64,000 bases of DNA from Porticoccus sp. (lineage in GTDB: Bacteria > Pseudomonadota > Gammaproteobacteria > Pseudomonadales > Porticoccaceae): NCBI GenBank assembly GCA_002733125.1, contig NVUM01000005.1, forward strand, positions 36,076 to 100,075, read 5' to 3'. The notes beneath the pieces are model-generated. The model was not told the DNA's origin and searched no databases. It saw only the letters and a program-made list of their open reading frames with translations. Shown piece after piece: positions 1-64,000 of this stretch. Made by a program: the position numbers and the translations under genes. The number at the start of each line of letters is the position of its first letter. The first letter of the stretch is position 1.

Positions 1-634
1 CATACAACCACGCGTCGTCGGTGCGATTGTTCCACTCCCAGCGCCCAGGGGTAGCGGGCATCCATTCACCTGACCAGTGCACAAAAATTACGTCAAGCTG
101 GCGCCATTGGCATGGACCGGTTGCTCCCGCTGCAGTGCATTGAGTATTGCGGAGAGAACCTATGTTTTTGGACAGATCAGAGGCCGACTCGAATCTCTTA
201 AACAGATGACACTTGTTACACACAAAGGTCAGCGGAGCAGGAGCATAGCCCATCCGAAGCGGACTTAGGAATGCTAGACGATCACCAGCAAGCGGCACCA
301 CAGAAGTACCACTGAGAAGCGCCTCATCGAGGCATTGATGCGGATCGATTTGTCGATCAGAGGTACTCATTGAGTAGGCGCGAGCGAACCAGCTCTGCCA
401 GACCTCCTGCAGGCGAAGAATGATTTGCGCCTTGGTCTCAGGTCTGATCGGCGCATCGTCGACGGATGCCGAGAGGTCGGGAATTGATATACATGCGCCA
501 AGCCCCCCTTCGAAGGTAAAGAACGCCCCAGGCGCGTACGCGGACCCCAGCTGGTTGCGCGAACGAGCCATCGTAGGAGCGCTAAGTGCCTTCTCGTCAT
601 CCTCCGATGCGAGAAATGTTCTTCTTGTCGCCAT
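1..634 (-). CDS. drmB: DrmB-like DISARM protein, N-terminal part (gene runs off the left edge)
   Basis: Open frame from ATG at 634 with no stop to base 1 (absent from the ORF track because it is unterminated). Manual translation MATRRTFLASEDDEKALSAPTMARSRNQLGSAYAPGAFFTFEGGLG...FVCNKCHLFKRF, with a Cys-pair Zn-binding-like motif. Starts 1 nt after the stop of the drmA-like gene. Confidence 0.65.
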   Translation of the reverse strand, partial: MATRRTFLASEDDEKALSAPTMARSRNQLGSAYAPGAFFTFEGGLGACISIPDLSASVDDAPIRPETKAQIILRLQEVWQSWFARAYSMSTSDRQIDPHQCLDEALLSGTSVVPLAGDRLAFLSPLRMGYAPAPLTFVCNKCHLFKRFESASDLSKNIGSLRNTQCTAAGATGPCQWRQLDVIFVHWSGEWMPATPGRWEWNNRTDDAWLY

Positions 635-635
635 A

Positions 636-3600
636 TCAGTCTCCTGCCTGTGAGTTATCCGTGCCATCGTTGTTAGCGACACCGTGACGAATCAAGTCCA
701 TCACCATCTGAACTTCGCCTGACAACTGCTTACGCCCTCCCCCGTCGCGGGATGAAACTTGAATGATGCCTCCTTGATCGACATCTCGTAGCGACGTCAT
801 CGGCTTTAATAACAAATCTGTCTGACTCTTGAAATAGCCGTCCATCGTGCCACTACCCCAGAGCGGGCTGCTCCATGTATCCACGATAAGGCTCCGCGTA
901 CGCTGGTCGATTCGTTGACGATAGTGATCTTCTCCTTCGGGAGCGAAACCACCTCGCAGACCTACCGCAAGTTCGATAAATCGGTTGATTTCGTCAATGA
1001 GAGCGTCTCCTCTTCTGGAGAGCTCTCTTCGCACATTCGGAATGATGGTGAAGTCCGGTGTCTTATTCTTTTCATTCTCCGGAAGACGTAGCAATTCGTG
1101 ACTTGGCAATACTCCAAGCATATATGCCTGAAAAAGGCTCGGAAACACACGTTCAATGGCACGTTCTGCCCAGCGATCAATAGCCGCGGGCTGAACCATA
1201 CGCTCAAGAAAACGATGGAAGATATCAAAGACATGGACAATATGACGGTCGCGACGGCGTTGTGGCGTTGGCAGCAATACAACGAAGCCGATATGCATAC
1301 GCCCGACACGTGACGAGGCTTGGATGTATTCAGCGATATCTGAGGGCATACCGGCGAAAAACATTGAGTTGAACTCATCGACATCAACACCATGCGAGAT
1401 GGCAGATGTGGCGATGACGGAGCGTAATTGCTCGCGGATAGGCGAAAGAGGCTGCCCCGGATCCACGCGCAGCTGAGCTGTGTCCACCACTGCCTGAATT
1501 TCACCCTGCTCCACTGAGCCTGTAATGAGTCTTGTGTCGATCCCAGCCAGTTCGATGCCTTCGTTGAGATGACGCTTACGTGTCTCCTCTGCCTCGGCGG
1601 CCATAATCTGATCGCCACCCTTTTTATTAGTTACATAAGTCAGTGCGATACGATGCAAATCGACGAGTGTTACGAGTTCCGAAGCACTTGCCGCCAACAG
1701 AACTTCCTTGTGTAGTCCTTGAATTGGCCCCGGCGATACGTGATCGGCCAGTTGCTGTTGCACTAACCTGAGCTGATGGTCATCGCCACTCACAAGGCTG
1801 TCGAACAGACGCGTGATGATCAAGTGGAAGCCTGAAAGAACCGCCACACTTGTCGAGGTGTGAGGCTTACCATTAGTCATGAACGCCGTATACACACGAG
1901 CTTGTTGGCTGGCAACTTCGATATTTGGATTGGCTCGCCGAGCAACTTCTTCGACGGCAGCCTCCGCAGGCTCTGCGTAAAAAGACCCGTATAGCGAAGG
2001 CCCTGGCTCAGGAAACTGCGTGGCTGGAATTGAACGTTGGTACAAGTGCTCTAGCTGCCGCTCCGGATCTGAAACCGTCGCTGATGCAGCGATAATCTTG
2101 GCTCGTCGACGTCGCCCTTGAGGATCAACTGCAACAAACTCACTCAGCGGCTTGCCTAGGTATTCGAAAACAGCATCTAGCGTCGACTCGAATAGCCCCG
2201 CGAAAGTACCCAATGACTCATCAAGTAGGTGCGCCTCATCCTGAATAGTAAGACTGGGAAAAGGGTCATGAAATATCCTCTGCCCCGATTTATAAGCGGG
2301 ATACACACCCTCCATACCTTTGGTTTCTGGCCCCAGGGCAAGCTCCTTATTGTCAGGGATATAGAGACGCCCATTGGCAGGTTTGAACCATGGCGCGGCT
2401 CCGAACATGCCATAAATGCGTCGAATGGTCCGACTGGAATGTCCAATAAGTGCCAGTTTATCGACCGTACCGAGCAGTACGGATGGCGCTAGATCATAGA
2501 TGTCTTCATCAACGATGTAGAACGGCAGCGGCTGCCATTGCCCCTGATTAGAATCGCACTGAATATCGGTACAGACGTGCCCAAGCGTCTGGTCACCGTG
2601 CTCAACAAACAGACGGAGCGCAGTTTCTTCCTGGCAAAACGGGCACTTGGGCAGCTTTCTCCAAGCGCGCAGTGCGGCGGAGTACTTCGCGTCGTCCTCC
2701 CGAAGTCCCTCCTCATCCGTCAACCCTGGCGGCGTAGTTGTGACTTGAGGGATGCTTTTGACGCCTTTTGTATTGTGGCGGTTCGGCGAACCTCCACTCC
2801 CTACCCAAAAACCGATGGACAACCTATCACCAGAGTATTCATACCGTCGGCGCACACGTTCAGCCCAAGCGAGCACACGAGCACAACGTTGTGCCTGCTG
2901 AATCGTGAGCAACCGCAATGGATAACGAATCAATGCGGTAACACCGCGTTGCTTCCCGCGTAGCCTGTCGAGCATCAGGTTAAAGACGAGCAAGCCGAAA
3001 AATGCCTCAGACTTACCTCCACCCGTGGCAAAGTACAGGAGGGTAACAGCGTCATCGCGACGCTCGTCGTAGAAATGGCTAAACTCTTTGATACGGGAGG
3101 CCAGCGCTGGGATATTAGCAATGATGAAGGCCAGCTGGAAAAGGCGCCACTCATTATTGTCGTGCTTGAATCGCGATTGCATGAAGTCAGCCATCGCTTC
3201 GTTCATTGCAAGCCAAGCTTCGTAGACGATAGCTTTTGGATTCGATTGTTGCCCTCGTTCTTGCCATACCGACTTGGACTCTCGTAAGCATTCAAGCCCA
3301 GCCGCGATCGAGTTCATTTCTGCTGCCCACTTGACAATATCCGACCGTAAAGCCTCCGTCTCTCGTGCGATGCCTTCGCTATCAGATGAATCAAGTCCTT
3401 CTTTAGGATTCACCTCACCAGGTAACGTATCCATCCATGCCTGCATGGCTGGCACGAGCGGCTCTATTCCTTTTAGGCCTTCAGGCTTCGCAAGCAGGCG
3501 CACTTTCCGTTTTACTCCATTGGCACTGGTCGGCACGATACGTGGCTGTATGTAGCGTGGAGTCCAAGTGGTTTCTAACACTGAAAGTTCAGGCTCTGAT

Positions 3601-4841
3601 TCTACGCGAACAACCCCACAGTTATGTCCCATTGCCGGATAGTTAAGGTATTTGTTGAATCGGTATGAAGGCTTGATGCGCTCCAGCCTTAGCGAGTGGT
3701 GATCCGCCGATGGCAACTGAGAGCGCAGTGATACGAGAAAGACAGCTTCTTCGGTCTCGTCGACATGCTGGCGAGGAGCCTGGCTAACATTCTCCAGTGC
3801 TACAAACAAGTTGCACCTCGAACTATCAAGCCAATCAGTACTAAATTGAATATCCCAATTAAGCTGAATATTTGGAATAGCTATTGGTAAGTCAGACTTT
3901 CGGACTCTGTCGAGGAAGTCTAGCCAATTGGTGTACTGGCTAGCTGGAATGGTGAGCTGGCGACGATATCCCCACTCCTTTCCTCCTGTCTCTGGATCAT
4001 CGCTATGAACCCATTCATCCAACCGTTTGACGATGGCATCGTTCATACGCCCAGCATGCTCATCGGCGTCGCGTTGAAGTTGAACACTGGATCTAGAGGT
4101 ATCCAGTTCAAGCGCAGGGAGGTCAACCTCCAAACGCATCCACTTGTGAGGAACTGCTAGGGGTTCAAAATGTTCATCCTTGATTGGAGGCGTTCCAGGC
4201 GCGGTAACGGGAAATGCTTCTTTCAGCGTATCACCTGACTCGTCTCCTCCAGTATCGCCACCTGCTTCAGTTTCAGTAGCTTCCTGTGGTAAGTCAGAGG
4301 TCAGCAAATGCCTTGGGATACCCTTGGCAGCATATACTTCATCAACAACCTTTTTGCGAATTTCGAGCCAGCCCGGATGCTTCCACTTGGAAGTGTATGT
4401 GCCTTTGGCCTTCTCCCACTCTTCATCCAAACGTTTGTTACGCTCGGCTTTGAGTTCATCAATCACAGCTTGTCGCAACATGAAGACTGGCCTGCAGTTG
4501 GGGCGCTTGAGATCCTTTTCATGCGGTAAGACACGCACATACAATGAAAGCTGCGGCTGAATTGTTATCACCGAAGGAGATGTCGCATTTAGCTGCATCT
4601 GCAGCCCGTGTGATGAAACCCAGATAGGTGAAGTCACCTCGTCGTCGCCAGACGGGTTACGTTGCGGCAAGAGAAAACCAGAATTCAAGAGCGCCCTTGG
4701 GCGGGCTCCGAACAAATACTGCCCCGTGGAGCCCTGGCCGCTCAGTTGCGCATAAGTCAGGTTAAGAATGCTATCAACCACTGCTTCCTTCAAGGTGGAT
4801 GAAATCTTGGCGGGGTCATCTCGGACTACAGATTGATTCAT
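636..4841 (-). CDS. drmA: DISARM DrmA-like superfamily 2 helicase (1401 aa)
   Basis: Walker A 'YFATGGGKSEAF', 'IRYPLRLLTIQQAQR', DEAH-type box 'LTIQDEAHLLDE', SAT-like 'IIAASATVSDPERQ', C-terminal helicase motif 'QASSRVGR'. Confidence 0.8.
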   Translation of the reverse strand: MNQSVVRDDPAKISSTLKEAVVDSILNLTYAQLSGQGSTGQYLFGARPRALLNSGFLLPQRNPSGDDEVTSPIWVSSHGLQMQLNATSPSVITIQPQLSLYVRVLPHEKDLKRPNCRPVFMLRQAVIDELKAERNKRLDEEWEKAKGTYTSKWKHPGWLEIRKKVVDEVYAAKGIPRHLLTSDLPQEATETEAGGDTGGDESGDTLKEAFPVTAPGTPPIKDEHFEPLAVPHKWMRLEVDLPALELDTSRSSVQLQRDADEHAGRMNDAIVKRLDEWVHSDDPETGGKEWGYRRQLTIPASQYTNWLDFLDRVRKSDLPIAIPNIQLNWDIQFSTDWLDSSRCNLFVALENVSQAPRQHVDETEEAVFLVSLRSQLPSADHHSLRLERIKPSYRFNKYLNYPAMGHNCGVVRVESEPELSVLETTWTPRYIQPRIVPTSANGVKRKVRLLAKPEGLKGIEPLVPAMQAWMDTLPGEVNPKEGLDSSDSEGIARETEALRSDIVKWAAEMNSIAAGLECLRESKSVWQERGQQSNPKAIVYEAWLAMNEAMADFMQSRFKHDNNEWRLFQLAFIIANIPALASRIKEFSHFYDERRDDAVTLLYFATGGGKSEAFFGLLVFNLMLDRLRGKQRGVTALIRYPLRLLTIQQAQRCARVLAWAERVRRRYEYSGDRLSIGFWVGSGGSPNRHNTKGVKSIPQVTTTPPGLTDEEGLREDDAKYSAALRAWRKLPKCPFCQEETALRLFVEHGDQTLGHVCTDIQCDSNQGQWQPLPFYIVDEDIYDLAPSVLLGTVDKLALIGHSSRTIRRIYGMFGAAPWFKPANGRLYIPDNKELALGPETKGMEGVYPAYKSGQRIFHDPFPSLTIQDEAHLLDESLGTFAGLFESTLDAVFEYLGKPLSEFVAVDPQGRRRRAKIIAASATVSDPERQLEHLYQRSIPATQFPEPGPSLYGSFYAEPAEAAVEEVARRANPNIEVASQQARVYTAFMTNGKPHTSTSVAVLSGFHLIITRLFDSLVSGDDHQLRLVQQQLADHVSPGPIQGLHKEVLLAASASELVTLVDLHRIALTYVTNKKGGDQIMAAEAEETRKRHLNEGIELAGIDTRLITGSVEQGEIQAVVDTAQLRVDPGQPLSPIREQLRSVIATSAISHGVDVDEFNSMFFAGMPSDIAEYIQASSRVGRMHIGFVVLLPTPQRRRDRHIVHVFDIFHRFLERMVQPAAIDRWAERAIERVFPSLFQAYMLGVLPSHELLRLPENEKNKTPDFTIIPNVRRELSRRGDALIDEINRFIELAVGLRGGFAPEGEDHYRQRIDQRTRSLIVDTWSSPLWGSGTMDGYFKSQTDLLLKPMTSLRDVDQGGIIQVSSRDGGGRKQLSGEVQMVMDLIRHGVANNDGTDNSQAGD

Positions 4842-7651
4842 ATATTCTGCTCCTTGACAGAGCTAATCCATTCGATGGTTGCCACGCTCTCACGAGCGTG
4901 ATCGAACAATAGTGTAAGTGTCTGTCGTTTGATATTGGAGTTGGTCATGACTGACTCGGGCTGCAATAGCATATAAGCGTAGATATCTGAGATATGTCGA
5001 CCATCCAGTCGGCGTGAGTTTCGAACAGCCATGATAACGCGCTGCCATTGATATGCTGCTTCCAAGGGAGAAAACCCTAAAATATCTGCAAATGCTTTGA
5101 AGGCTGCTTCACTTCGTGGGGCTTGTGGTCGAAGCTCCTCGAAAGGAGTATTTGGCGATTCACCCAGATCTATCCACTGTCGTATTGACGCCTCCTTCGG
5201 TAAATCAGTTTCCAACCTAGGATCAGTATCGAGGATTCGCTTACGCAGCTCCCTGGCGTTATCGGCAAGCGTACCTTCCGAGAATTTTTCAGTGAAGCGC
5301 TTTTGTACTTGTTCATGATAGCTGCGCAATGCCTCTTCAAATGTCTTATCTGTATGAATAGGAACACCAGCCTCACGTAGCACTTGCTCAACCATTTCAC
5401 GCAGTTCAGCCGACATAACAAACAGCTTGTCACCCACTTCTAATGACTTGATTTGGCAGACTCTGAATCCCCGGTCTGATGAGTGCAATGATGTAGGATC
5501 GTAAACGTAGACCTCAGAGCTTTCTCGTCGATACTGAGTAGTGCCATTATCCAGTCGAATGATCCATGCATCAGGATCGATACCCTTGTATTCAGCGGAT
5601 ACCTCCCCGGAAAGATCTACACGAAAGGTAGGCAAAGTATAGTCACTGGTAGACAAAACTGATGCATCGTTCGGAAGGTCCTTTAATTGACGAAGAATTG
5701 ATTCAATTCGCGGCTTAAAAGATCTAAATTCTGAGAAATTTTCAATAATGGGTTTTAGAGAGGCACGCAAAAACTGACCTGCTCGTTGTGTGAGGAGAAT
5801 CACTGAGTGTGCAGGCACTCGATCATCGGTAAGAACTAATCTCAGACAAACTTCATTCAGACCTGCAAAGACAAGTGTAGACCTCTCACTCTGTCCCAGA
5901 TGTTCTTCAAAATGTGTAGCTGAAATAAGATGAACGCGGTCTCTGAAGGCATCGAATAAGATACCCCCTGGATATTGACGGTACTCCGCTAGAAAGCGCT
6001 CCGCCAATCTACGATAAAGGGCACTGGTAAACACGACGGTGACCTCGTGCTTTTTTCCTTTAATTGCATTTGCTACGATCTCAGCCAATTTGTGAGCAAA
6101 AGGAGTTGCTTCTTGATAGCTGGCGAACAGCTCAGAGCCTTTATCTATACATTCCATCAATGCGGAACGGCTTTCTCCAACTCCCACGTCACGATCAAAT
6201 TGGTTTAGCACACTAATTTGAGTAAGCCAATCAAAAGCTACTCGGGTGTGCGCAGCTACATCAGGCCCTGATAAGTATTCGGATAAGTGCTTTATACCGC
6301 ATGGAAGAGCAGCAATACGTGATACATACGCCGCTGCATCCACTAGGGGTTTGGCTCCTTCTCTCCCCCCAGGAGTACCTCTAGCAATCCGCGTCAATTT
6401 ATTGGCAACTTTAGCGACATCCGAATCGACAATATAGACTTCGAACTCCTTTGGAACGGGATGCAGGCATTCGTATACCCCTTTAGACAATAGCCCTTCA
6501 GCTCCGACAGTACTTGGGAAACCATCAATCTTAAAATGCTGAGGTGTTTTCCAACGTAGATCTGGCTCACGCTTATTGTTACGTTTCCAGAGTTCATCCT
6601 TCAGCTTATATGCCGAATGAGGCTCATCCGTGACAACAATCACACCGGGAGGTTTTTCATAAAAAACTTCTTCTAGCGCCATGCAGAAACGTGCAATTCT
6701 CCCCTTCCAACCGGGAGCCTCCAATCGAACAGCACGTGTAGCAGAAATTAGCACCACCTCAGGTGGAGAGAGACCAGCAAGTTCTTTGAGCGCCTTATTC
6801 AACTCCTCATCCGACATTCGGCCATCGAGCGCGAATAAAGCATCTGGAGCCGACCTCGGGGCCCCTATGACTTTGCACTGCAACTCCTTCAAGGACTTAG
6901 CATGTGCTCGCTTCACCAACTTAGTACGTATAAGCGCAAGCAGCTTGTCAGTGCAGGGTTCCCATTTTTCAAACTCAGGTGTAGCAAGAAAGCTAGGCAA
7001 TAACTCTCCTATGGTTGGATTGAAATGCTTCCCCTCAGCATTTGGTAAACTGGCGTCACTGAAGGAGTAGAAGTAAGCATCTTTATCAGGAAAAGAGCGT
7101 TTAACTAAACTGTTGGGGGACACCTCGGCCAGTCTATTTGCTATATCTAGTACTGCAGTTCGATCGAAATGAATATGATTAAGGGGATAGAACACATTCG
7201 TCTTTACTGGAAAAAGAACCCCTCTGATGCCTTGTTTATCTCCTTCTTGCCAACGTGCCAGAGTCGCCAACGCATGCACTAATGTTAATGTCTTCAACGT
7301 AGCCGGCCATACAAGCGCAATGTGTCGTGAGCGATATTCGGCTGCATATAGATACAAATCTGCCAATTCAACTAATGTGCTGGATGGGGTACTCGGGAAT
7401 TCATCTTCGTCTCGAAATAAATCTATCAACGAACTCTGGACTCGTCGAATAATCGGAGGTAAAGGTTTCGGCTTCTGTTTTTCTTTGCCCTCCTGCTTTT
7501 CCTTATTCTTACGAGATGGGCCTATCGTTTTTGACACAAGATCAGGATTGCGCTGCTTCTTTCTGGCGAGTAAATTCAGCGCGTTTTGTTTCGCCTCTTG
7601 CCGCTGCTTCTCCGCCTCCTTTAGATCTTTGAACTTGTCTTTACGCGCCAT
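4838..7651 (-). CDS. drmE: DrmE-like DISARM protein (937 aa)
   Basis: Large protein directly upstream of drmA with 4-bp ATGA overlap. N-terminal 'LYLYAAEYRSRHIALVWPATLKTLTLVHALATLARWQEGDKQGIRGVLFPVKTNVFYPLNHIHFDR' resembles the DrmE family from memory. Confidence 0.6.
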   Translation of the reverse strand: MARKDKFKDLKEAEKQRQEAKQNALNLLARKKQRNPDLVSKTIGPSRKNKEKQEGKEKQKPKPLPPIIRRVQSSLIDLFRDEDEFPSTPSSTLVELADLYLYAAEYRSRHIALVWPATLKTLTLVHALATLARWQEGDKQGIRGVLFPVKTNVFYPLNHIHFDRTAVLDIANRLAEVSPNSLVKRSFPDKDAYFYSFSDASLPNAEGKHFNPTIGELLPSFLATPEFEKWEPCTDKLLALIRTKLVKRAHAKSLKELQCKVIGAPRSAPDALFALDGRMSDEELNKALKELAGLSPPEVVLISATRAVRLEAPGWKGRIARFCMALEEVFYEKPPGVIVVTDEPHSAYKLKDELWKRNNKREPDLRWKTPQHFKIDGFPSTVGAEGLLSKGVYECLHPVPKEFEVYIVDSDVAKVANKLTRIARGTPGGREGAKPLVDAAAYVSRIAALPCGIKHLSEYLSGPDVAAHTRVAFDWLTQISVLNQFDRDVGVGESRSALMECIDKGSELFASYQEATPFAHKLAEIVANAIKGKKHEVTVVFTSALYRRLAERFLAEYRQYPGGILFDAFRDRVHLISATHFEEHLGQSERSTLVFAGLNEVCLRLVLTDDRVPAHSVILLTQRAGQFLRASLKPIIENFSEFRSFKPRIESILRQLKDLPNDASVLSTSDYTLPTFRVDLSGEVSAEYKGIDPDAWIIRLDNGTTQYRRESSEVYVYDPTSLHSSDRGFRVCQIKSLEVGDKLFVMSAELREMVEQVLREAGVPIHTDKTFEEALRSYHEQVQKRFTEKFSEGTLADNARELRKRILDTDPRLETDLPKEASIRQWIDLGESPNTPFEELRPQAPRSEAAFKAFADILGFSPLEAAYQWQRVIMAVRNSRRLDGRHISDIYAYMLLQPESVMTNSNIKRQTLTLLFDHARESVATIEWISSVKEQNI

Positions 7652-7688
7652 AGGACTTGTCCTGATATAGGGAGTAGCTTATGAGTGA

Positions 7689-9422
7689 CTAATTTCCAAA
7701 AGCACTCTGTGCTGCTTCTTCGAAATCACGCCCCTCCGATAAAAGTTTTTTCAACTTATCGGGGTTTGGCAGAGGTAACTGCTTAAGCTCAAAAATAGAC
7801 ACATTCGTTGCTCCAGATATACACCTAAAACACCTATCGATTATTGATAAACCTAGCAAAAGGGACAATTGCGCAGGTGCCAATGCTGGCTCTGGCACAG
7901 TTTGTTCTAGGATGACCGTATGGTTTTCACCAACAAATCCACCGTAAGTCTCTAGAATTTCATCCGGAACAGTTGCTGCAATTAAGCGCCTCGACTGATC
8001 ATTCGAGGTTACACGTTGCAAGATGACGCTAGGGTGTCGAACTATTGATTGGTGTGACTTCGAGCCTAGGTCCACAAAGCAAGGTTCCTTGTTGAGCTTA
8101 GGGGACCCATCGAACCGCAAACGTCCATCAGAAGCTATGTCACTGGACCAGAGGAGTGGAATAGCTGAAATAGCTTTTGCCTTAGCAACATTCTTTGCCG
8201 ATAAATAGGTAGGACGCTGGTCACGGTTCCATACAAATGCTCCAATCCGAGCCTTATAGCCATAATCAACAATGGTAAACTTGGACTTCGTCGCTCGACG
8301 TAATAGTTCAGTATCACTTTCAGACCGAGGAATGGGCCATGCCGAACCAGAGTTTGGTAGCGAGCATTTCCCAACATTCACATACTTCCCATCTCGAGAT
8401 ACGACACATACCCTCGCAACTCCATCAACGGTATTTCCTCCTTCTTGGCGCTGCATAAGAGTAAGAGCGGTTTCCTGCTCAACGTCTATGAAAACGCCCA
8501 AACGATCACTCACCATGCCGATACTAAGCAATTTAGTATGGGATATGAGATAAGTGCGCAACTTTGAAAAATATTGTCCCGACAAAAAACTCGTGGGCGT
8601 CACCAGAGCACATCTGCCTTGAGGTGCGAGCAGATTTACGCAAAGCGCCATAAAAAGCGCATAGAGGTTTGGCTGAGCTTCGACGATCTTCGAATACCCA
8701 TCGATATACATCTTCACTTCTTCAGATTTCATTTTACGAAACGGCGGATTGCAGACAACAACGTCCAACTTCCCCTCCAAGTGCGACATTTGGAGTAGTG
8801 AATCGGCGCATGCAATCTGAAATTTTGGGATAAATCCAGAGGTAATCACTTCCTCATGCAAAACCATGAGCAGAAAATGTCTTGAGAGCCGGCATAAGAT
8901 GTTGTCTTTATCGGTTCCGTATAAATGCTTTTGAACATGCCTAAGAATTTGCTTCGGGCTTGCCCCTTTAGCTCGCAGCATATCTTGCATTCGCATGGCG
9001 ATTGGAGTCAGGAAAGCGGCTCCGCCGCAAGCAGGGTCACAGAAACTATTAACAGTAAAATCGACCCCATCAGCCTCCAAATCGTCTAACAGACGTTTGG
9101 TAAGCGAAGGAGGAGTAAAGAACATTGCTAATTGTTTGCGATGCATATGTCCAACCAGTTGAGCATAAGCAGACGCCAACCAATATGTTGCTTCTGACAA
9201 GTCATACGATTTGATGAACTCAACAAAATCGACTACTGTGGCATCGTTCTGCAAAACGAGAGGGGCTGGCAATCCTGACCGAGGCAATCCTTGGAATGAC
9301 AGTTTGCACCAGCGCGACAATGCTGCTCCGATTAAGGCTTCAGCTGTAACTTGACGTTCACACATGGTGTGATTTAGTAAACGAACAAATCGCTGGAAAC
9401 GGGTCTTATTAGGTACAGCCAT
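7689..9422 (-). CDS. N6-adenine DNA methyltransferase associated with the DISARM operon (577 aa)
   Basis: Motif I-like 'FCDPACGGAAFLTPIA', motif IV 'VVCNPPFRKMKSEE' (NPPF, N6-adenine type). Confidence 0.8.
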   Translation of the reverse strand: MAVPNKTRFQRFVRLLNHTMCERQVTAEALIGAALSRWCKLSFQGLPRSGLPAPLVLQNDATVVDFVEFIKSYDLSEATYWLASAYAQLVGHMHRKQLAMFFTPPSLTKRLLDDLEADGVDFTVNSFCDPACGGAAFLTPIAMRMQDMLRAKGASPKQILRHVQKHLYGTDKDNILCRLSRHFLLMVLHEEVITSGFIPKFQIACADSLLQMSHLEGKLDVVVCNPPFRKMKSEEVKMYIDGYSKIVEAQPNLYALFMALCVNLLAPQGRCALVTPTSFLSGQYFSKLRTYLISHTKLLSIGMVSDRLGVFIDVEQETALTLMQRQEGGNTVDGVARVCVVSRDGKYVNVGKCSLPNSGSAWPIPRSESDTELLRRATKSKFTIVDYGYKARIGAFVWNRDQRPTYLSAKNVAKAKAISAIPLLWSSDIASDGRLRFDGSPKLNKEPCFVDLGSKSHQSIVRHPSVILQRVTSNDQSRRLIAATVPDEILETYGGFVGENHTVILEQTVPEPALAPAQLSLLLGLSIIDRCFRCISGATNVSIFELKQLPLPNPDKLKKLLSEGRDFEEAAQSAFGN

Positions 9423-9508
9423 AGATTAGTGCGTCCAGTCGATTATTATAGATTCCATATCAGCTTCGCCCGGTGCTGTCAGAAAATTCCTGTACTACAA
9501 CGAGAAGC

Positions 9509-9829
9509 TCAAACAATATCTGTCTCATTCAATACATTCCGTAACTCTTGTCCTGCTTTCTTTAAAACTTCATCGGCTCCATCTAACTCCCGCCTACCGG
9601 CATAAGCCAATGCCAACAATGTCAGGGGATGTACCTCCATCACCTGGCAGAGTTCGTCGATCTTGCTCAGTGTTGGATTCTTCAAGCCTCGCTCCAGAGA
9701 ACTCAAATAGGTACGACTGGACACCTTGGAGAACGCTTCCTGGCTTAGGCCGCGCGCTTTCCTGATTGTCTTTAACGCCTTGCCTAATGAGTTCTCCGTT
9801 GCATTATCTCGGTTTCCGTATGACGCCAT
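9509..9829 (-). CDS. XRE-family transcriptional regulator, probable regulator of the defence operon
   Basis: HTH_3-type 'LGKALKTIRKARGLSQEAFSKVSSRTYLSSLERGLKNPTLSKIDELCQVMEVHPLTLL'. Confidence 0.8.
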   Translation of the reverse strand: MASYGNRDNATENSLGKALKTIRKARGLSQEAFSKVSSRTYLSSLERGLKNPTLSKIDELCQVMEVHPLTLLALAYAGRRELDGADEVLKKAGQELRNVLNETDIV

Positions 9830-9978
9830 GCTAGTATCCGATTGCGCCCTATAGGGCTACAGACTATAGCATTCATTTAACCATGTATTCGCTTGAACTT
9901 GCACGTTCACCAAGCTCTGATAAGTCATTTTGTGCACAAATCTCCGCGCGACGAGCGGAATTTCGGACATGATTTTCC

Positions 9979-10248
9979 CTATGGCCGATCTACCGGCAGG
10001 CCTGCCGTCTTGATGGGAGTTGAGCGAGCGTCCTTCCTCCTACCCCGCCGAAACCCGCGATCCCGCGCCATAAACGCCTCCAGCATATGCGGTATCAACG
10101 TCACCGCATCCACCGGCTCGCCGTAGGTCTGGGCGTGCAGCTCGGCATAGCGCTCCAGATCCGCCTTCAGGGTCGCCGGGCAGGCAAAGGTCAGTTTGAC
10201 GGTTTCGGTCTTGGGTAGCGGTCCCAGTCGCAGCTTGTTGGTGGTCAT
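9979..10248 (-). CDS. DUF2274 domain protein, conserved gene after trbI in ICE trb clusters
   Basis: Sequence 'KLRLGPLPKTETVKLTFACPATLKADLERYAELHAQ' and position immediately after trbI with 4-bp overlap. Confidence 0.8.
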   Translation of the reverse strand: MTTNKLRLGPLPKTETVKLTFACPATLKADLERYAELHAQTYGEPVDAVTLIPHMLEAFMARDRGFRRGRRKDARSTPIKTAGLPVDRP

Positions 10249-11537
10249 GGCGTAGTCACCCGCTGGTAGATCAGTGGTTGGTATGGCCGCAACACCAGGT
10301 CGCGGTTAACGATCAGGCGCACCGGCAAACCTGGGCGGCTGGTCAAGGTGGGCTGAATATTAAGGTTGCGGCGGGTGACCTCCTGGCCGACCTGGTTGAT
10401 GCTGTCCTGCGCGCTGTCCCGCCCGGCGATGATGACGCGGTCGCCGTCCTGGCGATTCTCTGGCGCGGCCAGTTCGGCGCCCACACCGAGCAGGGTGGTC
10501 AGGGCGGCACCTGCGAACAGGCGGTCCCAGTGCCAGTCGACGCCGTCCTCCAGACCCGTGTAGCCAGCGGGGTCGGTACCGGCGAGGTTGTCGAGTTGGA
10601 ACGAGGAGGTGTCCGGTAGGATGACCCGCTGCCAAACCACCTGCACCCGGGTCTGCCCGTAGCTCACCTGGCTGTTGTAACGTCCCAGGATGCGCGAACC
10701 TTGAGGGATCAGTACATGGCGGCCGGTGGCGGTGTCATAGACCGGCTCCGTAACGGTGGCGATCACATCGCCCGGCAGGTCGGAGTTGATGCCGGTGACC
10801 AGGGCACCGGCAATCACCGTGCCGGCCATTACTTGATAAGGGGACACAGGCGTTTGCAGATCCCCGGAATTACGGGTTTCTGTAAATGAGAAGTTACTGA
10901 GAAAGGCTTCCTTCTGTTCCTGGCGGTTCTGCAGGGCAATGGGGTCGGTCTCTCCGGGAGGCGCGCCCTGCAACATCGCCAAAGAATCGAGGGCGCCCAG
11001 GCCCTGATTTATCGGCAACCCCTCTCCTCCACCTGCAACAGAAGCTATGGTAGAAGACCGTGGTCGAATCGACCCGAAGAATACGGCAGAGGCTGCGGCC
11101 TCTTCCGCTTCCTTGAGGCGTGCCAGTCGGTCGGCTTCCGCCGAGTCCTGGCCGTCCCGATAACCCATGGCCTGCCGCTCCGCCTTCAGAATTGGCTCAC
11201 CCAGGTCACCCGGCAGCGGCTTACCCAGACGAGGCACTTCAGGCGGCAGTTGCGAATAGTCCGCTGGCAAACGGGCCAGTCCTTCGGAATGAGCGACGCG
11301 CTCGACGTTGTACAATTCGTCCGCGCCATTCAGATCGTCCCGCTCGGGCACCCGCAGCGACCAGAAAAGGGCACCCAACACGGCGGTAGCGACACCACCG
11401 GAGATGACCGCCAGCATTCGCCGGTTCAGTCGCGTGACCGGCCGCGGCTGGGCACGCAGCGCCACCTGTTCCGGTGCCAATTTCGGCGATGGTTCTCGCT
11501 GTGACTGATTCGGAGTGCTGTCATCGTCCATGCTCAC
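10245..11537 (-). CDS. trbI: TrbI/VirB10-like conjugal transfer protein
   Basis: One N-terminal TM segment, 'AGTVIAGALVTGINSDLPGDVIATVTEPVYDTATGRHVLIPQGSRILGRY' VirB10 signature. Confidence 0.93.
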   Translation of the reverse strand: MSMDDDSTPNQSQREPSPKLAPEQVALRAQPRPVTRLNRRMLAVISGGVATAVLGALFWSLRVPERDDLNGADELYNVERVAHSEGLARLPADYSQLPPEVPRLGKPLPGDLGEPILKAERQAMGYRDGQDSAEADRLARLKEAEEAAASAVFFGSIRPRSSTIASVAGGGEGLPINQGLGALDSLAMLQGAPPGETDPIALQNRQEQKEAFLSNFSFTETRNSGDLQTPVSPYQVMAGTVIAGALVTGINSDLPGDVIATVTEPVYDTATGRHVLIPQGSRILGRYNSQVSYGQTRVQVVWQRVILPDTSSFQLDNLAGTDPAGYTGLEDGVDWHWDRLFAGAALTTLLGVGAELAAPENRQDGDRVIIAGRDSAQDSINQVGQEVTRRNLNIQPTLTSRPGLPVRLIVNRDLVLRPYQPLIYQRVTTP

Positions 11538-12529
11538 TCCCTCCGTACCCCATCGGTTCGCTCAATGCGTACCACCTCCCCTTCCTCGCCACCCAGGCGA
11601 AGTTCGGCGGCACCGAAAAGCCGGTCCACGATGTAGTAGGGCGAGCGAAAACGGTAGTTAACCAACTGCCCATCGCCCTGCGGGCCGATCACAAACAGCG
11701 GCGGCAGTTCACCCTGGGCGATCCCGGCTGGGAACTGGATATAGACCTTCCCACCATCATCGAAGGCTCTCAGCGGTCGCCATGACGGCTGGTCGCCAGT
11801 CAGGGCATAGCGGAATCGCAAATTTTCCAAGGACAAACCCCGGTCAATCGGCGCGGCCACCTCGGCCGCCTGTGAGCGACGTTGCAAGGCCAGCATACGA
11901 TCCCTCGGGTAGTCCCAGGAGACCGAGGCCATCCAGGTGCGCTCGGTCGAGATCAACTCCATCAGATAGGTACGGCGATTGGTGGTGATCACCAGGTTGG
12001 TCCGGATGTCCACGCGGATGGGTTTGACCAACACATTGACCCGCTGCTCGGCTCCGGTGCCACTGGACGTATCCCCCACGATCCAGCGCACGGTATCGCC
12101 AGCGGCGACCGTCACCAGTTCCTCGCCGGGCTGCAGGGCAATGACGGTCACTCGCTCCGGGCTGGCATAGACCTGGTACAGCGCACCGTCGGCAAAGGGC
12201 CAGACCTGTACGGCATTGACATAGCCTTCCCGCGTCGGTGCCACACGCGCCTCCTCGTTAGCCTGGGTTATCTGTACCTGTGGGCCTTCGGGCACGACTT
12301 CCTCAGCATCCGCTTCTTCCGTGGGTAATGGCATCAGTTGCCCCGGCAATGGCAGGGGTTTTGGCACTTCGACCACTTCTATTGTTCTGTCGGGCTCCGG
12401 CAACAGGGTTGCCGCGACCGGTTCGTCCAGGGTAATTTGTGGCGGTTTTTGCGGCGTGGCACAGCCGACCAGTGCAAACGACCCCGCCAGCACCAGGACT
12501 CCTGTACACCTATTCAATGGATTGCTCAT
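11534..12529 (-). CDS. trbG: TrbG/VirB9-like conjugal transfer protein
   Basis: Lipoprotein-like N-terminus, VirB9/CagX-type C-terminal domain, position between trbF and trbI. Confidence 0.9.
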   Translation of the reverse strand: MSNPLNRCTGVLVLAGSFALVGCATPQKPPQITLDEPVAATLLPEPDRTIEVVEVPKPLPLPGQLMPLPTEEADAEEVVPEGPQVQITQANEEARVAPTREGYVNAVQVWPFADGALYQVYASPERVTVIALQPGEELVTVAAGDTVRWIVGDTSSGTGAEQRVNVLVKPIRVDIRTNLVITTNRRTYLMELISTERTWMASVSWDYPRDRMLALQRRSQAAEVAAPIDRGLSLENLRFRYALTGDQPSWRPLRAFDDGGKVYIQFPAGIAQGELPPLFVIGPQGDGQLVNYRFRSPYYIVDRLFGAAELRLGGEEGEVVRIERTDGVRRE

Positions 12530-13230
12530 GGCATCTTTCCTTCAGTGGCCTCCAGTTCCCGGCTCCACGACAGGCCATTGACGTAGATGCCCAATGGGTT
12601 GCGGCGCAGCCGCTGCTCGGTGCGCGGGGTTTGCAGCACGACGGACACCACTGCCGTCCAGCGCTCAATACCGGCCGCCGCGCCGTTCACAAACCGGTGC
12701 TCGCTCCAGCGCACCTGAAAGGAGCTGTCGCTGGCGCGCACTACGCTGTTGATCTGCACCGTCACCGATTCTTGGCCGATACGGGCAAAGGGATCATTGC
12801 TGCGAGCGTAGTCGTTAAGCACCGCCGCCCCGCGATCGGTGGTGTAGTTGTAGGCGTCCAGCCAGTTCTGGCGCACCACCACCGGATCGATGGAGAGCGA
12901 GCGCACCAGGGTTATAAAACGGGCCAGGTGATGGGCGATCTGCGCATCGTTGGGCCGGTAGGGTGTGGTCGCCTCCCCCACAGCCCGCACCTGGCCGCCC
13001 GTGTCGACCTCAACGACATAGGGCGTGACAATGGACTGGGCCGAACGCCACACCAGTCCGCCGGCCATCAGCAGGGCCAGCGCCAGGCAGCCAAAGGCCA
13101 TCAGCCGCCAGTTCCGGGCCTGCACCCGGGCCGAGCCTATGCGCTCATCCCAGGCCTGGGCAGCTGCCTGGTAAGGTGTGGCCGGTTCAGGGGATTCGGC
13201 ATAGCGCGCGTGAGGTCGCTTGAATCGCAT
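12526..13230 (-). CDS. trbF: TrbF/VirB8-like conjugal transfer protein
   Basis: VirB8-like topology and sequence ('YVVEVDTGGQVRAVG...'), position. Confidence 0.9.
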   Translation of the reverse strand: MRFKRPHARYAESPEPATPYQAAAQAWDERIGSARVQARNWRLMAFGCLALALLMAGGLVWRSAQSIVTPYVVEVDTGGQVRAVGEATTPYRPNDAQIAHHLARFITLVRSLSIDPVVVRQNWLDAYNYTTDRGAAVLNDYARSNDPFARIGQESVTVQINSVVRASDSSFQVRWSEHRFVNGAAAGIERWTAVVSVVLQTPRTEQRLRRNPLGIYVNGLSWSRELEATEGKMP

Positions 13231-13242
13231 GAAAAATTCTCC

Positions 13243-14427
13243 TTAGGAGTCCGGGTCGTTCAGGCTGGGGCCTGAACCAGAACCGCCACCGTCACCACCG
13301 CGCAAGGTGTGGGCGACCGTCGTGGCGGTATGGGAAAGTTGCTGGCGACGTTGCAACTGCCTGGCCCAGGCCGGCTGTCCACCCGAGGTTGTTGTGTGTT
13401 TCGGGATTGAGGCCGCGGAGTCCATGGCCGAACTCGCCCCACTGGCCGCAGCCTTCATCGAGCTGGCACCTCCTGCCGCCATCCGAACGGCACCGGGGGC
13501 CATTCGCGCACCGGCGACCACAGCGCCACCCACTCCAGTGGCAGCAGCACCCAGGGCCACGGCGGTCCCGGCCGCGCCGAGGGTGGCGCCCGCCATCGCT
13601 CCGGCGCCTAGTTGTGGTGAGCCGGAAACCAAGCCAGTGGCAATACCCGGCCCAAAGATTCCCAAGGCCAACAGCGCCAGGGAGGCCAGCATGATCACCA
13701 GCGCAAAATCCACAGAGGGTTCATCCGGGGCGACCTGGAACTCGGCAAAGAGCCCCGTGCCGATACCAATGATCACCGCCAACACCAGCACCTTGACGCC
13801 GGAGGACACCACGTTGCCCAGGACTTTTTCAGCGAGAAAGGCAGTCTTGTTCCACAATGCGAAGGGCACCAACACAAACCCGGCCAGGGTAGTCAGCTTG
13901 AACTCGATTAAGGTGATGAAGAGCTGGATCGCCAACACAAAGAAAGTCAGGATCACCACCAGCCAAGCCAGGAACAGCACCACGATGGGCGTGATATTGA
14001 CGAATACCTCCGGGAAGCCGGACATCTCGCTGATCTGCTCCAGGATTGGCGCGCCGGCATCCACGCCCACCTTGGCCAGGCGGCCCGGTTGCAGGAATTC
14101 CGCAGCCGTCATCCCAGTACCCGACGCCATCAACCCCAACCCGGCGAAGGAGCGGAACACGATACCCGCCAGCGTATTGAAGTTGCCTATGATGTAGGCG
14201 AAGGCTCCCACGTAGAGCACCTTGCGAATCAGGCGAACCAGCACGTCATCGGCCTGCCCGGTAGCATGGCTCAGCGCCCAGAAAAGTCCCGCGATGGTCA
14301 TGTCGATCACCACCAGGGTGGCTGTCAGAAACGCCACTTCTCCACCCAGCAACCCGAAACCCGAATCGATGTAGGTGGAGAAGACGTTGAGGAAGCGGTC
14401 GATTACCGCGACATCATCCATGGCCAC
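13243..14427 (-). CDS. trbL: TrbL/VirB6-like P-type conjugal transfer protein
   Basis: Polytopic membrane protein with Gly/Ala-rich C-terminus; 'DRFLNVFSTYIDSGFGLLGGEVAFL' typical of TrbL. Confidence 0.92.
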   Translation of the reverse strand: MAMDDVAVIDRFLNVFSTYIDSGFGLLGGEVAFLTATLVVIDMTIAGLFWALSHATGQADDVLVRLIRKVLYVGAFAYIIGNFNTLAGIVFRSFAGLGLMASGTGMTAAEFLQPGRLAKVGVDAGAPILEQISEMSGFPEVFVNITPIVVLFLAWLVVILTFFVLAIQLFITLIEFKLTTLAGFVLVPFALWNKTAFLAEKVLGNVVSSGVKVLVLAVIIGIGTGLFAEFQVAPDEPSVDFALVIMLASLALLALGIFGPGIATGLVSGSPQLGAGAMAGATLGAAGTAVALGAAATGVGGAVVAGARMAPGAVRMAAGGASSMKAAASGASSAMDSAASIPKHTTTSGGQPAWARQLQRRQQLSHTATTVAHTLRGGDGGGSGSGPSLNDPDS

Positions 14428-14467
14428 GCGCCTCCATCGGAACAGGTATCAAAGTCATCACACTGCC

Positions 14468-15232
14468 TCAATACCCGTAGAAGGAAACCGGCTGCGGTGT
14501 GTAGGCCGTGCCCTCCCCCAGGAATCGACGGGTCACTTCCCGGCCACGCTCTGTGGCGGCAGCCTGCCGGGCCAACTCCAGGGACGCGGCCCGATCCTGC
14601 GTCAGCCGCAGTTGCTGGGACTGGATGGACTGCTTGGCCTGCAACGCGAGCAGTTGGTTGGTAGCCTGCATCGCCTGCAGGGCACCGTTGGCTGACTGAC
14701 TCTGATTCACCAGATCCGTCAACACGCCCTCGTCTGAAGACAGGTTCTGGGACACCTGCCCCTGCATGCGCATCGCCGTGTGCAGGCCATCAAGGGTGTG
14801 CGCCCAACGCTCACGGGCATCCTGGGCCATACGGTCACCGCTTACGCTAGCCGCGTATTCCTGCGGGTAGAGCCTGGCAAATTCCTGGTCAATGCGGTTT
14901 ACCTCATAGGCCAAGCCCTGGGCCTCGGCAATCAGGCGCCCGGTGGTCGCCAGTGCCGAGCGCAGTCGATTCACCGAATTGAAATCAAGCCGCTCCAGAT
15001 TCCGCGCCTGGTTGATCAGCATGTTCGCCTCGTTCTGCAGCTGCTGTACCTGGTTGTTGATCTGCTCCAGGGTGCGGGCGGCGGTCAGCATGTTCTGCGC
15101 CAGATTCGAGGGGTCGAGCACAATATCGCCGACACCAAACAGAGCCTGGGCAGGCTGGACGACGGTGAAGGCAATGGCGCTGGCCAGCGCCGCCACGCGA
15201 AAGCGGGATACCAACGAGGGTTTACGGTTCAT
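14468..15232 (-). CDS. trbJ: TrbJ/VirB5-like P-type conjugal transfer protein
   Basis: Start assigned to MNRKPSLVSRFRVAALASAIAFTVVQPAQA (signal peptide) rather than the ORF-track start at 15412; 'NLAQNMLTAARTLEQINNQVQQLQNEANMLINQARNL'. Confidence 0.9.
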   Translation of the reverse strand: MNRKPSLVSRFRVAALASAIAFTVVQPAQALFGVGDIVLDPSNLAQNMLTAARTLEQINNQVQQLQNEANMLINQARNLERLDFNSVNRLRSALATTGRLIAEAQGLAYEVNRIDQEFARLYPQEYAASVSGDRMAQDARERWAHTLDGLHTAMRMQGQVSQNLSSDEGVLTDLVNQSQSANGALQAMQATNQLLALQAKQSIQSQQLRLTQDRAASLELARQAAATERGREVTRRFLGEGTAYTPQPVSFYGY

Positions 15233-17678
15233 GGCTTTTCCTCCTGGGAAGTTCATCCAGAGATGCTCCTGCGGGTGAGTGTTGATCAAGCAATTGCGCC
15301 GCCCAATCGAGGCCTCGATGGCGCAGCCAGGCGGCGGCAAAATCAGGTACCGGCATCGAGGCCAGCAGCGCATCCATCGCGCGCTGATCCTCGGGCGTCG
15401 AGGCGCCGGCAAAGGCGAGCGCCACCGGCCCCAGGTCCAGGTCGAACAGACGATTGCCTAGGCGTGACTGGTAGTAGTAATCGCGCTTGGGCTCGGCAGT
15501 GGCGACAATCTGAATCTGCCGGGCATTGAGTCCGAAGCCTTCGTAGATGGAGCGAATCTGTGGCTCGGTGGCCTGGGGGTTGGGCAGGAAAATGCGGCTT
15601 GCGCAACTTTCAATAATCGCCGGCGCGATGCTGGAACCCTGGATATCCGCCAGCGACTGGGTGGCGAAAATCACGCTGACGTTCTTCTTGCGCAGGGTCT
15701 TCAGCCACTGGCGGATGCGCGCCGCGAACACCGGATCGTCGAGGAATAGCCAGGCCTCATCCAATATCAGAAGCGTCGGAGCCCCGTCGAAACGCTCATC
15801 GAGGCGTGCGAACAACACGCCCAGTACGGCCAGCACGGCAGCGCGGCTGGCCATCAATTCCTCCATCTCGAAGCACTGCACATCGGCTGTACCCAGGCGG
15901 TCATGCTCGGCGTCCAGCAGCTTGCCGTGGGCACCACCCAGCAGGTACGGGGCCAGCGCCTGACGCAGTGCATTGTGCTGCAGCAGGACGGAAAACCCCG
16001 TCAGAGTGCGCTGCTCCATCGGCGCACCGGCCAGGCTTTCCAGCGCCGACCAGATCGCGGCTTTTTCATCGGGGCCAAGGGTTACCCCTTCCTGCCGTAT
16101 CCGCCCTTCCAGCCATTCCGCCGCCCAGGCGCGGCGCTCCTCCCGGTCGATACCGGCCAGGGGTTGAAAGGCAATCTCGCCCTCCGCACCCAAGTCGTAG
16201 TGCTCGCCACCAAGGCCCAGAATCGTCGCGCGCAGAGAGCGCCCCATGTCGAAAGCGAAAATCCGCGAACCCGGATAGCGACGAAACTGCAAGGCTAGTG
16301 TGGCCAGCAGCACCGACTTGCCCATACCGGTAGGCCCCACCACCAGGGTATGACCGACATCACCAATATGGGTGACCAGCCGGAACGGCGTGGCGCCATC
16401 GGTGCGCGTGACAATCAACGGCGGGCCGTCCAGATGAACATTCTTCATCGGCCCCGCCCAGACCGCCGACACCGGCAGCAGGTGCGCCAGGTTTAGCGTA
16501 GAGACAATGGGCTGGCGCACATTGGCGTAGGCATTGCCCGGGATCGAGGACAGCCAAGCCTCCACGGCATTGATTGTCTCGGGGATGGTGACAAAACCCC
16601 GTCCCTGGATGACCCGTTCCACCTGGCGCAGCTTCTCATCGGCAATATCCGGGTTCTCGTCCAGCACTGTCACTGTAGCGGTCACATAACCAAAGGCCAC
16701 CTGGTCACTACCGAGTTCCTGCAGGGCGGCGTCCGCATCCCCCGCCTTGTTCGAGGCATCGGTATCCACCAGCGGGCTTTCCTGCTGGAACAGGGTCTCC
16801 CGCAATAGCGCCGCCACGTTCTTGCGCTTGGCAAACCACTGCCGGCGCAGGCGGCCCAGCTCCCGTTCTGCCTCCGCCTTGTCCAGGCACAAGAAGCGGG
16901 TATTCCAGCGGTAGCCGAAACCCAACCGGTTCAGGTCATCCAGAATCCCCGGCCAGGTCGAGGTGGGAAAACCCCGCACCGAAGCAACCCGCAGGTGAGC
17001 CTCGCCCAGCATCGGCGCCAGGCCACCGGTCAACGGGCTGTCGGCCAGCAAAGCGTCAAGATGGAACGGTGTCTCCGGTACCACCACTGGATGACGGCGA
17101 GTGGAAACGGTGCCGTGCAAATAGGTCAGCGTCTCGCTGTCATCCAGCCAAGCCAGTTCCGGCATCACGCCATCGAGCAGATCGAACACGCGGTCCGTCT
17201 CCGCCGTAAAGGCGTCCAGACGCTCACGCCAGTTCGCCCCCTGGCGAGACGTATTTTCGTACAAGAGGCTGGCCGCCCGGGCACGGGACTCTTCCGGTGG
17301 CAGGTACACCAGCGTCAGGTGATAGACGCTTTCGAAGTGGCTGTGGTTTTCCTCGAAGGCAGCTCGCCTTTCCTCCTCCACCAGCCAGGACAGTGGCTCG
17401 GGAAACTCCGACTGCGGATAGCCTGCTGCCTGGAGTCGTTCGGCTTCCACGAACAGCGCCCAGCCCGATCCCAGGCGCCGCAGCGCGTTATTGAGCCGCG
17501 CCGATGTGGCGATTAGTTCGCCTTGGGTGGCACTGTCCAGATCCGGCCCCCGAAAGCGCGCCGTGCGCTGGAACGATCCATCCTTGTTGAGTACCACTCC
17601 TCTAGCGACCAGCCCTGCCCAGGGCAACCAATCAGCCAACAGGGCGGGACGCTTGCGGTATTCGGTCAGGTTCAGCAT
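15222..17678 (-). CDS. trbE: TrbE/VirB4 conjugation ATPase
   Basis: Walker A 'VVGPTGMGKSVLLATLALQF', Walker B 'LLILDEAWLFLDD', VirB4 architecture. Confidence 0.95.
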   Translation of the reverse strand: MLNLTEYRKRPALLADWLPWAGLVARGVVLNKDGSFQRTARFRGPDLDSATQGELIATSARLNNALRRLGSGWALFVEAERLQAAGYPQSEFPEPLSWLVEEERRAAFEENHSHFESVYHLTLVYLPPEESRARAASLLYENTSRQGANWRERLDAFTAETDRVFDLLDGVMPELAWLDDSETLTYLHGTVSTRRHPVVVPETPFHLDALLADSPLTGGLAPMLGEAHLRVASVRGFPTSTWPGILDDLNRLGFGYRWNTRFLCLDKAEAERELGRLRRQWFAKRKNVAALLRETLFQQESPLVDTDASNKAGDADAALQELGSDQVAFGYVTATVTVLDENPDIADEKLRQVERVIQGRGFVTIPETINAVEAWLSSIPGNAYANVRQPIVSTLNLAHLLPVSAVWAGPMKNVHLDGPPLIVTRTDGATPFRLVTHIGDVGHTLVVGPTGMGKSVLLATLALQFRRYPGSRIFAFDMGRSLRATILGLGGEHYDLGAEGEIAFQPLAGIDREERRAWAAEWLEGRIRQEGVTLGPDEKAAIWSALESLAGAPMEQRTLTGFSVLLQHNALRQALAPYLLGGAHGKLLDAEHDRLGTADVQCFEMEELMASRAAVLAVLGVLFARLDERFDGAPTLLILDEAWLFLDDPVFAARIRQWLKTLRKKNVSVIFATQSLADIQGSSIAPAIIESCASRIFLPNPQATEPQIRSIYEGFGLNARQIQIVATAEPKRDYYYQSRLGNRLFDLDLGPVALAFAGASTPEDQRAMDALLASMPVPDFAAAWLRHRGLDWAAQLLDQHSPAGASLDELPRRKSHEP

Positions 17679-17687
17679 CGTCTCCCC

Positions 17688-17960
17688 TCACACATCCAGC
17701 AAAGGCTTGTGCTTAAGATGCCGCAGGAACACCGCCATGAACTGCGGGTCGGCCTGCGCACCCCACACCGCCAGGGAATGCCCCAGCAGCCACAGCACCA
17801 GGCCGGGCAACCACAGTTGCAGTCCCAATCCCACCGCGGCTGCCAGAGTGCCGTTGGCGATAGCCACGGTACGCGGTGCCCCACCCAGCAGGATCGGCTC
17901 GGTCAGTGCCCGGTGCAGCGGCACCTCGAAACCGTCGGTGAATGCGGACACTCCGTTCAT
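17688..17960 (-). CDS. trbD: TrbD/VirB3-like protein
   Basis: Small membrane protein with 'FEVPLHRALTEPILLGGAPR' between trbC and trbE. Confidence 0.9.
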   Translation of the reverse strand: MNGVSAFTDGFEVPLHRALTEPILLGGAPRTVAIANGTLAAAVGLGLQLWLPGLVLWLLGHSLAVWGAQADPQFMAVFLRHLKHKPLLDV

Positions 17961-18310
17961 GCCACCACCGCCCCGCCAGAGAAGCTGAAGAAAGACAGGA
18001 AGAACGAGGAGGCCGCAAAGGCGATGGACAGGCCAAACACGATCTGCACCAGCCGCCGAAAACCGCCGGAAGTATCACCAAAGGCCAGTGCCAACCCGGT
18101 GGCGATAATGGCGATCACGGCGACAATCCGGGCCACCGGCCCCTGGATAGAATCGAGGATGGATTGCAGCGGCCCCTCCCAGGGCATGCTGGAACCTGCG
18201 GCCTGTGCCGTTGTCGCCAGGCACAGCAACAACGCGGCAAACACCAGGGTGTTCAAGCCTGAACGTAAAACCGGATTTACAGAAATCCGCATTGGATGAA
18301 CAGCGGTCAT
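17957..18310 (-). CDS. trbC: TrbC/VirB2 pilin-like protein
   Basis: Signal peptide plus two hydrophobic helices, 'WEGPLQSILDSIQGPVARIVAVIAIIATGLALAFG'. Confidence 0.9.
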   Translation of the reverse strand: MTAVHPMRISVNPVLRSGLNTLVFAALLLCLATTAQAAGSSMPWEGPLQSILDSIQGPVARIVAVIAIIATGLALAFGDTSGGFRRLVQIVFGLSIAFAASSFFLSFFSFSGGAVVA

Positions 18311-19326
18311 GATGGTTCTCCAGATGAGGTTGAGGATGAGGCCGTTGAAGATGAAAGCGGCGACAGGGATTCGTCGAGGTGATAGCCGTTGCTGTCGAAG
18401 CCGGTGACCCGGGCCACGGTGCGTACTTTGCGAGCACGACCGCGCCCCGCGATAAACACCACCACGTTCACTGCCTCGGCGATCAGCGCGCGCGGTGGCG
18501 TGATGGCGACTTCCAAGATCAGTTGCTCAAGACGAAGCAGTGCACCGTGGGCGGAACCGGCATGTACGGTGGCGATGCCGCCGGGATGGCCTGTGCCCCA
18601 GACCTTGACCAAATCCAGCGCCTCGCCACCGCGCACCTCACCGACCACCACCCGGTCCGGGCGCAGGCGCATGGTGGCCCGCACCAGCTCGGTCATGGAC
18701 ACCACGCCGGGGCGTGTGCGAAGGGGTACGTGGTCTTTTGCAACACACTGGAGTTCAACCGTATCTTCCAATACCAGCACCCGGTCATCGGTGGCCGCAA
18801 TCTCTGCCAGCAGTGCATTGGCAAGCGTCGTCTTGCCGGTACTGGTGCCGCCGGCCACCAGGATGTTCTGCCGCTCGCGCACCGCGGAGCGCAGGAAATC
18901 CGCCTGATCCTCTGCAAGCACTCCGTTACGCACATAGTCTTCCAGCGGAATTACCCCTACCGCGCGCTTGCGCAGGGCAAAGGCGGGCGCTGGTGACGCC
19001 GGAGGCAAGACACCCTCGAAACGCTCGCCGGTTTCCGGCAGCTCAGCACTCAGCAATGGCCGACCACGATGGACTTCCACACTCACGTGAGCCGCCACCA
19101 GGCGAATGATGCGTTCGCCATCGGCGGCGGACAGCGTTTCACCGGTTGGCGCTCGTCCCGTGGACAGACGATCCACCCACAAACTGCCATCCGGGTTGAG
19201 CATCACCTCCACCACATCCGGGTCCGCCAGCGCGGCGGCGATCAAGGGCCCCATGGCGGTACGCAGCATGCGGATGCGGCGGTCGAGTGATTGTGTCGAG
19301 GATGACGATGGGTGAGCCGCGTTCAT
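18307..19326 (-). CDS. trbB: TrbB/VirB11 conjugation ATPase
   Basis: Walker A 'ILVAGGTSTGKTTLANALL', 'RPDRVVVGEVRGGEALDLVKVWGTGHPGG'. Confidence 0.95.
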   Translation of the reverse strand: MNAAHPSSSSTQSLDRRIRMLRTAMGPLIAAALADPDVVEVMLNPDGSLWVDRLSTGRAPTGETLSAADGERIIRLVAAHVSVEVHRGRPLLSAELPETGERFEGVLPPASPAPAFALRKRAVGVIPLEDYVRNGVLAEDQADFLRSAVRERQNILVAGGTSTGKTTLANALLAEIAATDDRVLVLEDTVELQCVAKDHVPLRTRPGVVSMTELVRATMRLRPDRVVVGEVRGGEALDLVKVWGTGHPGGIATVHAGSAHGALLRLEQLILEVAITPPRALIAEAVNVVVFIAGRGRARKVRTVARVTGFDSNGYHLDESLSPLSSSTASSSTSSGEPS

Positions 19327-19829
19327 GATTCGCCCGCCCCATCGTGCTGTTGTTGCTGCTCGCGCTCTTGGGCCTCAACCTGGGCGGCAATCTCATCCAG
19401 TCGTCGCGTATCGGGTTCCAATTCTTCATAAACCTCCCGCACCAAACTGCGGCCACGCAAAATGTGGCGGCCCAACTGCTCGACGAATTGCTCGAAGCGC
19501 GCCCTGCCCTGGGCCCTGGCCGCCTCCTGATGTGACTCCGGCAGCGGCGTGCTCACCGTCAGGTAGTAGCGCACGTACAGCGCCACCGTCTCGATCAGGA
19601 TGTTCTGGTCCCGCTCCAGTTTCTCGAACTGGCGGGACAGGCGATCCAGGCGTTTCGCCATGGCCGCCTCGCGCTTGTCGGCGGCATCGGGCGAGAGCCA
19701 GGATGCCAATGCCGCTGCAACGATGGACGACTTGGACACACCCTTCTTCGCGGACAACTCGTCCAGGCGTCTGGCATGATCGCGCTCGATAAATAGGTTC
19801 AGTCGGTGTCGGGAATACAGTCGGCTCAT
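19323..19829 (-). CDS. Ribbon-helix-helix (CopG-like) ICE protein
   Basis: N-terminal 'RLNLFIERDHARRLDELSAKKGVSKSSIVAAALASWL' and position between traG and trbB. Confidence 0.8.
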   Translation of the reverse strand: MSRLYSRHRLNLFIERDHARRLDELSAKKGVSKSSIVAAALASWLSPDAADKREAAMAKRLDRLSRQFEKLERDQNILIETVALYVRYYLTVSTPLPESHQEAARAQGRARFEQFVEQLGRHILRGRSLVREVYEELEPDTRRLDEIAAQVEAQEREQQQQHDGAGES

Positions 19830-21820
19830 AGGGCAATTCCATCGTCGGGGTCGAGGGCGGCCTGCCGTGCCAAACGTTGCAGGCGCGGATCAAACTTCGA
19901 GGGCAAGGGCGTGATGCCGTCCTCATCATCCAATAGGGTCAGGTCATTGGTGGATGGTTTGGCTTCCAGCTCCCAGGTCACAGTCTCCGAGAGTTCCGGT
20001 TGCCGACGCGGACCGCCATCATCACTCCCTCCGGCGTCACCAACCGCGGTGGAAGCCACAGCCGGCACCGTCGGCACCGCCAGTTCACTCCAGTCATTGG
20101 GGCGAACCTCAGGCACGTCGATATAACGCCCTTCATCCAGAACAGGAGGTGGCAGTACCCGACGGGTAAAATTGGCATCCAGGTAATAGCGCAGCTTCTT
20201 TGCCTTGATCGGCGGCTGACCCGAAACCATCACCACCGCTTCGTCCGGCGGCAATTGCATCACCTCCCCCGGCGTCAACAGGGGCCGCGCCGTCTCCTGG
20301 CGCGAGACCATCAAATGCCCCAACCAGGGTGCCAGCCGGTGTCCGGCGTAGTTGCGCTGCGCCCGCAGTTCGGTAGCCGTACCCAGGGTGTCGGAAATCC
20401 GCTTGGCGGTGCGCTCGTCGTTGGTGGCGAAGGTCACCCGTACATGGCAGTTGTCGAGAATGGCGTGGTTGACGCCGTAGGCCTTGTCGATCTGGTTGAG
20501 GCTCTGGGCGATCAGGAAACTGCGAATGCCGTAGCCCGCCATAAAGGCGAGTGCCGACTCGAAAAAGTCCAGTCGGCCCAGTGCGGGAAACTCGTCCAGC
20601 ATCAGCAACAGCTTGTGCCGACGCTCGATGCCGTCGCTGCCATCCAGGGATTCGGTCAACCGCCGTCCGATCTGGTTGAGGATCAAGCGAATCAAAGGTT
20701 TCGTGCGGTTGATGTCCGAAGGCGGCACCACCAGGTACAGGGACACCGGGTTTTCGGCGGCGATCAGATCAGCAATACGCCAGTCGCAGCGGGAGGTCAC
20801 GGCGGCCACGGTCGGGTCACGGTACAGCCCCAGGAAACTCATGGCGGTGGACAGCACACCGGAGCGCTCGTTGTCCGCCTTGTTGAGCACTTCCCGTGCC
20901 GCCGAGGCCACCACCGGATTTGGCCCATCATCCAAATGCCTGGTGGTCATCATCCGGTGCAGGGTCACCTCGAAGGGACAGGCCGGATCGGAGAGGAAGT
21001 TGGCGACACCGCGCAGGGATTTATCTTCACCCGCGTAAAGCACATGCAGGATGGCGCCGACCAGCAAGGCATGAGAGGTTTTCTCCCAGTGGTTGCGGCG
21101 CTCCAGTGCGCCTTCGGGGTCCACCAGGATATCGGCAATATTCTGCACATCGCGGACTTCATGGGCACCGCGCCGCACTTCCAGCAAGGGGTTGTAGGCC
21201 GCCGACTTGGCATCAGTGGGATTGAACAGCAAGCAGTGGGAAAACCGTGCCCGCCAGCCAGCAGTCAGTTGCCAGTTCTCGCCCTTGATGTCGTGGATCA
21301 CCGCCGAGGCGGGCCAGGACAACAGGGTTGGCACCACAAGGCCCACACCCTTCCCTGAGCGGGTCGGTGCGAAGGTCAATACATGTTCCGGGCCTTCGTG
21401 GCGCAGGTATTTATCGTCGTGCTGGCCAAGAAAAACACCGGCATTGCCGGTCAGACCGGCACGGTGGATTTCCGCAGACTCCGCCCAGCGCGCCGAACCG
21501 TAGGTGGTCACCAACCGCGATTGGCGGGAGCGCCAGATCGACATACCGATGGCGACCACCACGCTGACCAGACCACTGGCCCCGGCGATGGCACCGCCGG
21601 TGACAAACACGCCGGGCGCATAGGCGTCGAAGAAAAACCACCAGTCGAACAAGCGCCATGGGTGGTAAACCGGTTTATCCAGCAGTTCGAACCAGGGGGC
21701 ACCCAAACGAGACTGGTAGCCCAGCGCGTCGGCCACCCACTGGGTGGCACCCCACACCCCGGCGATGACGATGCCGAACACCGTCAGCACCTGACCGTAG
21801 AGTACGCCTGTCGCCCGCAT
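19826..21820 (-). CDS. traG: TraG/VirD4 type IV coupling protein
   Basis: 'FAPTRSGKGVGLVVPTLLSWPASAVIHDIKGENW', 'LLMLDEFPALGRLDFFESALAFMAGYGIRSFLIAQSLNQI'. ORF-track start is 21868; MRATGVLYG at 21820 is the likelier start. Confidence 0.95.
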   Translation of the reverse strand: MRATGVLYGQVLTVFGIVIAGVWGATQWVADALGYQSRLGAPWFELLDKPVYHPWRLFDWWFFFDAYAPGVFVTGGAIAGASGLVSVVVAIGMSIWRSRQSRLVTTYGSARWAESAEIHRAGLTGNAGVFLGQHDDKYLRHEGPEHVLTFAPTRSGKGVGLVVPTLLSWPASAVIHDIKGENWQLTAGWRARFSHCLLFNPTDAKSAAYNPLLEVRRGAHEVRDVQNIADILVDPEGALERRNHWEKTSHALLVGAILHVLYAGEDKSLRGVANFLSDPACPFEVTLHRMMTTRHLDDGPNPVVASAAREVLNKADNERSGVLSTAMSFLGLYRDPTVAAVTSRCDWRIADLIAAENPVSLYLVVPPSDINRTKPLIRLILNQIGRRLTESLDGSDGIERRHKLLLMLDEFPALGRLDFFESALAFMAGYGIRSFLIAQSLNQIDKAYGVNHAILDNCHVRVTFATNDERTAKRISDTLGTATELRAQRNYAGHRLAPWLGHLMVSRQETARPLLTPGEVMQLPPDEAVVMVSGQPPIKAKKLRYYLDANFTRRVLPPPVLDEGRYIDVPEVRPNDWSELAVPTVPAVASTAVGDAGGSDDGGPRRQPELSETVTWELEAKPSTNDLTLLDDEDGITPLPSKFDPRLQRLARQAALDPDDGIAL

Positions 21821-22068
21821 ATCCGCCTCCGAATTTGCCCTGGTTTCGCACGCACATGAGCGCGCCAACAGGTGTCAGATTCGGTGCTGGATCAGTGCCG
21901 GTCAAAGACTGTTATCGGCACAATACAGAACGGAAATGCAAGATTGCCAGGCAAGGCGAACGGGATAAAACTACCGGGAATGAGAGGGTATTTCAGCAAA
22001 GCAAGTTAAGGATCCAAATTTGCTTCGCTTAATTCGCGCCGGAATGTCGGCTTTCTTCCAGTCTCTCT

Positions 22069-22947
22069 TCATTCTCCAGCCATCGACACAAATCCTGTTA
22101 TGTAATCTATTTCCAAATCCTGTGTCCTAATGCCCAGGTAGATTGCTTTCTTCATTCCTCGAGCTCCGATACGAATCGGCACCACCGGAAAGTGTTCTGT
22201 ATTCTCGTTTACCAGCCAGTGCGGCAGTGCACCCACTCCCCGCCCCGCTGCAATCATTTCCAGCATGATTTCGGTGGTCTCAATCGTCTTGTGACGCCGG
22301 GGCGCAGTGTTGGCAGGAGTCAGAAAGCTGCTGAAAATATCCAACCGTTCAGGCTCAACCGGATAAGTAATCAATGTTTGGTCCTCCAGATCCGAAGGCT
22401 TTACATACGTCTGGTTGGCGAGGCGACTGTTACGCGCGACAACAAGCACCTGCTCGTAGTCAAAAACAGGGACAAATGTCAAACCAGCGCGGGTCAAGGG
22501 GTCAGGCGTAATCAGCAGGTCAATCTCGTAGCCGAACAATGCGCCAATGCCTCCGAATTGAAAACGTTGCCGAACATCGACATCCACATCCGGCCACGCT
22601 TTCAGGAAAGGGTTAACAATTTTCAATAACCACTGGTAACAGGGATGACACTCCATACCGATGCGCAGAATCCCCCGCTGTCCGGCAGCATATTCAGCCA
22701 TCAGTTGCTCCGCATGCTCCAGTTGAGGCAAAACCCGCTGGGCCACGCCGAGCAGATATTCCCCCGCCCGGGTGAGGCGCAGGCGTCGGCCGTCCTTCTG
22801 CCAAAGGGGCGTACCCAGTTGTTGCTCCAGCTTTTTGATGGCATGACTGAGAGCAGATTGGCTTAGAAACAGCCTGTCCGCAGCACCGGTAAGCGTTCCC
22901 TGCCGGTCCACTTCCCGTAGGATATTCAAATGTATTCGATCCAGCAT
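22069..22947 (-). CDS. metR: LysR-family regulator, MetR-like
   Basis: LTTR HTH 'GAADRLFLSQSALSHAIKKLEQQLGTPLW', MetR-like 'GMECHPCYQWLLKIVNPFL', divergent from metE. Confidence 0.88.
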   Translation of the reverse strand: MLDRIHLNILREVDRQGTLTGAADRLFLSQSALSHAIKKLEQQLGTPLWQKDGRRLRLTRAGEYLLGVAQRVLPQLEHAEQLMAEYAAGQRGILRIGMECHPCYQWLLKIVNPFLKAWPDVDVDVRQRFQFGGIGALFGYEIDLLITPDPLTRAGLTFVPVFDYEQVLVVARNSRLANQTYVKPSDLEDQTLITYPVEPERLDIFSSFLTPANTAPRRHKTIETTEIMLEMIAAGRGVGALPHWLVNENTEHFPVVPIRIGARGMKKAIYLGIRTQDLEIDYITGFVSMAGE

Positions 22948-23047
22948 AATTCATGCATGCTCTTCATGTATTATTGAATTAATACCATTTTTATTCATGA
23001 TTTTAAAGATCTAGCATGGCTCCTTTTTCAGAAGGAGACATTGAACA

Positions 23048-25348
23048 ATGATCACCACACACAATTTGGGATTTCCCCGTATCGGCGCTCAACGTGAACT
23101 GAAATTCGCACTGGAGTCCTACTGGAAAGGCGATACCGGCGTTGCCGAACTGGGCACCACCGCCAACAAATTGCGAAAGCGCCACTGGCAGCTTCAGGAA
23201 CAACTGGACTGGCTGCCGGTCGGAGACTTTTCTCTCTACGATCAGGTGCTGGACATGAGTGTCACCCTGGGCCACCTGCCGGAACGGGTGCGGAACTTGC
23301 CAGGTAATGAGCTGACCACCTATTTCCGCGTCGCCCGGGGCCGCGCACCGGAGGATTGTGGTTGCAGTACTGGCCACACCGATGAGCCAGGTGTAGCAGC
23401 TGGAGAAATGACTAAGTGGTTCGACACCAATTACCACTATATCGTGCCCGAATTTAGTGCCACCACGGAATTCCAGCTCAATCCCACCCGCTTGCTGACA
23501 CAATTGGCGGAGGCAAGGAACACCGGCATCAACTGCAAACCGGTAATCATAGGCCCGGTGACTTATCTTTGGCTGGGCAAAAGCAAAGATGGTAGCAATC
23601 GTCTGGCCCTGCTGAATCGGCTGCTACCGATCTACCGACAGCTTCTGGACACACTTGCCCAACAGGACATCGAATGGGTTCAGGTTGATGAACCGGCGCT
23701 GGTCACCGACCTGGATGAGAGCTGGAAGGAAGCTTACCGAACCGCCTATAACCAACTGCACCGGGACGATCTCAAACTGCTGTTGACCACCTACTTCGGC
23801 GAGCTGGGAGACAACCTGGAACTCGCCTGCGACCTGCCGGTGAATGGCATTCACCTGGATGCGGTTCGCGGCGTGAGGGATGTGCAGCGTCTGGTGGGGC
23901 AATTGCCCGCAGACCGGATTCTCTCCCTTGGGGTAATCGATGGCCGCAATATCTGGAAGTCCGATCTTAACGCCCTTCTTGACACACTGGAGCCTCTGCA
24001 CAGGGAATTTGGGGATAGCTTATGGCTTGCACCATCCTGCTCCCTGCTTCATGTGCCCGTCGACCTCGACAGCGAAACCGAACTGGATCCGGAAATCAAA
24101 AGCTGGCTGGCATTTGCCAAACAGAAACTGGAAGAACTGGTTATCCTCGGCCGTGCTCTCAACGAAGGCCGCGAAGCTGTCGCCGGCGCACTGGTGGACA
24201 ATCGGCGGGCCATTGCAAGCCGTCGACAGTCAACGCGGGTTCACAACCAGACGGTGAAAAAAGCCGTAGAAAGCATCACTGCGGACCTGGGCAATCGACT
24301 TTCACCCTATGAGCAACGTGCCTCTGTGCAAAGAACTCAGTGGTCCTTGCCCCTGTACCCCACCACCACTATCGGCTCGTTCCCCCAGACTGTGGAAATT
24401 CGCCAGACACGCAGCCAGTACCGCACGGGAAAACTGAACGAGGCCGACTACCGCGCCCGCATGGAGGCGGAAATCCGAAGTTGCATCCGTCAACAGGAAG
24501 AATTGGGCCTGGATGTACTGGTGCATGGCGAGGCCGAGCGCAACGACATGGTGGAGTATTTCGGTGAACTGCTGGAGGGCTTTGTCTTCACCCGTTTCGG
24601 CTGGGTGCAGTCCTACGGCTCCCGCTGTGTCAAGCCGCCCATCATATTCGGCGATATCCGGCGTCCAAAGCCGATGACAGTGGAGTGGATCAAATATGCC
24701 CAGGCCCAGACCGACAAGCCGGTAAAAGGTATGCTCACCGGCCCGGCCACCATTCTCAACTGGTCCTTCGTCCGCGACGACCAGCCCCGGTCCGACACCT
24801 GCCGACAACTGGCCCTGGCGATCCGTGAGGAAGTGCTGGATCTGGAAAAAGCCGGGGTCAAAATCATCCAGATCGACGAAGCCGCACTGCGGGAAGGCTT
24901 ACCATTGCGACACGCAGAGTGGCAAACTTATCTGGATTGGGCGGTCGAGGCCTTCCGAATCGCCGCCAATGGCGTGGCAGATACCACCCAGATTCATACC
25001 CATATGTGTTATTCGGAGTTCAACGATATTATTGAGGCCATCACCAGGATGGATGCCGATGTCATTACCATCGAGACATCACGCTCGGATATGGAATTGC
25101 TAGACGTGTTCGACAATTTCCGCTATCCCAACGAAATCGGCCCGGGTGTCTACGATATCCACTCGCCGAACATCCCGACGCAGGAGCAAATCGTTAACCT
25201 GATGCAAAAAGCCGCGCAGCGGATTCCCGCCGAGCGGTTATGGGTAAACCCTGACTGCGGATTGAAAACCCGGCGTTGGGATGAAGTTCTCCCGGCCCTG
25301 AAAAACATGATTGATGCGGCACATGAACTACGGGAGGCGGTGAATTAA
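23048..25348 (+). CDS. metE: Cobalamin-independent methionine synthase
   Basis: MetE N-terminus '[26 protein letters not shown]', '[17 protein letters not shown]', '[15 protein letters not shown]', '[14 protein letters not shown]', '[11 protein letters not shown]'. Confidence 0.97.
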
Positions 25349-25357
25349 ATGGAGCAA

Positions 25358-25396
25358 TGAATAGAGGGCGACCTGATATTGGTCGCCCTCTATTCA
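25358..25396. terminator. Perfect 16-bp stem hairpin between convergent genes, putative bidirectional terminator
   Basis: TGAATAGAGGGCGACC-TGATATT-GGTCGCCCTCTATTCA between the end of metE (+) and the end of the next minus-strand gene. Confidence 0.65.
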
Positions 25397-25400
25397 CGCA

Positions 25401-25601
25401 TCAGCTGTAACGTTCAGTCTCACCCTGCTTGATGGCCAGCAGACAATCCTTGCAGAGACAACTGTCCCATTGTTGCCCTATCCACTCTTTCTGAACCTCC
25501 ATCAAGGACACGTCACTACACTGGCAAATGGTAATGGAACCCAACTTGCACTCAAACGCCTTGTGACAACGGGGACATTCCAGGATTTCGTGCTCAACCA
25601 T
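25401..25601 (-). CDS. Small cysteine-rich (CWC-like) protein
   Basis: Cys-rich: 'CPRCHKAFECKLGSITICQCSDV...CLCKDCLLAI'. Confidence 0.65.
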   Translation of the reverse strand: MVEHEILECPRCHKAFECKLGSITICQCSDVSLMEVQKEWIGQQWDSCLCKDCLLAIKQGETERYS

Positions 25602-25640
25602 TTACGAGCCCAGCCTACACAGCACGCCAATATTTTCCTA

Positions 25641-26108
25641 TTACTTCAATCGAGCCAAATAAATGGCCCTACAGTTGGCGACTGGCTCCTCTCCCATAAC
25701 GATATCCAGAACCAGCTCCGTCCGCGCCCTGCCTTTCATCGACAGCTGCTGCAGAAACTGCTTTTTTTCCACTGATGGCCATTCTACCCGAGCCAGGCAA
25801 TCAGTGGTAACTGGTGCGAGGAAACGCATATCACTTTTCACTACCACTACATCGGCCTCCAGTGAAGCATCTTTCAACACCAGCGAAACCATCGCCCAGC
25901 CACAGGCTGTGGCCAGGGCAGCAAGACTGCCGCCAAAACCAGTCTGTTTGTCATTGATATTGGGGGCCAAGGGCATCCCCAGGCTAAGGGTGCTGCCATT
26001 GTAGTCAATAAAATCCACGTTCATAGCATCCAGCAGGGGAATCTGTTGACGAACGGTAGCGGCAAAATCGGGCAGATTCACTGCGGAAAATGGGGTTTGG
26101 GGATTCAT
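25641..26108 (-). CDS. Hotdog-fold thioesterase, YiiD C-terminal-like
   Basis: 'VDFIDYNGSTLSLGMPLAPNINDKQTGFGGSLAALATACGWAMVSLVL'. Confidence 0.7.
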   Translation of the reverse strand: MNPQTPFSAVNLPDFAATVRQQIPLLDAMNVDFIDYNGSTLSLGMPLAPNINDKQTGFGGSLAALATACGWAMVSLVLKDASLEADVVVVKSDMRFLAPVTTDCLARVEWPSVEKKQFLQQLSMKGRARTELVLDIVMGEEPVANCRAIYLARLK

Positions 26109-26153
26109 TATCGATTGCCAATAAGGTTAAGACGTTGTGCCGTAAAGTACAGG

Positions 26154-27941
26154 CTAAATAGCTTCCAGTAACATCAATGGTTGTCCCGCAGAGACGGCTG
26201 CCCCACTGGACACAAGAACCTGGCTGACAATCCCGTCCCTTGGTGCTGTCACGGTGTTCTCCATTTTCATGGCCTCCATGACCAACAGGGGATCTCCAGC
26301 ACGGACCTTTTGCTGTGTCACTACCATGATCTTCACGATATTGCCCGCAAGGGGAGCCGGAACACCAGCGCTATTGCTAACATCTTCGTCAGCATCCTGT
26401 GCAACAGTGTCAAGTTGCACAATACCTGTGATGTCGCCTCCCTCCCGAACCGTCACCGTATATTCCTGGCCTCCCAGGGATAGTGTATAAACCGATTCTG
26501 TATCGGTAATAGCTGCAGGAAGAGTACCGTCGTGCGGTGACTCGAAGGCATCGGCATTGCCCCTGTTCTGGATAAATTTCATTCCCACCTGTGGGAAAAG
26601 TGAGCAGGTCAGTACATCCTCCAAACCCTGATCACCCTCTTGTAGGCTGGCGCCGACGCTCTGTCTGACGGTTTTTATGAGGGTATCCAATTCCGCATCC
26701 AGCAAATCCGCCGGACGACAGGTCACGGGTTTTTCACCATTAAGGGCCAGGGTTTGTAGCTCGGTATCAACGGGTGCAGGTGTGTTGCCGTATTCCCCCC
26801 GCAGCAAGGCCAGGACTTCACGGGTCAGGCTTTTATAGCGTTCGCCCGATAGCACGTTGAGTACAGCCTGGGTGCCGACAATCTGGGAAGTGGGCGTGAC
26901 CAGAGGGATATAGCCCAGGTCTCGGCGTACTTTCGGAATCTCCTCCAACACCGCATCGAATTTATCCGCAGCATCCTGTTCCCGAAGCTGGCTCTCCAGG
27001 TTGGTCAGCATGCCCCCGGGGACCTGGGCCGCAAGAATACGGGAGTCCACCCCGCGAAGAGAGCCTTCAAAACGTGCGTATTTTCGCCGTACCTGACGAA
27101 AGTAGGCTGCGATTTCCTCCAGCAAATTCAAGTCCAGGCCCGTATCCCTGCCGGTGTCCCGCAAAATTGCCACTATACTTTCCGTGGCGGAATGGCCATA
27201 GGTCATCGACATGGATGAAATTGCTGTATCCACGTTGTCCACACCGGCCTCGATACATTTCAGGTACGTGGCGGTGGACAAACCGGTAGTGGCATGACAC
27301 TGCATATGAACTGGTACATTAATGCAATCCTTGAGCCCAGCTACCAGTTGATAGCCGGTGTAGGGTGTTAGCAGGCCCGCCATATCTTTAATACACAGAG
27401 AATCAGCACCCATATCTTCCAGTCGCCGTCCCAGATCCAGCCAGTATTGCAGATCGTGAACGGGACTGACTGTGTAAGCAAGTGTACCCTGGGCGTGTTT
27501 GCCTTGAGCCTTCACAGCACTCATCGCTATGGCCATGTTTCGCGGGTCGTTCAGTGCGTCAAAAATACGGAAGATATCCACGCCATTTATCGCTGCGCGC
27601 TCGACAAACTTTTCCACCACATCGTCTGCGTAATGGCGATATCCGAGCAGATTTTGTCCCCGCAGTAACATTTGCTGGGGCGTGTTAGGCATGGCGGCCT
27701 TAAGTGCCCGCAAACGCTCCCAGGGGTCTTCTCCCAAATAGCGGATACAGGCATCAAACGTGGCCCCGCCCCATGTTTCCAATGACCAGAAACCCACCCG
27801 ATCCAATTTTTCGGCGATAGGAAGCATATCCTCGAGCCGAAGACGGGTGGCCAACAGGGACTGGTGGGCATCACGCAACACCACATCGGTAATACCTAAA
27901 GGACAGCCACTGGCTGTCGAATTATTCAAAACAGTGGACAT
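26154..27941 (-). CDS. Oxaloacetate decarboxylase alpha / pyruvate carboxylase subunit B-like carboxyltransferase with biotinyl domain
   Basis: '[62 protein letters not shown]'; C-terminal biotin motif '[11 protein letters not shown]'. Confidence 0.92.
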
Positions 27942-27970
27942 GACGCTTCCTTAAAAGATGAATTACAAGG

Positions 27971-29389
27971 CTAACAGCCTGCTGTACCGCAGTGCCGGTG
28001 CAACGCGGCCTGCAAAACCTTAAGGATTACGGGATCGACCGGTGCCCTGTCTGTTGCCCTGTAGATAAAATGATTTAGCCTGGCCGTGGAGACCTGCCCG
28101 GCAGCAAAAAAATCCGATCCCACCACCTGGCGCAAATACTCAAGATTAGTGGCGATACCGGTGAGGTAAGTATCGGCTAAAGCTTCCCTTAACCGCTCCA
28201 GCGCCTCCGACCGGCTTGCACCGTGGACAATCAATTTACCCAGAAGCGGATCATAGTGAGCCGATACTTCGGCACCTGGTGCAATCCAGGTATCCACCCG
28301 TGCGTCTCTGGGAAAAGCCACCTCATCCAGCCGTCCCGGACTGGGCAGAAAATTGCGCGCCGGATCTTCCGCGTACAGTCGCACTTCCATCGCCGCGCCC
28401 CGACTCGCCACATTGCCGGTAAGTATGGGCGGTTCGCCGGCAGCCGTGCCCACCATCCATTCCACCAGATCCACGCCGGTTACCAGTTCGGTAACAGGGT
28501 GCTCCACTTGCAGCCGGGTATTCACCTCAAGAAAATAAAATGCCTGGCGCGCTTCATCGTAAATGTATTCCACGGTACCGGCGGAGCGGTAGTCGACACT
28601 GCGTCCCAGATTGACGGCGGACTCCAGCATGGCGGCGCGGATTGCCTCAGGCAAACCCGGCGCTGGGGTCTCTTCCACCACCTTCTGGTTTCGGCGCTGT
28701 AGGGAGCAATCCCGTTCACCAAGGGCCACAACATTTCCTTTGCCGTCACCAAAAATTTGCACCTCCACATGGCGTGCGGATTCCACAAAACGCTCCACAA
28801 AAACCCCACCGTCACCGAAGTAGCTCTGCCCCTGACGGCGCACCCGATCAAACGCAGCGATCAATTCCTGATGGCTATTGCAGCGTTCCATACCGATGCC
28901 GCCACCGCCAGCGGTGCTTTTCAGAATGACCGGAAATCCGATACTCTCTGCGGCTGTTACAGCCTCATCCGCAGATGCCAGCAGTCCGGAACCCGGCACC
29001 AGAGGAACTTTCGCCGCTTCTGCCAGCGTGCGCGCCCTGTGCTTAAGACCAAAATCCCTGATCTGCGCGGGCGTTGGGCCGATAAAAGCCACGTCGTTAT
29101 CCGCACAGGCTTCGGCAAAATCGGCATTTTCGGAAAGAAAACCGTAGCCGGGAATAATGGCCTCAGCCCGGGTTTCCTTCGCCACCTGGATGATGCGCGA
29201 CGCTCTCAGGTAGCTTTCTTTCGCAGGTCCAGGGCCGACACAGACCGCCTCGTCGGCCATCATCACATGAGGGCTTTCACAGTCGGCCTGGGAATAGATA
29301 GCGACACTGGCAACATCCATCTTCCGCAGTGTTCGCAGTATGCGCACGGCAATTTCGCCACGATTGGCCACCAGTACTTTCGAGAACAT
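27971..29389 (-). CDS. Biotin carboxylase (pyruvate/acetyl-CoA carboxylase A subunit-like)
   Basis: 'MFSKVLVANRGEIAVRILRTLRKM', 'IPGYGFLSENADFA', 'STAGGGGIGM', 'FLEVNTRLQVEHPVTE'. Confidence 0.93.
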   Translation of the reverse strand: MFSKVLVANRGEIAVRILRTLRKMDVASVAIYSQADCESPHVMMADEAVCVGPGPAKESYLRASRIIQVAKETRAEAIIPGYGFLSENADFAEACADNDVAFIGPTPAQIRDFGLKHRARTLAEAAKVPLVPGSGLLASADEAVTAAESIGFPVILKSTAGGGGIGMERCNSHQELIAAFDRVRRQGQSYFGDGGVFVERFVESARHVEVQIFGDGKGNVVALGERDCSLQRRNQKVVEETPAPGLPEAIRAAMLESAVNLGRSVDYRSAGTVEYIYDEARQAFYFLEVNTRLQVEHPVTELVTGVDLVEWMVGTAAGEPPILTGNVASRGAAMEVRLYAEDPARNFLPSPGRLDEVAFPRDARVDTWIAPGAEVSAHYDPLLGKLIVHGASRSEALERLREALADTYLTGIATNLEYLRQVVGSDFFAAGQVSTARLNHFIYRATDRAPVDPVILKVLQAALHRHCGTAGC

Positions 29390-29401
29390 AAAACACTACC
29401 C

Positions 29402-30523
29402 TTAGATCGAGAGATGACGTTCCTCTGGCCCGTTGTAGGCACTGAGTGGACGAATCAATCGATTGCTCTGTTGCTGCTCAATAAAGTGTGCCGTCCAGCC
29501 GGTGATCCGCGACATGACAAACAACGGTGTAAAGAAGTCGATATCGAACCCCATCAGGTAATAGGCAGGCCCGGCAGGGAAATCCAGATTGGGATGAATG
29601 TTTTTGCGCGCCAGCATTTCCGCCTCCAGCTTTTCATAAATCCCGGCCCAACACTGGTCTCCACACATTTCTGCCATCCGCAAAAAAGCTTGCTTCATCG
29701 TTGGCACCCTGGAATCGCCATTGCGGTACACCCGGTGACCAAATCCCATGATTTTGCGCTTGTTCGCAAGCGCATCCTCCAGCCACGGCACAACATTCTC
29801 CACCTTGCCAATCTCCAGCATGGCGTGCATTACCGCTTCGTTGGCGCCGCCGTGCAATGCTCCCTTGAGGGCGCCAATGGCGGCGGTGACGGCGCTGTAG
29901 ATATCCGATTCGGTGGACATCACCACCCGTCCGGTGAAAGTGGAAGCATTAAAGCTGTGCTCGGCGTAGAGCACCATCGACTGTTCGAAGCACTTCACCA
30001 CCTCCGGCTTCGGCACAGCGCCGAAACACATGTGGAAAAAGTTTTCGCTGTAGGAAAGGTCTACCCGTGGCGCAATACGCGGCAACCCCTTGCGCTGACG
30101 GAACAGCGCGGCCACCACCGTGGGCAGGCGGGCGTAGAGCCGCATCGCCTTGCGCCGGGAGGCATCCAGGCTGTTGTCGCCGGTTTCCGCATCTTCCAAC
30201 GCGAGCAGGCTCACCGCTGTGCGTACGGTGTCCATGGGATGAGCAGTATCGGGGAATTTTTGCAATTGAGAAATCAGATTTTGACTGACGTCCCGCTGTA
30301 TTCTTTCCCTGGCGCTGAAGTCTTCCAGCTCCCGGAGGCTGGGCAGTTCACTGCTCCACAGCAACCAGGCGACTTCCTCGAAGCTGCACCGCTGCGCCAA
30401 CTCCTGTACGGGATAACCGCGATAGGTGAGAGAGTTGATTTCCTGCATCACCTTGGAGATGGACGTTTCATCTACCACCACTCCGGCCAGCCCGTATTTG
30501 ATTTCTACTGTTTCTGCGCTCAT
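29402..30523 (-). CDS. prpC: 2-methylcitrate synthase
   Basis: Citrate synthase family 'TSISKVMQEINSLTYRGYPVQELAQRCSFEEVAWLLW', 'IMGFGHRVYRNGDSRVPTM', flanked by prpB/prpD. Confidence 0.93.
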   Translation of the reverse strand: MSAETVEIKYGLAGVVVDETSISKVMQEINSLTYRGYPVQELAQRCSFEEVAWLLWSSELPSLRELEDFSARERIQRDVSQNLISQLQKFPDTAHPMDTVRTAVSLLALEDAETGDNSLDASRRKAMRLYARLPTVVAALFRQRKGLPRIAPRVDLSYSENFFHMCFGAVPKPEVVKCFEQSMVLYAEHSFNASTFTGRVVMSTESDIYSAVTAAIGALKGALHGGANEAVMHAMLEIGKVENVVPWLEDALANKRKIMGFGHRVYRNGDSRVPTMKQAFLRMAEMCGDQCWAGIYEKLEAEMLARKNIHPNLDFPAGPAYYLMGFDIDFFTPLFVMSRITGWTAHFIEQQQSNRLIRPLSAYNGPEERHLSI

Positions 30524-30525
30524 GG

Positions 30526-31467
30526 TTACCCCTCCCGACCGCCGCTACGGTCCTGCTCGGGCTGCGCACTGTCAGCCACCCGGAAATTGAAAAGAGATTG
30601 GTCAAGCCGGTTGTAGTCAGCGTAGTCAAGCAGTTCGTACAACTCGGCCCGGGTCTGCATCTGGTCCACCACTGATAGCTGACTGCCCTCTTTGCGAATC
30701 GTCTGCAACAGCCGGTGACTCGCTCCCATCGCACTACGCAAGGCCGAAACCGGATAAATCACCAGATTGACTCCCAGATTAGCGAGTTCCTCCCGACTCA
30801 TCAGTCGCGACTTACCGAACTCGGTCATGTTGGCAAGGAGCGGCGCATCGATGGCTTTACGGAATGCCTCGAACTCCCTCTCATCTGCCAACGCTTCGGG
30901 AAAAATCGCATCGGCACCGGCATCCAGATAGGCCTTGGCCCTGTTGATAGCGGACTCAAGCCCCTCCGAAGCCCGGGCATCGGTGCGAGCCATAATCAGA
31001 AAATTGCTATCGCGGCGGGTATCTACAGCGGCCCGAACCCGGCGGACCATGGTTTGGGTATTCACCAACTGCTTGCCGTCCAGGTGCCCGCAACGCTTTG
31101 GATTCACCTGATCTTCCAGATGGCATCCGGAAAGACCGAGATTTTCCAACTCGAATATGGTGCGTGCCATATTCATGGGCTCACCGAACCCCGTATCAAC
31201 ATCAATCAGGGTGGGCAGGTTGGTAGCGCGATTGATCTGGTAGCCCCGCTGGGTGACTTCCGTGAGCGTAGTTAGCCCGATGTCTGGCAACCCTAGCTCA
31301 GCCGCAAGCACAGCACCGGAGATGTAGACGCCGTCAAAGCCAAATTGCTCAATCTGCCGGGCTCCTAGAGGCGAAAATGCCCCGGGCAATTGCAGTAATC
31401 GTCCGCTAGCCAGTTCTTGACGAAATGCTTCCCGCTTCGCACTGGCACTCTGGGTAATATTCAGCAT
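30526..31467 (-). CDS. prpB: Methylisocitrate lyase
   Basis: 'GAFSPLGARQIEQFGFDGVYISGAVLAAELGLPDIGLTTLTEV', 'LEDQVNPKRCGHLDGKQLV'. Confidence 0.95.
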   Translation of the reverse strand: MLNITQSASAKREAFRQELASGRLLQLPGAFSPLGARQIEQFGFDGVYISGAVLAAELGLPDIGLTTLTEVTQRGYQINRATNLPTLIDVDTGFGEPMNMARTIFELENLGLSGCHLEDQVNPKRCGHLDGKQLVNTQTMVRRVRAAVDTRRDSNFLIMARTDARASEGLESAINRAKAYLDAGADAIFPEALADEREFEAFRKAIDAPLLANMTEFGKSRLMSREELANLGVNLVIYPVSALRSAMGASHRLLQTIRKEGSQLSVVDQMQTRAELYELLDYADYNRLDQSLFNFRVADSAQPEQDRSGGREG

Positions 31468-31476
31468 AATTTTTCC

Positions 31477-33000
31477 TCAGAAAATCCCGTAACCGTCAGG
31501 GCTGCTATTGGAAAGTTCGACTAGATCCGCAACTACTGACAGGCCCATTAACTCCTCGCCGCGCAGCTCCGGTAGCCGCTGTACCAGCTCAAGGAACCGA
31601 CGTTGTTCCTCGCCCGAAACAATGCCCTCCACCAAGGTAGTGAACTTGTTGATATACTCTTTGCGACCGAAAGGGCGGGCTCCCAGAGAGTGGGCATTAG
31701 CCACCGCCAGCTCTCCTTTCAGTTTTTCTCCAGATTTGAAAATGATCTCTACCCGTCCGCCGAATGCTTTCACGTTAGGGTCTTGGGAGTGATAACGCTC
31801 GGTCCAGGCGGGATCCTCGACGGTACGGATCTTGTGCCACAACCGCACCGTATCTTCATGCCGCGCCCGCTCTGGGGTGTAGGAGTCCACGTGGTGCCAG
31901 CGACCGTCCTGTAAGGCCACTGCAAAGATGTACATGATGGAATGATCCAGGGTTTCCCGGGAGGCATTAGGATCCATCTTCTGCGGGTCGTTGGCCCCGG
32001 TACCGATGACATAGTGGGTGTGGTGACTGGTGTGGATGACAATTTCCTCAACGGCATCGAAATCGTCGATCTGTTCACGGAGATCAAAAGCCAGGTCAAT
32101 AAGTGCCTGACTCTGGTATTCGGCGGAATGCTCCTTGGTATAGCTGTCGAGAATGGCGCGCTTGGCTTCACCCGATGCTGGAAGAGGAATGGAGTAATTC
32201 GCGTCCGGCCCGTCCAATATCCAGGCAACCACGCTGTCCTCTCCTTCGTAGATAGGCGATGGAGCGCCTTCGCCGCGCAGACAGCGATCCACTGCTTCAA
32301 TGGCCAGCTTGCCGGCATGAGCCGGGGCATAGGCTTTCCAACTGGAGATTTCCCCCTTGCGAGACTGCCTTGTGCTCACTGTGATGTGCAGTGCCTGCTG
32401 AATGGACTGATAAATCACCTCTGTCTCCAACCCCAGCAAGGTGCCTATGCCTGCCGCGGAGGAGGGCCCGAGATGGGCGATGTGATCGATTTTGTGCTTG
32501 TGCAGGCAAATACCCTTTACCAGGTTGATCTGGGTTTCATAGGCTGTGGCGAGACCACGAATAAGATCGGCCCCGTTGCACCGCATTTGCTGTGCAACCG
32601 CCAGCAACGGTGGAATGTTGTCGCCGGGATGCGAATAATCCGCCGCCAGAAAAGTGTCGTGGAAATCCAGCTCCCGCACCGCGGTCCCGTTAGCCCAGGC
32701 AGCCCACTCTGGACTTACCCGCATACTTGCTGGCAAACCAAATATGGTGGCGCCTCTGGCGCCGGGGTGACTGGAGTGGGGATGGGCAACAGCCATGGCC
32801 CTCGCATTGGCCACCGGGCGGCGATTGATCGCAGCCAAGGCAACGGCAGCGTTGTCGATGATTCTGTTGACCACCATCTCGGTGACGTCGTCGTCTACCG
32901 CCACTGGGTCCGCAGCCATGGCGGCAATTTTCCACGCAAGCTGATCTTCCCGTGGCAAATCTGTTTTAGAGGGGTAAACCCTGAGGTTATGGTTTTGCAT
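31477..33000 (-). CDS. prpD: 2-methylcitrate dehydratase
   Basis: MmgE/PrpD family; '[32 protein letters not shown]'. Confidence 0.95.
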
Positions 33001-33040
33001 TGTTCATCCTTACTGCAGGCTCGTGAATATTGTAAAAATA

Positions 33041-33142
33041 GTATTTGCAAATATTGCAATAACCTATAACCTTTTGATGAATATATGTTTATTGTTATAT
33101 AAATTCGCAATCATCGGGGCAATATTGCAAATAATTGCGAAT
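33041..33142. promoter_or_regulatory. Putative operator array in the prpD / scfR-like divergent intergenic region
   Basis: Palindromic TATTTGCAAATA (33042-33053), ATTGCAAT, ATTCGCAAT, ATATTGCAAAT and AATTGCGAAT elements; TTTGCAAA-type sites are known for RamB/PrpR-class regulators. Confidence 0.5.
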
Positions 33143-33181
33143 GTCGACTCCGGTAACGGAACAACCCAGGAAGTCAAAGCC

Positions 33182-34624
33182 ATGACCAGAAAACTGTTTA
33201 TCGGTCCCCGCCTGCGCAGGCTGCGGACACAGCACTATCTCAACCAAATCCAGTGCGCCGAAAAACTGGGTATTTCTCACAGCTATTTGAATCAGCTGGA
33301 AAACAACCAACGCCCCATGAGTGCCTCTGTTCTTATCAAGGTGGCATCCACATTCAACGTGGACATCGGCCGTTTCGCCGATGACAGTGACGAACAGTTG
33401 GTCGCCGAGCTCAACGACGCCCTAAGAAGTCAGGCCGCCAAGGCCGACAACATCAACTGGCAGGATTTACAGGCTTTCGTCCAGCAGCAACCGGATCTGG
33501 CAGCCGTGTTTGGCGAGCTATATCGGCAGTACACCCGCTTACAAGATGAACACAGCCAGGTTGTCAGCCGTTTTTATGGCGAGCAACAGATCCCGCAACT
33601 GGCCCCACTACCCCACGAAGCCGTGCGCGATTATTTTTATCAGCACAACAACCATATCGATACCCTCGACAGAGTTGCCGAGGAACTGTTTTCCAATACC
33701 GGATTCACCATCGAAAACCTTCACCACAACCTGCGGGAATATCTGAAGGAAGAGCTTGGGATTACCGTGTCTTTCCCTCACACGGCCGATTCCGGCACCC
33801 TCCGCACGTTCGACCGCGAAACCCGGGAACTGAAGCTGTCAACCAACCTGACCCGTGCCCAACAGACGTTCCAGATGGCCACACAAATAGCGTTCAGCAA
33901 ATTTCTGGGGACGCTGGATGATCTGTGCGACGATGCTAGTTTCTCCCTTGATCAGGCGCGCAATCTCGCCCGCATCGGGCTGGCCAACTATTTCGCTGGC
34001 GCCCTGGTAATGCCCTACAGCCCATTTTTAAAGGCCGCCGAAACCTGTCGCTACGACATAGAAGCCTTGCAGAACAGTTTTCAGGTCTCCACGGAACAAG
34101 TCTGCCACCGCCTCAGCACCCTGCAACGTCAAGGCAACAGGGGCGTACCATTCTACTTTGTGCGTGTAGATCAGGCAGGCAATATCTCCAAACGGCAAAG
34201 CGCCACCAGCTTCCACTTCGCCCGTACCGGGGGTGCCTGCCCCCTATGGAACGTGCATGAAGCATTTTCCTTTCCCCAGCAGGTGCTTACCCAAGTGGCG
34301 GAAATGCCCGATGGCCAGCGCTATTTCTGCATCGCCCGTCAGGTGAGCCAGGGCGGCGGTGCGTACCGCGCCCGGGCCAAGCGTTTTGCCGTGGGGTTGG
34401 GTTGCGAATTGGAGCATGCTCACCGGCTTGTCTATGCCGACGGCCTGGATCTAGGCAGTCCCGCGCTGACGGTACCCATCGGTCCGGGTTGTCGCGTTTG
34501 CCCCCGACAGGACTGCCCCCAGCGCGCTTTCCCTCCAGCCGGACAGGCACTGAATGTGGATATCAGCCGCCAGCAATTTGCCCCCTACGGCTTCGCTGAA
34601 GAAGCCTGCGAGCCGGTGGCATAG
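33182..34624 (+). CDS. Short-chain fatty acyl transcriptional regulator (ScfR/RamB/PrpR-like, XRE HTH N-terminus)
   Basis: HTH 'PRLRRLRTQHYLNQIQCAEKLGISHSYLNQLENNQRPMS'; C-terminal Cys cluster 'GCRVCPRQDCPQRAFPP'; divergent from prpD. ORF-track start 33023 lies in the operator array; 33182 has an upstream AGGAAG. Confidence 0.85.
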   Translation: MTRKLFIGPRLRRLRTQHYLNQIQCAEKLGISHSYLNQLENNQRPMSASVLIKVASTFNVDIGRFADDSDEQLVAELNDALRSQAAKADNINWQDLQAFVQQQPDLAAVFGELYRQYTRLQDEHSQVVSRFYGEQQIPQLAPLPHEAVRDYFYQHNNHIDTLDRVAEELFSNTGFTIENLHHNLREYLKEELGITVSFPHTADSGTLRTFDRETRELKLSTNLTRAQQTFQMATQIAFSKFLGTLDDLCDDASFSLDQARNLARIGLANYFAGALVMPYSPFLKAAETCRYDIEALQNSFQVSTEQVCHRLSTLQRQGNRGVPFYFVRVDQAGNISKRQSATSFHFARTGGACPLWNVHEAFSFPQQVLTQVAEMPDGQRYFCIARQVSQGGGAYRARAKRFAVGLGCELEHAHRLVYADGLDLGSPALTVPIGPGCRVCPRQDCPQRAFPPAGQALNVDISRQQFAPYGFAEEACEPVA

Positions 34625-34740
34625 CGTTCGCGTGCTGATCCGCACCCGGCCGGCACTTTGGGTTTACAATCCACAAAACACCATATATGCTACACAAAGC
34701 TGTCCGAACACCCATATTTAGTATTTTTAGCTTATCTTCC

Positions 34741-34918
34741 TAATGGTGTTCCTAAGAGGGAATCCGGTGCAAATCCGGAACTGACGCGCAGCGGTATAGG
34801 GGAACGAAAGCGACAGGCCCGGCAATGGCCGGGCAGGCACTGATCATTGATTGGGAAGCCGTCGCCGTAGGTTTGTGCGAACAGGAGCGCATTGCCCCCA
34901 AGTCCGAAGACCTAGCAG
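34741..34918 (+). ncRNA. Cobalamin (B12) riboswitch upstream of nrdAB
   Basis: Core 'GGGAATCCGGTGCAAATCCGGAACTGACGCGCAGCGGTATAGGGG' and terminal B12-box-like 'AAGTCCGAAGACCTAGCAG'; ~125 nt before the nrdA start. Confidence 0.9.
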
Positions 34919-35043
34919 CTTCTTTGACTTCAGTCCTCGCGATCCGGGACGGTGAAGCGCCGCAGGCCGTTTGTGCCCGTCTGCCAACTTCCGTCCCCCG
35001 CGAGAAACCCTAACTTCGCGCAACAAGTAAAGGACGGAATCCC

Positions 35044-37845
35044 ATGTCAACCACAGCCACCACTATTCCCAGTCCACTGGACGAACAACTGCCACCCAGA
35101 ACCCCGACCACCGTCAACCTGCAGATCATCAAGCGTACCGGTGACGCCGTGTCCTTCGACGCCTCGAAGATCTCCATCGCCATGACCAAGGCGTTCCTGG
35201 CGGTGGAGGGCCAACAGGCCTCCGGCTCCGCCCGCGTGAAAACCACAGTGGAGGAAATCACCTCCAATATCGTGAAGCGACTCAAACAGCGGATGCCGTC
35301 GGGGGGCAGCATCCAGATCGAGGAGATCCAGGATCTGGTGGAACTGGGGCTGATGCGCCACGGCTTCCAGAAGGTCGCCCGCTCCTATGTGCTCTACCGG
35401 GAGGAGCACAGCCGCCAGCGCGCTCAAACCGAGCTGCCCAAGAACGAGGACAACATCCGGATGCTGGCCAAGAACGGCGACGAACAAGTACTGGATCTGG
35501 CCGGGGTGGACAGCGTAGTGCGTTGGTCCTGTGAGGGTGTTGCCGACGTTGACGCAGAAAGGCTGGTGGCAGGGGTACGCAAGTCCCTGTTCCACGGCAT
35601 GAAGGCCAGCGATGTAGCCACTGCGATGGTCATGACCGCACGCCCGCTGATCGAAACCGAGCCGGGTTACTCCTTCGTCAGCGCCCGGCTGTTGCTGAAT
35701 GCGCTTTGGAGCGAGGTGGTGGAGCACCTCGGCGTGGCTGGCGCCTCCGACCAATATCGTGAGGAGGACTATGACAAACTGTTTCCCGCGATAATCCAAG
35801 GCTGCGTGGAGCAGGAATTGCTCTCCCCCACCCTGCTGGAATTCGACCTGGAGCGACTGGGCGCTGCGCTCAAGCCGGAGCGGGATTGTCTCTTCACCTA
35901 TCTCGGCCTGCAAACCCTCTACGACCGCTACTTTATCCACAACGATAAAGCCCGACTGGAACTGCCCCAGACATTCTTTATGCGGGTTGCCATGGGCCTG
36001 GCGGTGCGGGAAGACGACCCCACCGCCCGCGCCATTGAGTTCTACGAAGTACTCTCGCGCTTCGACTACATGACCTCCACCCCCACCCTGTTCAATGCCG
36101 GCACCCTACACCCGCAACTCTCATCCTGCTATCTGACAACAGTGCCGGATGATCTGGGAGGTATCTACATGGCACTCCGGGATAACGCCCTGCTCTCCAA
36201 ATGGGCTGGCGGCCTGGGCAACGACTGGACCCCGGTGCGCGCCCTGGGCGCCCACATCAAGGGCACCAACGGCCAGTCCCAGGGTGTGGTGCCCTTTCTG
36301 AAAGTGGTCAACGACACCGCCGTGGCAGTGAACCAGGGCGGCAAACGCAAGGGCGCGGTATGCGCCTATCTGGAGACTTGGCACCTGGACATCGAGGAAT
36401 TCCTGGAGCTGCGCAAGAACACCGGCGACGAGCGCCGTCGCACCCACGACATGAACAGCGCCAACTGGATTCCCGACCTGTTCATGAAGCGGGTGTTCGA
36501 GGAAAGCGACTGGACCCTGTTCTCCCCCAGTGACGTACCGGACCTCCACGACCTCTACGGCGGTGCCTTCGAGGAGCGCTACCTGCACTACGAAAGCGAG
36601 GCCCGGGAAGGCAGGCTACCCCTCCACAAGACCATCCCCGCCACACAATTGTGGCGCAAGATGCTGTCCATGTTGTTCGAGACCGGCCACCCCTGGATCA
36701 CCTTCAAGGACCCGTGCAACATCCGCTCGCCCCAGCAGCACCGGGGTGTGGTGCACTCCTCCAACCTGTGCACGGAGATCACCCTCAACACCAACGACGA
36801 GGAAATCGCCGTCTGCAATCTGGGCTCCATCAACCTGGCCAACCACATCCGCGACGGCGAACTGGACCAGGAGCACCTGTCCCGCACCATCGGCACTGCC
36901 GTGCGTATGCTCGACAACGTGGTGGATATCAATTTTTATGCGGTAGACAAAGCACGGGATTCCAACTGCCGCCACCGCCCCGTCGGTCTCGGGCTGATGG
37001 GTTTCCAGGACGCACTCTATGCGCTGAATATTCCCTACGCCAGTGTCGACGCAGTGCATTTCGCTGATCAGTCCATGGAGCTGATTAGCTACCACGCCAT
37101 CACCGCTTCCGCCCGATTGGCACAGGAACGCGGGGCTTACGAGAGCTATCAGGGCTCCTTGTGGGATCAGGGCATTCTGCCCATAGACTCCCTCAAGTTG
37201 TTGGAACAGCAACGGGGGAGCGAATACTGCACTCTGGACACCAGCAGTCACCTTGACTGGCAGCCGGTAAGGGAACTGGTAGCCCAACACGGTATGCGCA
37301 ACTCCAATGTGATGGCCATTGCGCCCACGGCCACCATTTCCAACATCATCGGTGTCTCACAATCCATTGAACCCACGTTCCAGAACCTGTTCGTGAAATC
37401 CAACCTGTCAGGGGAGTTCACAGTGATCAACCCCTGGCTGGTGGACGCACTGAAAGAGAAAGGCCTATGGGACGAAGTAATGGTCAGCGACCTCAAGTAT
37501 TTCGACGGCTCCCTGCTACCCATCGACCGTATCCCGGACGACATCAAACTGCTTTTTGCCACCGCGTTCGACATCGACGCCCGCTGGCTGGTGGAGGCCG
37601 CCGCCCGCCGCCAGAAATGGATCGACCAAGCCCAGAGTCTCAATCTGTACTTGGCGGAGCCCTCCGGCAAACGGCTAGACAACCTGTACAAGCTGGCCTG
37701 GTCACGGGGCCTGAAAACCACCTACTACTTGCGTTCCCGGGGCGCCACCCACGAGAAGGCTGTCGACGCCACGTCAACAACCGAAGCCGCGTCCGAACCC
37801 AAGGTTTGCTCCATTCTCGATCCCGACTGCGAGGCCTGCCAATAA
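35044..37845 (+). CDS. nrdA: Class Ia ribonucleoside-diphosphate reductase alpha subunit
   Basis: N-terminal ATP-cone 'IIKRTGDAVSFDASKISIAMTKAFLAVEG', 'MTSTPTLFNAGTLHPQLSSCYLTTV', 'NLCTEITLNTNDEEIAVCNLGSINL', C-terminal Cys pair 'CSILDPDCEACQ'. Confidence 0.97.
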   Translation: MSTTATTIPSPLDEQLPPRTPTTVNLQIIKRTGDAVSFDASKISIAMTKAFLAVEGQQASGSARVKTTVEEITSNIVKRLKQRMPSGGSIQIEEIQDLVELGLMRHGFQKVARSYVLYREEHSRQRAQTELPKNEDNIRMLAKNGDEQVLDLAGVDSVVRWSCEGVADVDAERLVAGVRKSLFHGMKASDVATAMVMTARPLIETEPGYSFVSARLLLNALWSEVVEHLGVAGASDQYREEDYDKLFPAIIQGCVEQELLSPTLLEFDLERLGAALKPERDCLFTYLGLQTLYDRYFIHNDKARLELPQTFFMRVAMGLAVREDDPTARAIEFYEVLSRFDYMTSTPTLFNAGTLHPQLSSCYLTTVPDDLGGIYMALRDNALLSKWAGGLGNDWTPVRALGAHIKGTNGQSQGVVPFLKVVNDTAVAVNQGGKRKGAVCAYLETWHLDIEEFLELRKNTGDERRRTHDMNSANWIPDLFMKRVFEESDWTLFSPSDVPDLHDLYGGAFEERYLHYESEAREGRLPLHKTIPATQLWRKMLSMLFETGHPWITFKDPCNIRSPQQHRGVVHSSNLCTEITLNTNDEEIAVCNLGSINLANHIRDGELDQEHLSRTIGTAVRMLDNVVDINFYAVDKARDSNCRHRPVGLGLMGFQDALYALNIPYASVDAVHFADQSMELISYHAITASARLAQERGAYESYQGSLWDQGILPIDSLKLLEQQRGSEYCTLDTSSHLDWQPVRELVAQHGMRNSNVMAIAPTATISNIIGVSQSIEPTFQNLFVKSNLSGEFTVINPWLVDALKEKGLWDEVMVSDLKYFDGSLLPIDRIPDDIKLLFATAFDIDARWLVEAAARRQKWIDQAQSLNLYLAEPSGKRLDNLYKLAWSRGLKTTYYLRSRGATHEKAVDATSTTEAASEPKVCSILDPDCEACQ

Positions 37846-39008
37846 TGAAAAGCCCTCAGACCCCAACACTTTCCCAATGGGACGATCCGCTGCGACAGGC
37901 GGTGCCAGCAGCCAATCGCTCACTGTTCATGCAACATGGGTACGCCCCCGAACTACACCAGGCTCAGGTACCCGACGTCTGCCACGCCCTGGAACTGGTG
38001 CAAAACCTGCCGCCGGTGAACCCAAACGACAAGCGCATCGTGAATGGCAACACCGATATCAACCAACTGGCGCCGTTCAAGTACCCCTGGGCCTGGGAAT
38101 TTTTCTTGAACGGCAACAAAAACCACTGGACGCCTCTAGATATCAACATGGCCCAGGATGTCCACGATTACCACCACAAGCTCACCACTGAAGAAAAGCA
38201 CGTTTATGAAAACGTACTGGCCTACCTCACCACTTCCGACATCCTCGCCATGCGCAATATCGGCTTAGCAGTGATGGAGAAAATGAGTGCACCGGAACTG
38301 CAGATCTACCAGGCGCGCCAGGTGTACGAAGAGGCATTGCACACATGGACCTACCAGCACTGCATCGAGACCATCGGACTCGACCAGAGCGAGATCTATA
38401 ACCGCTACCGGGTGGTACCCGCAATCTACGGCAAGATCCGCATGGCCAACCAGCGATTGGAACGGGTAATGCGCGCTGACTTCGACCTACGTAACAGGGA
38501 CAATCTGGAAGAGTTTGCCATGTCTTATCTGTTCTTTGCCGCCGTGTTCGAGGGGTGTTGGTTCTACAACGGGTTCAATCCCATCTTCGCGCTGCAGCGA
38601 CGGGGATTGATGAAGGGCACCGGTGAACAATTGCAGTACATCCTACGGGACGAGGCCCTTCACAGCGCCTTCGGCATGAAAGTAGTGGAACAGCTGCTTA
38701 TAGAAGAAAAACTCGTCCTAGACCCAAAAAGAGTCCAGGAAATGTGGGACGAATCAGAAGCCGCTGAACATGCCTACGCAAAATATATTCTGGCTGATCC
38801 TATCCTCGGCTACAGCGCCGACGACCACATTGGCCAATTCCACTTTGTCGCCAATCGTCGGTCTCGACAGATGAAAATGCCCGAACCTTTTCCCGGTGCC
38901 AAAGAGCGGCTGGACTGGCTCAGCGAGCAGGCCAGCTTGCGCAAGGAGAAGAACTTCTTCGAAACACGGGTTACGGAATACCAAACAGGCGTTTCGTTGA
39001 GTTGGTAG
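37845..39008 (+). CDS. nrdB: Class Ia ribonucleoside-diphosphate reductase beta subunit
   Basis: 'YPWAWEFFLNGNKNHWTPLDINMAQDVHDY', 'YEEALHTWTYQHCIETIG', 'ILRDEALHSAFGM'. True start 37845 overlaps the nrdA stop (TAATG). Confidence 0.96.
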   Translation: MKSPQTPTLSQWDDPLRQAVPAANRSLFMQHGYAPELHQAQVPDVCHALELVQNLPPVNPNDKRIVNGNTDINQLAPFKYPWAWEFFLNGNKNHWTPLDINMAQDVHDYHHKLTTEEKHVYENVLAYLTTSDILAMRNIGLAVMEKMSAPELQIYQARQVYEEALHTWTYQHCIETIGLDQSEIYNRYRVVPAIYGKIRMANQRLERVMRADFDLRNRDNLEEFAMSYLFFAAVFEGCWFYNGFNPIFALQRRGLMKGTGEQLQYILRDEALHSAFGMKVVEQLLIEEKLVLDPKRVQEMWDESEAAEHAYAKYILADPILGYSADDHIGQFHFVANRRSRQMKMPEPFPGAKERLDWLSEQASLRKEKNFFETRVTEYQTGVSLSW

Positions 39009-39326
39009 CTAATATTCAACTGGACAGCAAACTTGATGATACCTACTTGGATTTAAGAAAACTGAACTTCTCTTTGATAACGTCAAAAGCTGTCTTGATA
39101 TTGGTCTCGCTTCCGGGATTAAGCCCGTCTGGACTTATCCCGGAAAGGCTGACGCTCCTAGACTGCTAAAACTGAGCTGACCGAGCCCTTCAAGCTGACG
39201 TTGCTTCCTCGGATTATTGAAGCGCTCAATGCAGTAAAAAAATATCAGCCCTGGCCTCTGATCGGCAGACAAGTTCAAGAAGTATCGCAGATGCCAAGGT
39301 ACCCAATGATATTCGTCATTCGAGGC

Positions 39327-39608
39327 TTAAAATGTCGGTTTTTCCCTTGGCGGCGTGTACGGCACCTCTCCATCACCGAGAAACGCCTTGGTATTGGCCA
39401 CCCCAACGATATTGCAGAGTTCATCACCCAGCTTTGCACGGTTGATCCGACACTGCTCACGCAGCTCCTTACGTCGCTCGGGGTTGGCCAGCAGCGATTC
39501 CACCGTATCGGTGAGAGGCACATCAGCGGATGGCTCTTCAGTCGAAGCGGACTTCTCGCCGCAGGCACTCAACAGAACGACAAACAGCAATAGGCTTAAA
39601 CGCTTCAT
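39327..39608 (-). CDS. eexN: EexN-family entry-exclusion lipoprotein
   Basis: MKRLSLLLFVVLLSACGEKS (lipobox LSAC) ... 'LLANPERRKELREQCRINRAKLGDELCNIVGVANTKAFLGDG'. The ORF track over-extends the start to 39953. Confidence 0.85.
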   Translation of the reverse strand: MKRLSLLLFVVLLSACGEKSASTEEPSADVPLTDTVESLLANPERRKELREQCRINRAKLGDELCNIVGVANTKAFLGDGEVPYTPPREKPTF

Positions 39609-39610
39609 GA

Positions 39611-40546
39611 TCAATTTTCTCCCATGGTATCGGATGTGAATGAGTCCCCCTCGTGCGAGGGATCGCCGCTTATCGGAGTGACGCGCCCAATAAATCTTCG
39701 AAGGGTTTCGGATGGCTCGGAATCCCGCCGCAACAACCAGGTTGTTAGCACCTGTGATCGTCCCGCCAGAGGCCTGGCCACCACCTCCTCTCGACGGGAC
39801 GCGGCGAGGTGAGAAGCGCCCACCAGTGCCAGCGCATATCCTGCCGCCACCAGCGTCAGCATCAGGTCGTGGGAGGAAACCTGCTCCACTACCAAAGGCT
39901 CCCGGTCCGCGCTGCGCAGGATACGACGGATCTGATGGCAGTGGCCTTCGCATGACAGGGGATCGCAGGCGACCAGCGGATGACGCAGCACCTCGTCCAG
40001 CGGTATGCGCTGGTAGGCCAACAGCGGGTGCCTGGCCGGCACCGCCACGACAAGAGGGTCACTCCAAGCTGGCACCGCCACAATGCCATCCCCGACCTCG
40101 GCGGACTGTGCGAAGCCCACATCATAAAGATCTTCGTGCAGGCCCCTGAGCTGTTGCCCCAACGGCACCTCAAACAGGCGAATATCCACTTGCGGCTCCT
40201 CCTCTCGACTCTGGGCCAATAGCGCCGTGAGACGCGGAGGCGTAATGCCGTCGGACAGCGCCACGCGCAATTGGTCATGGAAGCCTGCGGCGGCAGCTTG
40301 CACACTGCCCCGCGCCTGATCCAGTGCAGTAAAGACACGCGGCACATGTTTCAAAAACAGTTGACCGGCCCGCGTCAACCTCGTACTGCGGGTGGTTCGG
40401 TTAAACAGGCGAACCCCGAGCTCTTCCTCAAGCTCCTTTATCGCCCGGGACAAAGGCGACTGCTCGATATGCAGGCGTTCCGCCGCACGAGCGAAATGCA
40501 ATTCTTCAGCGACAGCGAGAAAGCAGCGCAAATGACGTAGCTCCAT
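39611..40546 (-). CDS. LysR-family transcriptional regulator of ICE backbone type
   Basis: 'MELRHLRCFLAVAEELHFARAAERLHIEQSPLSRAIKELEEELGVRLF'; adjacent to eexN and relaxase. Confidence 0.9.
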   Translation of the reverse strand: MELRHLRCFLAVAEELHFARAAERLHIEQSPLSRAIKELEEELGVRLFNRTTRSTRLTRAGQLFLKHVPRVFTALDQARGSVQAAAAGFHDQLRVALSDGITPPRLTALLAQSREEEPQVDIRLFEVPLGQQLRGLHEDLYDVGFAQSAEVGDGIVAVPAWSDPLVVAVPARHPLLAYQRIPLDEVLRHPLVACDPLSCEGHCHQIRRILRSADREPLVVEQVSSHDLMLTLVAAGYALALVGASHLAASRREEVVARPLAGRSQVLTTWLLRRDSEPSETLRRFIGRVTPISGDPSHEGDSFTSDTMGEN

Positions 40547-40843
40547 GCGAATAATTCCATTTTTCAGCTTTTCCGTTTGTCAGTCTATTCCTGTAAAAAG
40601 ATGCCCGGCATGGCGGCGCCAACCCGAAAATTTGTTAGAGCCTGTATCTCCTTCACAAAGTACCTGGTTGAGAAAACTTAAGGTTCCGACAGATTGGCAG
40701 AGGCTGTGTTTCCAGTTTCTTGACCGACTCCATGTCCTTCACTTAATTACCGCGAACAGATACGACAAAACTCATACGATAATGATTCTCATTATATTAA
40801 AAGTATTTAAATAGAGGCAACTCTCGTTGTATCATGGCATGGA

Positions 40844-42793
40844 TTAACCAAAACTAAGACCGCGCCCCCGACCAAGTTCCCAGCTGACAAAATTTCCCCG
40901 CACCACAGCCGACAGCGACCGCCCCAGTCGTTGTTCAATCACCGGTTTCCAGGGGACCAGGCTGAAACCCATTCCATCGTCCAGCATGGCAAAGCGGCCG
41001 CTGGTGAGCATCAGACTGCGGCGGTAGATGCCGCTGATACGCTCGCCTTCGGCGGGCTGCCGATACTCCAGGGCGGTTTCCGCCGCGATACCTTCCGCTA
41101 CTTTCGCCAGTTCCTTGTTGCGCAGTGTTGACAGCAGATTGCGAGCAAGGATAACGCGACGGCCTCGTTTCTCCGCCAGGCCTTCTTCCACCAGGAAATC
41201 AGCTCGCTGTTGCAGGGCCTTGCCAACCTCGGTACCGAAGCCCTGGCCACCACCGACATTCCTACCATCAATCAGTTGCTGGTCCAACCAGGTGGCACCT
41301 ATCGCCCGGGCTTGGCGCTCGATGGACAGGTGGGATTTCAGGGTCACGGCAATACCACCACTACGCTGTCGATCATATTGGCGACCCTGCTCTGGCAGAT
41401 CGGCTGGGACCCGCCAGACGTCGTCGCCCAGGCGCTCCACAATGCCAGCGCGGCGCAAGGCTTCCAGCCGGCGGCGATGGGAGGTCACAACCTCTTCAGT
41501 ATCGCCACTATTCAGGGTTCCACTTCGCTGAATCCGGTGAGTGTCCAGACGGTACAAACCCTCCTCGGCCAGTACGGCAATATCTCGATCCACGGCGCGG
41601 ACTTTGCCGACACCTGTTGCTTCAACCACGGCACCCACGGGGAACTCTCCCAGTTCCACCTTGGCAGGCAACGCTACGTAATGCGCCTTGCCGTCGACGC
41701 CATCGAGCACAAGATAGCCACGGTCATTCAATTCGTCGGCGAGACCCTTGGCAGCGACACGACCGATGATAGGACTGGCGTCTTCAGTCGGTTCGAACAC
41801 ATCCAGTTCACATTGCCTTCCGCTCATGGCTCGCTGCATGGTACGGATGATATCGCCCCGCTCTCCCATGGATCGTAAAGTCCGTTCGGCCTCCGGATGG
41901 ATCATCCAGCCGCCGGGCTGCCGTTCGCTCGCCAGGCCCATACGCTGCAGACGCTGCAGCCGACCTATCAATAAAAGGCGCTGACGTTTCAGGTGTGACT
42001 CAGCAAGCTTTTGCATATCGAGCAGGCCGTCCTCTGCCTCGCGCTTCAGGGTGCGATCTAGACCGGTCCAGCGATCCTGCTCAACCTCGTGTTGCATACT
42101 GCGCTGGATCTCCAGTTCGGTACGCGGCCCCAGCCATTCGGTGGCCAGTTCGCAGGCGCGTCGCCGCATGCCGTCGGCAATATAGTCACGCGAGATAATC
42201 AGGTCTTTGCCCTGATCATCCCGGCCCCTCAAAACGATATGGGCATGGGGGTTGTCGGTGTTCCAGTGATCCACCGCCACCCAGTCCAGTTGTGTGCCCA
42301 GATCCTGCTCCATGCGTTGCATCAGGTCGCGGGTATAGCGGTGCAGGTCTTCCAGCTCCGCCGCATCCTCGGGTGAAACAATAAAGCGGAACTGATGGCG
42401 ATCCTTACGGCCGCGCTGCTCGAAGTCGGAGAGGTCGGCATCGTCACTCAGGGCACTGTAGGCTCTGCCCTTTTGCCCATCACGGCCCACGCCTTCTCGC
42501 TCGATATAGCGCAGATGAGTGATGGTGGAACGCTTCCCCGCTTTGGAGAGCTTCACCAGCCGGGTCTTGATGGTGACGCGCCGGGCATTGGGCGCCAGGG
42601 ACTGCCCGGCAAAGCGGGCGGCAACATGGCCACGGCCCAGTCGCGCCCCTGGACGGCCACCTCCCTTGCGAGCCCGGGACCCCGCCTTGCTGGCTTGCTT
42701 GATGACCGAGTTGATAAAGGTTTGGCCGCGATTTTTCGGTGCGTTGGGCCTGACCTTGAACTGCTCGCCCTCGTCATTGCGGCGCCGGCTCAT
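40844..42793 (-). CDS. VirD2-like relaxase with DUF3363-type C-terminus
   Basis: 'RYIEREGVGRDGQKGRAYS', 'FRFIVSPEDAAELEDLHRYTRDLMQRMEQDLGTQLDWVAVDHWNTDNPHAHIVLRG' (relaxase His triad). Confidence 0.93.
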   Translation of the reverse strand: MSRRRNDEGEQFKVRPNAPKNRGQTFINSVIKQASKAGSRARKGGGRPGARLGRGHVAARFAGQSLAPNARRVTIKTRLVKLSKAGKRSTITHLRYIEREGVGRDGQKGRAYSALSDDADLSDFEQRGRKDRHQFRFIVSPEDAAELEDLHRYTRDLMQRMEQDLGTQLDWVAVDHWNTDNPHAHIVLRGRDDQGKDLIISRDYIADGMRRRACELATEWLGPRTELEIQRSMQHEVEQDRWTGLDRTLKREAEDGLLDMQKLAESHLKRQRLLLIGRLQRLQRMGLASERQPGGWMIHPEAERTLRSMGERGDIIRTMQRAMSGRQCELDVFEPTEDASPIIGRVAAKGLADELNDRGYLVLDGVDGKAHYVALPAKVELGEFPVGAVVEATGVGKVRAVDRDIAVLAEEGLYRLDTHRIQRSGTLNSGDTEEVVTSHRRRLEALRRAGIVERLGDDVWRVPADLPEQGRQYDRQRSGGIAVTLKSHLSIERQARAIGATWLDQQLIDGRNVGGGQGFGTEVGKALQQRADFLVEEGLAEKRGRRVILARNLLSTLRNKELAKVAEGIAAETALEYRQPAEGERISGIYRRSLMLTSGRFAMLDDGMGFSLVPWKPVIEQRLGRSLSAVVRGNFVSWELGRGRGLSFG

Positions 42794-43199
42794 GGGGAAC
42801 CTCCAGCGAAGTCCAGCAAAAGGGGGCGCAAGTGACACGCGGCTATACCAGTGCGGACGTGACATTGGCACTTTTCACGGCACGCTCCCCGCCCCAGGCG
42901 CGTGCCGCATCCACCCCATGTGCAGACTGCCTTTTCGCGCACCAAAGTGCCGCGACCTTTTATCTTGCCCTGCATCTTTCCCCGCCCTGAAAGCTCGGGG
43001 ATGCGATACCCCGGCGACGCTGCAATGTGTGACAGCCGGTCGCTGGCGAGCGTCGGCCCCACCAACGGTGGAGGACGCTCGGGGCAAGATATCTGCACAG
43101 GGGACTGCCACATTACGTTCGGTGCAATTACACTGTTGCGACAGCGGCACAGACGCGAAACGTGTATGGAAATTGTTCCAACTTGCGCTTTCACGCTGG

Positions 43200-43754
43200 T
43201 CACTCCAGGTCGAATCGGTGGGCCACACCGATCACGTTTGCCCTATCGATCGGACCAAAATAGCGGCTGTCGAAGGAGGCCGGATTGGTGGTGCTGAGCA
43301 GGAATAGCTCGCCCTCATCAAGCTGACGGCAGTGCGTCCAGGAAGGCAGTGGACGTGCCTGTGCATCAATGAGCAACACGTGGGCTACCGGTACACTATC
43401 AATGTACAAAGTCCCGCCCACTATGCAGACATGCTGTGGTGCCATTGCACCGACCCGCTTCAGCAGCGGGACATCCAAAGGCAGGTAGCCACGTTGATCC
43501 GCCAATACCGCAACAGCATCAGGCAAATCAACCAACACAATGCTGTCCACCGGTATCGCATTTACGTCCGTACCAAGCAGTGTTATGTGATACCAGCCGA
43601 TCGGCACACTGTCAGAGGCGTTGTAGACCACCCGTGCTTTTGACGGCGTGAATGCCGCCCAGACCAGTACTGCCAAACCGGCTGCCATTAGCACCAGAAC
43701 AGTGACACACGCCAAGCGTCGTGAACGGGAGTTCACAGCAGATATCAGTGTCAA
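43200..43754 (-). CDS. traF: TraF-like S26 signal peptidase (conjugation)
   Basis: 'VVYNASDSVPIGWYHI', 'DSVPVAHVLLIDAQARPLPSWTHCRQLDEGELFLLSTTNPASFDSRYFGPIDRANVIG'. Confidence 0.9.
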   Translation of the reverse strand: MTLISAVNSRSRRLACVTVLVLMAAGLAVLVWAAFTPSKARVVYNASDSVPIGWYHITLLGTDVNAIPVDSIVLVDLPDAVAVLADQRGYLPLDVPLLKRVGAMAPQHVCIVGGTLYIDSVPVAHVLLIDAQARPLPSWTHCRQLDEGELFLLSTTNPASFDSRYFGPIDRANVIGVAHRFDLE

Positions 43755-44284
43755 TGCAGCGCCCTCCCCGCCAACCAGGCTGCATGACGGTCGGCGTCGT
43801 AATCGGGTAGCGGCTCTCGTGCGGCGAGGCGATTACTCAACAAGCGCCAATACGTCGGAGAGACATCAGCAGGCTCAATGCACTGCGCCTCAATGGCATC
43901 GATCTGTAACAAGACGGCGCGCACATTTCGCTCACCCTCGGCGTTCAGCAGGATGTGTACGCCGGGACGCACACCGCGCACCCGTTGCATACCCTCTTCC
44001 GGTCGACCGCTTTGCAGTACCATCAGTTGCCAACGTGTGGTGCCGTAATCGTTCGACTCCCAACGAATCCGACAAAACAGTTGCGCCGGGGGAAACACCG
44101 CGCAGCGTCGCCAGCGGTCGACCTGGTGAACGCGCAATGGGCAACCGAAGCGCAGGTACAGGTTGATACGTTGCTCAACATAGAGCAGCGAGACGCGGGT
44201 CAAGGGTGCGTCGTCATTCGGCGCAGTGAACGCCCGAGGCGGCATCAACGGCAAGCTGTTCGTGGGTGACTCGTCCAGCATCAT
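43751..44284 (-). CDS. DUF2840 domain protein
   Basis: ICE-conserved protein next to traF; 'LTRVSLLYVEQRINLYLRFGCPLRVHQVDRWRRCAVFPPAQLFCRIRWESNDYGTT'. Confidence 0.75.
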   Translation of the reverse strand: MMLDESPTNSLPLMPPRAFTAPNDDAPLTRVSLLYVEQRINLYLRFGCPLRVHQVDRWRRCAVFPPAQLFCRIRWESNDYGTTRWQLMVLQSGRPEEGMQRVRGVRPGVHILLNAEGERNVRAVLLQIDAIEAQCIEPADVSPTYWRLLSNRLAAREPLPDYDADRHAAWLAGRALH

Positions 44285-44532
44285 GCGCCCTCCTCCGGAA
44301 ACTCGCGCTCCAGCAATGCGCGCAGCAATTCCGCCACCGTGGTGTTCCGGGTGAAGGCCGACACCTTGATACGGGCGCGCATCGCCGGCGTCACATCCAG
44401 TGTCAGCCGGGCGGTGTAGAGTTCTCCCTTTTGCACGGCGTTGGCATCACCCTGGCGTATCCAGGCTTCGGCATTGGGATCGACCGGCGGACGTGCGCCG
44501 ATGGCAACGCGTTTGCCGCCTTTTCCACTCAT
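44281..44532 (-). CDS. Small partition-associated / RHH-like protein following parA
   Basis: 83 aa 'LYTARLTLDVTPAMRARIKVSAFTRNTTVAELLRALLEREFP', overlaps the parA end. Confidence 0.6.
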   Translation of the reverse strand: MSGKGGKRVAIGARPPVDPNAEAWIRQGDANAVQKGELYTARLTLDVTPAMRARIKVSAFTRNTTVAELLRALLEREFPEEGA

Positions 44533-45167
44533 GGCATCCTCCGCAGCAGTTCATCGACCAAAGCGCCGATCTCCCGGGCCGCCATACTGTCCGGTGCGGT
44601 CTCCCGGGCTAGGCGACCTGCTGCCACACTGTCGGCAAAGGCGATACGCTGGCACACCTCGGAAGCCAATGCAGGGAACGGTTGTTCGTCCAATGTCCCG
44701 CGGGCTTCTCGGCCGATCACCGTGCGCACCACGCGCCGGTTGATCACAAAGGCTGCGGACAAATGTGGCTGGAACACCTGTGCCTCGCGGATCAGCGCCA
44801 CCATCTCGCCACTGGCCCACAGATCGTAGGGACTGGGTTGCACGGGGATCAGCACCTGCTCTGCAGCCATCAGTGCGGAGCGGGCGATGGCGGCAATGCG
44901 AGGCGGGCCATCGATAACAATGTGATCGCAACGCCGGGCAAGCTCCGGCGCCTCCTGGTGCAGGGTTTCCCGGGCCAGCCCCACCGCGCTGAATAAACGG
45001 GGCAGCCCTTGCTGGCTGCGCCGCTGCGTCCAGTCCAGGGCGGAGCCTTGGGGATCGGCATCCAGCAGGATGACCTGTTGACCGCGCAGTGCGAGCTCCC
45101 CGGCGATATGGGTGGCAAGTGTGGTCTTGCCCACACCGCCCTTTTGGTTGAGCAGGGCGATGATCAT
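44529..45167 (-). CDS. parA: ParA-family ATPase
   Basis: 'MIIALLNQKGGVGKTTLATHIAGELALRGQQVILLDADPQGSALDW'. Start trimmed from 45224. Confidence 0.95.
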   Translation of the reverse strand: MIIALLNQKGGVGKTTLATHIAGELALRGQQVILLDADPQGSALDWTQRRSQQGLPRLFSAVGLARETLHQEAPELARRCDHIVIDGPPRIAAIARSALMAAEQVLIPVQPSPYDLWASGEMVALIREAQVFQPHLSAAFVINRRVVRTVIGREARGTLDEQPFPALASEVCQRIAFADSVAAGRLARETAPDSMAAREIGALVDELLRRMP

Positions 45168-45417
45168 GGTGCGACCCTCCCCGATGCGTCGCACCGTTTG
45201 GGGAAACCTGTTCGACTTATCCACTGCCCCAAGGGGTAAGTAAATGTTAAATAAAGATATTGATTGTTAGGTATTACGTTAGGAAGAAGCACAAGCCCCG
45301 TGGTCATTGAGCTGGCGGAGAATGCGTACGCCTGATGGCACGAGCTGCTTGCGCCCGATAGCACGAAGGCCAGTACGCCCGATAGCACGAGCCCGTTCAC
45401 AGCTTGTCCCGCAGTTA

Positions 45418-46254
45418 TCAACGTGTCATGCGCGGCACAGGCCGAAAGACCAGGATTTCCGGCGAACCGGGTCGGCGTTCGATGGACAGCACGTACCCCG
45501 GCAGCGACTGTCGTGTCACCAGGGCGCGCAGATCGCAGGCAAAGTCGCTGGGCCGGGCCAGGCTGCCCGACTTGCGGTGCAGATACGGGAAATCGAAGCG
45601 CCATCCCTCGGGCTGGCGGCCGCCATGCTTGCGCACCAGGCGGTACAGCCAGCGCTCGATGCCGCCGGTCAGCCGGAAATACGCCGGATCGATGGTCAGC
45701 ACCAGGGCCTCGTCCAATACGCCAGCGAAGAACCAGTCCGCCAGGATCAGTTCGATGCCAAGCGGTCGTCCATGGACGTCCGCGCATTCCTTCCACTCGT
45801 TGATCCACGAGAAACGATGCAGGCGCCGCCCGGTGGTCTCGCGGATGGAGGTAGCCACCGTGGTGGATTGCAGGCGATCCAGCGCGGCCCTCAGGCGTTG
45901 GTAGTCGCGCCGCGATGTACCCCGCCCGATAAAGCGCAGGATCTCGTAGGGCGTAGCGCTCATTCGTCGTGATGGCCGGATACCTGCATCGCAGGCCTCG
46001 ACAATCTGGCTGGCCGCCCAGATCAGGATATCGGCATCCCAGATGGTGGCGATACCGTGCGCTCCTGTGCCCTCCACCCGCACGGTGACCGGCCCGGAGT
46101 GGAAATCGATGGGCACGGTGCGCCGCGACTTGGCCAGAGAAAAGAACGGATAGGCCATCAGGTCCTGGGCGTCGCGGATCGCCATCTCCCCCGGCAATGC
46201 GCGGAACAGATCGAGCTGTTCCCGCCCGCAGCCCGTGCTTGCGGAGCGCACCAT
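45418..46254 (-). CDS. repA: Replication initiator protein A family
   Basis: 'LDLFRALPGEMAIRDAQDLMAYPFFSLAKSRRTVPIDFHSGPVTVRVEGTGAHGIATIWDADILIWAASQI'. Confidence 0.88.
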   Translation of the reverse strand: MVRSASTGCGREQLDLFRALPGEMAIRDAQDLMAYPFFSLAKSRRTVPIDFHSGPVTVRVEGTGAHGIATIWDADILIWAASQIVEACDAGIRPSRRMSATPYEILRFIGRGTSRRDYQRLRAALDRLQSTTVATSIRETTGRRLHRFSWINEWKECADVHGRPLGIELILADWFFAGVLDEALVLTIDPAYFRLTGGIERWLYRLVRKHGGRQPEGWRFDFPYLHRKSGSLARPSDFACDLRALVTRQSLPGYVLSIERRPGSPEILVFRPVPRMTR

Positions 46255-46268
46255 GATCGGACGTACGT

Positions 46269-46574
46269 TCAGCGTTCATGACGGCTGTCGCCGGCGTGGC
46301 GTTCGACATACTCGGGATCACAGGTCGCCTCGTAGCTGCGGGCATCGGCCCAGGCATCCAGGTCACTGACCGCGTACATCACCCTACGGCCGAATTTGCG
46401 AAATCGCGGGCCACCACCAATCACGCGCTGTTTTTCCAGCGTCCGTGGTGACAGGCGCAGGTAGTCCGCTGCCTCATCGTTGGTGAGATAGCGGGAAGGA
46501 GGAACGGCTTGCTGCATGGCAGCGGGGGCGGCAGAAGGCCGCAGTGGCGTGGGTCTCATGACAGGGTTCTCCAT
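46269..46574 (-). CDS. AlpA/excisionase-like helix-turn-helix protein
   Basis: 'PSRYLTNDEAADYLRLSPRTLEKQRVIGGGPRFRKFGRRVMYAVSDLDAWADARSYEAT'. Confidence 0.85.
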   Translation of the reverse strand: MENPVMRPTPLRPSAAPAAMQQAVPPSRYLTNDEAADYLRLSPRTLEKQRVIGGGPRFRKFGRRVMYAVSDLDAWADARSYEATCDPEYVERHAGDSRHER

Positions 46575-46642
46575 CGGTCTTGGTCGGTGGCCACGTGGTT
46601 GTGGCCGGATGGAGACAGTCTGGAGAAAGCAGGACTTCCTGC

Positions 46643-47413
46643 TCAGGGACGATCTGTGGGTGAACCGGAACGTCCCCCTTCAAGGGGAGGCGATACCAGC
46701 TTGCGGTAGCCGCCCCGCATCAGGCCACGGCCGCGACGCACCAGCCGGCGCACCCGGGCACGGAGGGCACTGTCAGCATGCCATTCACGGGCAACGGTGG
46801 CCGCACCAAAAAGTACAGCGGCCACGGCGCGTAGGGACGCGCCTGCCAGAACACCGTCCAGAGCCTGCAGGGTGTGAAGCTCCAGCAGTTCGGTCGCCGA
46901 GGGACGTGCACAGGCCATCGCGTTCGTCACCGCCCCGGTCACCAATTTTTCGGCTTCATTGGCCAGATTGCGGCATGCCGAGGCGCGCGCCGCGCAAACG
47001 TAGGCCATGCCCTCCCCCAGGCTGGGTGCAATAGCCAGGCGCAGACAACTACCGGCCCAGCGCGTGGCCACCAGCAACCGGCGCCCGTCATGGACCAGGC
47101 GCTTGCGCCCGGGAAGCCGCCACAGGCCGAAGCCCTCGGCGTCGGGTGGCGGATCAAGATCGGGATGGAGTTGGATCATACCGGCGTGATCGGGACACCA
47201 CAGCGGTTGCGCGTCCCGCGCATCCAGGGCAGGATCTTCCAACAGGCGCAGCCCCCAGTGTGCCGCCGCATCAGCATGACGACGGCGGGACGTCCAGTCG
47301 CGCCGGTAGTCGGGGTGTCGACGCAGGTACTCCCAGGCCAGTGCTGGCCCATCGAGATACAGGACGTAGAGATAGGCGGCACCAGGGTGCCAGTGCTCGC
47401 CAGACTTGGCCAC
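46643..47413 (-). CDS. DUF6499/DUF2285 domain protein
   Basis: 'AYLYVLYLDGPALAWEYLRRHPDYRRDWTSRRR', characteristic ICE backbone protein. Confidence 0.8.
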   Translation of the reverse strand: MAKSGEHWHPGAAYLYVLYLDGPALAWEYLRRHPDYRRDWTSRRRHADAAAHWGLRLLEDPALDARDAQPLWCPDHAGMIQLHPDLDPPPDAEGFGLWRLPGRKRLVHDGRRLLVATRWAGSCLRLAIAPSLGEGMAYVCAARASACRNLANEAEKLVTGAVTNAMACARPSATELLELHTLQALDGVLAGASLRAVAAVLFGAATVAREWHADSALRARVRRLVRRGRGLMRGGYRKLVSPPLEGGRSGSPTDRP

Positions 47414-47751
47414 GACGCGGCTCCTCCCTGTCGTTCAGCGGGATACGTCGCGCGAAGTCGGCGGTTCTGGCGGAGGGAGCTACAGCGTTATCGGCGTACC
47501 ATCTTGCCCACTTCGTCAAGGGCGCGCGTCAAGTCCGATTGGCTCCGGGGCATTGTGCGGATCGTCCGAATGCGACGGCTGCGCGGAACCCTTTTCCACG
47601 CAGCACCGAATACCCTGCCCCATCTCGCCACAAACATCCTGACTCTTTTCGTCTTGGCTGCACTCTGCTGGAGCAACAATACGAAGTGTTGTGCCTGAGG
47701 TCTGGCGTCAGACCGAAAAAGTCACAAAAATCCCATCAAGGCAGTGCCGTT

Positions 47752-47775
47752 GCCAGCCCGCCATTGCGGGCTGGC
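47752..47775 (-). terminator. Putative terminator hairpin downstream of the DUF2958 gene
   Basis: 10-bp perfect stem GCCAGCCCGC-CATT-GCGGGCTGGC just past the stop at 47784. Confidence 0.5.
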
Positions 47776-47783
47776 AGGGCCGA

Positions 47784-48131
47784 TCAATCCAGGATCGACC
47801 CGTTGTCGCGGGCCAGCGCCGCGTACTCGGAGAGCGTGCGCCTGGATATGAAATACAGGTCGCGTTCCACCGGCAAGCCCAGCGGACCGCGGATGGTGGA
47901 CAATTCGGAGAGACGCACACTGCCCAGCTCCGGCATGCCCAGCCCCAGGTCGCACAGGCCGAAGGCGGTATCGCCATCCTCGGGATCAAGTTCCGTCAGC
48001 AGCCAGGTGGCCTGGGCATCCGGCGTGAACAGCTTGACCACCGGCGGCGGATCGATGTCCCGGCCCTCGGCGTGGGCCTGGCCGTTGGCCAGCAGTTGGG
48101 TGCGTTGTTGTTCGGTGAGGAGTGTTTTCAT
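47784..48131 (-). CDS. DUF2958 domain protein
   Basis: 'LLTEQQRTQLLANGQAHAEGRDIDPPPVVKLFTPDAQATWLLTELDPEDGDTAFGLCDLGLGMPELGSV'. Confidence 0.85.
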   Translation of the reverse strand: MKTLLTEQQRTQLLANGQAHAEGRDIDPPPVVKLFTPDAQATWLLTELDPEDGDTAFGLCDLGLGMPELGSVRLSELSTIRGPLGLPVERDLYFISRRTLSEYAALARDNGSILD

Positions 48132-48580
48132 GGTCGCTTCCTCTGATGGGTTCGCTCCACGGCGGAGCGAGGCGACACCAGGCGCGGACAGGCCGCGCGG
48201 CCGTCATACCCCAACACGGTCCGGTGCGGGCCGGGGTTGACGGCAAGCGGCGAGCGCTAGGCTCGCGCACTGTTCGCTGTGGAATGAACCAAGAAGGCGA
48301 TCCTGAAATGCACGAAACCGGACTTGCGCCTTTACCACAAGGCACGAATGCGCAAACGGGGTTTTGCCCAAAGATACAAAGCCGGATCTACGGAAATCAG
48401 CAAAACCACGAATCCGGCAAATCGTAATCCGGCATCCCCACCAAAGCGGCTTTCCACAATTTACGTCTGTACGCATAAAAAAAGGCCCTGTTACTAAACC
48501 CCTTCCAGCATAGGTCGAAAACAGCAAATGAGTTATCTTTAACGTGGTTTTTATTATGCCGCGAGACGACGCTCCTATGT

Positions 48581-48871
48581 ATGAAGAAGCGTCCAATCCA
48601 ACGCGGCCGCCCAACCGGCGCCACCACCTATGAAGCGGAGCCGGCACGGGCTTTTGGCGAAGCCGTGCGCGCCCTGCGCACGGAACGGGGCGTGGCTCAG
48701 GAAACCCTCGCTAATCTGGCGGACGTGGAACGCTCTCACCTGGGGAAAGTCGAACGCGGCGAGCACATGCCGACGCTGGCCCTGATTCTCAAAATCGCAC
48801 GGGCGCTCGAATGCAGCTCCGCCGAACTGATGGCGGACACCGAGCGACGCTTGGCGAATCCCGAATCCTGA
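48581..48871 (+). CDS. XRE-family transcriptional regulator
   Basis: 'FGEAVRALRTERGVAQETLANLADVERSHLGKVERGEHMPTLALILKIARAL'. Confidence 0.88.
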   Translation: MKKRPIQRGRPTGATTYEAEPARAFGEAVRALRTERGVAQETLANLADVERSHLGKVERGEHMPTLALILKIARALECSSAELMADTERRLANPES

Positions 48872-48917
48872 CACAGGGAAAACCCCGCCACGATGGGCGG
48901 GGCGTATGCCGTGACGA

Positions 48918-49226
48918 TCACTCGCCCTTGTTTCGGGACCACAGCAGGTTGTGCTTGCCGTCATCGCCCTCGATGAGACGGGCGTAGACAGTCGCGGGGA
49001 ATGATGGATCGTCGAGGGTCACCGACAGGTAGGGACGCTCCGCCTGGCTGACTTTCTGCCAGGCCGCGCCGACTTCCAGGCCGTTGGCTGCCAGAAGGCG
49101 GTAGTCGGGGGCATTCTCGCTGCCCTTGTCGTTGTGGACGAACCTGAGCTTGACGTTGAGCGCCAGGGTGCGCAGGGTGCCGGTGAAGCCGTCTTTCTCT
49201 GCGGTGAAGGTGGCGATGTTGGCCAT
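48918..49226 (-). CDS. DUF736 domain protein
   Basis: 'MANIATFTAEKDGFTGTLRTLALNVKLRF...GAAWQKVSQAERPYLSVTLDDPSFPATVYARL'. Start trimmed from 49493. Confidence 0.88.
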   Translation of the reverse strand: MANIATFTAEKDGFTGTLRTLALNVKLRFVHNDKGSENAPDYRLLAANGLEVGAAWQKVSQAERPYLSVTLDDPSFPATVYARLIEGDDGKHNLLWSRNKGE

Positions 49227-50331
49227 GATGTGTACTCCTTTCGGGTTGCCAAGGTCGCGCCCATCGCGTCCTTGTTGTGATCCGGTCGGCGTGGGTCGGG
49301 CGGGCCGCACCGCGCAGCGGCCGCAACAGCGTGGAGGACCTGAAGGCGCAAAGAATTTGCTGCGCGAGGAAGGCGCACAGCGCCGGGGAACATTCTTTGC
49401 GCCGAAGGGTTGCGGCCATTGAGCCCGAGGCGCAGCCGCACCTTCGCCAGGATTCACAACGAACCAAGGACGCATTGGGCCGACCTGACCCAAAAGGGGT
49501 AATGGCCTACCCGGTATTCCGCGGCACAGCGATACCGGTATCCGTTGTCACCCGTTCACGTCAGTCCATGGCCCAGGACATGCGAGGAACGTCCTCCATC
49601 TTTCGCAATCGATGTTGCAGCTCGGACCGGACAGTCACGCCAGGTAAGCCCCACCGCTTAGGCGAGCCATACTCGTTCACGCTTCACCCCCGCCACCAGC
49701 ATCAAGGGCTACTAGACAATACACAACCCGTCACGGCAAAGTGGAGCCGGTCACGGCATGTCGTTTTCGCTAGGGTGGGCACGCAAGACTGAATCGATTT
49801 GATACCACCGGATTCCCAGATTCGGAGCCCACTTGCCTTGTCACCCCATAAACCAACCCAGATATCTGCTCAAATGTCTGGTGGCTGTGTTGCCACCGTC
49901 TTTCCCGAGTTCATCGCCCGCGACGGCGGAGAGCGCGCGGACGGGTGCCGTCCAGGAAACCAGCGCCGGGTAACTTCAGCTGACAGGCACAGGCGAGGAC
50001 ACGCCCGGCGCGCCTTGACGGCACACGACCGTGGGCTACAGTCGCGGACAAGGTGATGAAATAAGGGGGACGGATGGACAGATTATGGTCTTTACTGTGT
50101 ACCGTTCACACACAGCGCTGCAGGCGCGAAGGCCGATCAGGTGCAACCTGTTCGGCGGCTTTTCAGGGGCGCCAAACGGAGAGCGGCGGGGATCGGCGAC
50201 ACGCCGTTCCCCTGGAGTGCAAGCACAACGCGCAGTCCCACACGGCCGACGACATCGACACCGGGCGCAGCAGAAAAAAAAGCGCCGCCCCCGGTCAACG
50301 GGAACGACGCTTTCGAGGATGGATCGAACGA

Positions 50332-50727
50332 TCAATCCGATGCCGGTTCCACCATCGCCTGAAGCTGCTCGATGACGCCGGGTTCGACGAAGACGCAAGG
50401 CTGATCGGGTGCGAGCGGCACGTTGAATACGCCTGTGAAGGCCTCGCGTTTCAGGTGCGCCAGATGCCCCGTGCGATACGCCTCTTCCGGCTTCAAGCGA
50501 TCGGTGCCTGTCGGCTTGCCGCTACGCTCTGGATCGCATTCGACCAGGGCGACAAAGCCCTCATCGAACAGCCTCCGATGTTCGTCGCACAGACCCCAGC
50601 CTGTCGATGTGTGGCGTTCCAGGCTCGCGCGCAGGCGCTTGTCGAGTAGGATGTTACCGGTATCGAAGACGGTGCCACAGACCAGGCAGACGTGACGCTC
50701 CAGCGACACATGTGATTTGTCGTTCAT
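50332..50727 (-). CDS. Conserved ICE hypothetical protein with CxxC motif
   Basis: 'HVCLVCGTVFDTGNILLDKRLRASLERHTSTGWGLCDEH'; repeated leader upstream. Confidence 0.65.
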   Translation of the reverse strand: MNDKSHVSLERHVCLVCGTVFDTGNILLDKRLRASLERHTSTGWGLCDEHRRLFDEGFVALVECDPERSGKPTGTDRLKPEEAYRTGHLAHLKREAFTGVFNVPLAPDQPCVFVEPGVIEQLQAMVEPASD

Positions 50728-50741
50728 GATGACGATCTCCA

Positions 50742-50909
50742 GTTGCTCGGGCGGAATTGCCCGGAACCTGCGTCAGCACGGCGCAGCGCAAGCAGTCACA
50801 GGGTCACAGACGGCTACGCCCGCAAGCGTGCGCAGTACGCGAAGCCCTTGACGGCGAGAACGCCGTGGTACGGTGTAAGGGAGCAGCAAGACCGCTCCAC
50901 CTCACCTGC
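50742..50909. repeat. ~168 bp leader repeat, copy A
   Basis: Shares GTTGCTCGGGCGGAATTGCCCG...GCACGGCGCAGCGCAAGC...CCCTTGACGGCGAGAACGCCGTGGTACGGTG...CAGCAAGACCGC with 51477-51643. Confidence 0.85.
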
Positions 50910-50957
50910 CCCTCAAGTAGCAGCGAACGCAGCAAAAAAGGGGCCGAAGCCCCTGTG

Positions 50958-51464
50958 CTACAACAGCCCTCGCTCGGCGAATGACGATGTCTGTTCACCG
51001 CCGACGACGATATGGTCCAGGGTGCGTACATCAACCAGTGCCAGCGCCTCTTTCAGCCGCTGGGTTATCGTCCTGTCCGCCTGGCTCGGCTCGGGATTTC
51101 CGCTCGGATGGTTATGAGAGAAGATCACCGCCGCAGCATTGACCTGAAGTGCCATCTTAACGACTTCCCGCGGGTAGACTGCCGCGCCGTCGATGGTGCC
51201 GCGAAACAGCTCGGCATGCTCGATCAGGCGGTGCTGCGAATCCAGGAACAGGCACGCGAACACCTCGTGGTCAAACCCTGCCAGCTTGGCACATAGGAAC
51301 TCCTTGACGATGGCCGGTGACGTGAACGAGGCGCCACGCTGGATCTTCTGGTCGATCACCTGGCGCGCAGCCGTCAGAATCTGGTCGGCAGTAGCCGGAA
51401 GGTAGCGCCCCTGGTCGTCACGAACCAGCAGCGAGGAATCGGAAATGAGAGAGAATTTAGTCAT
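50958..51464 (-). CDS. radC: RadC-family JAB-domain protein
   Basis: 'HRLIEHAELFRGTIDGAAVYPREVVKMALQVNAAAVIFSHNHPSGNPEPSQADRTITQRLKEALALVDVRTLDHIVVG'. Confidence 0.95.
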   Translation of the reverse strand: MTKFSLISDSSLLVRDDQGRYLPATADQILTAARQVIDQKIQRGASFTSPAIVKEFLCAKLAGFDHEVFACLFLDSQHRLIEHAELFRGTIDGAAVYPREVVKMALQVNAAAVIFSHNHPSGNPEPSQADRTITQRLKEALALVDVRTLDHIVVGGEQTSSFAERGLL

Positions 51465-51476
51465 GATCGTGCTCCG

Positions 51477-51643
51477 GTTGCTCGGGCGGAATTGCCCGAA
51501 ACCGGCGCCAGCACGGCGCAGCGCAAGCCGTCAGGGGTGACCCACGGCCGCAGGACGCAAGCGCGCGGAGCACGCGCCGCCCTTGACGGCGAGAACGCCG
51601 TGGTACGGTGAAGGGAAACAGCAAGACCGCCCCACCCCACCAG
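51477..51643. repeat. ~167 bp leader repeat, copy B
   Basis: Direct repeat of 50742-50909, located immediately upstream of radC. Confidence 0.85.
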
Positions 51644-51959
51644 CCATCCCCCTCGGATTGGCAAGCGGAGCGCGCAGGCCCTCACGGGCCGGAGGCGTAA
51701 GGGATCAAAGCACTCATGGAAGCGAAAAAGTTCACAGCTCGCACCATACCTATATCAGGGCATCACAGACTCAGATGATAGGAAGAAGCTGCTATTTCGG
51801 CTACGCTATGCGTCCGGCAACTAACGACCCTAAGCGGAAGTTTAGGGTATCAAAATCAAAGACCTGACCCTGTAACGCTCCAAAGCCTTTATATCTTGGG
51901 TTGTGGATTCCCATATTTTCCCATATTCTCCTCTAGGTGCTATAAACGCTAGAAGGGCT

Positions 51960-52148
51960 ATGACTGACCAAATTTTGACTATCAAAGAGCTTGCTGCGTA
52001 TTTAAAGCTTGCAGAAAAGACCGCCTACAAACTGGCCGCAGAGGGTAAGTTACCCGGTTTCAAGGTCGGTGGGAGCTGGCGCTTCAAGCAGGAAGACATA
52101 GACCATTGGATTGAAGAACGGAAATCTGTAGAAAAAAGAACAAGGTGA
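51960..52148 (+). CDS. Excisionase-type helix-turn-helix DNA-binding protein
   Basis: 'ILTIKELAAYLKLAEKTAYKLAAEGKLPGFKVGGSWRFKQEDIDHWIEE'. Start trimmed from 51903. Confidence 0.85.
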   Translation: MTDQILTIKELAAYLKLAEKTAYKLAAEGKLPGFKVGGSWRFKQEDIDHWIEERKSVEKRTR

Positions 52149-52152
52149 GACA

Positions 52153-54897
52153 TTGCGTTTAAGTTGGAATGAAATCAGAGCCCGAGCTGCGACGTTTGCC
52201 AAAGACTGGGCGAGTGCCAGTTACGAAAAGGGCGAAACCCAAAGCTTTTATAACGACTTCTTTGAAGTGTTTGGCCTTCAGCGTCGCCGTGTGGCGATCT
52301 ATGAGCGACAAGTCAAAAAGCTAAATAATAAACAGGGATTTATAGACCTGTTCTGGCCGGGCGTCTTGATAGTCGAGCAGAAAAGTGCCGGGCGAGACCT
52401 GTCCAAAGCCAGGGAGCAGGCAGAAGAATATTGTCTGGGGCTAAAATCCAATGAACATCCAAGATATATCCTGTTGAGCGATTTTCAGACTTTCGAGCTG
52501 TATGACCTAGAAGAAGGCATTGATTGCAAATTTGATCTAGAGGACTTGCCGCAGAATGTAGAAAAGCTCGGATTTATCATTGGTGTCCAGAAGCGATCTT
52601 TCAAAGATCAAGACCCGGTAAATATACAAGCATCGGAACTTATGGGGCGTCTTCACGATGCCCTTAAGGATTCTGGCTACGATGGGCACGACTTAGAGCA
52701 GTTTCTGGTTCGCATACTTTTTTGTTTGTTTGCCGACGATACAGGTATCTTTGAACCGCGTGGCATATTTGAAACCCTTATCAAAGATAGAACGGCAGAA
52801 GATGGCTCTGACTTGGGGCAGTGGCTGTCATCTTTATTCGATGTTTTGAATACCGAAGAAAGTAAGCGATACAAGACGCTAGATGAAGACTTGGCAGCAT
52901 TTCCCTATGTTAATGGAGAGTTGTTCTCTGCGAGACTGCCAATACCTGCATTTAATACAGATATGCGTTTAGCACTAATCGAGGCTTGTGAATTTTCCTG
53001 GGATGCCATCTCTCCAGCCATATTTGGGGCACTATTTCAGTCTGTTATGGACAGTAAAGAGCGCCGTGCAAAGGGCGCTCACTACACAACCGAAAAGAAT
53101 ATTATGAAGGTCATCGGAGCACTATTCCTTGATGAACTTCGGGATGAATTCGAAACTATCAAGGGGCGAAAAACACAAAGGAAGGCATTACTTGAAGCGT
53201 TTCACAATAAATTATCCAAACTTACTTTTTTTGACCCGGCGTGTGGCTGCGGAAACTTCTTGGTCATCGCATATAGAGAGCTACGCCAGCTTGAACTGGA
53301 AATTCTTATAGAAACCAGAACAGGCCAGCAGCTTAGCCTGGACGCTACAGCGCTTTCGCTTATCGATGTTGACCAATTCTACGGGATTGAAATCGGAGAA
53401 TTTCCGGCCCGAATTGCCGAAGTAGCAATGTGGATGATGGATCACATCATGAACAATCGACTTAGCCTACAGTTTGGCCAGTCGTACGTTCGTATCCCTC
53501 TGAAGAAATCACCGCATATCAAACACGCTGATGCTCTTGAATGTGATTGGCAGGAGCTTCTGCCTGCCAAAGACTGCTCATATATATTTGGCAATCCGCC
53601 ATTTCTGGGTTCCAAATACCAGACTGATTTTCAGCGTGCACAAGTTCGCCGTATTGCCGATTTGGGTGGTAGTGGGGGAACGTTGGATTATGTCACAGCG
53701 TGGTTCCTCAAAGCAGGAGAATACATAAACGCTGCTCCGATTAAGATTGGATTTGTTGCGACAAACTCGATAACTCAAGGCGAGCAAGTGGCACAGTTTT
53801 GGCCGCTGTTGTTTGAGCGTTATGGGTTAGAGATCATTTTTGCGCATAGAACATTTGAGTGGGGATCAGACGCAAGAGGACAAGCCCATGTTCATGTTGT
53901 AATTTTGGGCCTTTGTCACAGTAGTGTTGAGCCGCAGGACAAACGGCTATTCTCATATCCAAGTATCAAAGGAGACCCCGAAGAAAGTCGCCATAAGGCG
54001 CTGACTGCCTATTTGTTTGATGCTGAAAAACTATCGAACAGGCATTTGGTTGTGAAGGAAGTTTCTAAACCTATAAACGGGCTCGAAAAGCTCGTTGTGG
54101 GCTCTAAACCGATTGATGGTAGTCATTATATTTTTGAGGGGAGTGAAAAAGATGCGTTTTTGGCTAAAGAACCCAAGGCGGCGCAGTATTTTCACCCCTA
54201 TATAGGATCAAGAGAATATTTAAATGGTGGAGATCGCTGGATATTGTATCTGGGGGAGGCTTCGCCAGCTGATTTGAGAGGTATGCCCGAGGTACGTAAG
54301 GTCGTCGAGGCAGTCAAAGCCGAACGCTTGAAAAGCCCGAGTAAGCCTACACAAAAATTGGCAGAGACGCCGACACGCTTTCATATCACCATCGTTCCGG
54401 ATAGCCCATTCTTGGTATTGCCTGAAGTTAGCTCAGAGAGACGTGAATACCTTCCTATTGGTTGGTTAGAGCCTCCCGTTGTGCCAAGCAATCTAGTAAA
54501 GGTGCTGTTGAGTGTTGACAAGACTATTTTTGCAATACTGACGTCTGCCATGCATATGGCTTGGCTAAGATATATCGGTGGTCGCCTAAAAAGCGACTAT
54601 AGATATTCAATCGGGCTGGTTTATAACAACTTTCCTATGCCGGAAATTTCTTCATCCCAGAAACAACGATTAGAGAAATTAGCACAAGCGGTGATTGATG
54701 CAAGGAATGTTCATCACGGCTTGTCGCTTGCCGATTTGTATGATCCTAACTATATGCCTGCCGACTTAAGGAAAGCGCATAAGGCGATTGATACGGCAGT
54801 TGACCGACTTTACCGGATAACGTCTTTTGGATCAGAACGGGAAAGAGTGGAGCATCTTTTCGGCTTGTACGAAAAAATGATCGACCCTGACGCATAA
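52153..54897 (+). CDS. MmeI-like type IIL restriction-modification enzyme / N6-adenine DNA methyltransferase (914 aa)
   Basis: N-terminal PD-(D/E)XK-like 'FIDLFWPGVLIVEQKSAG', motif I 'FFDPACGCGNFLVIAYREL', motif IV 'YIFGNPPFLGSKYQ'. Confidence 0.85.
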   Translation: MRLSWNEIRARAATFAKDWASASYEKGETQSFYNDFFEVFGLQRRRVAIYERQVKKLNNKQGFIDLFWPGVLIVEQKSAGRDLSKAREQAEEYCLGLKSNEHPRYILLSDFQTFELYDLEEGIDCKFDLEDLPQNVEKLGFIIGVQKRSFKDQDPVNIQASELMGRLHDALKDSGYDGHDLEQFLVRILFCLFADDTGIFEPRGIFETLIKDRTAEDGSDLGQWLSSLFDVLNTEESKRYKTLDEDLAAFPYVNGELFSARLPIPAFNTDMRLALIEACEFSWDAISPAIFGALFQSVMDSKERRAKGAHYTTEKNIMKVIGALFLDELRDEFETIKGRKTQRKALLEAFHNKLSKLTFFDPACGCGNFLVIAYRELRQLELEILIETRTGQQLSLDATALSLIDVDQFYGIEIGEFPARIAEVAMWMMDHIMNNRLSLQFGQSYVRIPLKKSPHIKHADALECDWQELLPAKDCSYIFGNPPFLGSKYQTDFQRAQVRRIADLGGSGGTLDYVTAWFLKAGEYINAAPIKIGFVATNSITQGEQVAQFWPLLFERYGLEIIFAHRTFEWGSDARGQAHVHVVILGLCHSSVEPQDKRLFSYPSIKGDPEESRHKALTAYLFDAEKLSNRHLVVKEVSKPINGLEKLVVGSKPIDGSHYIFEGSEKDAFLAKEPKAAQYFHPYIGSREYLNGGDRWILYLGEASPADLRGMPEVRKVVEAVKAERLKSPSKPTQKLAETPTRFHITIVPDSPFLVLPEVSSERREYLPIGWLEPPVVPSNLVKVLLSVDKTIFAILTSAMHMAWLRYIGGRLKSDYRYSIGLVYNNFPMPEISSSQKQRLEKLAQAVIDARNVHHGLSLADLYDPNYMPADLRKAHKAIDTAVDRLYRITSFGSERERVEHLFGLYEKMIDPDA

Positions 54898-54980
54898 AGT
54901 AACGATAAAGGTTATAGAAGAGTAGCGTTACCAAACTTTAACGGATTGGTATATGGATAAAACAAAGGTTCAGAAGGATC

Positions 54981-56012
54981 ATGACTGAAACGCCACTAGA
55001 TATTGTAAGTAAAATTGCCCAGGACTGTATTCAGCACGTACCCATCATTGTGCTGGGTAGTGGCGCTTCTATCCCGCATCGTTATAAAGGTATGGGGGAG
55101 CTGGCAGAATATCTGCGTGAAAATCTCGTAACTGAAAGTGAAGCTGAATCCCAAGCATGGACAGCTATAAGCGCCGATCTAAGCGATGGAATGGGGCTGG
55201 AGGAAGCTCTCCAAAAAACGGCAACTCCAAGTACCCTTGTAGACAAAATCGTGAATCACACTTGGAAAGGGATTGCTTCCGATGATCTAGCCGTATTGCA
55301 ACGCGCAGCAATCGGAGAAGAAAATTTCCCTCTTGCGGATATGATCCGGGGACTTTTTAGAAGCACAACTCGTACCCTAAACATTGTTACGCCCAACTAT
55401 GACCGTATTGCTGAATATGCCTCGGATGCTGCGGACTTTATTCATGCCAATGGTTTTGTCCCAGGATTGATTAGAAGAAGAGAAGGCGGTGATACAGTTT
55501 TAATACGTCGAGGGAGTTACCCTGCGAGAACTGTCCGCATCTTGAAGGTACACGGCTCTTTAGACTGGTTTGAAGATCAACATGGGAATGTCTTGTCTCT
55601 TCCTCTAACTAGCGAACTACCAGAAGGTTTTCGTCCCCTTATAGTTACCCCTGGCATAAGTAAATATGAACGAACTCACGATGAACCGTTTCGTTCTGCC
55701 TTACAAGGCGCTGATACAGTCCTTGGTTCGGCACCTGCATTCTTATGTATTGGTTATGGATTTCGGGATACGCATATTCAGCCCCGCTTGGTGGAACGCT
55801 GCCGACAAAAAAATGTACCTATTATCATTCTTGCAAAATATCTAACACCCGAAGCTAAGAATTTTCTGACGAATAGCGCAGGAACTCGATATTTGGCGAT
55901 GGAGGATTGCAAGGAAGGGACACTCGCATTTTCGAATGAGTTCAAGGATGGAACGATCATTCCTGATGTCAAATTGTGGTCATTCGATAATTTTAATTCA
56001 TTGGTATTATGA
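54981..56012 (+). CDS. SIR2-family protein
   Basis: 'IIVLGSGASIPHRYKGM', 'NIVTPNYDRIAEYA', 'ILKVHGSLDWF', 'FLCIGYGFRDTHIQPRL'. Confidence 0.88.
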   Translation: MTETPLDIVSKIAQDCIQHVPIIVLGSGASIPHRYKGMGELAEYLRENLVTESEAESQAWTAISADLSDGMGLEEALQKTATPSTLVDKIVNHTWKGIASDDLAVLQRAAIGEENFPLADMIRGLFRSTTRTLNIVTPNYDRIAEYASDAADFIHANGFVPGLIRRREGGDTVLIRRGSYPARTVRILKVHGSLDWFEDQHGNVLSLPLTSELPEGFRPLIVTPGISKYERTHDEPFRSALQGADTVLGSAPAFLCIGYGFRDTHIQPRLVERCRQKNVPIIILAKYLTPEAKNFLTNSAGTRYLAMEDCKEGTLAFSNEFKDGTIIPDVKLWSFDNFNSLVL

Positions 56013-56020
56013 GGTTATGA

Positions 56021-57769
56021 ATGACTATTTTTAATTATGAAGATAACGAAGCCTTAGGGCGAATTATCGCGGTAGATAGCGCAGTTGTTGTTGTCAGAGT
56101 CGATGAATTAGAAAGACTCAAACGTGTCCAAGTAAACAGGTTGGTTGCTCTTCAAAGCAGTAAAGCTGGACAACATCTAGTTGGGGTCGTATCGAGGATT
56201 ACACGTAAAGCTCCTGACGGCGGTATAGAGCTGCCATCTAATGAAGCCGACACAGTCGAGTTGCCAGAGAATAATTTGGTTCGAGTATCTTTAATAGGAA
56301 CTCTTATTGATCGCGTCGGCACCGATCAAAATGTATTCCGCCGCACCTTAGAAACAGTCCCAGAAATTGATGCCAACTGTTTTTCCCTAGAAGGAGAACG
56401 CCTTACTAACTTTATGCAGGTTATATCAAACGTGGTTGGTGATGGCCCGCAACTTGAACTCGGCAAATATACTCTTGATGAAGATGCTACAGCCTATTTA
56501 AATGGTAATAGATTGTTTCAACGTCACGCTATCGTGGTGGGAAGTACAGGATCAGGTAAGTCTTGGACTACCGCAAGACTACTCGATCAAGTTGCAGCAT
56601 TGAGACAAGCAAATGCAATATTGTTTGACGTTCACGGCGAGTACAAAACCCTAGAGGGCGATGAGTTTAGACATTTTCGAGTGGCTGGCCCAGGTGATCT
56701 AGATAGTGGCACTGGCTTAGATGATGGTGTTTTGTATTTGCCATTCTGGCTTCTTGGATATGAAGCAATGGTTTCGCTGTTTGTTGATAGGTCAGATCAA
56801 AACGCGCCCAATCAGGCGATGGTAATGTCCCGCTGCATTACCGACGCAAAAAGAGCTTATCTCACAAGTGGTGGACATACTGACATTCTAGATAACTTCA
56901 CAGTTGATAGCCCGGTTCCTTTTGAACTGAATGCTGTCGTAGCTGAACTTGAACGGCTCGATAATGAGCGGGTTCCCGGAGCAAGAGCAGGTTCAGACAA
57001 AGCGGGGGACTTTAATGGGAAGTTAAGCCGCCTTATCGCACGTTTCGCATCTAAGCGTTTGGATCGTCGATTGGGTTTTCTTTTTCAACCTCACGCAGAA
57101 TGTTTGCAGATGGATTGGCTGGCAAGAATGACGCACAAACTAATTGGCGGAAGAGGATCGCAGGAGGATTCTTCAGGGGGGATAAAAATTATTGATTTTT
57201 CCGAAGTTCCCTCTGACATACTTCCTCTTATGGTCAGCCTATTAGCGCGTTTGATTTTTACCGTCATGCAATGGACTGATCCTGATCGAAGACACCCAAT
57301 TGCACTGTTTTGCGATGAGGCACACCTCTACATCCCGGAACGCAGCAGCAGAGAGTCAGTCGATGACATTTCCGTAGGCATCTTTGAACGAATTGCCAAA
57401 GAAGGACGAAAATATGGTGTAGGCTTGGTTGTCATCAGTCAACGGCCTGCCGAAGTCAATCGGACTGTGTTGAGTCAATGCAATAATGTTGTTGCGATGC
57501 GCTTAACCAACGGTGAAGACCAGTCCGTGATTAAGCGTCTTCTGCCAGATAGTCTTGGTGGTTTTGGCGACCTGCTTCCAGTCCTTGATGTTGGTGAAGC
57601 TCTAGTGGTTGGTGATGCTAGTCTTCTACCAACTCGTGTGCGCGTAGCTGAACCTCGATGCAAACCAAATAGCGCTACCGTTCAATTTTGGGATAGATGG
57701 GGTGATGATGAGCCACTTTCGGATACCGAGAAAGCAGTGCTTTCTTGGCGACGGCAAAGTGCTCAATAG
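56021..57769 (+). CDS. HerA-like (DUF87) ATPase
   Basis: 'RHAIVVGSTGSGKSWTTARLLDQVAALRQANAILFDVHGEYK', 'ALFCDEAHLYIPE', 'VGLVVISQRPAEVNRTVLSQCNNVVAMRLTN'. Confidence 0.92.
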   Translation: MTIFNYEDNEALGRIIAVDSAVVVVRVDELERLKRVQVNRLVALQSSKAGQHLVGVVSRITRKAPDGGIELPSNEADTVELPENNLVRVSLIGTLIDRVGTDQNVFRRTLETVPEIDANCFSLEGERLTNFMQVISNVVGDGPQLELGKYTLDEDATAYLNGNRLFQRHAIVVGSTGSGKSWTTARLLDQVAALRQANAILFDVHGEYKTLEGDEFRHFRVAGPGDLDSGTGLDDGVLYLPFWLLGYEAMVSLFVDRSDQNAPNQAMVMSRCITDAKRAYLTSGGHTDILDNFTVDSPVPFELNAVVAELERLDNERVPGARAGSDKAGDFNGKLSRLIARFASKRLDRRLGFLFQPHAECLQMDWLARMTHKLIGGRGSQEDSSGGIKIIDFSEVPSDILPLMVSLLARLIFTVMQWTDPDRRHPIALFCDEAHLYIPERSSRESVDDISVGIFERIAKEGRKYGVGLVVISQRPAEVNRTVLSQCNNVVAMRLTNGEDQSVIKRLLPDSLGGFGDLLPVLDVGEALVVGDASLLPTRVRVAEPRCKPNSATVQFWDRWGDDEPLSDTEKAVLSWRRQSAQ

Positions 57770-57866
57770 TTTGATTTCTTATAGGCCTACTTGGATTCGC
57801 ATGGAGGCCTTGGAGTGTTTTTTAGTGGAATGAGGCGCTAGACCGGATTTAGATAGTTATGTTTTG

Positions 57867-60800
57867 ATGGACGATATTAATAAGCAAATACCTCCTCCAA
57901 AGTCATGGATAGATTTTGAAAATCTATGCCACAGTCTATTTTGTGCTGTTTGGAATGATCCTTATGCGGAAAAAAACGGTCGAAGTGGGCAGAAGCAGTC
58001 CGGCGTAGATATATTCGGATCGCCTAATCAGAACTACGGTCATTATCATGGCGTACAATGTAAAGGCAAGAACGCAAATTATGGTGCTTATGCTGAAGTT
58101 TCCGAGATAGAAGATGAAATTACAAAGGCCGATAAGTTTTCTCCTAGGCTGCACCATTGGATTTATGCTACGACCGCACCCGTCGATGCCAAGTTACAAA
58201 AAGCAGCCCGCGGAATTTCTGAACAGAGAAAAACAAAAGGACTTTTCACGGTATCAGTTTTTGGTTGGGAGCAAATAGAGGCGCTTCTTTGTCAACATAA
58301 AGATGTATTGAAGTCGTTTTACCCGGAGCTTGGTTTCGATTTGGAGGCATATCTAGATCAAATTGTCACAAAGCTCTCTGCTGAACTAGGCTCAGAAATA
58401 AAATCTCTTCTTGTGTCCCAACAAGAACTGCCTTCAGAAATGACAAGCATATCGTGCAATGATTGGATTCCTGTCCGATATGGTCAGGGTCGCGGCCTTG
58501 TACCCGCACTGACGGGGCGTTCTATGGGAGCAAATGACGCTCTGTCGTGTCCCGAATTGCCAGAAGTAAATAGAGTGATAAATGATCTCTCGAAAGCCTT
58601 TGCAACACGGATCGTTGGCGAGCCCGGCTCTGGGAAGTCTCTATGTGCTTTCCAGGCGATGAAGCACTTCACTGATCGTGGTTGGCAGGTTTTACGGCTT
58701 TGTGATCCGCAGAAAGACAAGCTTGAGATACCAGGTCTAGCTGAAAATAAGGACACGCTTCTCTTTATAGATGATGCCCATTTAGCCTCCCCGTCGCGGC
58801 TTTCTATCCTTGAGGAACAAGCTGGAAAATCTCTGTTGGTTTTATCCACGCACAATACTGAAGAAGCAAAAATTGCCTCTCGCAACGCGATTACCATAGA
58901 TAGTCAAAGGGCTGTAAACATAATCGCTAATGGACTACTTATTGATCGAGCACGAACATTGAAGGAAGTTGCGAGTGTTGACAAAGACATTGGTGACAAG
59001 ATGACGCAGATCGACTTGGAGGCTCGAATTTCAGAAGCGCAAAGGATTTCTGTCTATCCATGGCAGTTTTGTTTTAATCTGGGTGGCGGCTGGCGAAGAG
59101 CGACCGATATTGCTGATTCTGCTCGTCAAGCAAAAGCCGATTTGATTCTGGCAGTATTAGCGGCTCATCAGATCGTCTCCAGGGATCGACCTATTGACTT
59201 GGATGAAGCGTCAGAGCTATTTAGCATAGGATTTGAGGGCGTTTCAGTACAGAAGGCGATAGTTTGGCTGGTTCAGCAGCGACTTCTTTTGTCGATGAAT
59301 GATTTGAGGCCACCTCACCAAAAATTTTCTTCTGTCGTTCTGAACAAAATATTAGGGGCGCAAAATGACGAAGGAAGACAGCTAATCGGCCAAGCTTTTG
59401 AGCATTTTGTACGCAGTAACTCTTATCCGCTTGCCGGAAAAAGAATGTTACTTCACGAGCTTCGTTTTTCTGGTAACTCTGGGCGCTGGTGCCATCTTGT
59501 TCCACCTGACTGCTTACAACCTGCAATTCAGGAGGCTTGGCAAGCGGTCACCCCTGATGAAAGGCTTCATGCTTGCTATTTCCTGGATGAATTAGACGCG
59601 TTTTTCGATGGCTGGCCTGAGAAGTTGTTTGGCGGGAACGAAGAGACTATCGCTAGCTGGATATCTGAGCCCGATACTCCTTCAGGCTGGGGGTTAGGCC
59701 GTCTCATTAATGGTATAGGTAATCAACACAATGAATATCTAGCTACTCTGATCTCTAAAGCTGATCCATACTCCTTGGCAAAGGAAATAAATGCAGTAAA
59801 CCTCTCCTCCGCAGCCCATCTGGGAGAGTTGCTGCGTTCATTAGGTTATGTAAGGCAATCGCCTTGGTATCAACAGTTAAGGCAAAGCTTAGATCCAATA
59901 GCTCTGGAAAGATTGGCTGCAAATTGGGAGGATATAGACGAGATTTGGGCTTTCGCAAAATTTTGTGATGCTGTGGCTGGCGTTGATGATGATCTCGGCC
60001 TTGCAATGGCTGAGAAATTCGTGCCTTGCGCTCAACAGGCATTTAGCAAAGACTCGGTGGGGGCATTTCGCGATCTCCATGACTTTATGATGTCTGTGCT
60101 CAGAATTTATGACCCGCTTGGAGTCTTTGTGGGTAGACTGGCACCCAGGGGGCGGCATAAGCAGATTGCCCGAAAAATGCTTAAAGACCTCAATGCTGGG
60201 AAAGTCGCTGAATTTCTATCTGACACCAAATTGAGAGAAATGCAAAGCGCGGCGGGGTTGCTAACGACAATATATAAAGTTCTTCCTCAAAAGCACCTTG
60301 AGATTGTTCAGAATATCGATTGGCAAAAGGTCTCTAATACTATCGGAGATCACTGGAGCAATTTGCCACACGAAGCCGAGGTTTTTCTTGGCGTATGTTA
60401 TGGTGGAGGTTCAGCCCAAAGTTTATTGGACGACTTTATCAGCCAGAATCTTGATAAAATTACCTCATTCCCCCCTAGATTGGCAATTCTTAGTCCCAAT
60501 GCCGCTATTCGTCATGTAGAGTCAGGCAAGACAATCCGCCTAGCTTCTTTCGATCACGTCGAATGGAAATTTGGATATTTTGTTATCGCTTTGTTTTCAG
60601 AGGAAAAGCCAGAACTTCTTAGTGCTGTACTTGAACAGGCTGAAAAAACAACCGCTGAAACTTTCTCACGAGAAAATTCCAGTTGGTACAGAGAAGCTTA
60701 TGAGTATACCAACCTTCTTCAGAAAGAGGCTCCGGAAAGCCTAGACCGAATCCTCGATAAGGTAAGCGCAGATCGTGCCCAGAACGGTTGGATTGACTCT

Positions 60801-60938
60801 TTACAAAAAGGAAAAGGTGCACAGAAGACTGTTGCCCTTTTAGTTGAGTACAGCCTTAAACGAGATGATGAGCTTGGATTGATGGCCCGCCAATTAAGAC
60901 AGCGATTTCCTAAAGCTTCTCTTCCCCCAAACAAATGA
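57867..60938 (+). CDS. Restriction-endonuclease-like domain fused to P-loop NTPase (~1023 aa)
   Basis: N-terminal 'NGRSGQKQSGVDIFGSPNQNYGHYHGVQCKGKN' (D...QxK Mrr-like), P-loop 'IVGEPGSGKSLCAFQAM', Walker B 'TLLFIDDAH'. Confidence 0.75.
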   Translation: MDDINKQIPPPKSWIDFENLCHSLFCAVWNDPYAEKNGRSGQKQSGVDIFGSPNQNYGHYHGVQCKGKNANYGAYAEVSEIEDEITKADKFSPRLHHWIYATTAPVDAKLQKAARGISEQRKTKGLFTVSVFGWEQIEALLCQHKDVLKSFYPELGFDLEAYLDQIVTKLSAELGSEIKSLLVSQQELPSEMTSISCNDWIPVRYGQGRGLVPALTGRSMGANDALSCPELPEVNRVINDLSKAFATRIVGEPGSGKSLCAFQAMKHFTDRGWQVLRLCDPQKDKLEIPGLAENKDTLLFIDDAHLASPSRLSILEEQAGKSLLVLSTHNTEEAKIASRNAITIDSQRAVNIIANGLLIDRARTLKEVASVDKDIGDKMTQIDLEARISEAQRISVYPWQFCFNLGGGWRRATDIADSARQAKADLILAVLAAHQIVSRDRPIDLDEASELFSIGFEGVSVQKAIVWLVQQRLLLSMNDLRPPHQKFSSVVLNKILGAQNDEGRQLIGQAFEHFVRSNSYPLAGKRMLLHELRFSGNSGRWCHLVPPDCLQPAIQEAWQAVTPDERLHACYFLDELDAFFDGWPEKLFGGNEETIASWISEPDTPSGWGLGRLINGIGNQHNEYLATLISKADPYSLAKEINAVNLSSAAHLGELLRSLGYVRQSPWYQQLRQSLDPIALERLAANWEDIDEIWAFAKFCDAVAGVDDDLGLAMAEKFVPCAQQAFSKDSVGAFRDLHDFMMSVLRIYDPLGVFVGRLAPRGRHKQIARKMLKDLNAGKVAEFLSDTKLREMQSAAGLLTTIYKVLPQKHLEIVQNIDWQKVSNTIGDHWSNLPHEAEVFLGVCYGGGSAQSLLDDFISQNLDKITSFPPRLAILSPNAAIRHVESGKTIRLASFDHVEWKFGYFVIALFSEEKPELLSAVLEQAEKTTAETFSRENSSWYREAYEYTNLLQKEAPESLDRILDKVSADRAQNGWIDSLQKGKGAQKTVALLVEYSLKRDDELGLMARQLRQRFPKASLPPNK

Positions 60939-61260
60939 TAATCACGGATACTGCTGATCTATATTTGGATTTATTAACGGACTTGATTCATGATAGCGGC
61001 CATCATCGCATCCTCAAAATTGTCTGGATTTGTCGGTCATCCATCGGTTTTAAATGTAATCATAATCCGTAGCATCCCTAATCATGGGTATTTCTCTGAA
61101 TACTGGGGACAGTTTACTTAATTTAATGTCCGCTCCTGGCCGAGAGCAGATATTGATATTGCCATTTAGAAAAAAAACTTCTACTGAGGTACGCGCAGGA
61201 CGTATACGTCCTGATCGACATACATCGGCTATAGAATTTAATCTTTTGCAAGAAAGCATA

Positions 61261-61599
61261 TGGTGCCCGAGGCCGGAATCGAACCGGCACGACCGTTTCC
61301 AGTCGAGGGATTTTCTTACCACTTCGACTTTCGCCGCCAGCATCCTTAGTTAGAACACTGTTCGTGGTCTGGAGCACGCCTTCACCATAACGCCACGTGT
61401 AACCGCTTTGCCTTAGGTGCCCGCCGTCTGCTCTCTACACCTTCCCCAAGAAACTGCCTTGGGGCTTGGCTCGGCGTTGGCTCGGATTCTAATCGAATCC
61501 AGGGCTTTCGCCGAGTTTGACGGGCTTCACCTTCAGGGTTTCCCCTGGAGGGCTCAAATTGTTTAAGTCCCTTGTGTCTACCAATTTCACCACTCGGGC
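61261..61599 (-). tRNA. leuZ: tRNA-Leu(UAA) interrupted by a group I intron (exons 61565-61599 and 61261-61314)
   Basis: Exons GCCCGAGTGGTGAAATTGGTAGACACAAGGGACTT / AAAATCCCTCGACTGGAAACGGTCGTGCCGGTTCGATTCCGGCCTCGGGCACCA give a perfect 7-bp acceptor stem, T-arm, anticodon loop CTTAAAA and encoded CCA. Position beside tRNA-Cys, pgsA and uvrC matches leuZ. Confidence 0.9.
61315..61564 (-). ncRNA. Group I self-splicing intron (~250 nt) in tRNA-Leu(UAA)
   Basis: 5' splice after anticodon U34 with intron GAG able to pair with exon CUU (U-G wobble at the splice site); 'AATCCGAGCC..GAGCCAAGCC' (P/Q-like), 'GTGTAGAGAGCAGACGGCGGGCACC' (R) and 'AAGGCGTGCTCCAGACCACGAAC' (S) with P7-type GAGCA/TGCTC pairing; terminal G. 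Confidence 0.88.
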
Positions 61600-61775
61600 G
61601 TGGTCTTACATTTGCCTAGTTTTACCAGGTTTGTTACGTCTTCTTTGGTTCTAGCGGCCCCTATTTGACACCTAGCGAGCCATTTTCAATTCAACCGTAA
61701 AGCTTAAATCCCGCTGAAAGCCTTATGCTGCCTGGCTTTCAGCCCTACTGCCACCTCCTAAAAATAGTTGACATT

Positions 61776-61819
61776 AGAGATTTTAAGTCCCTTGCGTCTA
61801 CCAATTTCGCCATCCGGGC
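61776..61819 (-). pseudogene. Orphan tRNA-Leu(UAA) 5' fragment, intronless through the anticodon stem
   Basis: GCCCGGATGGCGAAATTGGTAGACGCAAGGGACTTAAAATCTCT, with no matching 3' half following. Confidence 0.8.
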
Positions 61820-61934
61820 ATTCTTGAGGATGGGCTTTATTACTGATGTTGTCTGAAGGTTGCCAGCACGCTGTGCTGGTCCTTGCGGTCGCTCTCGGCT
61901 CCTGCCTTTCGCGACACTTGAGCATCCTGCTCAT

Positions 61935-61959
61935 CGTCTACCAATTTCGCCATTCGGGG
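61935..61959 (-). pseudogene. Orphan tRNA-Leu 5' fragment, acceptor/D-arm only
   Basis: CCCCGAATGGCGAAATTGGTAGACG, diverging after the D-arm. Confidence 0.7.
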
Positions 61960-62070
61960 ATGGGCTTGTTTCGGTTTTTACTGCTTTCGCTTACGCAATT
62001 GACGATTGATGGTCTGGAGGTTTATCGGGCTGGACGATCAAACGGCGGTGTTGCGTTTAACGGTTGAAAA

Positions 62071-62144
62071 TGGAGGCGCGGGTCGGAATCGAACCGGCGT
62101 TAACGGAGTTGCAGTCCGCTGCATGACCACTCTGCCACCGCGCC
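62071..62144 (-). tRNA. tRNA-Cys(GCA)
   Basis: GGCGCGGTGGCAGAGTGGTCATGCAGCGGACTGCAACTCCGTTAACGCCGGTTCGATTCCGACCCGCGCCTCCA; anticodon loop CTGCAAC. Confidence 0.95.
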
Positions 62145-62281
62145 TTTTGGATGCGGGATTGTAACCGACGGGATTTTCAAAGAACAGTAAAGAAGGCGGG
62201 TATTCTATGGATTGACCGTCGAGAAGCAACCTCTTTTTTGCTGAGGGGGGAATAACGCCGGTATTGCGTCGCTACTCACCC

Positions 62282-62839
62282 TCAGGTGACTTTGGACAAC
62301 TCCGGCCAGGCTGCTTTCAGGTAGATCAGCATGGACCACAGAGTCAACAGTGCTGCCACGTACAGCAAGGCGATGCCCATCAGATCCAGCACCGGGTATA
62401 GCACCGGATCAATCGCCAGCAATATGGCAATGGCGATCATCTGCAGGGTCGTTTTCACTTTCCCCATATAGGACACGGCAACGCTGGTGCGGTTGCCCAG
62501 TTCCGCCATCCACTCACGCAGTGCAGAAATCACGATTTCACGCCCGATGATGACCAGTGTCGGCAATGCGAACAGCACATTGGCATGGGATTCCAGCAGC
62601 ATGATCAGGGCCGAGGCAACAATCAGTTTGTCCGCTACAGGGTCGAGAAACGCACCGAATGGGGTGAACTGGTCGAGTTTTCTGGCCAGATAGCCATCGA
62701 GCCAGTCGGTACCGGCGGCGATACCAAAAATGGCGGCGCTGGCTAGGTGGCGACCTTCCCAGGGCAGGTAGTACACCCCGATAAAAATAGGGATAAGTGC
62801 GATACGTAACAGGGTGAGGATATTAGGGAGATTCCACAT
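62282..62839 (-). CDS. pgsA: CDP-diacylglycerol--glycerol-3-phosphate 3-phosphatidyltransferase
   Basis: 'MWNLPNILTLLRIALIPIFIGVYYLPW', CDP-alcohol phosphotransferase motif 'GTDWLDGYLARKLDQFTPFGAFLDPVADKL'. Confidence 0.96.
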   Translation of the reverse strand: MWNLPNILTLLRIALIPIFIGVYYLPWEGRHLASAAIFGIAAGTDWLDGYLARKLDQFTPFGAFLDPVADKLIVASALIMLLESHANVLFALPTLVIIGREIVISALREWMAELGNRTSVAVSYMGKVKTTLQMIAIAILLAIDPVLYPVLDLMGIALLYVAALLTLWSMLIYLKAAWPELSKVT

Positions 62840-62881
62840 GATAGGTTTTACTGCAGTCCGGGCGCTGAAGACCCGCCCAAG

Positions 62882-64000
62882 TTACTCATTGTGAAGGGTG
62901 CTGTAAATAGTTTCGGCCACTTTCCTGCTGATACCAGGCACGCGCATCAATTCGGCAACACTGGCCCGCACAACCTCCTGAGAGCCCCCGAAAAACCGGA
63001 GTAATTCCTTGCGCCGTTTTGGGCCAACCCCGTCAATCCCCTCCAGCGTCGAGGTGCGGCGCTTGCGATCGCGGCGCTGGCGGTGACCGGTAATCGCAAA
63101 GCGGTGGGCCTCATCGCGGATTTGCTGGATAAGCAGCAGGGCCGAGGACTGGGCTTCCAGTTCCCGTTCGAGGCCATCCTGCGACAGCAACAGGGTTTCA
63201 AAGCCCGCCTTGCGAGTGGGCCCCTTGGCGACGCCCACCACCTGAACACCAATCACACCCAGTTCAGCCAGCACCGCGACGGCCCTGCGCATCTGCCCTT
63301 TGCCGCCGTCGATCAGCAGAATATCGGGCAGTTTGCCCTCCTCTTTCTGAATGCGGGTATAGCGGCGCACCAACGCCTGTTCCGTTGCGGCATAGTCGTC
63401 CCCGGCAGCGACACCCTTGATGTTCATTCGCCGATAATCCGATTTCAGCGCCCCGCCACTATCAAATACCACACAGGAAGCAACTGTATCTTCCCCACTG
63501 CTGTGGCTGATATCGAAACATTCGATCCGCTCGGGCGGCGCCGCCAGTTGTAGCAGTTGCTGCAAAGCCTCCAGTCGCTGCTGGGTGGTCTTGCGTGAGG
63601 CAATGCGACCGTTCAGGTTCTGGCTGGCGGTGCGCTCGGCCAGTTCGACCCATTGCGCCCGGGTGCTGCGCCCCCGGTGCTTGAGAAGCACCCGGTGGCC
63701 GGCCACCTCGGAAATCGCTGAGGCCAGCAGCGCACTGTCGGGCAGCGCATGATTGATGACTATCTCACGCGGAAAATCACCCCGGCCGCTGTCGCGCAGA
63801 TAGAACTGCGGCAGAAAATCTGTCAGCACTTCGGCGGCATCCGCTGCCAACGGCACCTTCGGGTAATAGCTTCGGCTACCGAGGATTCGCCCCTGACGGA
63901 TATAGAGCACGTGCACACAGCACTGGTCTCCCACCAGCATGGCGGCCACCACGTCGATATGGCTGCTGCCGGACTCCACCACCTGTTCGGCCTGAATGGT
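62882..64000 (-). CDS. uvrC: Excinuclease ABC subunit C, C-terminal part (gene continues off the right edge)
   Basis: 'IECFDISHSSGEDTVASCVVFDSGG', 'DILLIDGGKGQ', C-terminal HhH 'LEGIDGVGPKRRKELLRFFGG'. Frame is open through 64000. Confidence 0.95.
   Translation of the reverse strand, partial: TIQAEQVVESGSSHIDVVAAMLVGDQCCVHVLYIRQGRILGSRSYYPKVPLAADAAEVLTDFLPQFYLRDSGRGDFPREIVINHALPDSALLASAISEVAGHRVLLKHRGRSTRAQWVELAERTASQNLNGRIASRKTTQQRLEALQQLLQLAAPPERIECFDISHSSGEDTVASCVVFDSGGALKSDYRRMNIKGVAAGDDYAATEQALVRRYTRIQKEEGKLPDILLIDGGKGQMRRAVAVLAELGVIGVQVVGVAKGPTRKAGFETLLLSQDGLERELEAQSSALLLIQQIRDEAHRFAITGHRQRRDRKRRTSTLEGIDGVGPKRRKELLRFFGGSQEVVRASVAELMRVPGISRKVAETIYSTLHNE

Follow-up and report, generated by a model that had tools for sequence, protein, structure and literature searches.

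The locus at positions 61261-61599 (minus strand) of the window, by which the whole stretch of 64,000 nucleotides (64 kb) analyzed here is meant, raises the question why a tRNA-Leu(UAA) gene interrupted by an intron is found where a mobile element meets its host chromosome. The gene consists of a 35-nt 5′ exon (61565-61599), which ends in CUU (U34 of the anticodon), an intron of 250 nt (61315-61564), and a 54-nt 3′ exon (61261-61314), in which the CCA end is encoded; all three lie on the minus strand. The exons were delimited by alignment and by ARAGORN with introns allowed, and when joined they give an 89-nt tRNA-Leu(UAA) that folds in ARAGORN, i.e., a complete tRNA, as the first-pass annotation had claimed. 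It had also predicted that an ordinary tRNA scan would miss the gene, and neither plain ARAGORN nor an Rfam scan at the gathering threshold reported anything at 61261-61599. When introns were allowed, ARAGORN found the locus but called it Phe(aaa), a wrong name that arises because the splice site can be slid. In the proposed check with an Rfam covariance model, RF00028 matched the locus over its full model (1-253) with 45.8 bits (E 4e-10), which is ∼4 bits under the gathering score of 50. In a genome-wide scan, this intron (44.9 bits, E 2.8e-10) was the sole RF00028 match in the genome of the window (G000), a metagenome-assembled genome (MAG) in 33 contigs that is 86.8% complete.

That the 250 nt between the exons constitute a group I intron, as had been read from the letters before, was borne out by their structure. 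The 5′ splice site is marked by a U.G pair in P1 (U35.G45), the terminal intron base is a G (G285), P2 is closed by a GAAA loop, and P8 contains a CCUAAG...UAUGG-like motif, which we take to be a tetraloop receptor; helices P3, P4, P6, P7, P8, and P9b are all present. Covariation was assessed on the window's intron-bearing tRNA plus 29 related genes (30 in total), using a P1-P9 structure with P7 as a pseudoknot. Paired cells amounted to 93.2%, versus 78.2% in shuffles and not more than 47% when the partners were slid. Two-sided changes were found in 253 cells versus 87 in shuffles (none of 500 shuffles reached 253), and 32 of the 55 pairs had changed on both sides. Within the core, two-sided changes concerned three of five pairs in P7 and four of six pairs in P3. 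With the covariance model match, the compensatory changes in P3 and P7, and the U.G pair and terminal G all present, the sequence can be assigned with near certainty to the group I introns (tRNA type, IC3-like). In several tRNA-Leu(CAA) introns (L219, L255, L257, L254, L199, L198, L204, and L067), a C-G pair replaces the U.G at the 5′ splice site.

On the host side of the locus, the gene order is kept, with uvrC (62882-63982), pgsA (62282-62839), tRNA-Cys (62071-62144, minus strand), and then tRNA-Leu(UAA); uvrC-pgsA-cysT-leuZ is the order of the leuZ locus in E. coli. Between tRNA-Cys and leuZ, one copy of a 140-bp unit that opens with the first ∼26 nt of tRNA-Leu is present (61820-61961); the same-genus genome G083 contains at least four copies of such a tRNA-Leu-fragment unit in tandem (L036). 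Downstream of tRNA-Cys and in the same direction, the 5′ half of the native, intronless host tRNA-Leu(UAA) was identified (61779-61819, minus strand; 41 nt). This half represents attL and ends in the att core CTTAAAATC (61779-61787, minus strand), a 9-bp sequence of the anticodon loop that is common to both tRNA halves in the eight genomes described below. In G071, a complete genome of the same genus, the locus carries an intact intronless tRNA-Leu(UAA). The native 5′ half matches this gene up to the core, and identity between G000 and G071 ends in the anticodon loop. The native 3′ half was located at G000:C4:2946-3002, the two element ends being on different contigs; it begins with CTTAAAATC and lies at the other end of the element, beside a tyrosine integrase. 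Rejoining it with the 5′ half resulted in a complete tRNA-Leu(UAA).

The end of the element within the window is position 61779, with the host 5′ half just outside. From the att core, the left end of the element extends over 179 bp (61600-61778, minus strand) to the intron-bearing gene; this segment contains a TGTCAA motif near the core and is conserved among the elements, and no promoter was recognized in it. The whole region 61260-61820 shares 94-95% identity with G298 and G317. The spare gene differs in sequence from the native host gene. The first-pass annotation had placed a split tRNA at the flank of a mobile element; the element is there, but the intron-bearing tRNA is carried inside its end, where, as a foreign gene, it stands in for the host gene that was cut. 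That leuZ itself simply contains a chromosomal group I intron, with the neighboring half genes being unrelated duplications or repeats, is hardly tenable on this evidence. The synteny with E. coli and the nearby 140-bp repeat with its tRNA-Leu fragment would fit such a reading, but the empty site in G071 and the rejoined halves contradict it: the split gene is the native one, in G077 a 62-kb element separates it from its other half, and the intron-bearing tRNA is unlike the native gene and common to another family.

Positions 1-61778 of the window are part of this element. Its backbone genes, all encoded on the minus strand and assigned by Pfam, comprise those for a RadC-like protein (50958-51464; PF04002), which is shared with G077, G317, G474, and Pseudomonas jinjuensis, a DUF736 protein (48918-49493; PF05284), a DUF2840 protein (43751-44284; PF11000), a TraF-like S26 peptidase (43200-43754; PF10502), an RlxS-like relaxase with DUF3363 and Relaxase domains (40844-42871; PF11843 and PF03432), a TraG/VirD4-like coupling protein (19826-21868; PF02534), and a cluster of trb mating-pair genes, TrbB-, TrbE-, TrbL-, TrbG/CagX-, and TrbI-like (10245-19326; PF00437, PF03135, PF04610, PF03524, and PF03743). 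The Pfam matches in the window cover the backbone of the Tn4371 family, and we take rlxS, traF, DUF2840, DUF736, radC, traG, and trb to be that of a Tn4371-like integrative and conjugative element (ICE). This backbone is conserved in G077 and G317 and largely so in G474; parts of it can be detected in P. jinjuensis and a Rhodanobacter MAG. Beside attL, on the plus strand, lies defense cargo (52153-60938) with an MmeI-like type IIG restriction-modification protein, SIR2, HerA, and a STAND-like protein (Pfam and PADLOC). At 636-9422 (minus strand), a DrmA-like helicase, an unknown protein, and a DNA methyltransferase may form a DISARM-like defense module of the element, which also contains a cobalamin riboswitch (34712-34933, plus strand) upstream of ribonucleotide reductase genes (35044-39008). 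Between RadC and attL, i.e., at the RadC end where a Tn4371-type integrase would be positioned, no tyrosine integrase was seen. Instead, the integrase, a tyrosine recombinase that contains an Arm-DNA-bind_3 domain, is encoded close to attR (about 190 bp away), at the opposite end from RadC, and the core CTTAAAATC is present as a direct repeat at both ends. The target tRNA is not rebuilt by the integration: in none of the eight genomes is either half completed by element sequence; a separate full tRNA is present instead.

The same arrangement recurs in G000, G077, G070, G298, G317, G474, the type strain of P. jinjuensis, and the Rhodanobacter MAG. In each of these eight genomes, the host 5′ half is followed by ∼170-230 bp, an intron-bearing tRNA-Leu(UAA) on the same strand, the element body, the integrase, CTTAAAATC, and the host 3′ half, an 8/8 count that is partly selected, as the genomes were mostly first found via the intron. 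The integrases on the attR side are 68-100% identical to that of G000. Rejoining the halves by script led to a complete native tRNA-Leu(UAA) in all eight, and the anticodon stem was matched in every host. The whole element is contained in one contig of G077, a close relative, where the 5′ half (C8:19803-19846) and the 3′ half (C8:81887) are 62 kb apart; the corresponding distances are ∼51.5 kb in G298, 95.7 kb in G317, ∼66 kb in P. jinjuensis, and ∼14 kb in the Rhodanobacter MAG. In G070, the intron-bearing tRNA gene itself is divided between the ends of two contigs. The exons carried by the element agree at 89/89 positions among G000, G077, G298, and G317, which belong to two families, whereas the native host genes differ; the tRNA therefore travels with the element.

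The first-pass annotation had also raised the case of another intact tRNA-Leu(UAA) in the genome, with the intron-bearing copy being silent. No second intact gene was found in the 86.8% complete assembly of G000, in which the remaining Leu isoacceptors (UAG, CAA, CAG, and GAG) were all present, and a motif search for an intact intronless tRNA-Leu(UAA) in the eight genomes matched only the detached 3′ halves. The incompleteness of the source MAG leaves room for the intron-bearing tRNA to be a dead relic, with UUA being read by another tRNA missing from the assembly. This is very unlikely, given that the core of the intron is intact and strongly covarying, that the mature tRNA is perfect, and that the near-complete genomes G298 (a single contig), G317, G474, and G077 likewise lack an intronless copy in the motif search.

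Because most of the genomes had first been found via the intron, 392 genomes of the order were searched for the integrase instead. Integrases with at least 69% identity were detected in five genomes, and 5/5 carry the intron-bearing tRNA, a count not subject to the selection by intron. Integrases with ∼62% identity were present in four further genomes and, as an additional copy, in G317; none of them is located at a tRNA gene, no second intron-bearing tRNA was found with them, and they were rejected as part of the same tRNA-Leu system. In G000 (C4:2946-12337; L109) and G317 (C4:232321-240044), a second element is inserted in tandem at the att core of the detached 3′ half. It encodes a different tyrosine integrase (about 25% identical), and the spare tRNA is not its insertion site.

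Introns of this type are not rare. A genome scan yielded at least 37 loci called tRNA-Leu(UAA) that contain one, many of them in proteobacteria. In a tree of 83 introns, all element-borne UAA introns group with those of tRNA-Leu(CAA) and a few other proteobacterial introns, in a clade of 20 rows (100/98; 2 of the 20 repeat loci already in the set) that excludes the leuZ introns on the chromosomes of other gammaproteobacteria as well as introns in genes with a CAU anticodon. Within this clade, Burkholderia sp. 4M9327F10 contains a tRNA-Leu(CAA) version of the system: its integrase is 61% identical, its tRNA-Leu(CAA) is split into halves that give a complete tRNA-Leu(CAA) when rejoined, and its element carries an intron-bearing tRNA-Leu(CAA). 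In Pusillimonas caeni, a split 3′ half lies beside a 59%-identical integrase; a host 5′ half was not found near the intron-bearing tRNA. The clade members from Achromobacter, Lautropia, Solimonas, Lysobacteraceae, and G147 were not counted as element-borne because neither a host 5′ half nor an element remnant was found within 1 kb; the intron-bearing gene can therefore also be an ordinary chromosomal copy.

Phage and E. coli collections contained no full-length close homologue. Plasmid matches consisted of more distant introns (Mycetohabitans and Vallotia) and truncated remnants (Cupriavidus). The first 450 bases of the E. coli plasmid NZ_CP015086.1 (L282) contain a tRNA with a group I-like intron, the source of which is doubtful. 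The introns of L031, L032, and L033, retrieved by the RF00028 family search, were set aside as unrelated; they reside in tRNA-Leu(CAA) at another site, apparently 32/33, and are near-identical across genera and on short contigs, so contamination is possible. In Caballeronia (L262 with L303), an intact tRNA-Leu(CAA) without an intron coexists with a decayed copy that still bears one and may be what a lost element left behind. Elsewhere in the gammaproteobacteria (L217, L176, L252, L266, and L166), chromosomal tRNA-Leu(UAA) genes have introns of ∼690-706 nt in which an ORF runs antisense; it contains an HNH-like motif (LELDHINGN..NLRLLCPNCHA) and likely encodes a homing endonuclease.

We consider it probable that the ICE carries, as cargo, an intron-bearing replacement for the very tRNA-Leu(UAA) that it breaks, and that the intron shields this spare from the element's own integrase. 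The part concerning the spare tRNA is well supported, as the split native gene, the spare gene, the integrase, the intron position, and the recurrence can all be read from the genome sequences. The tyrosine integrase would recombine at the core, which lies in the anticodon loop of the one tRNA-Leu(UAA) gene that the host has. Integration cuts this gene in two, with neither half being rebuilt, and the element carries a complete tRNA-Leu(UAA) 179 bp inside attL. Because the spare follows immediately after the host tRNA operon, in the same orientation, it is probably transcribed by read-through from the operon. From the resulting precursor, the group I intron would be spliced, giving rise to the tRNA needed for UUA codons. 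In long ORFs nearby, UUA makes up 20 of 414 Leu codons; as UUA codons are used and no other tRNA-Leu(UAA) was found, we infer that the spare is essential.

The second part of the explanation concerns the intron at the level of DNA, where it most likely prevents the integrase from recombining the spare, because it interrupts the spare gene inside the 9-bp att core, between CTT and AAAATC, and because a spare without it would match the host attB over about 20 bp (G000 and G070). Shielding, deduced from this position, is the most economical reading. A spare tRNA that is functional, with its intron being a passenger without effect on recombination that the captured tRNA gene already had, is possible but rather unlikely. 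Chromosomal tRNA-Leu genes with an intron of the same clade and no element remnants nearby (Achromobacter, Lautropia, and Solimonas) speak for it, as do the widespread group I introns at this position; the match to attB that a spare lacking the intron would have speaks against it, and so does the presence of an intron in every spare tRNA found, both UAA and CAA versions and always inside the att core, even if their number is small and the elements are related. Returning to shielding, we lean, with somewhat less confidence, toward a more general principle: such elements would use a self-splicing intron as a mask of their att site and could therefore safely destroy an essential tRNA gene, making the host dependent on them, and would do so for two isoacceptors (UAA and CAA), each spare matched to the gene that is broken. 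If true, the host would depend on the element unless excision is precise. The element-borne spare further points to a way in which group I introns could move between tRNA genes of bacteria, and it accounts for proteobacterial annotations in which tRNA-Leu(UAA) seems absent.

The cyanobacterial and plastid tRNA-Leu(UAA) intron lies inside the anticodon at U34/A35, the same place as here. The two further resemble each other in the tRNA affected, the small size of the intron, and the U.G in P1; they differ in that the cyanobacterial and plastid gene is chromosomal and vertically inherited, whereas here a conjugative element carries a replacement gene. Vepritskiy et al. are said to have described, in 2002, a group I intron of 231 nt in tRNA-Leu(UAA) of the Pseudomonas isolate D0715, with no integrated element linked to it. 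This would be another gammaproteobacterial tRNA-Leu(UAA) intron, and its reported size equals that of the G474 intron. In cyanobacteria and plastids, tRNA-Leu(UAA) is a known host of group I introns (PMC4033280, discussing Paquin et al, 1997), and such introns have also been noted for large sulfur bacteria (PMC4853749). The view that they belong to cyanobacteria and plastids thus holds insofar as they are known there, but they are not confined to these groups, as the at least 37 loci, many of them proteobacterial, demonstrate. Although this intron class in tRNA-Leu(UAA) is already known, the element-borne replacement is new within the searchable literature: a limited search, which covered few subscription papers or bioRxiv preprints, turned up no account of bacterial elements that break a tRNA and carry a substitute for it with an intron.

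ICEs of the Tn4371 family are reported to use the 3′ ends of tRNA-Leu genes (reviewed in PMC9960961). The element shares with them the DUF3363 relaxase, TraF, DUF2840, DUF736, RadC, TraG, and the trb genes. Unlike them, it breaks its tRNA in the anticodon loop without rebuilding it, has its integrase at the end opposite RadC, and carries an intron-bearing tRNA. That introns may protect att sites has been proposed for archaea, an idea of Randau and Soll for which one element-associated case is on record (PMC3293823). In that case, the tRNA-Thr of Caldiarchaeum, a tRNA with an intron arrived on a mobile element, and a fragment of a tRNA stayed behind (Sugahara et al, 2012; PMC3293823). As bacterial elements carry an intron-bearing tRNA repeatedly, and matched to the gene they break, the idea of att-site protection becomes directly testable, for instance in the cultured type strain of P. 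jinjuensis. The mobile element, the intron-containing tRNA, and the leftover tRNA fragment are common to Caldiarchaeum and the system described here; the former concerns archaeal introns at one locus, whereas the latter involves group I introns in bacteria, is recurrent, and was found with both halves of the broken tRNA gene and the integrase.
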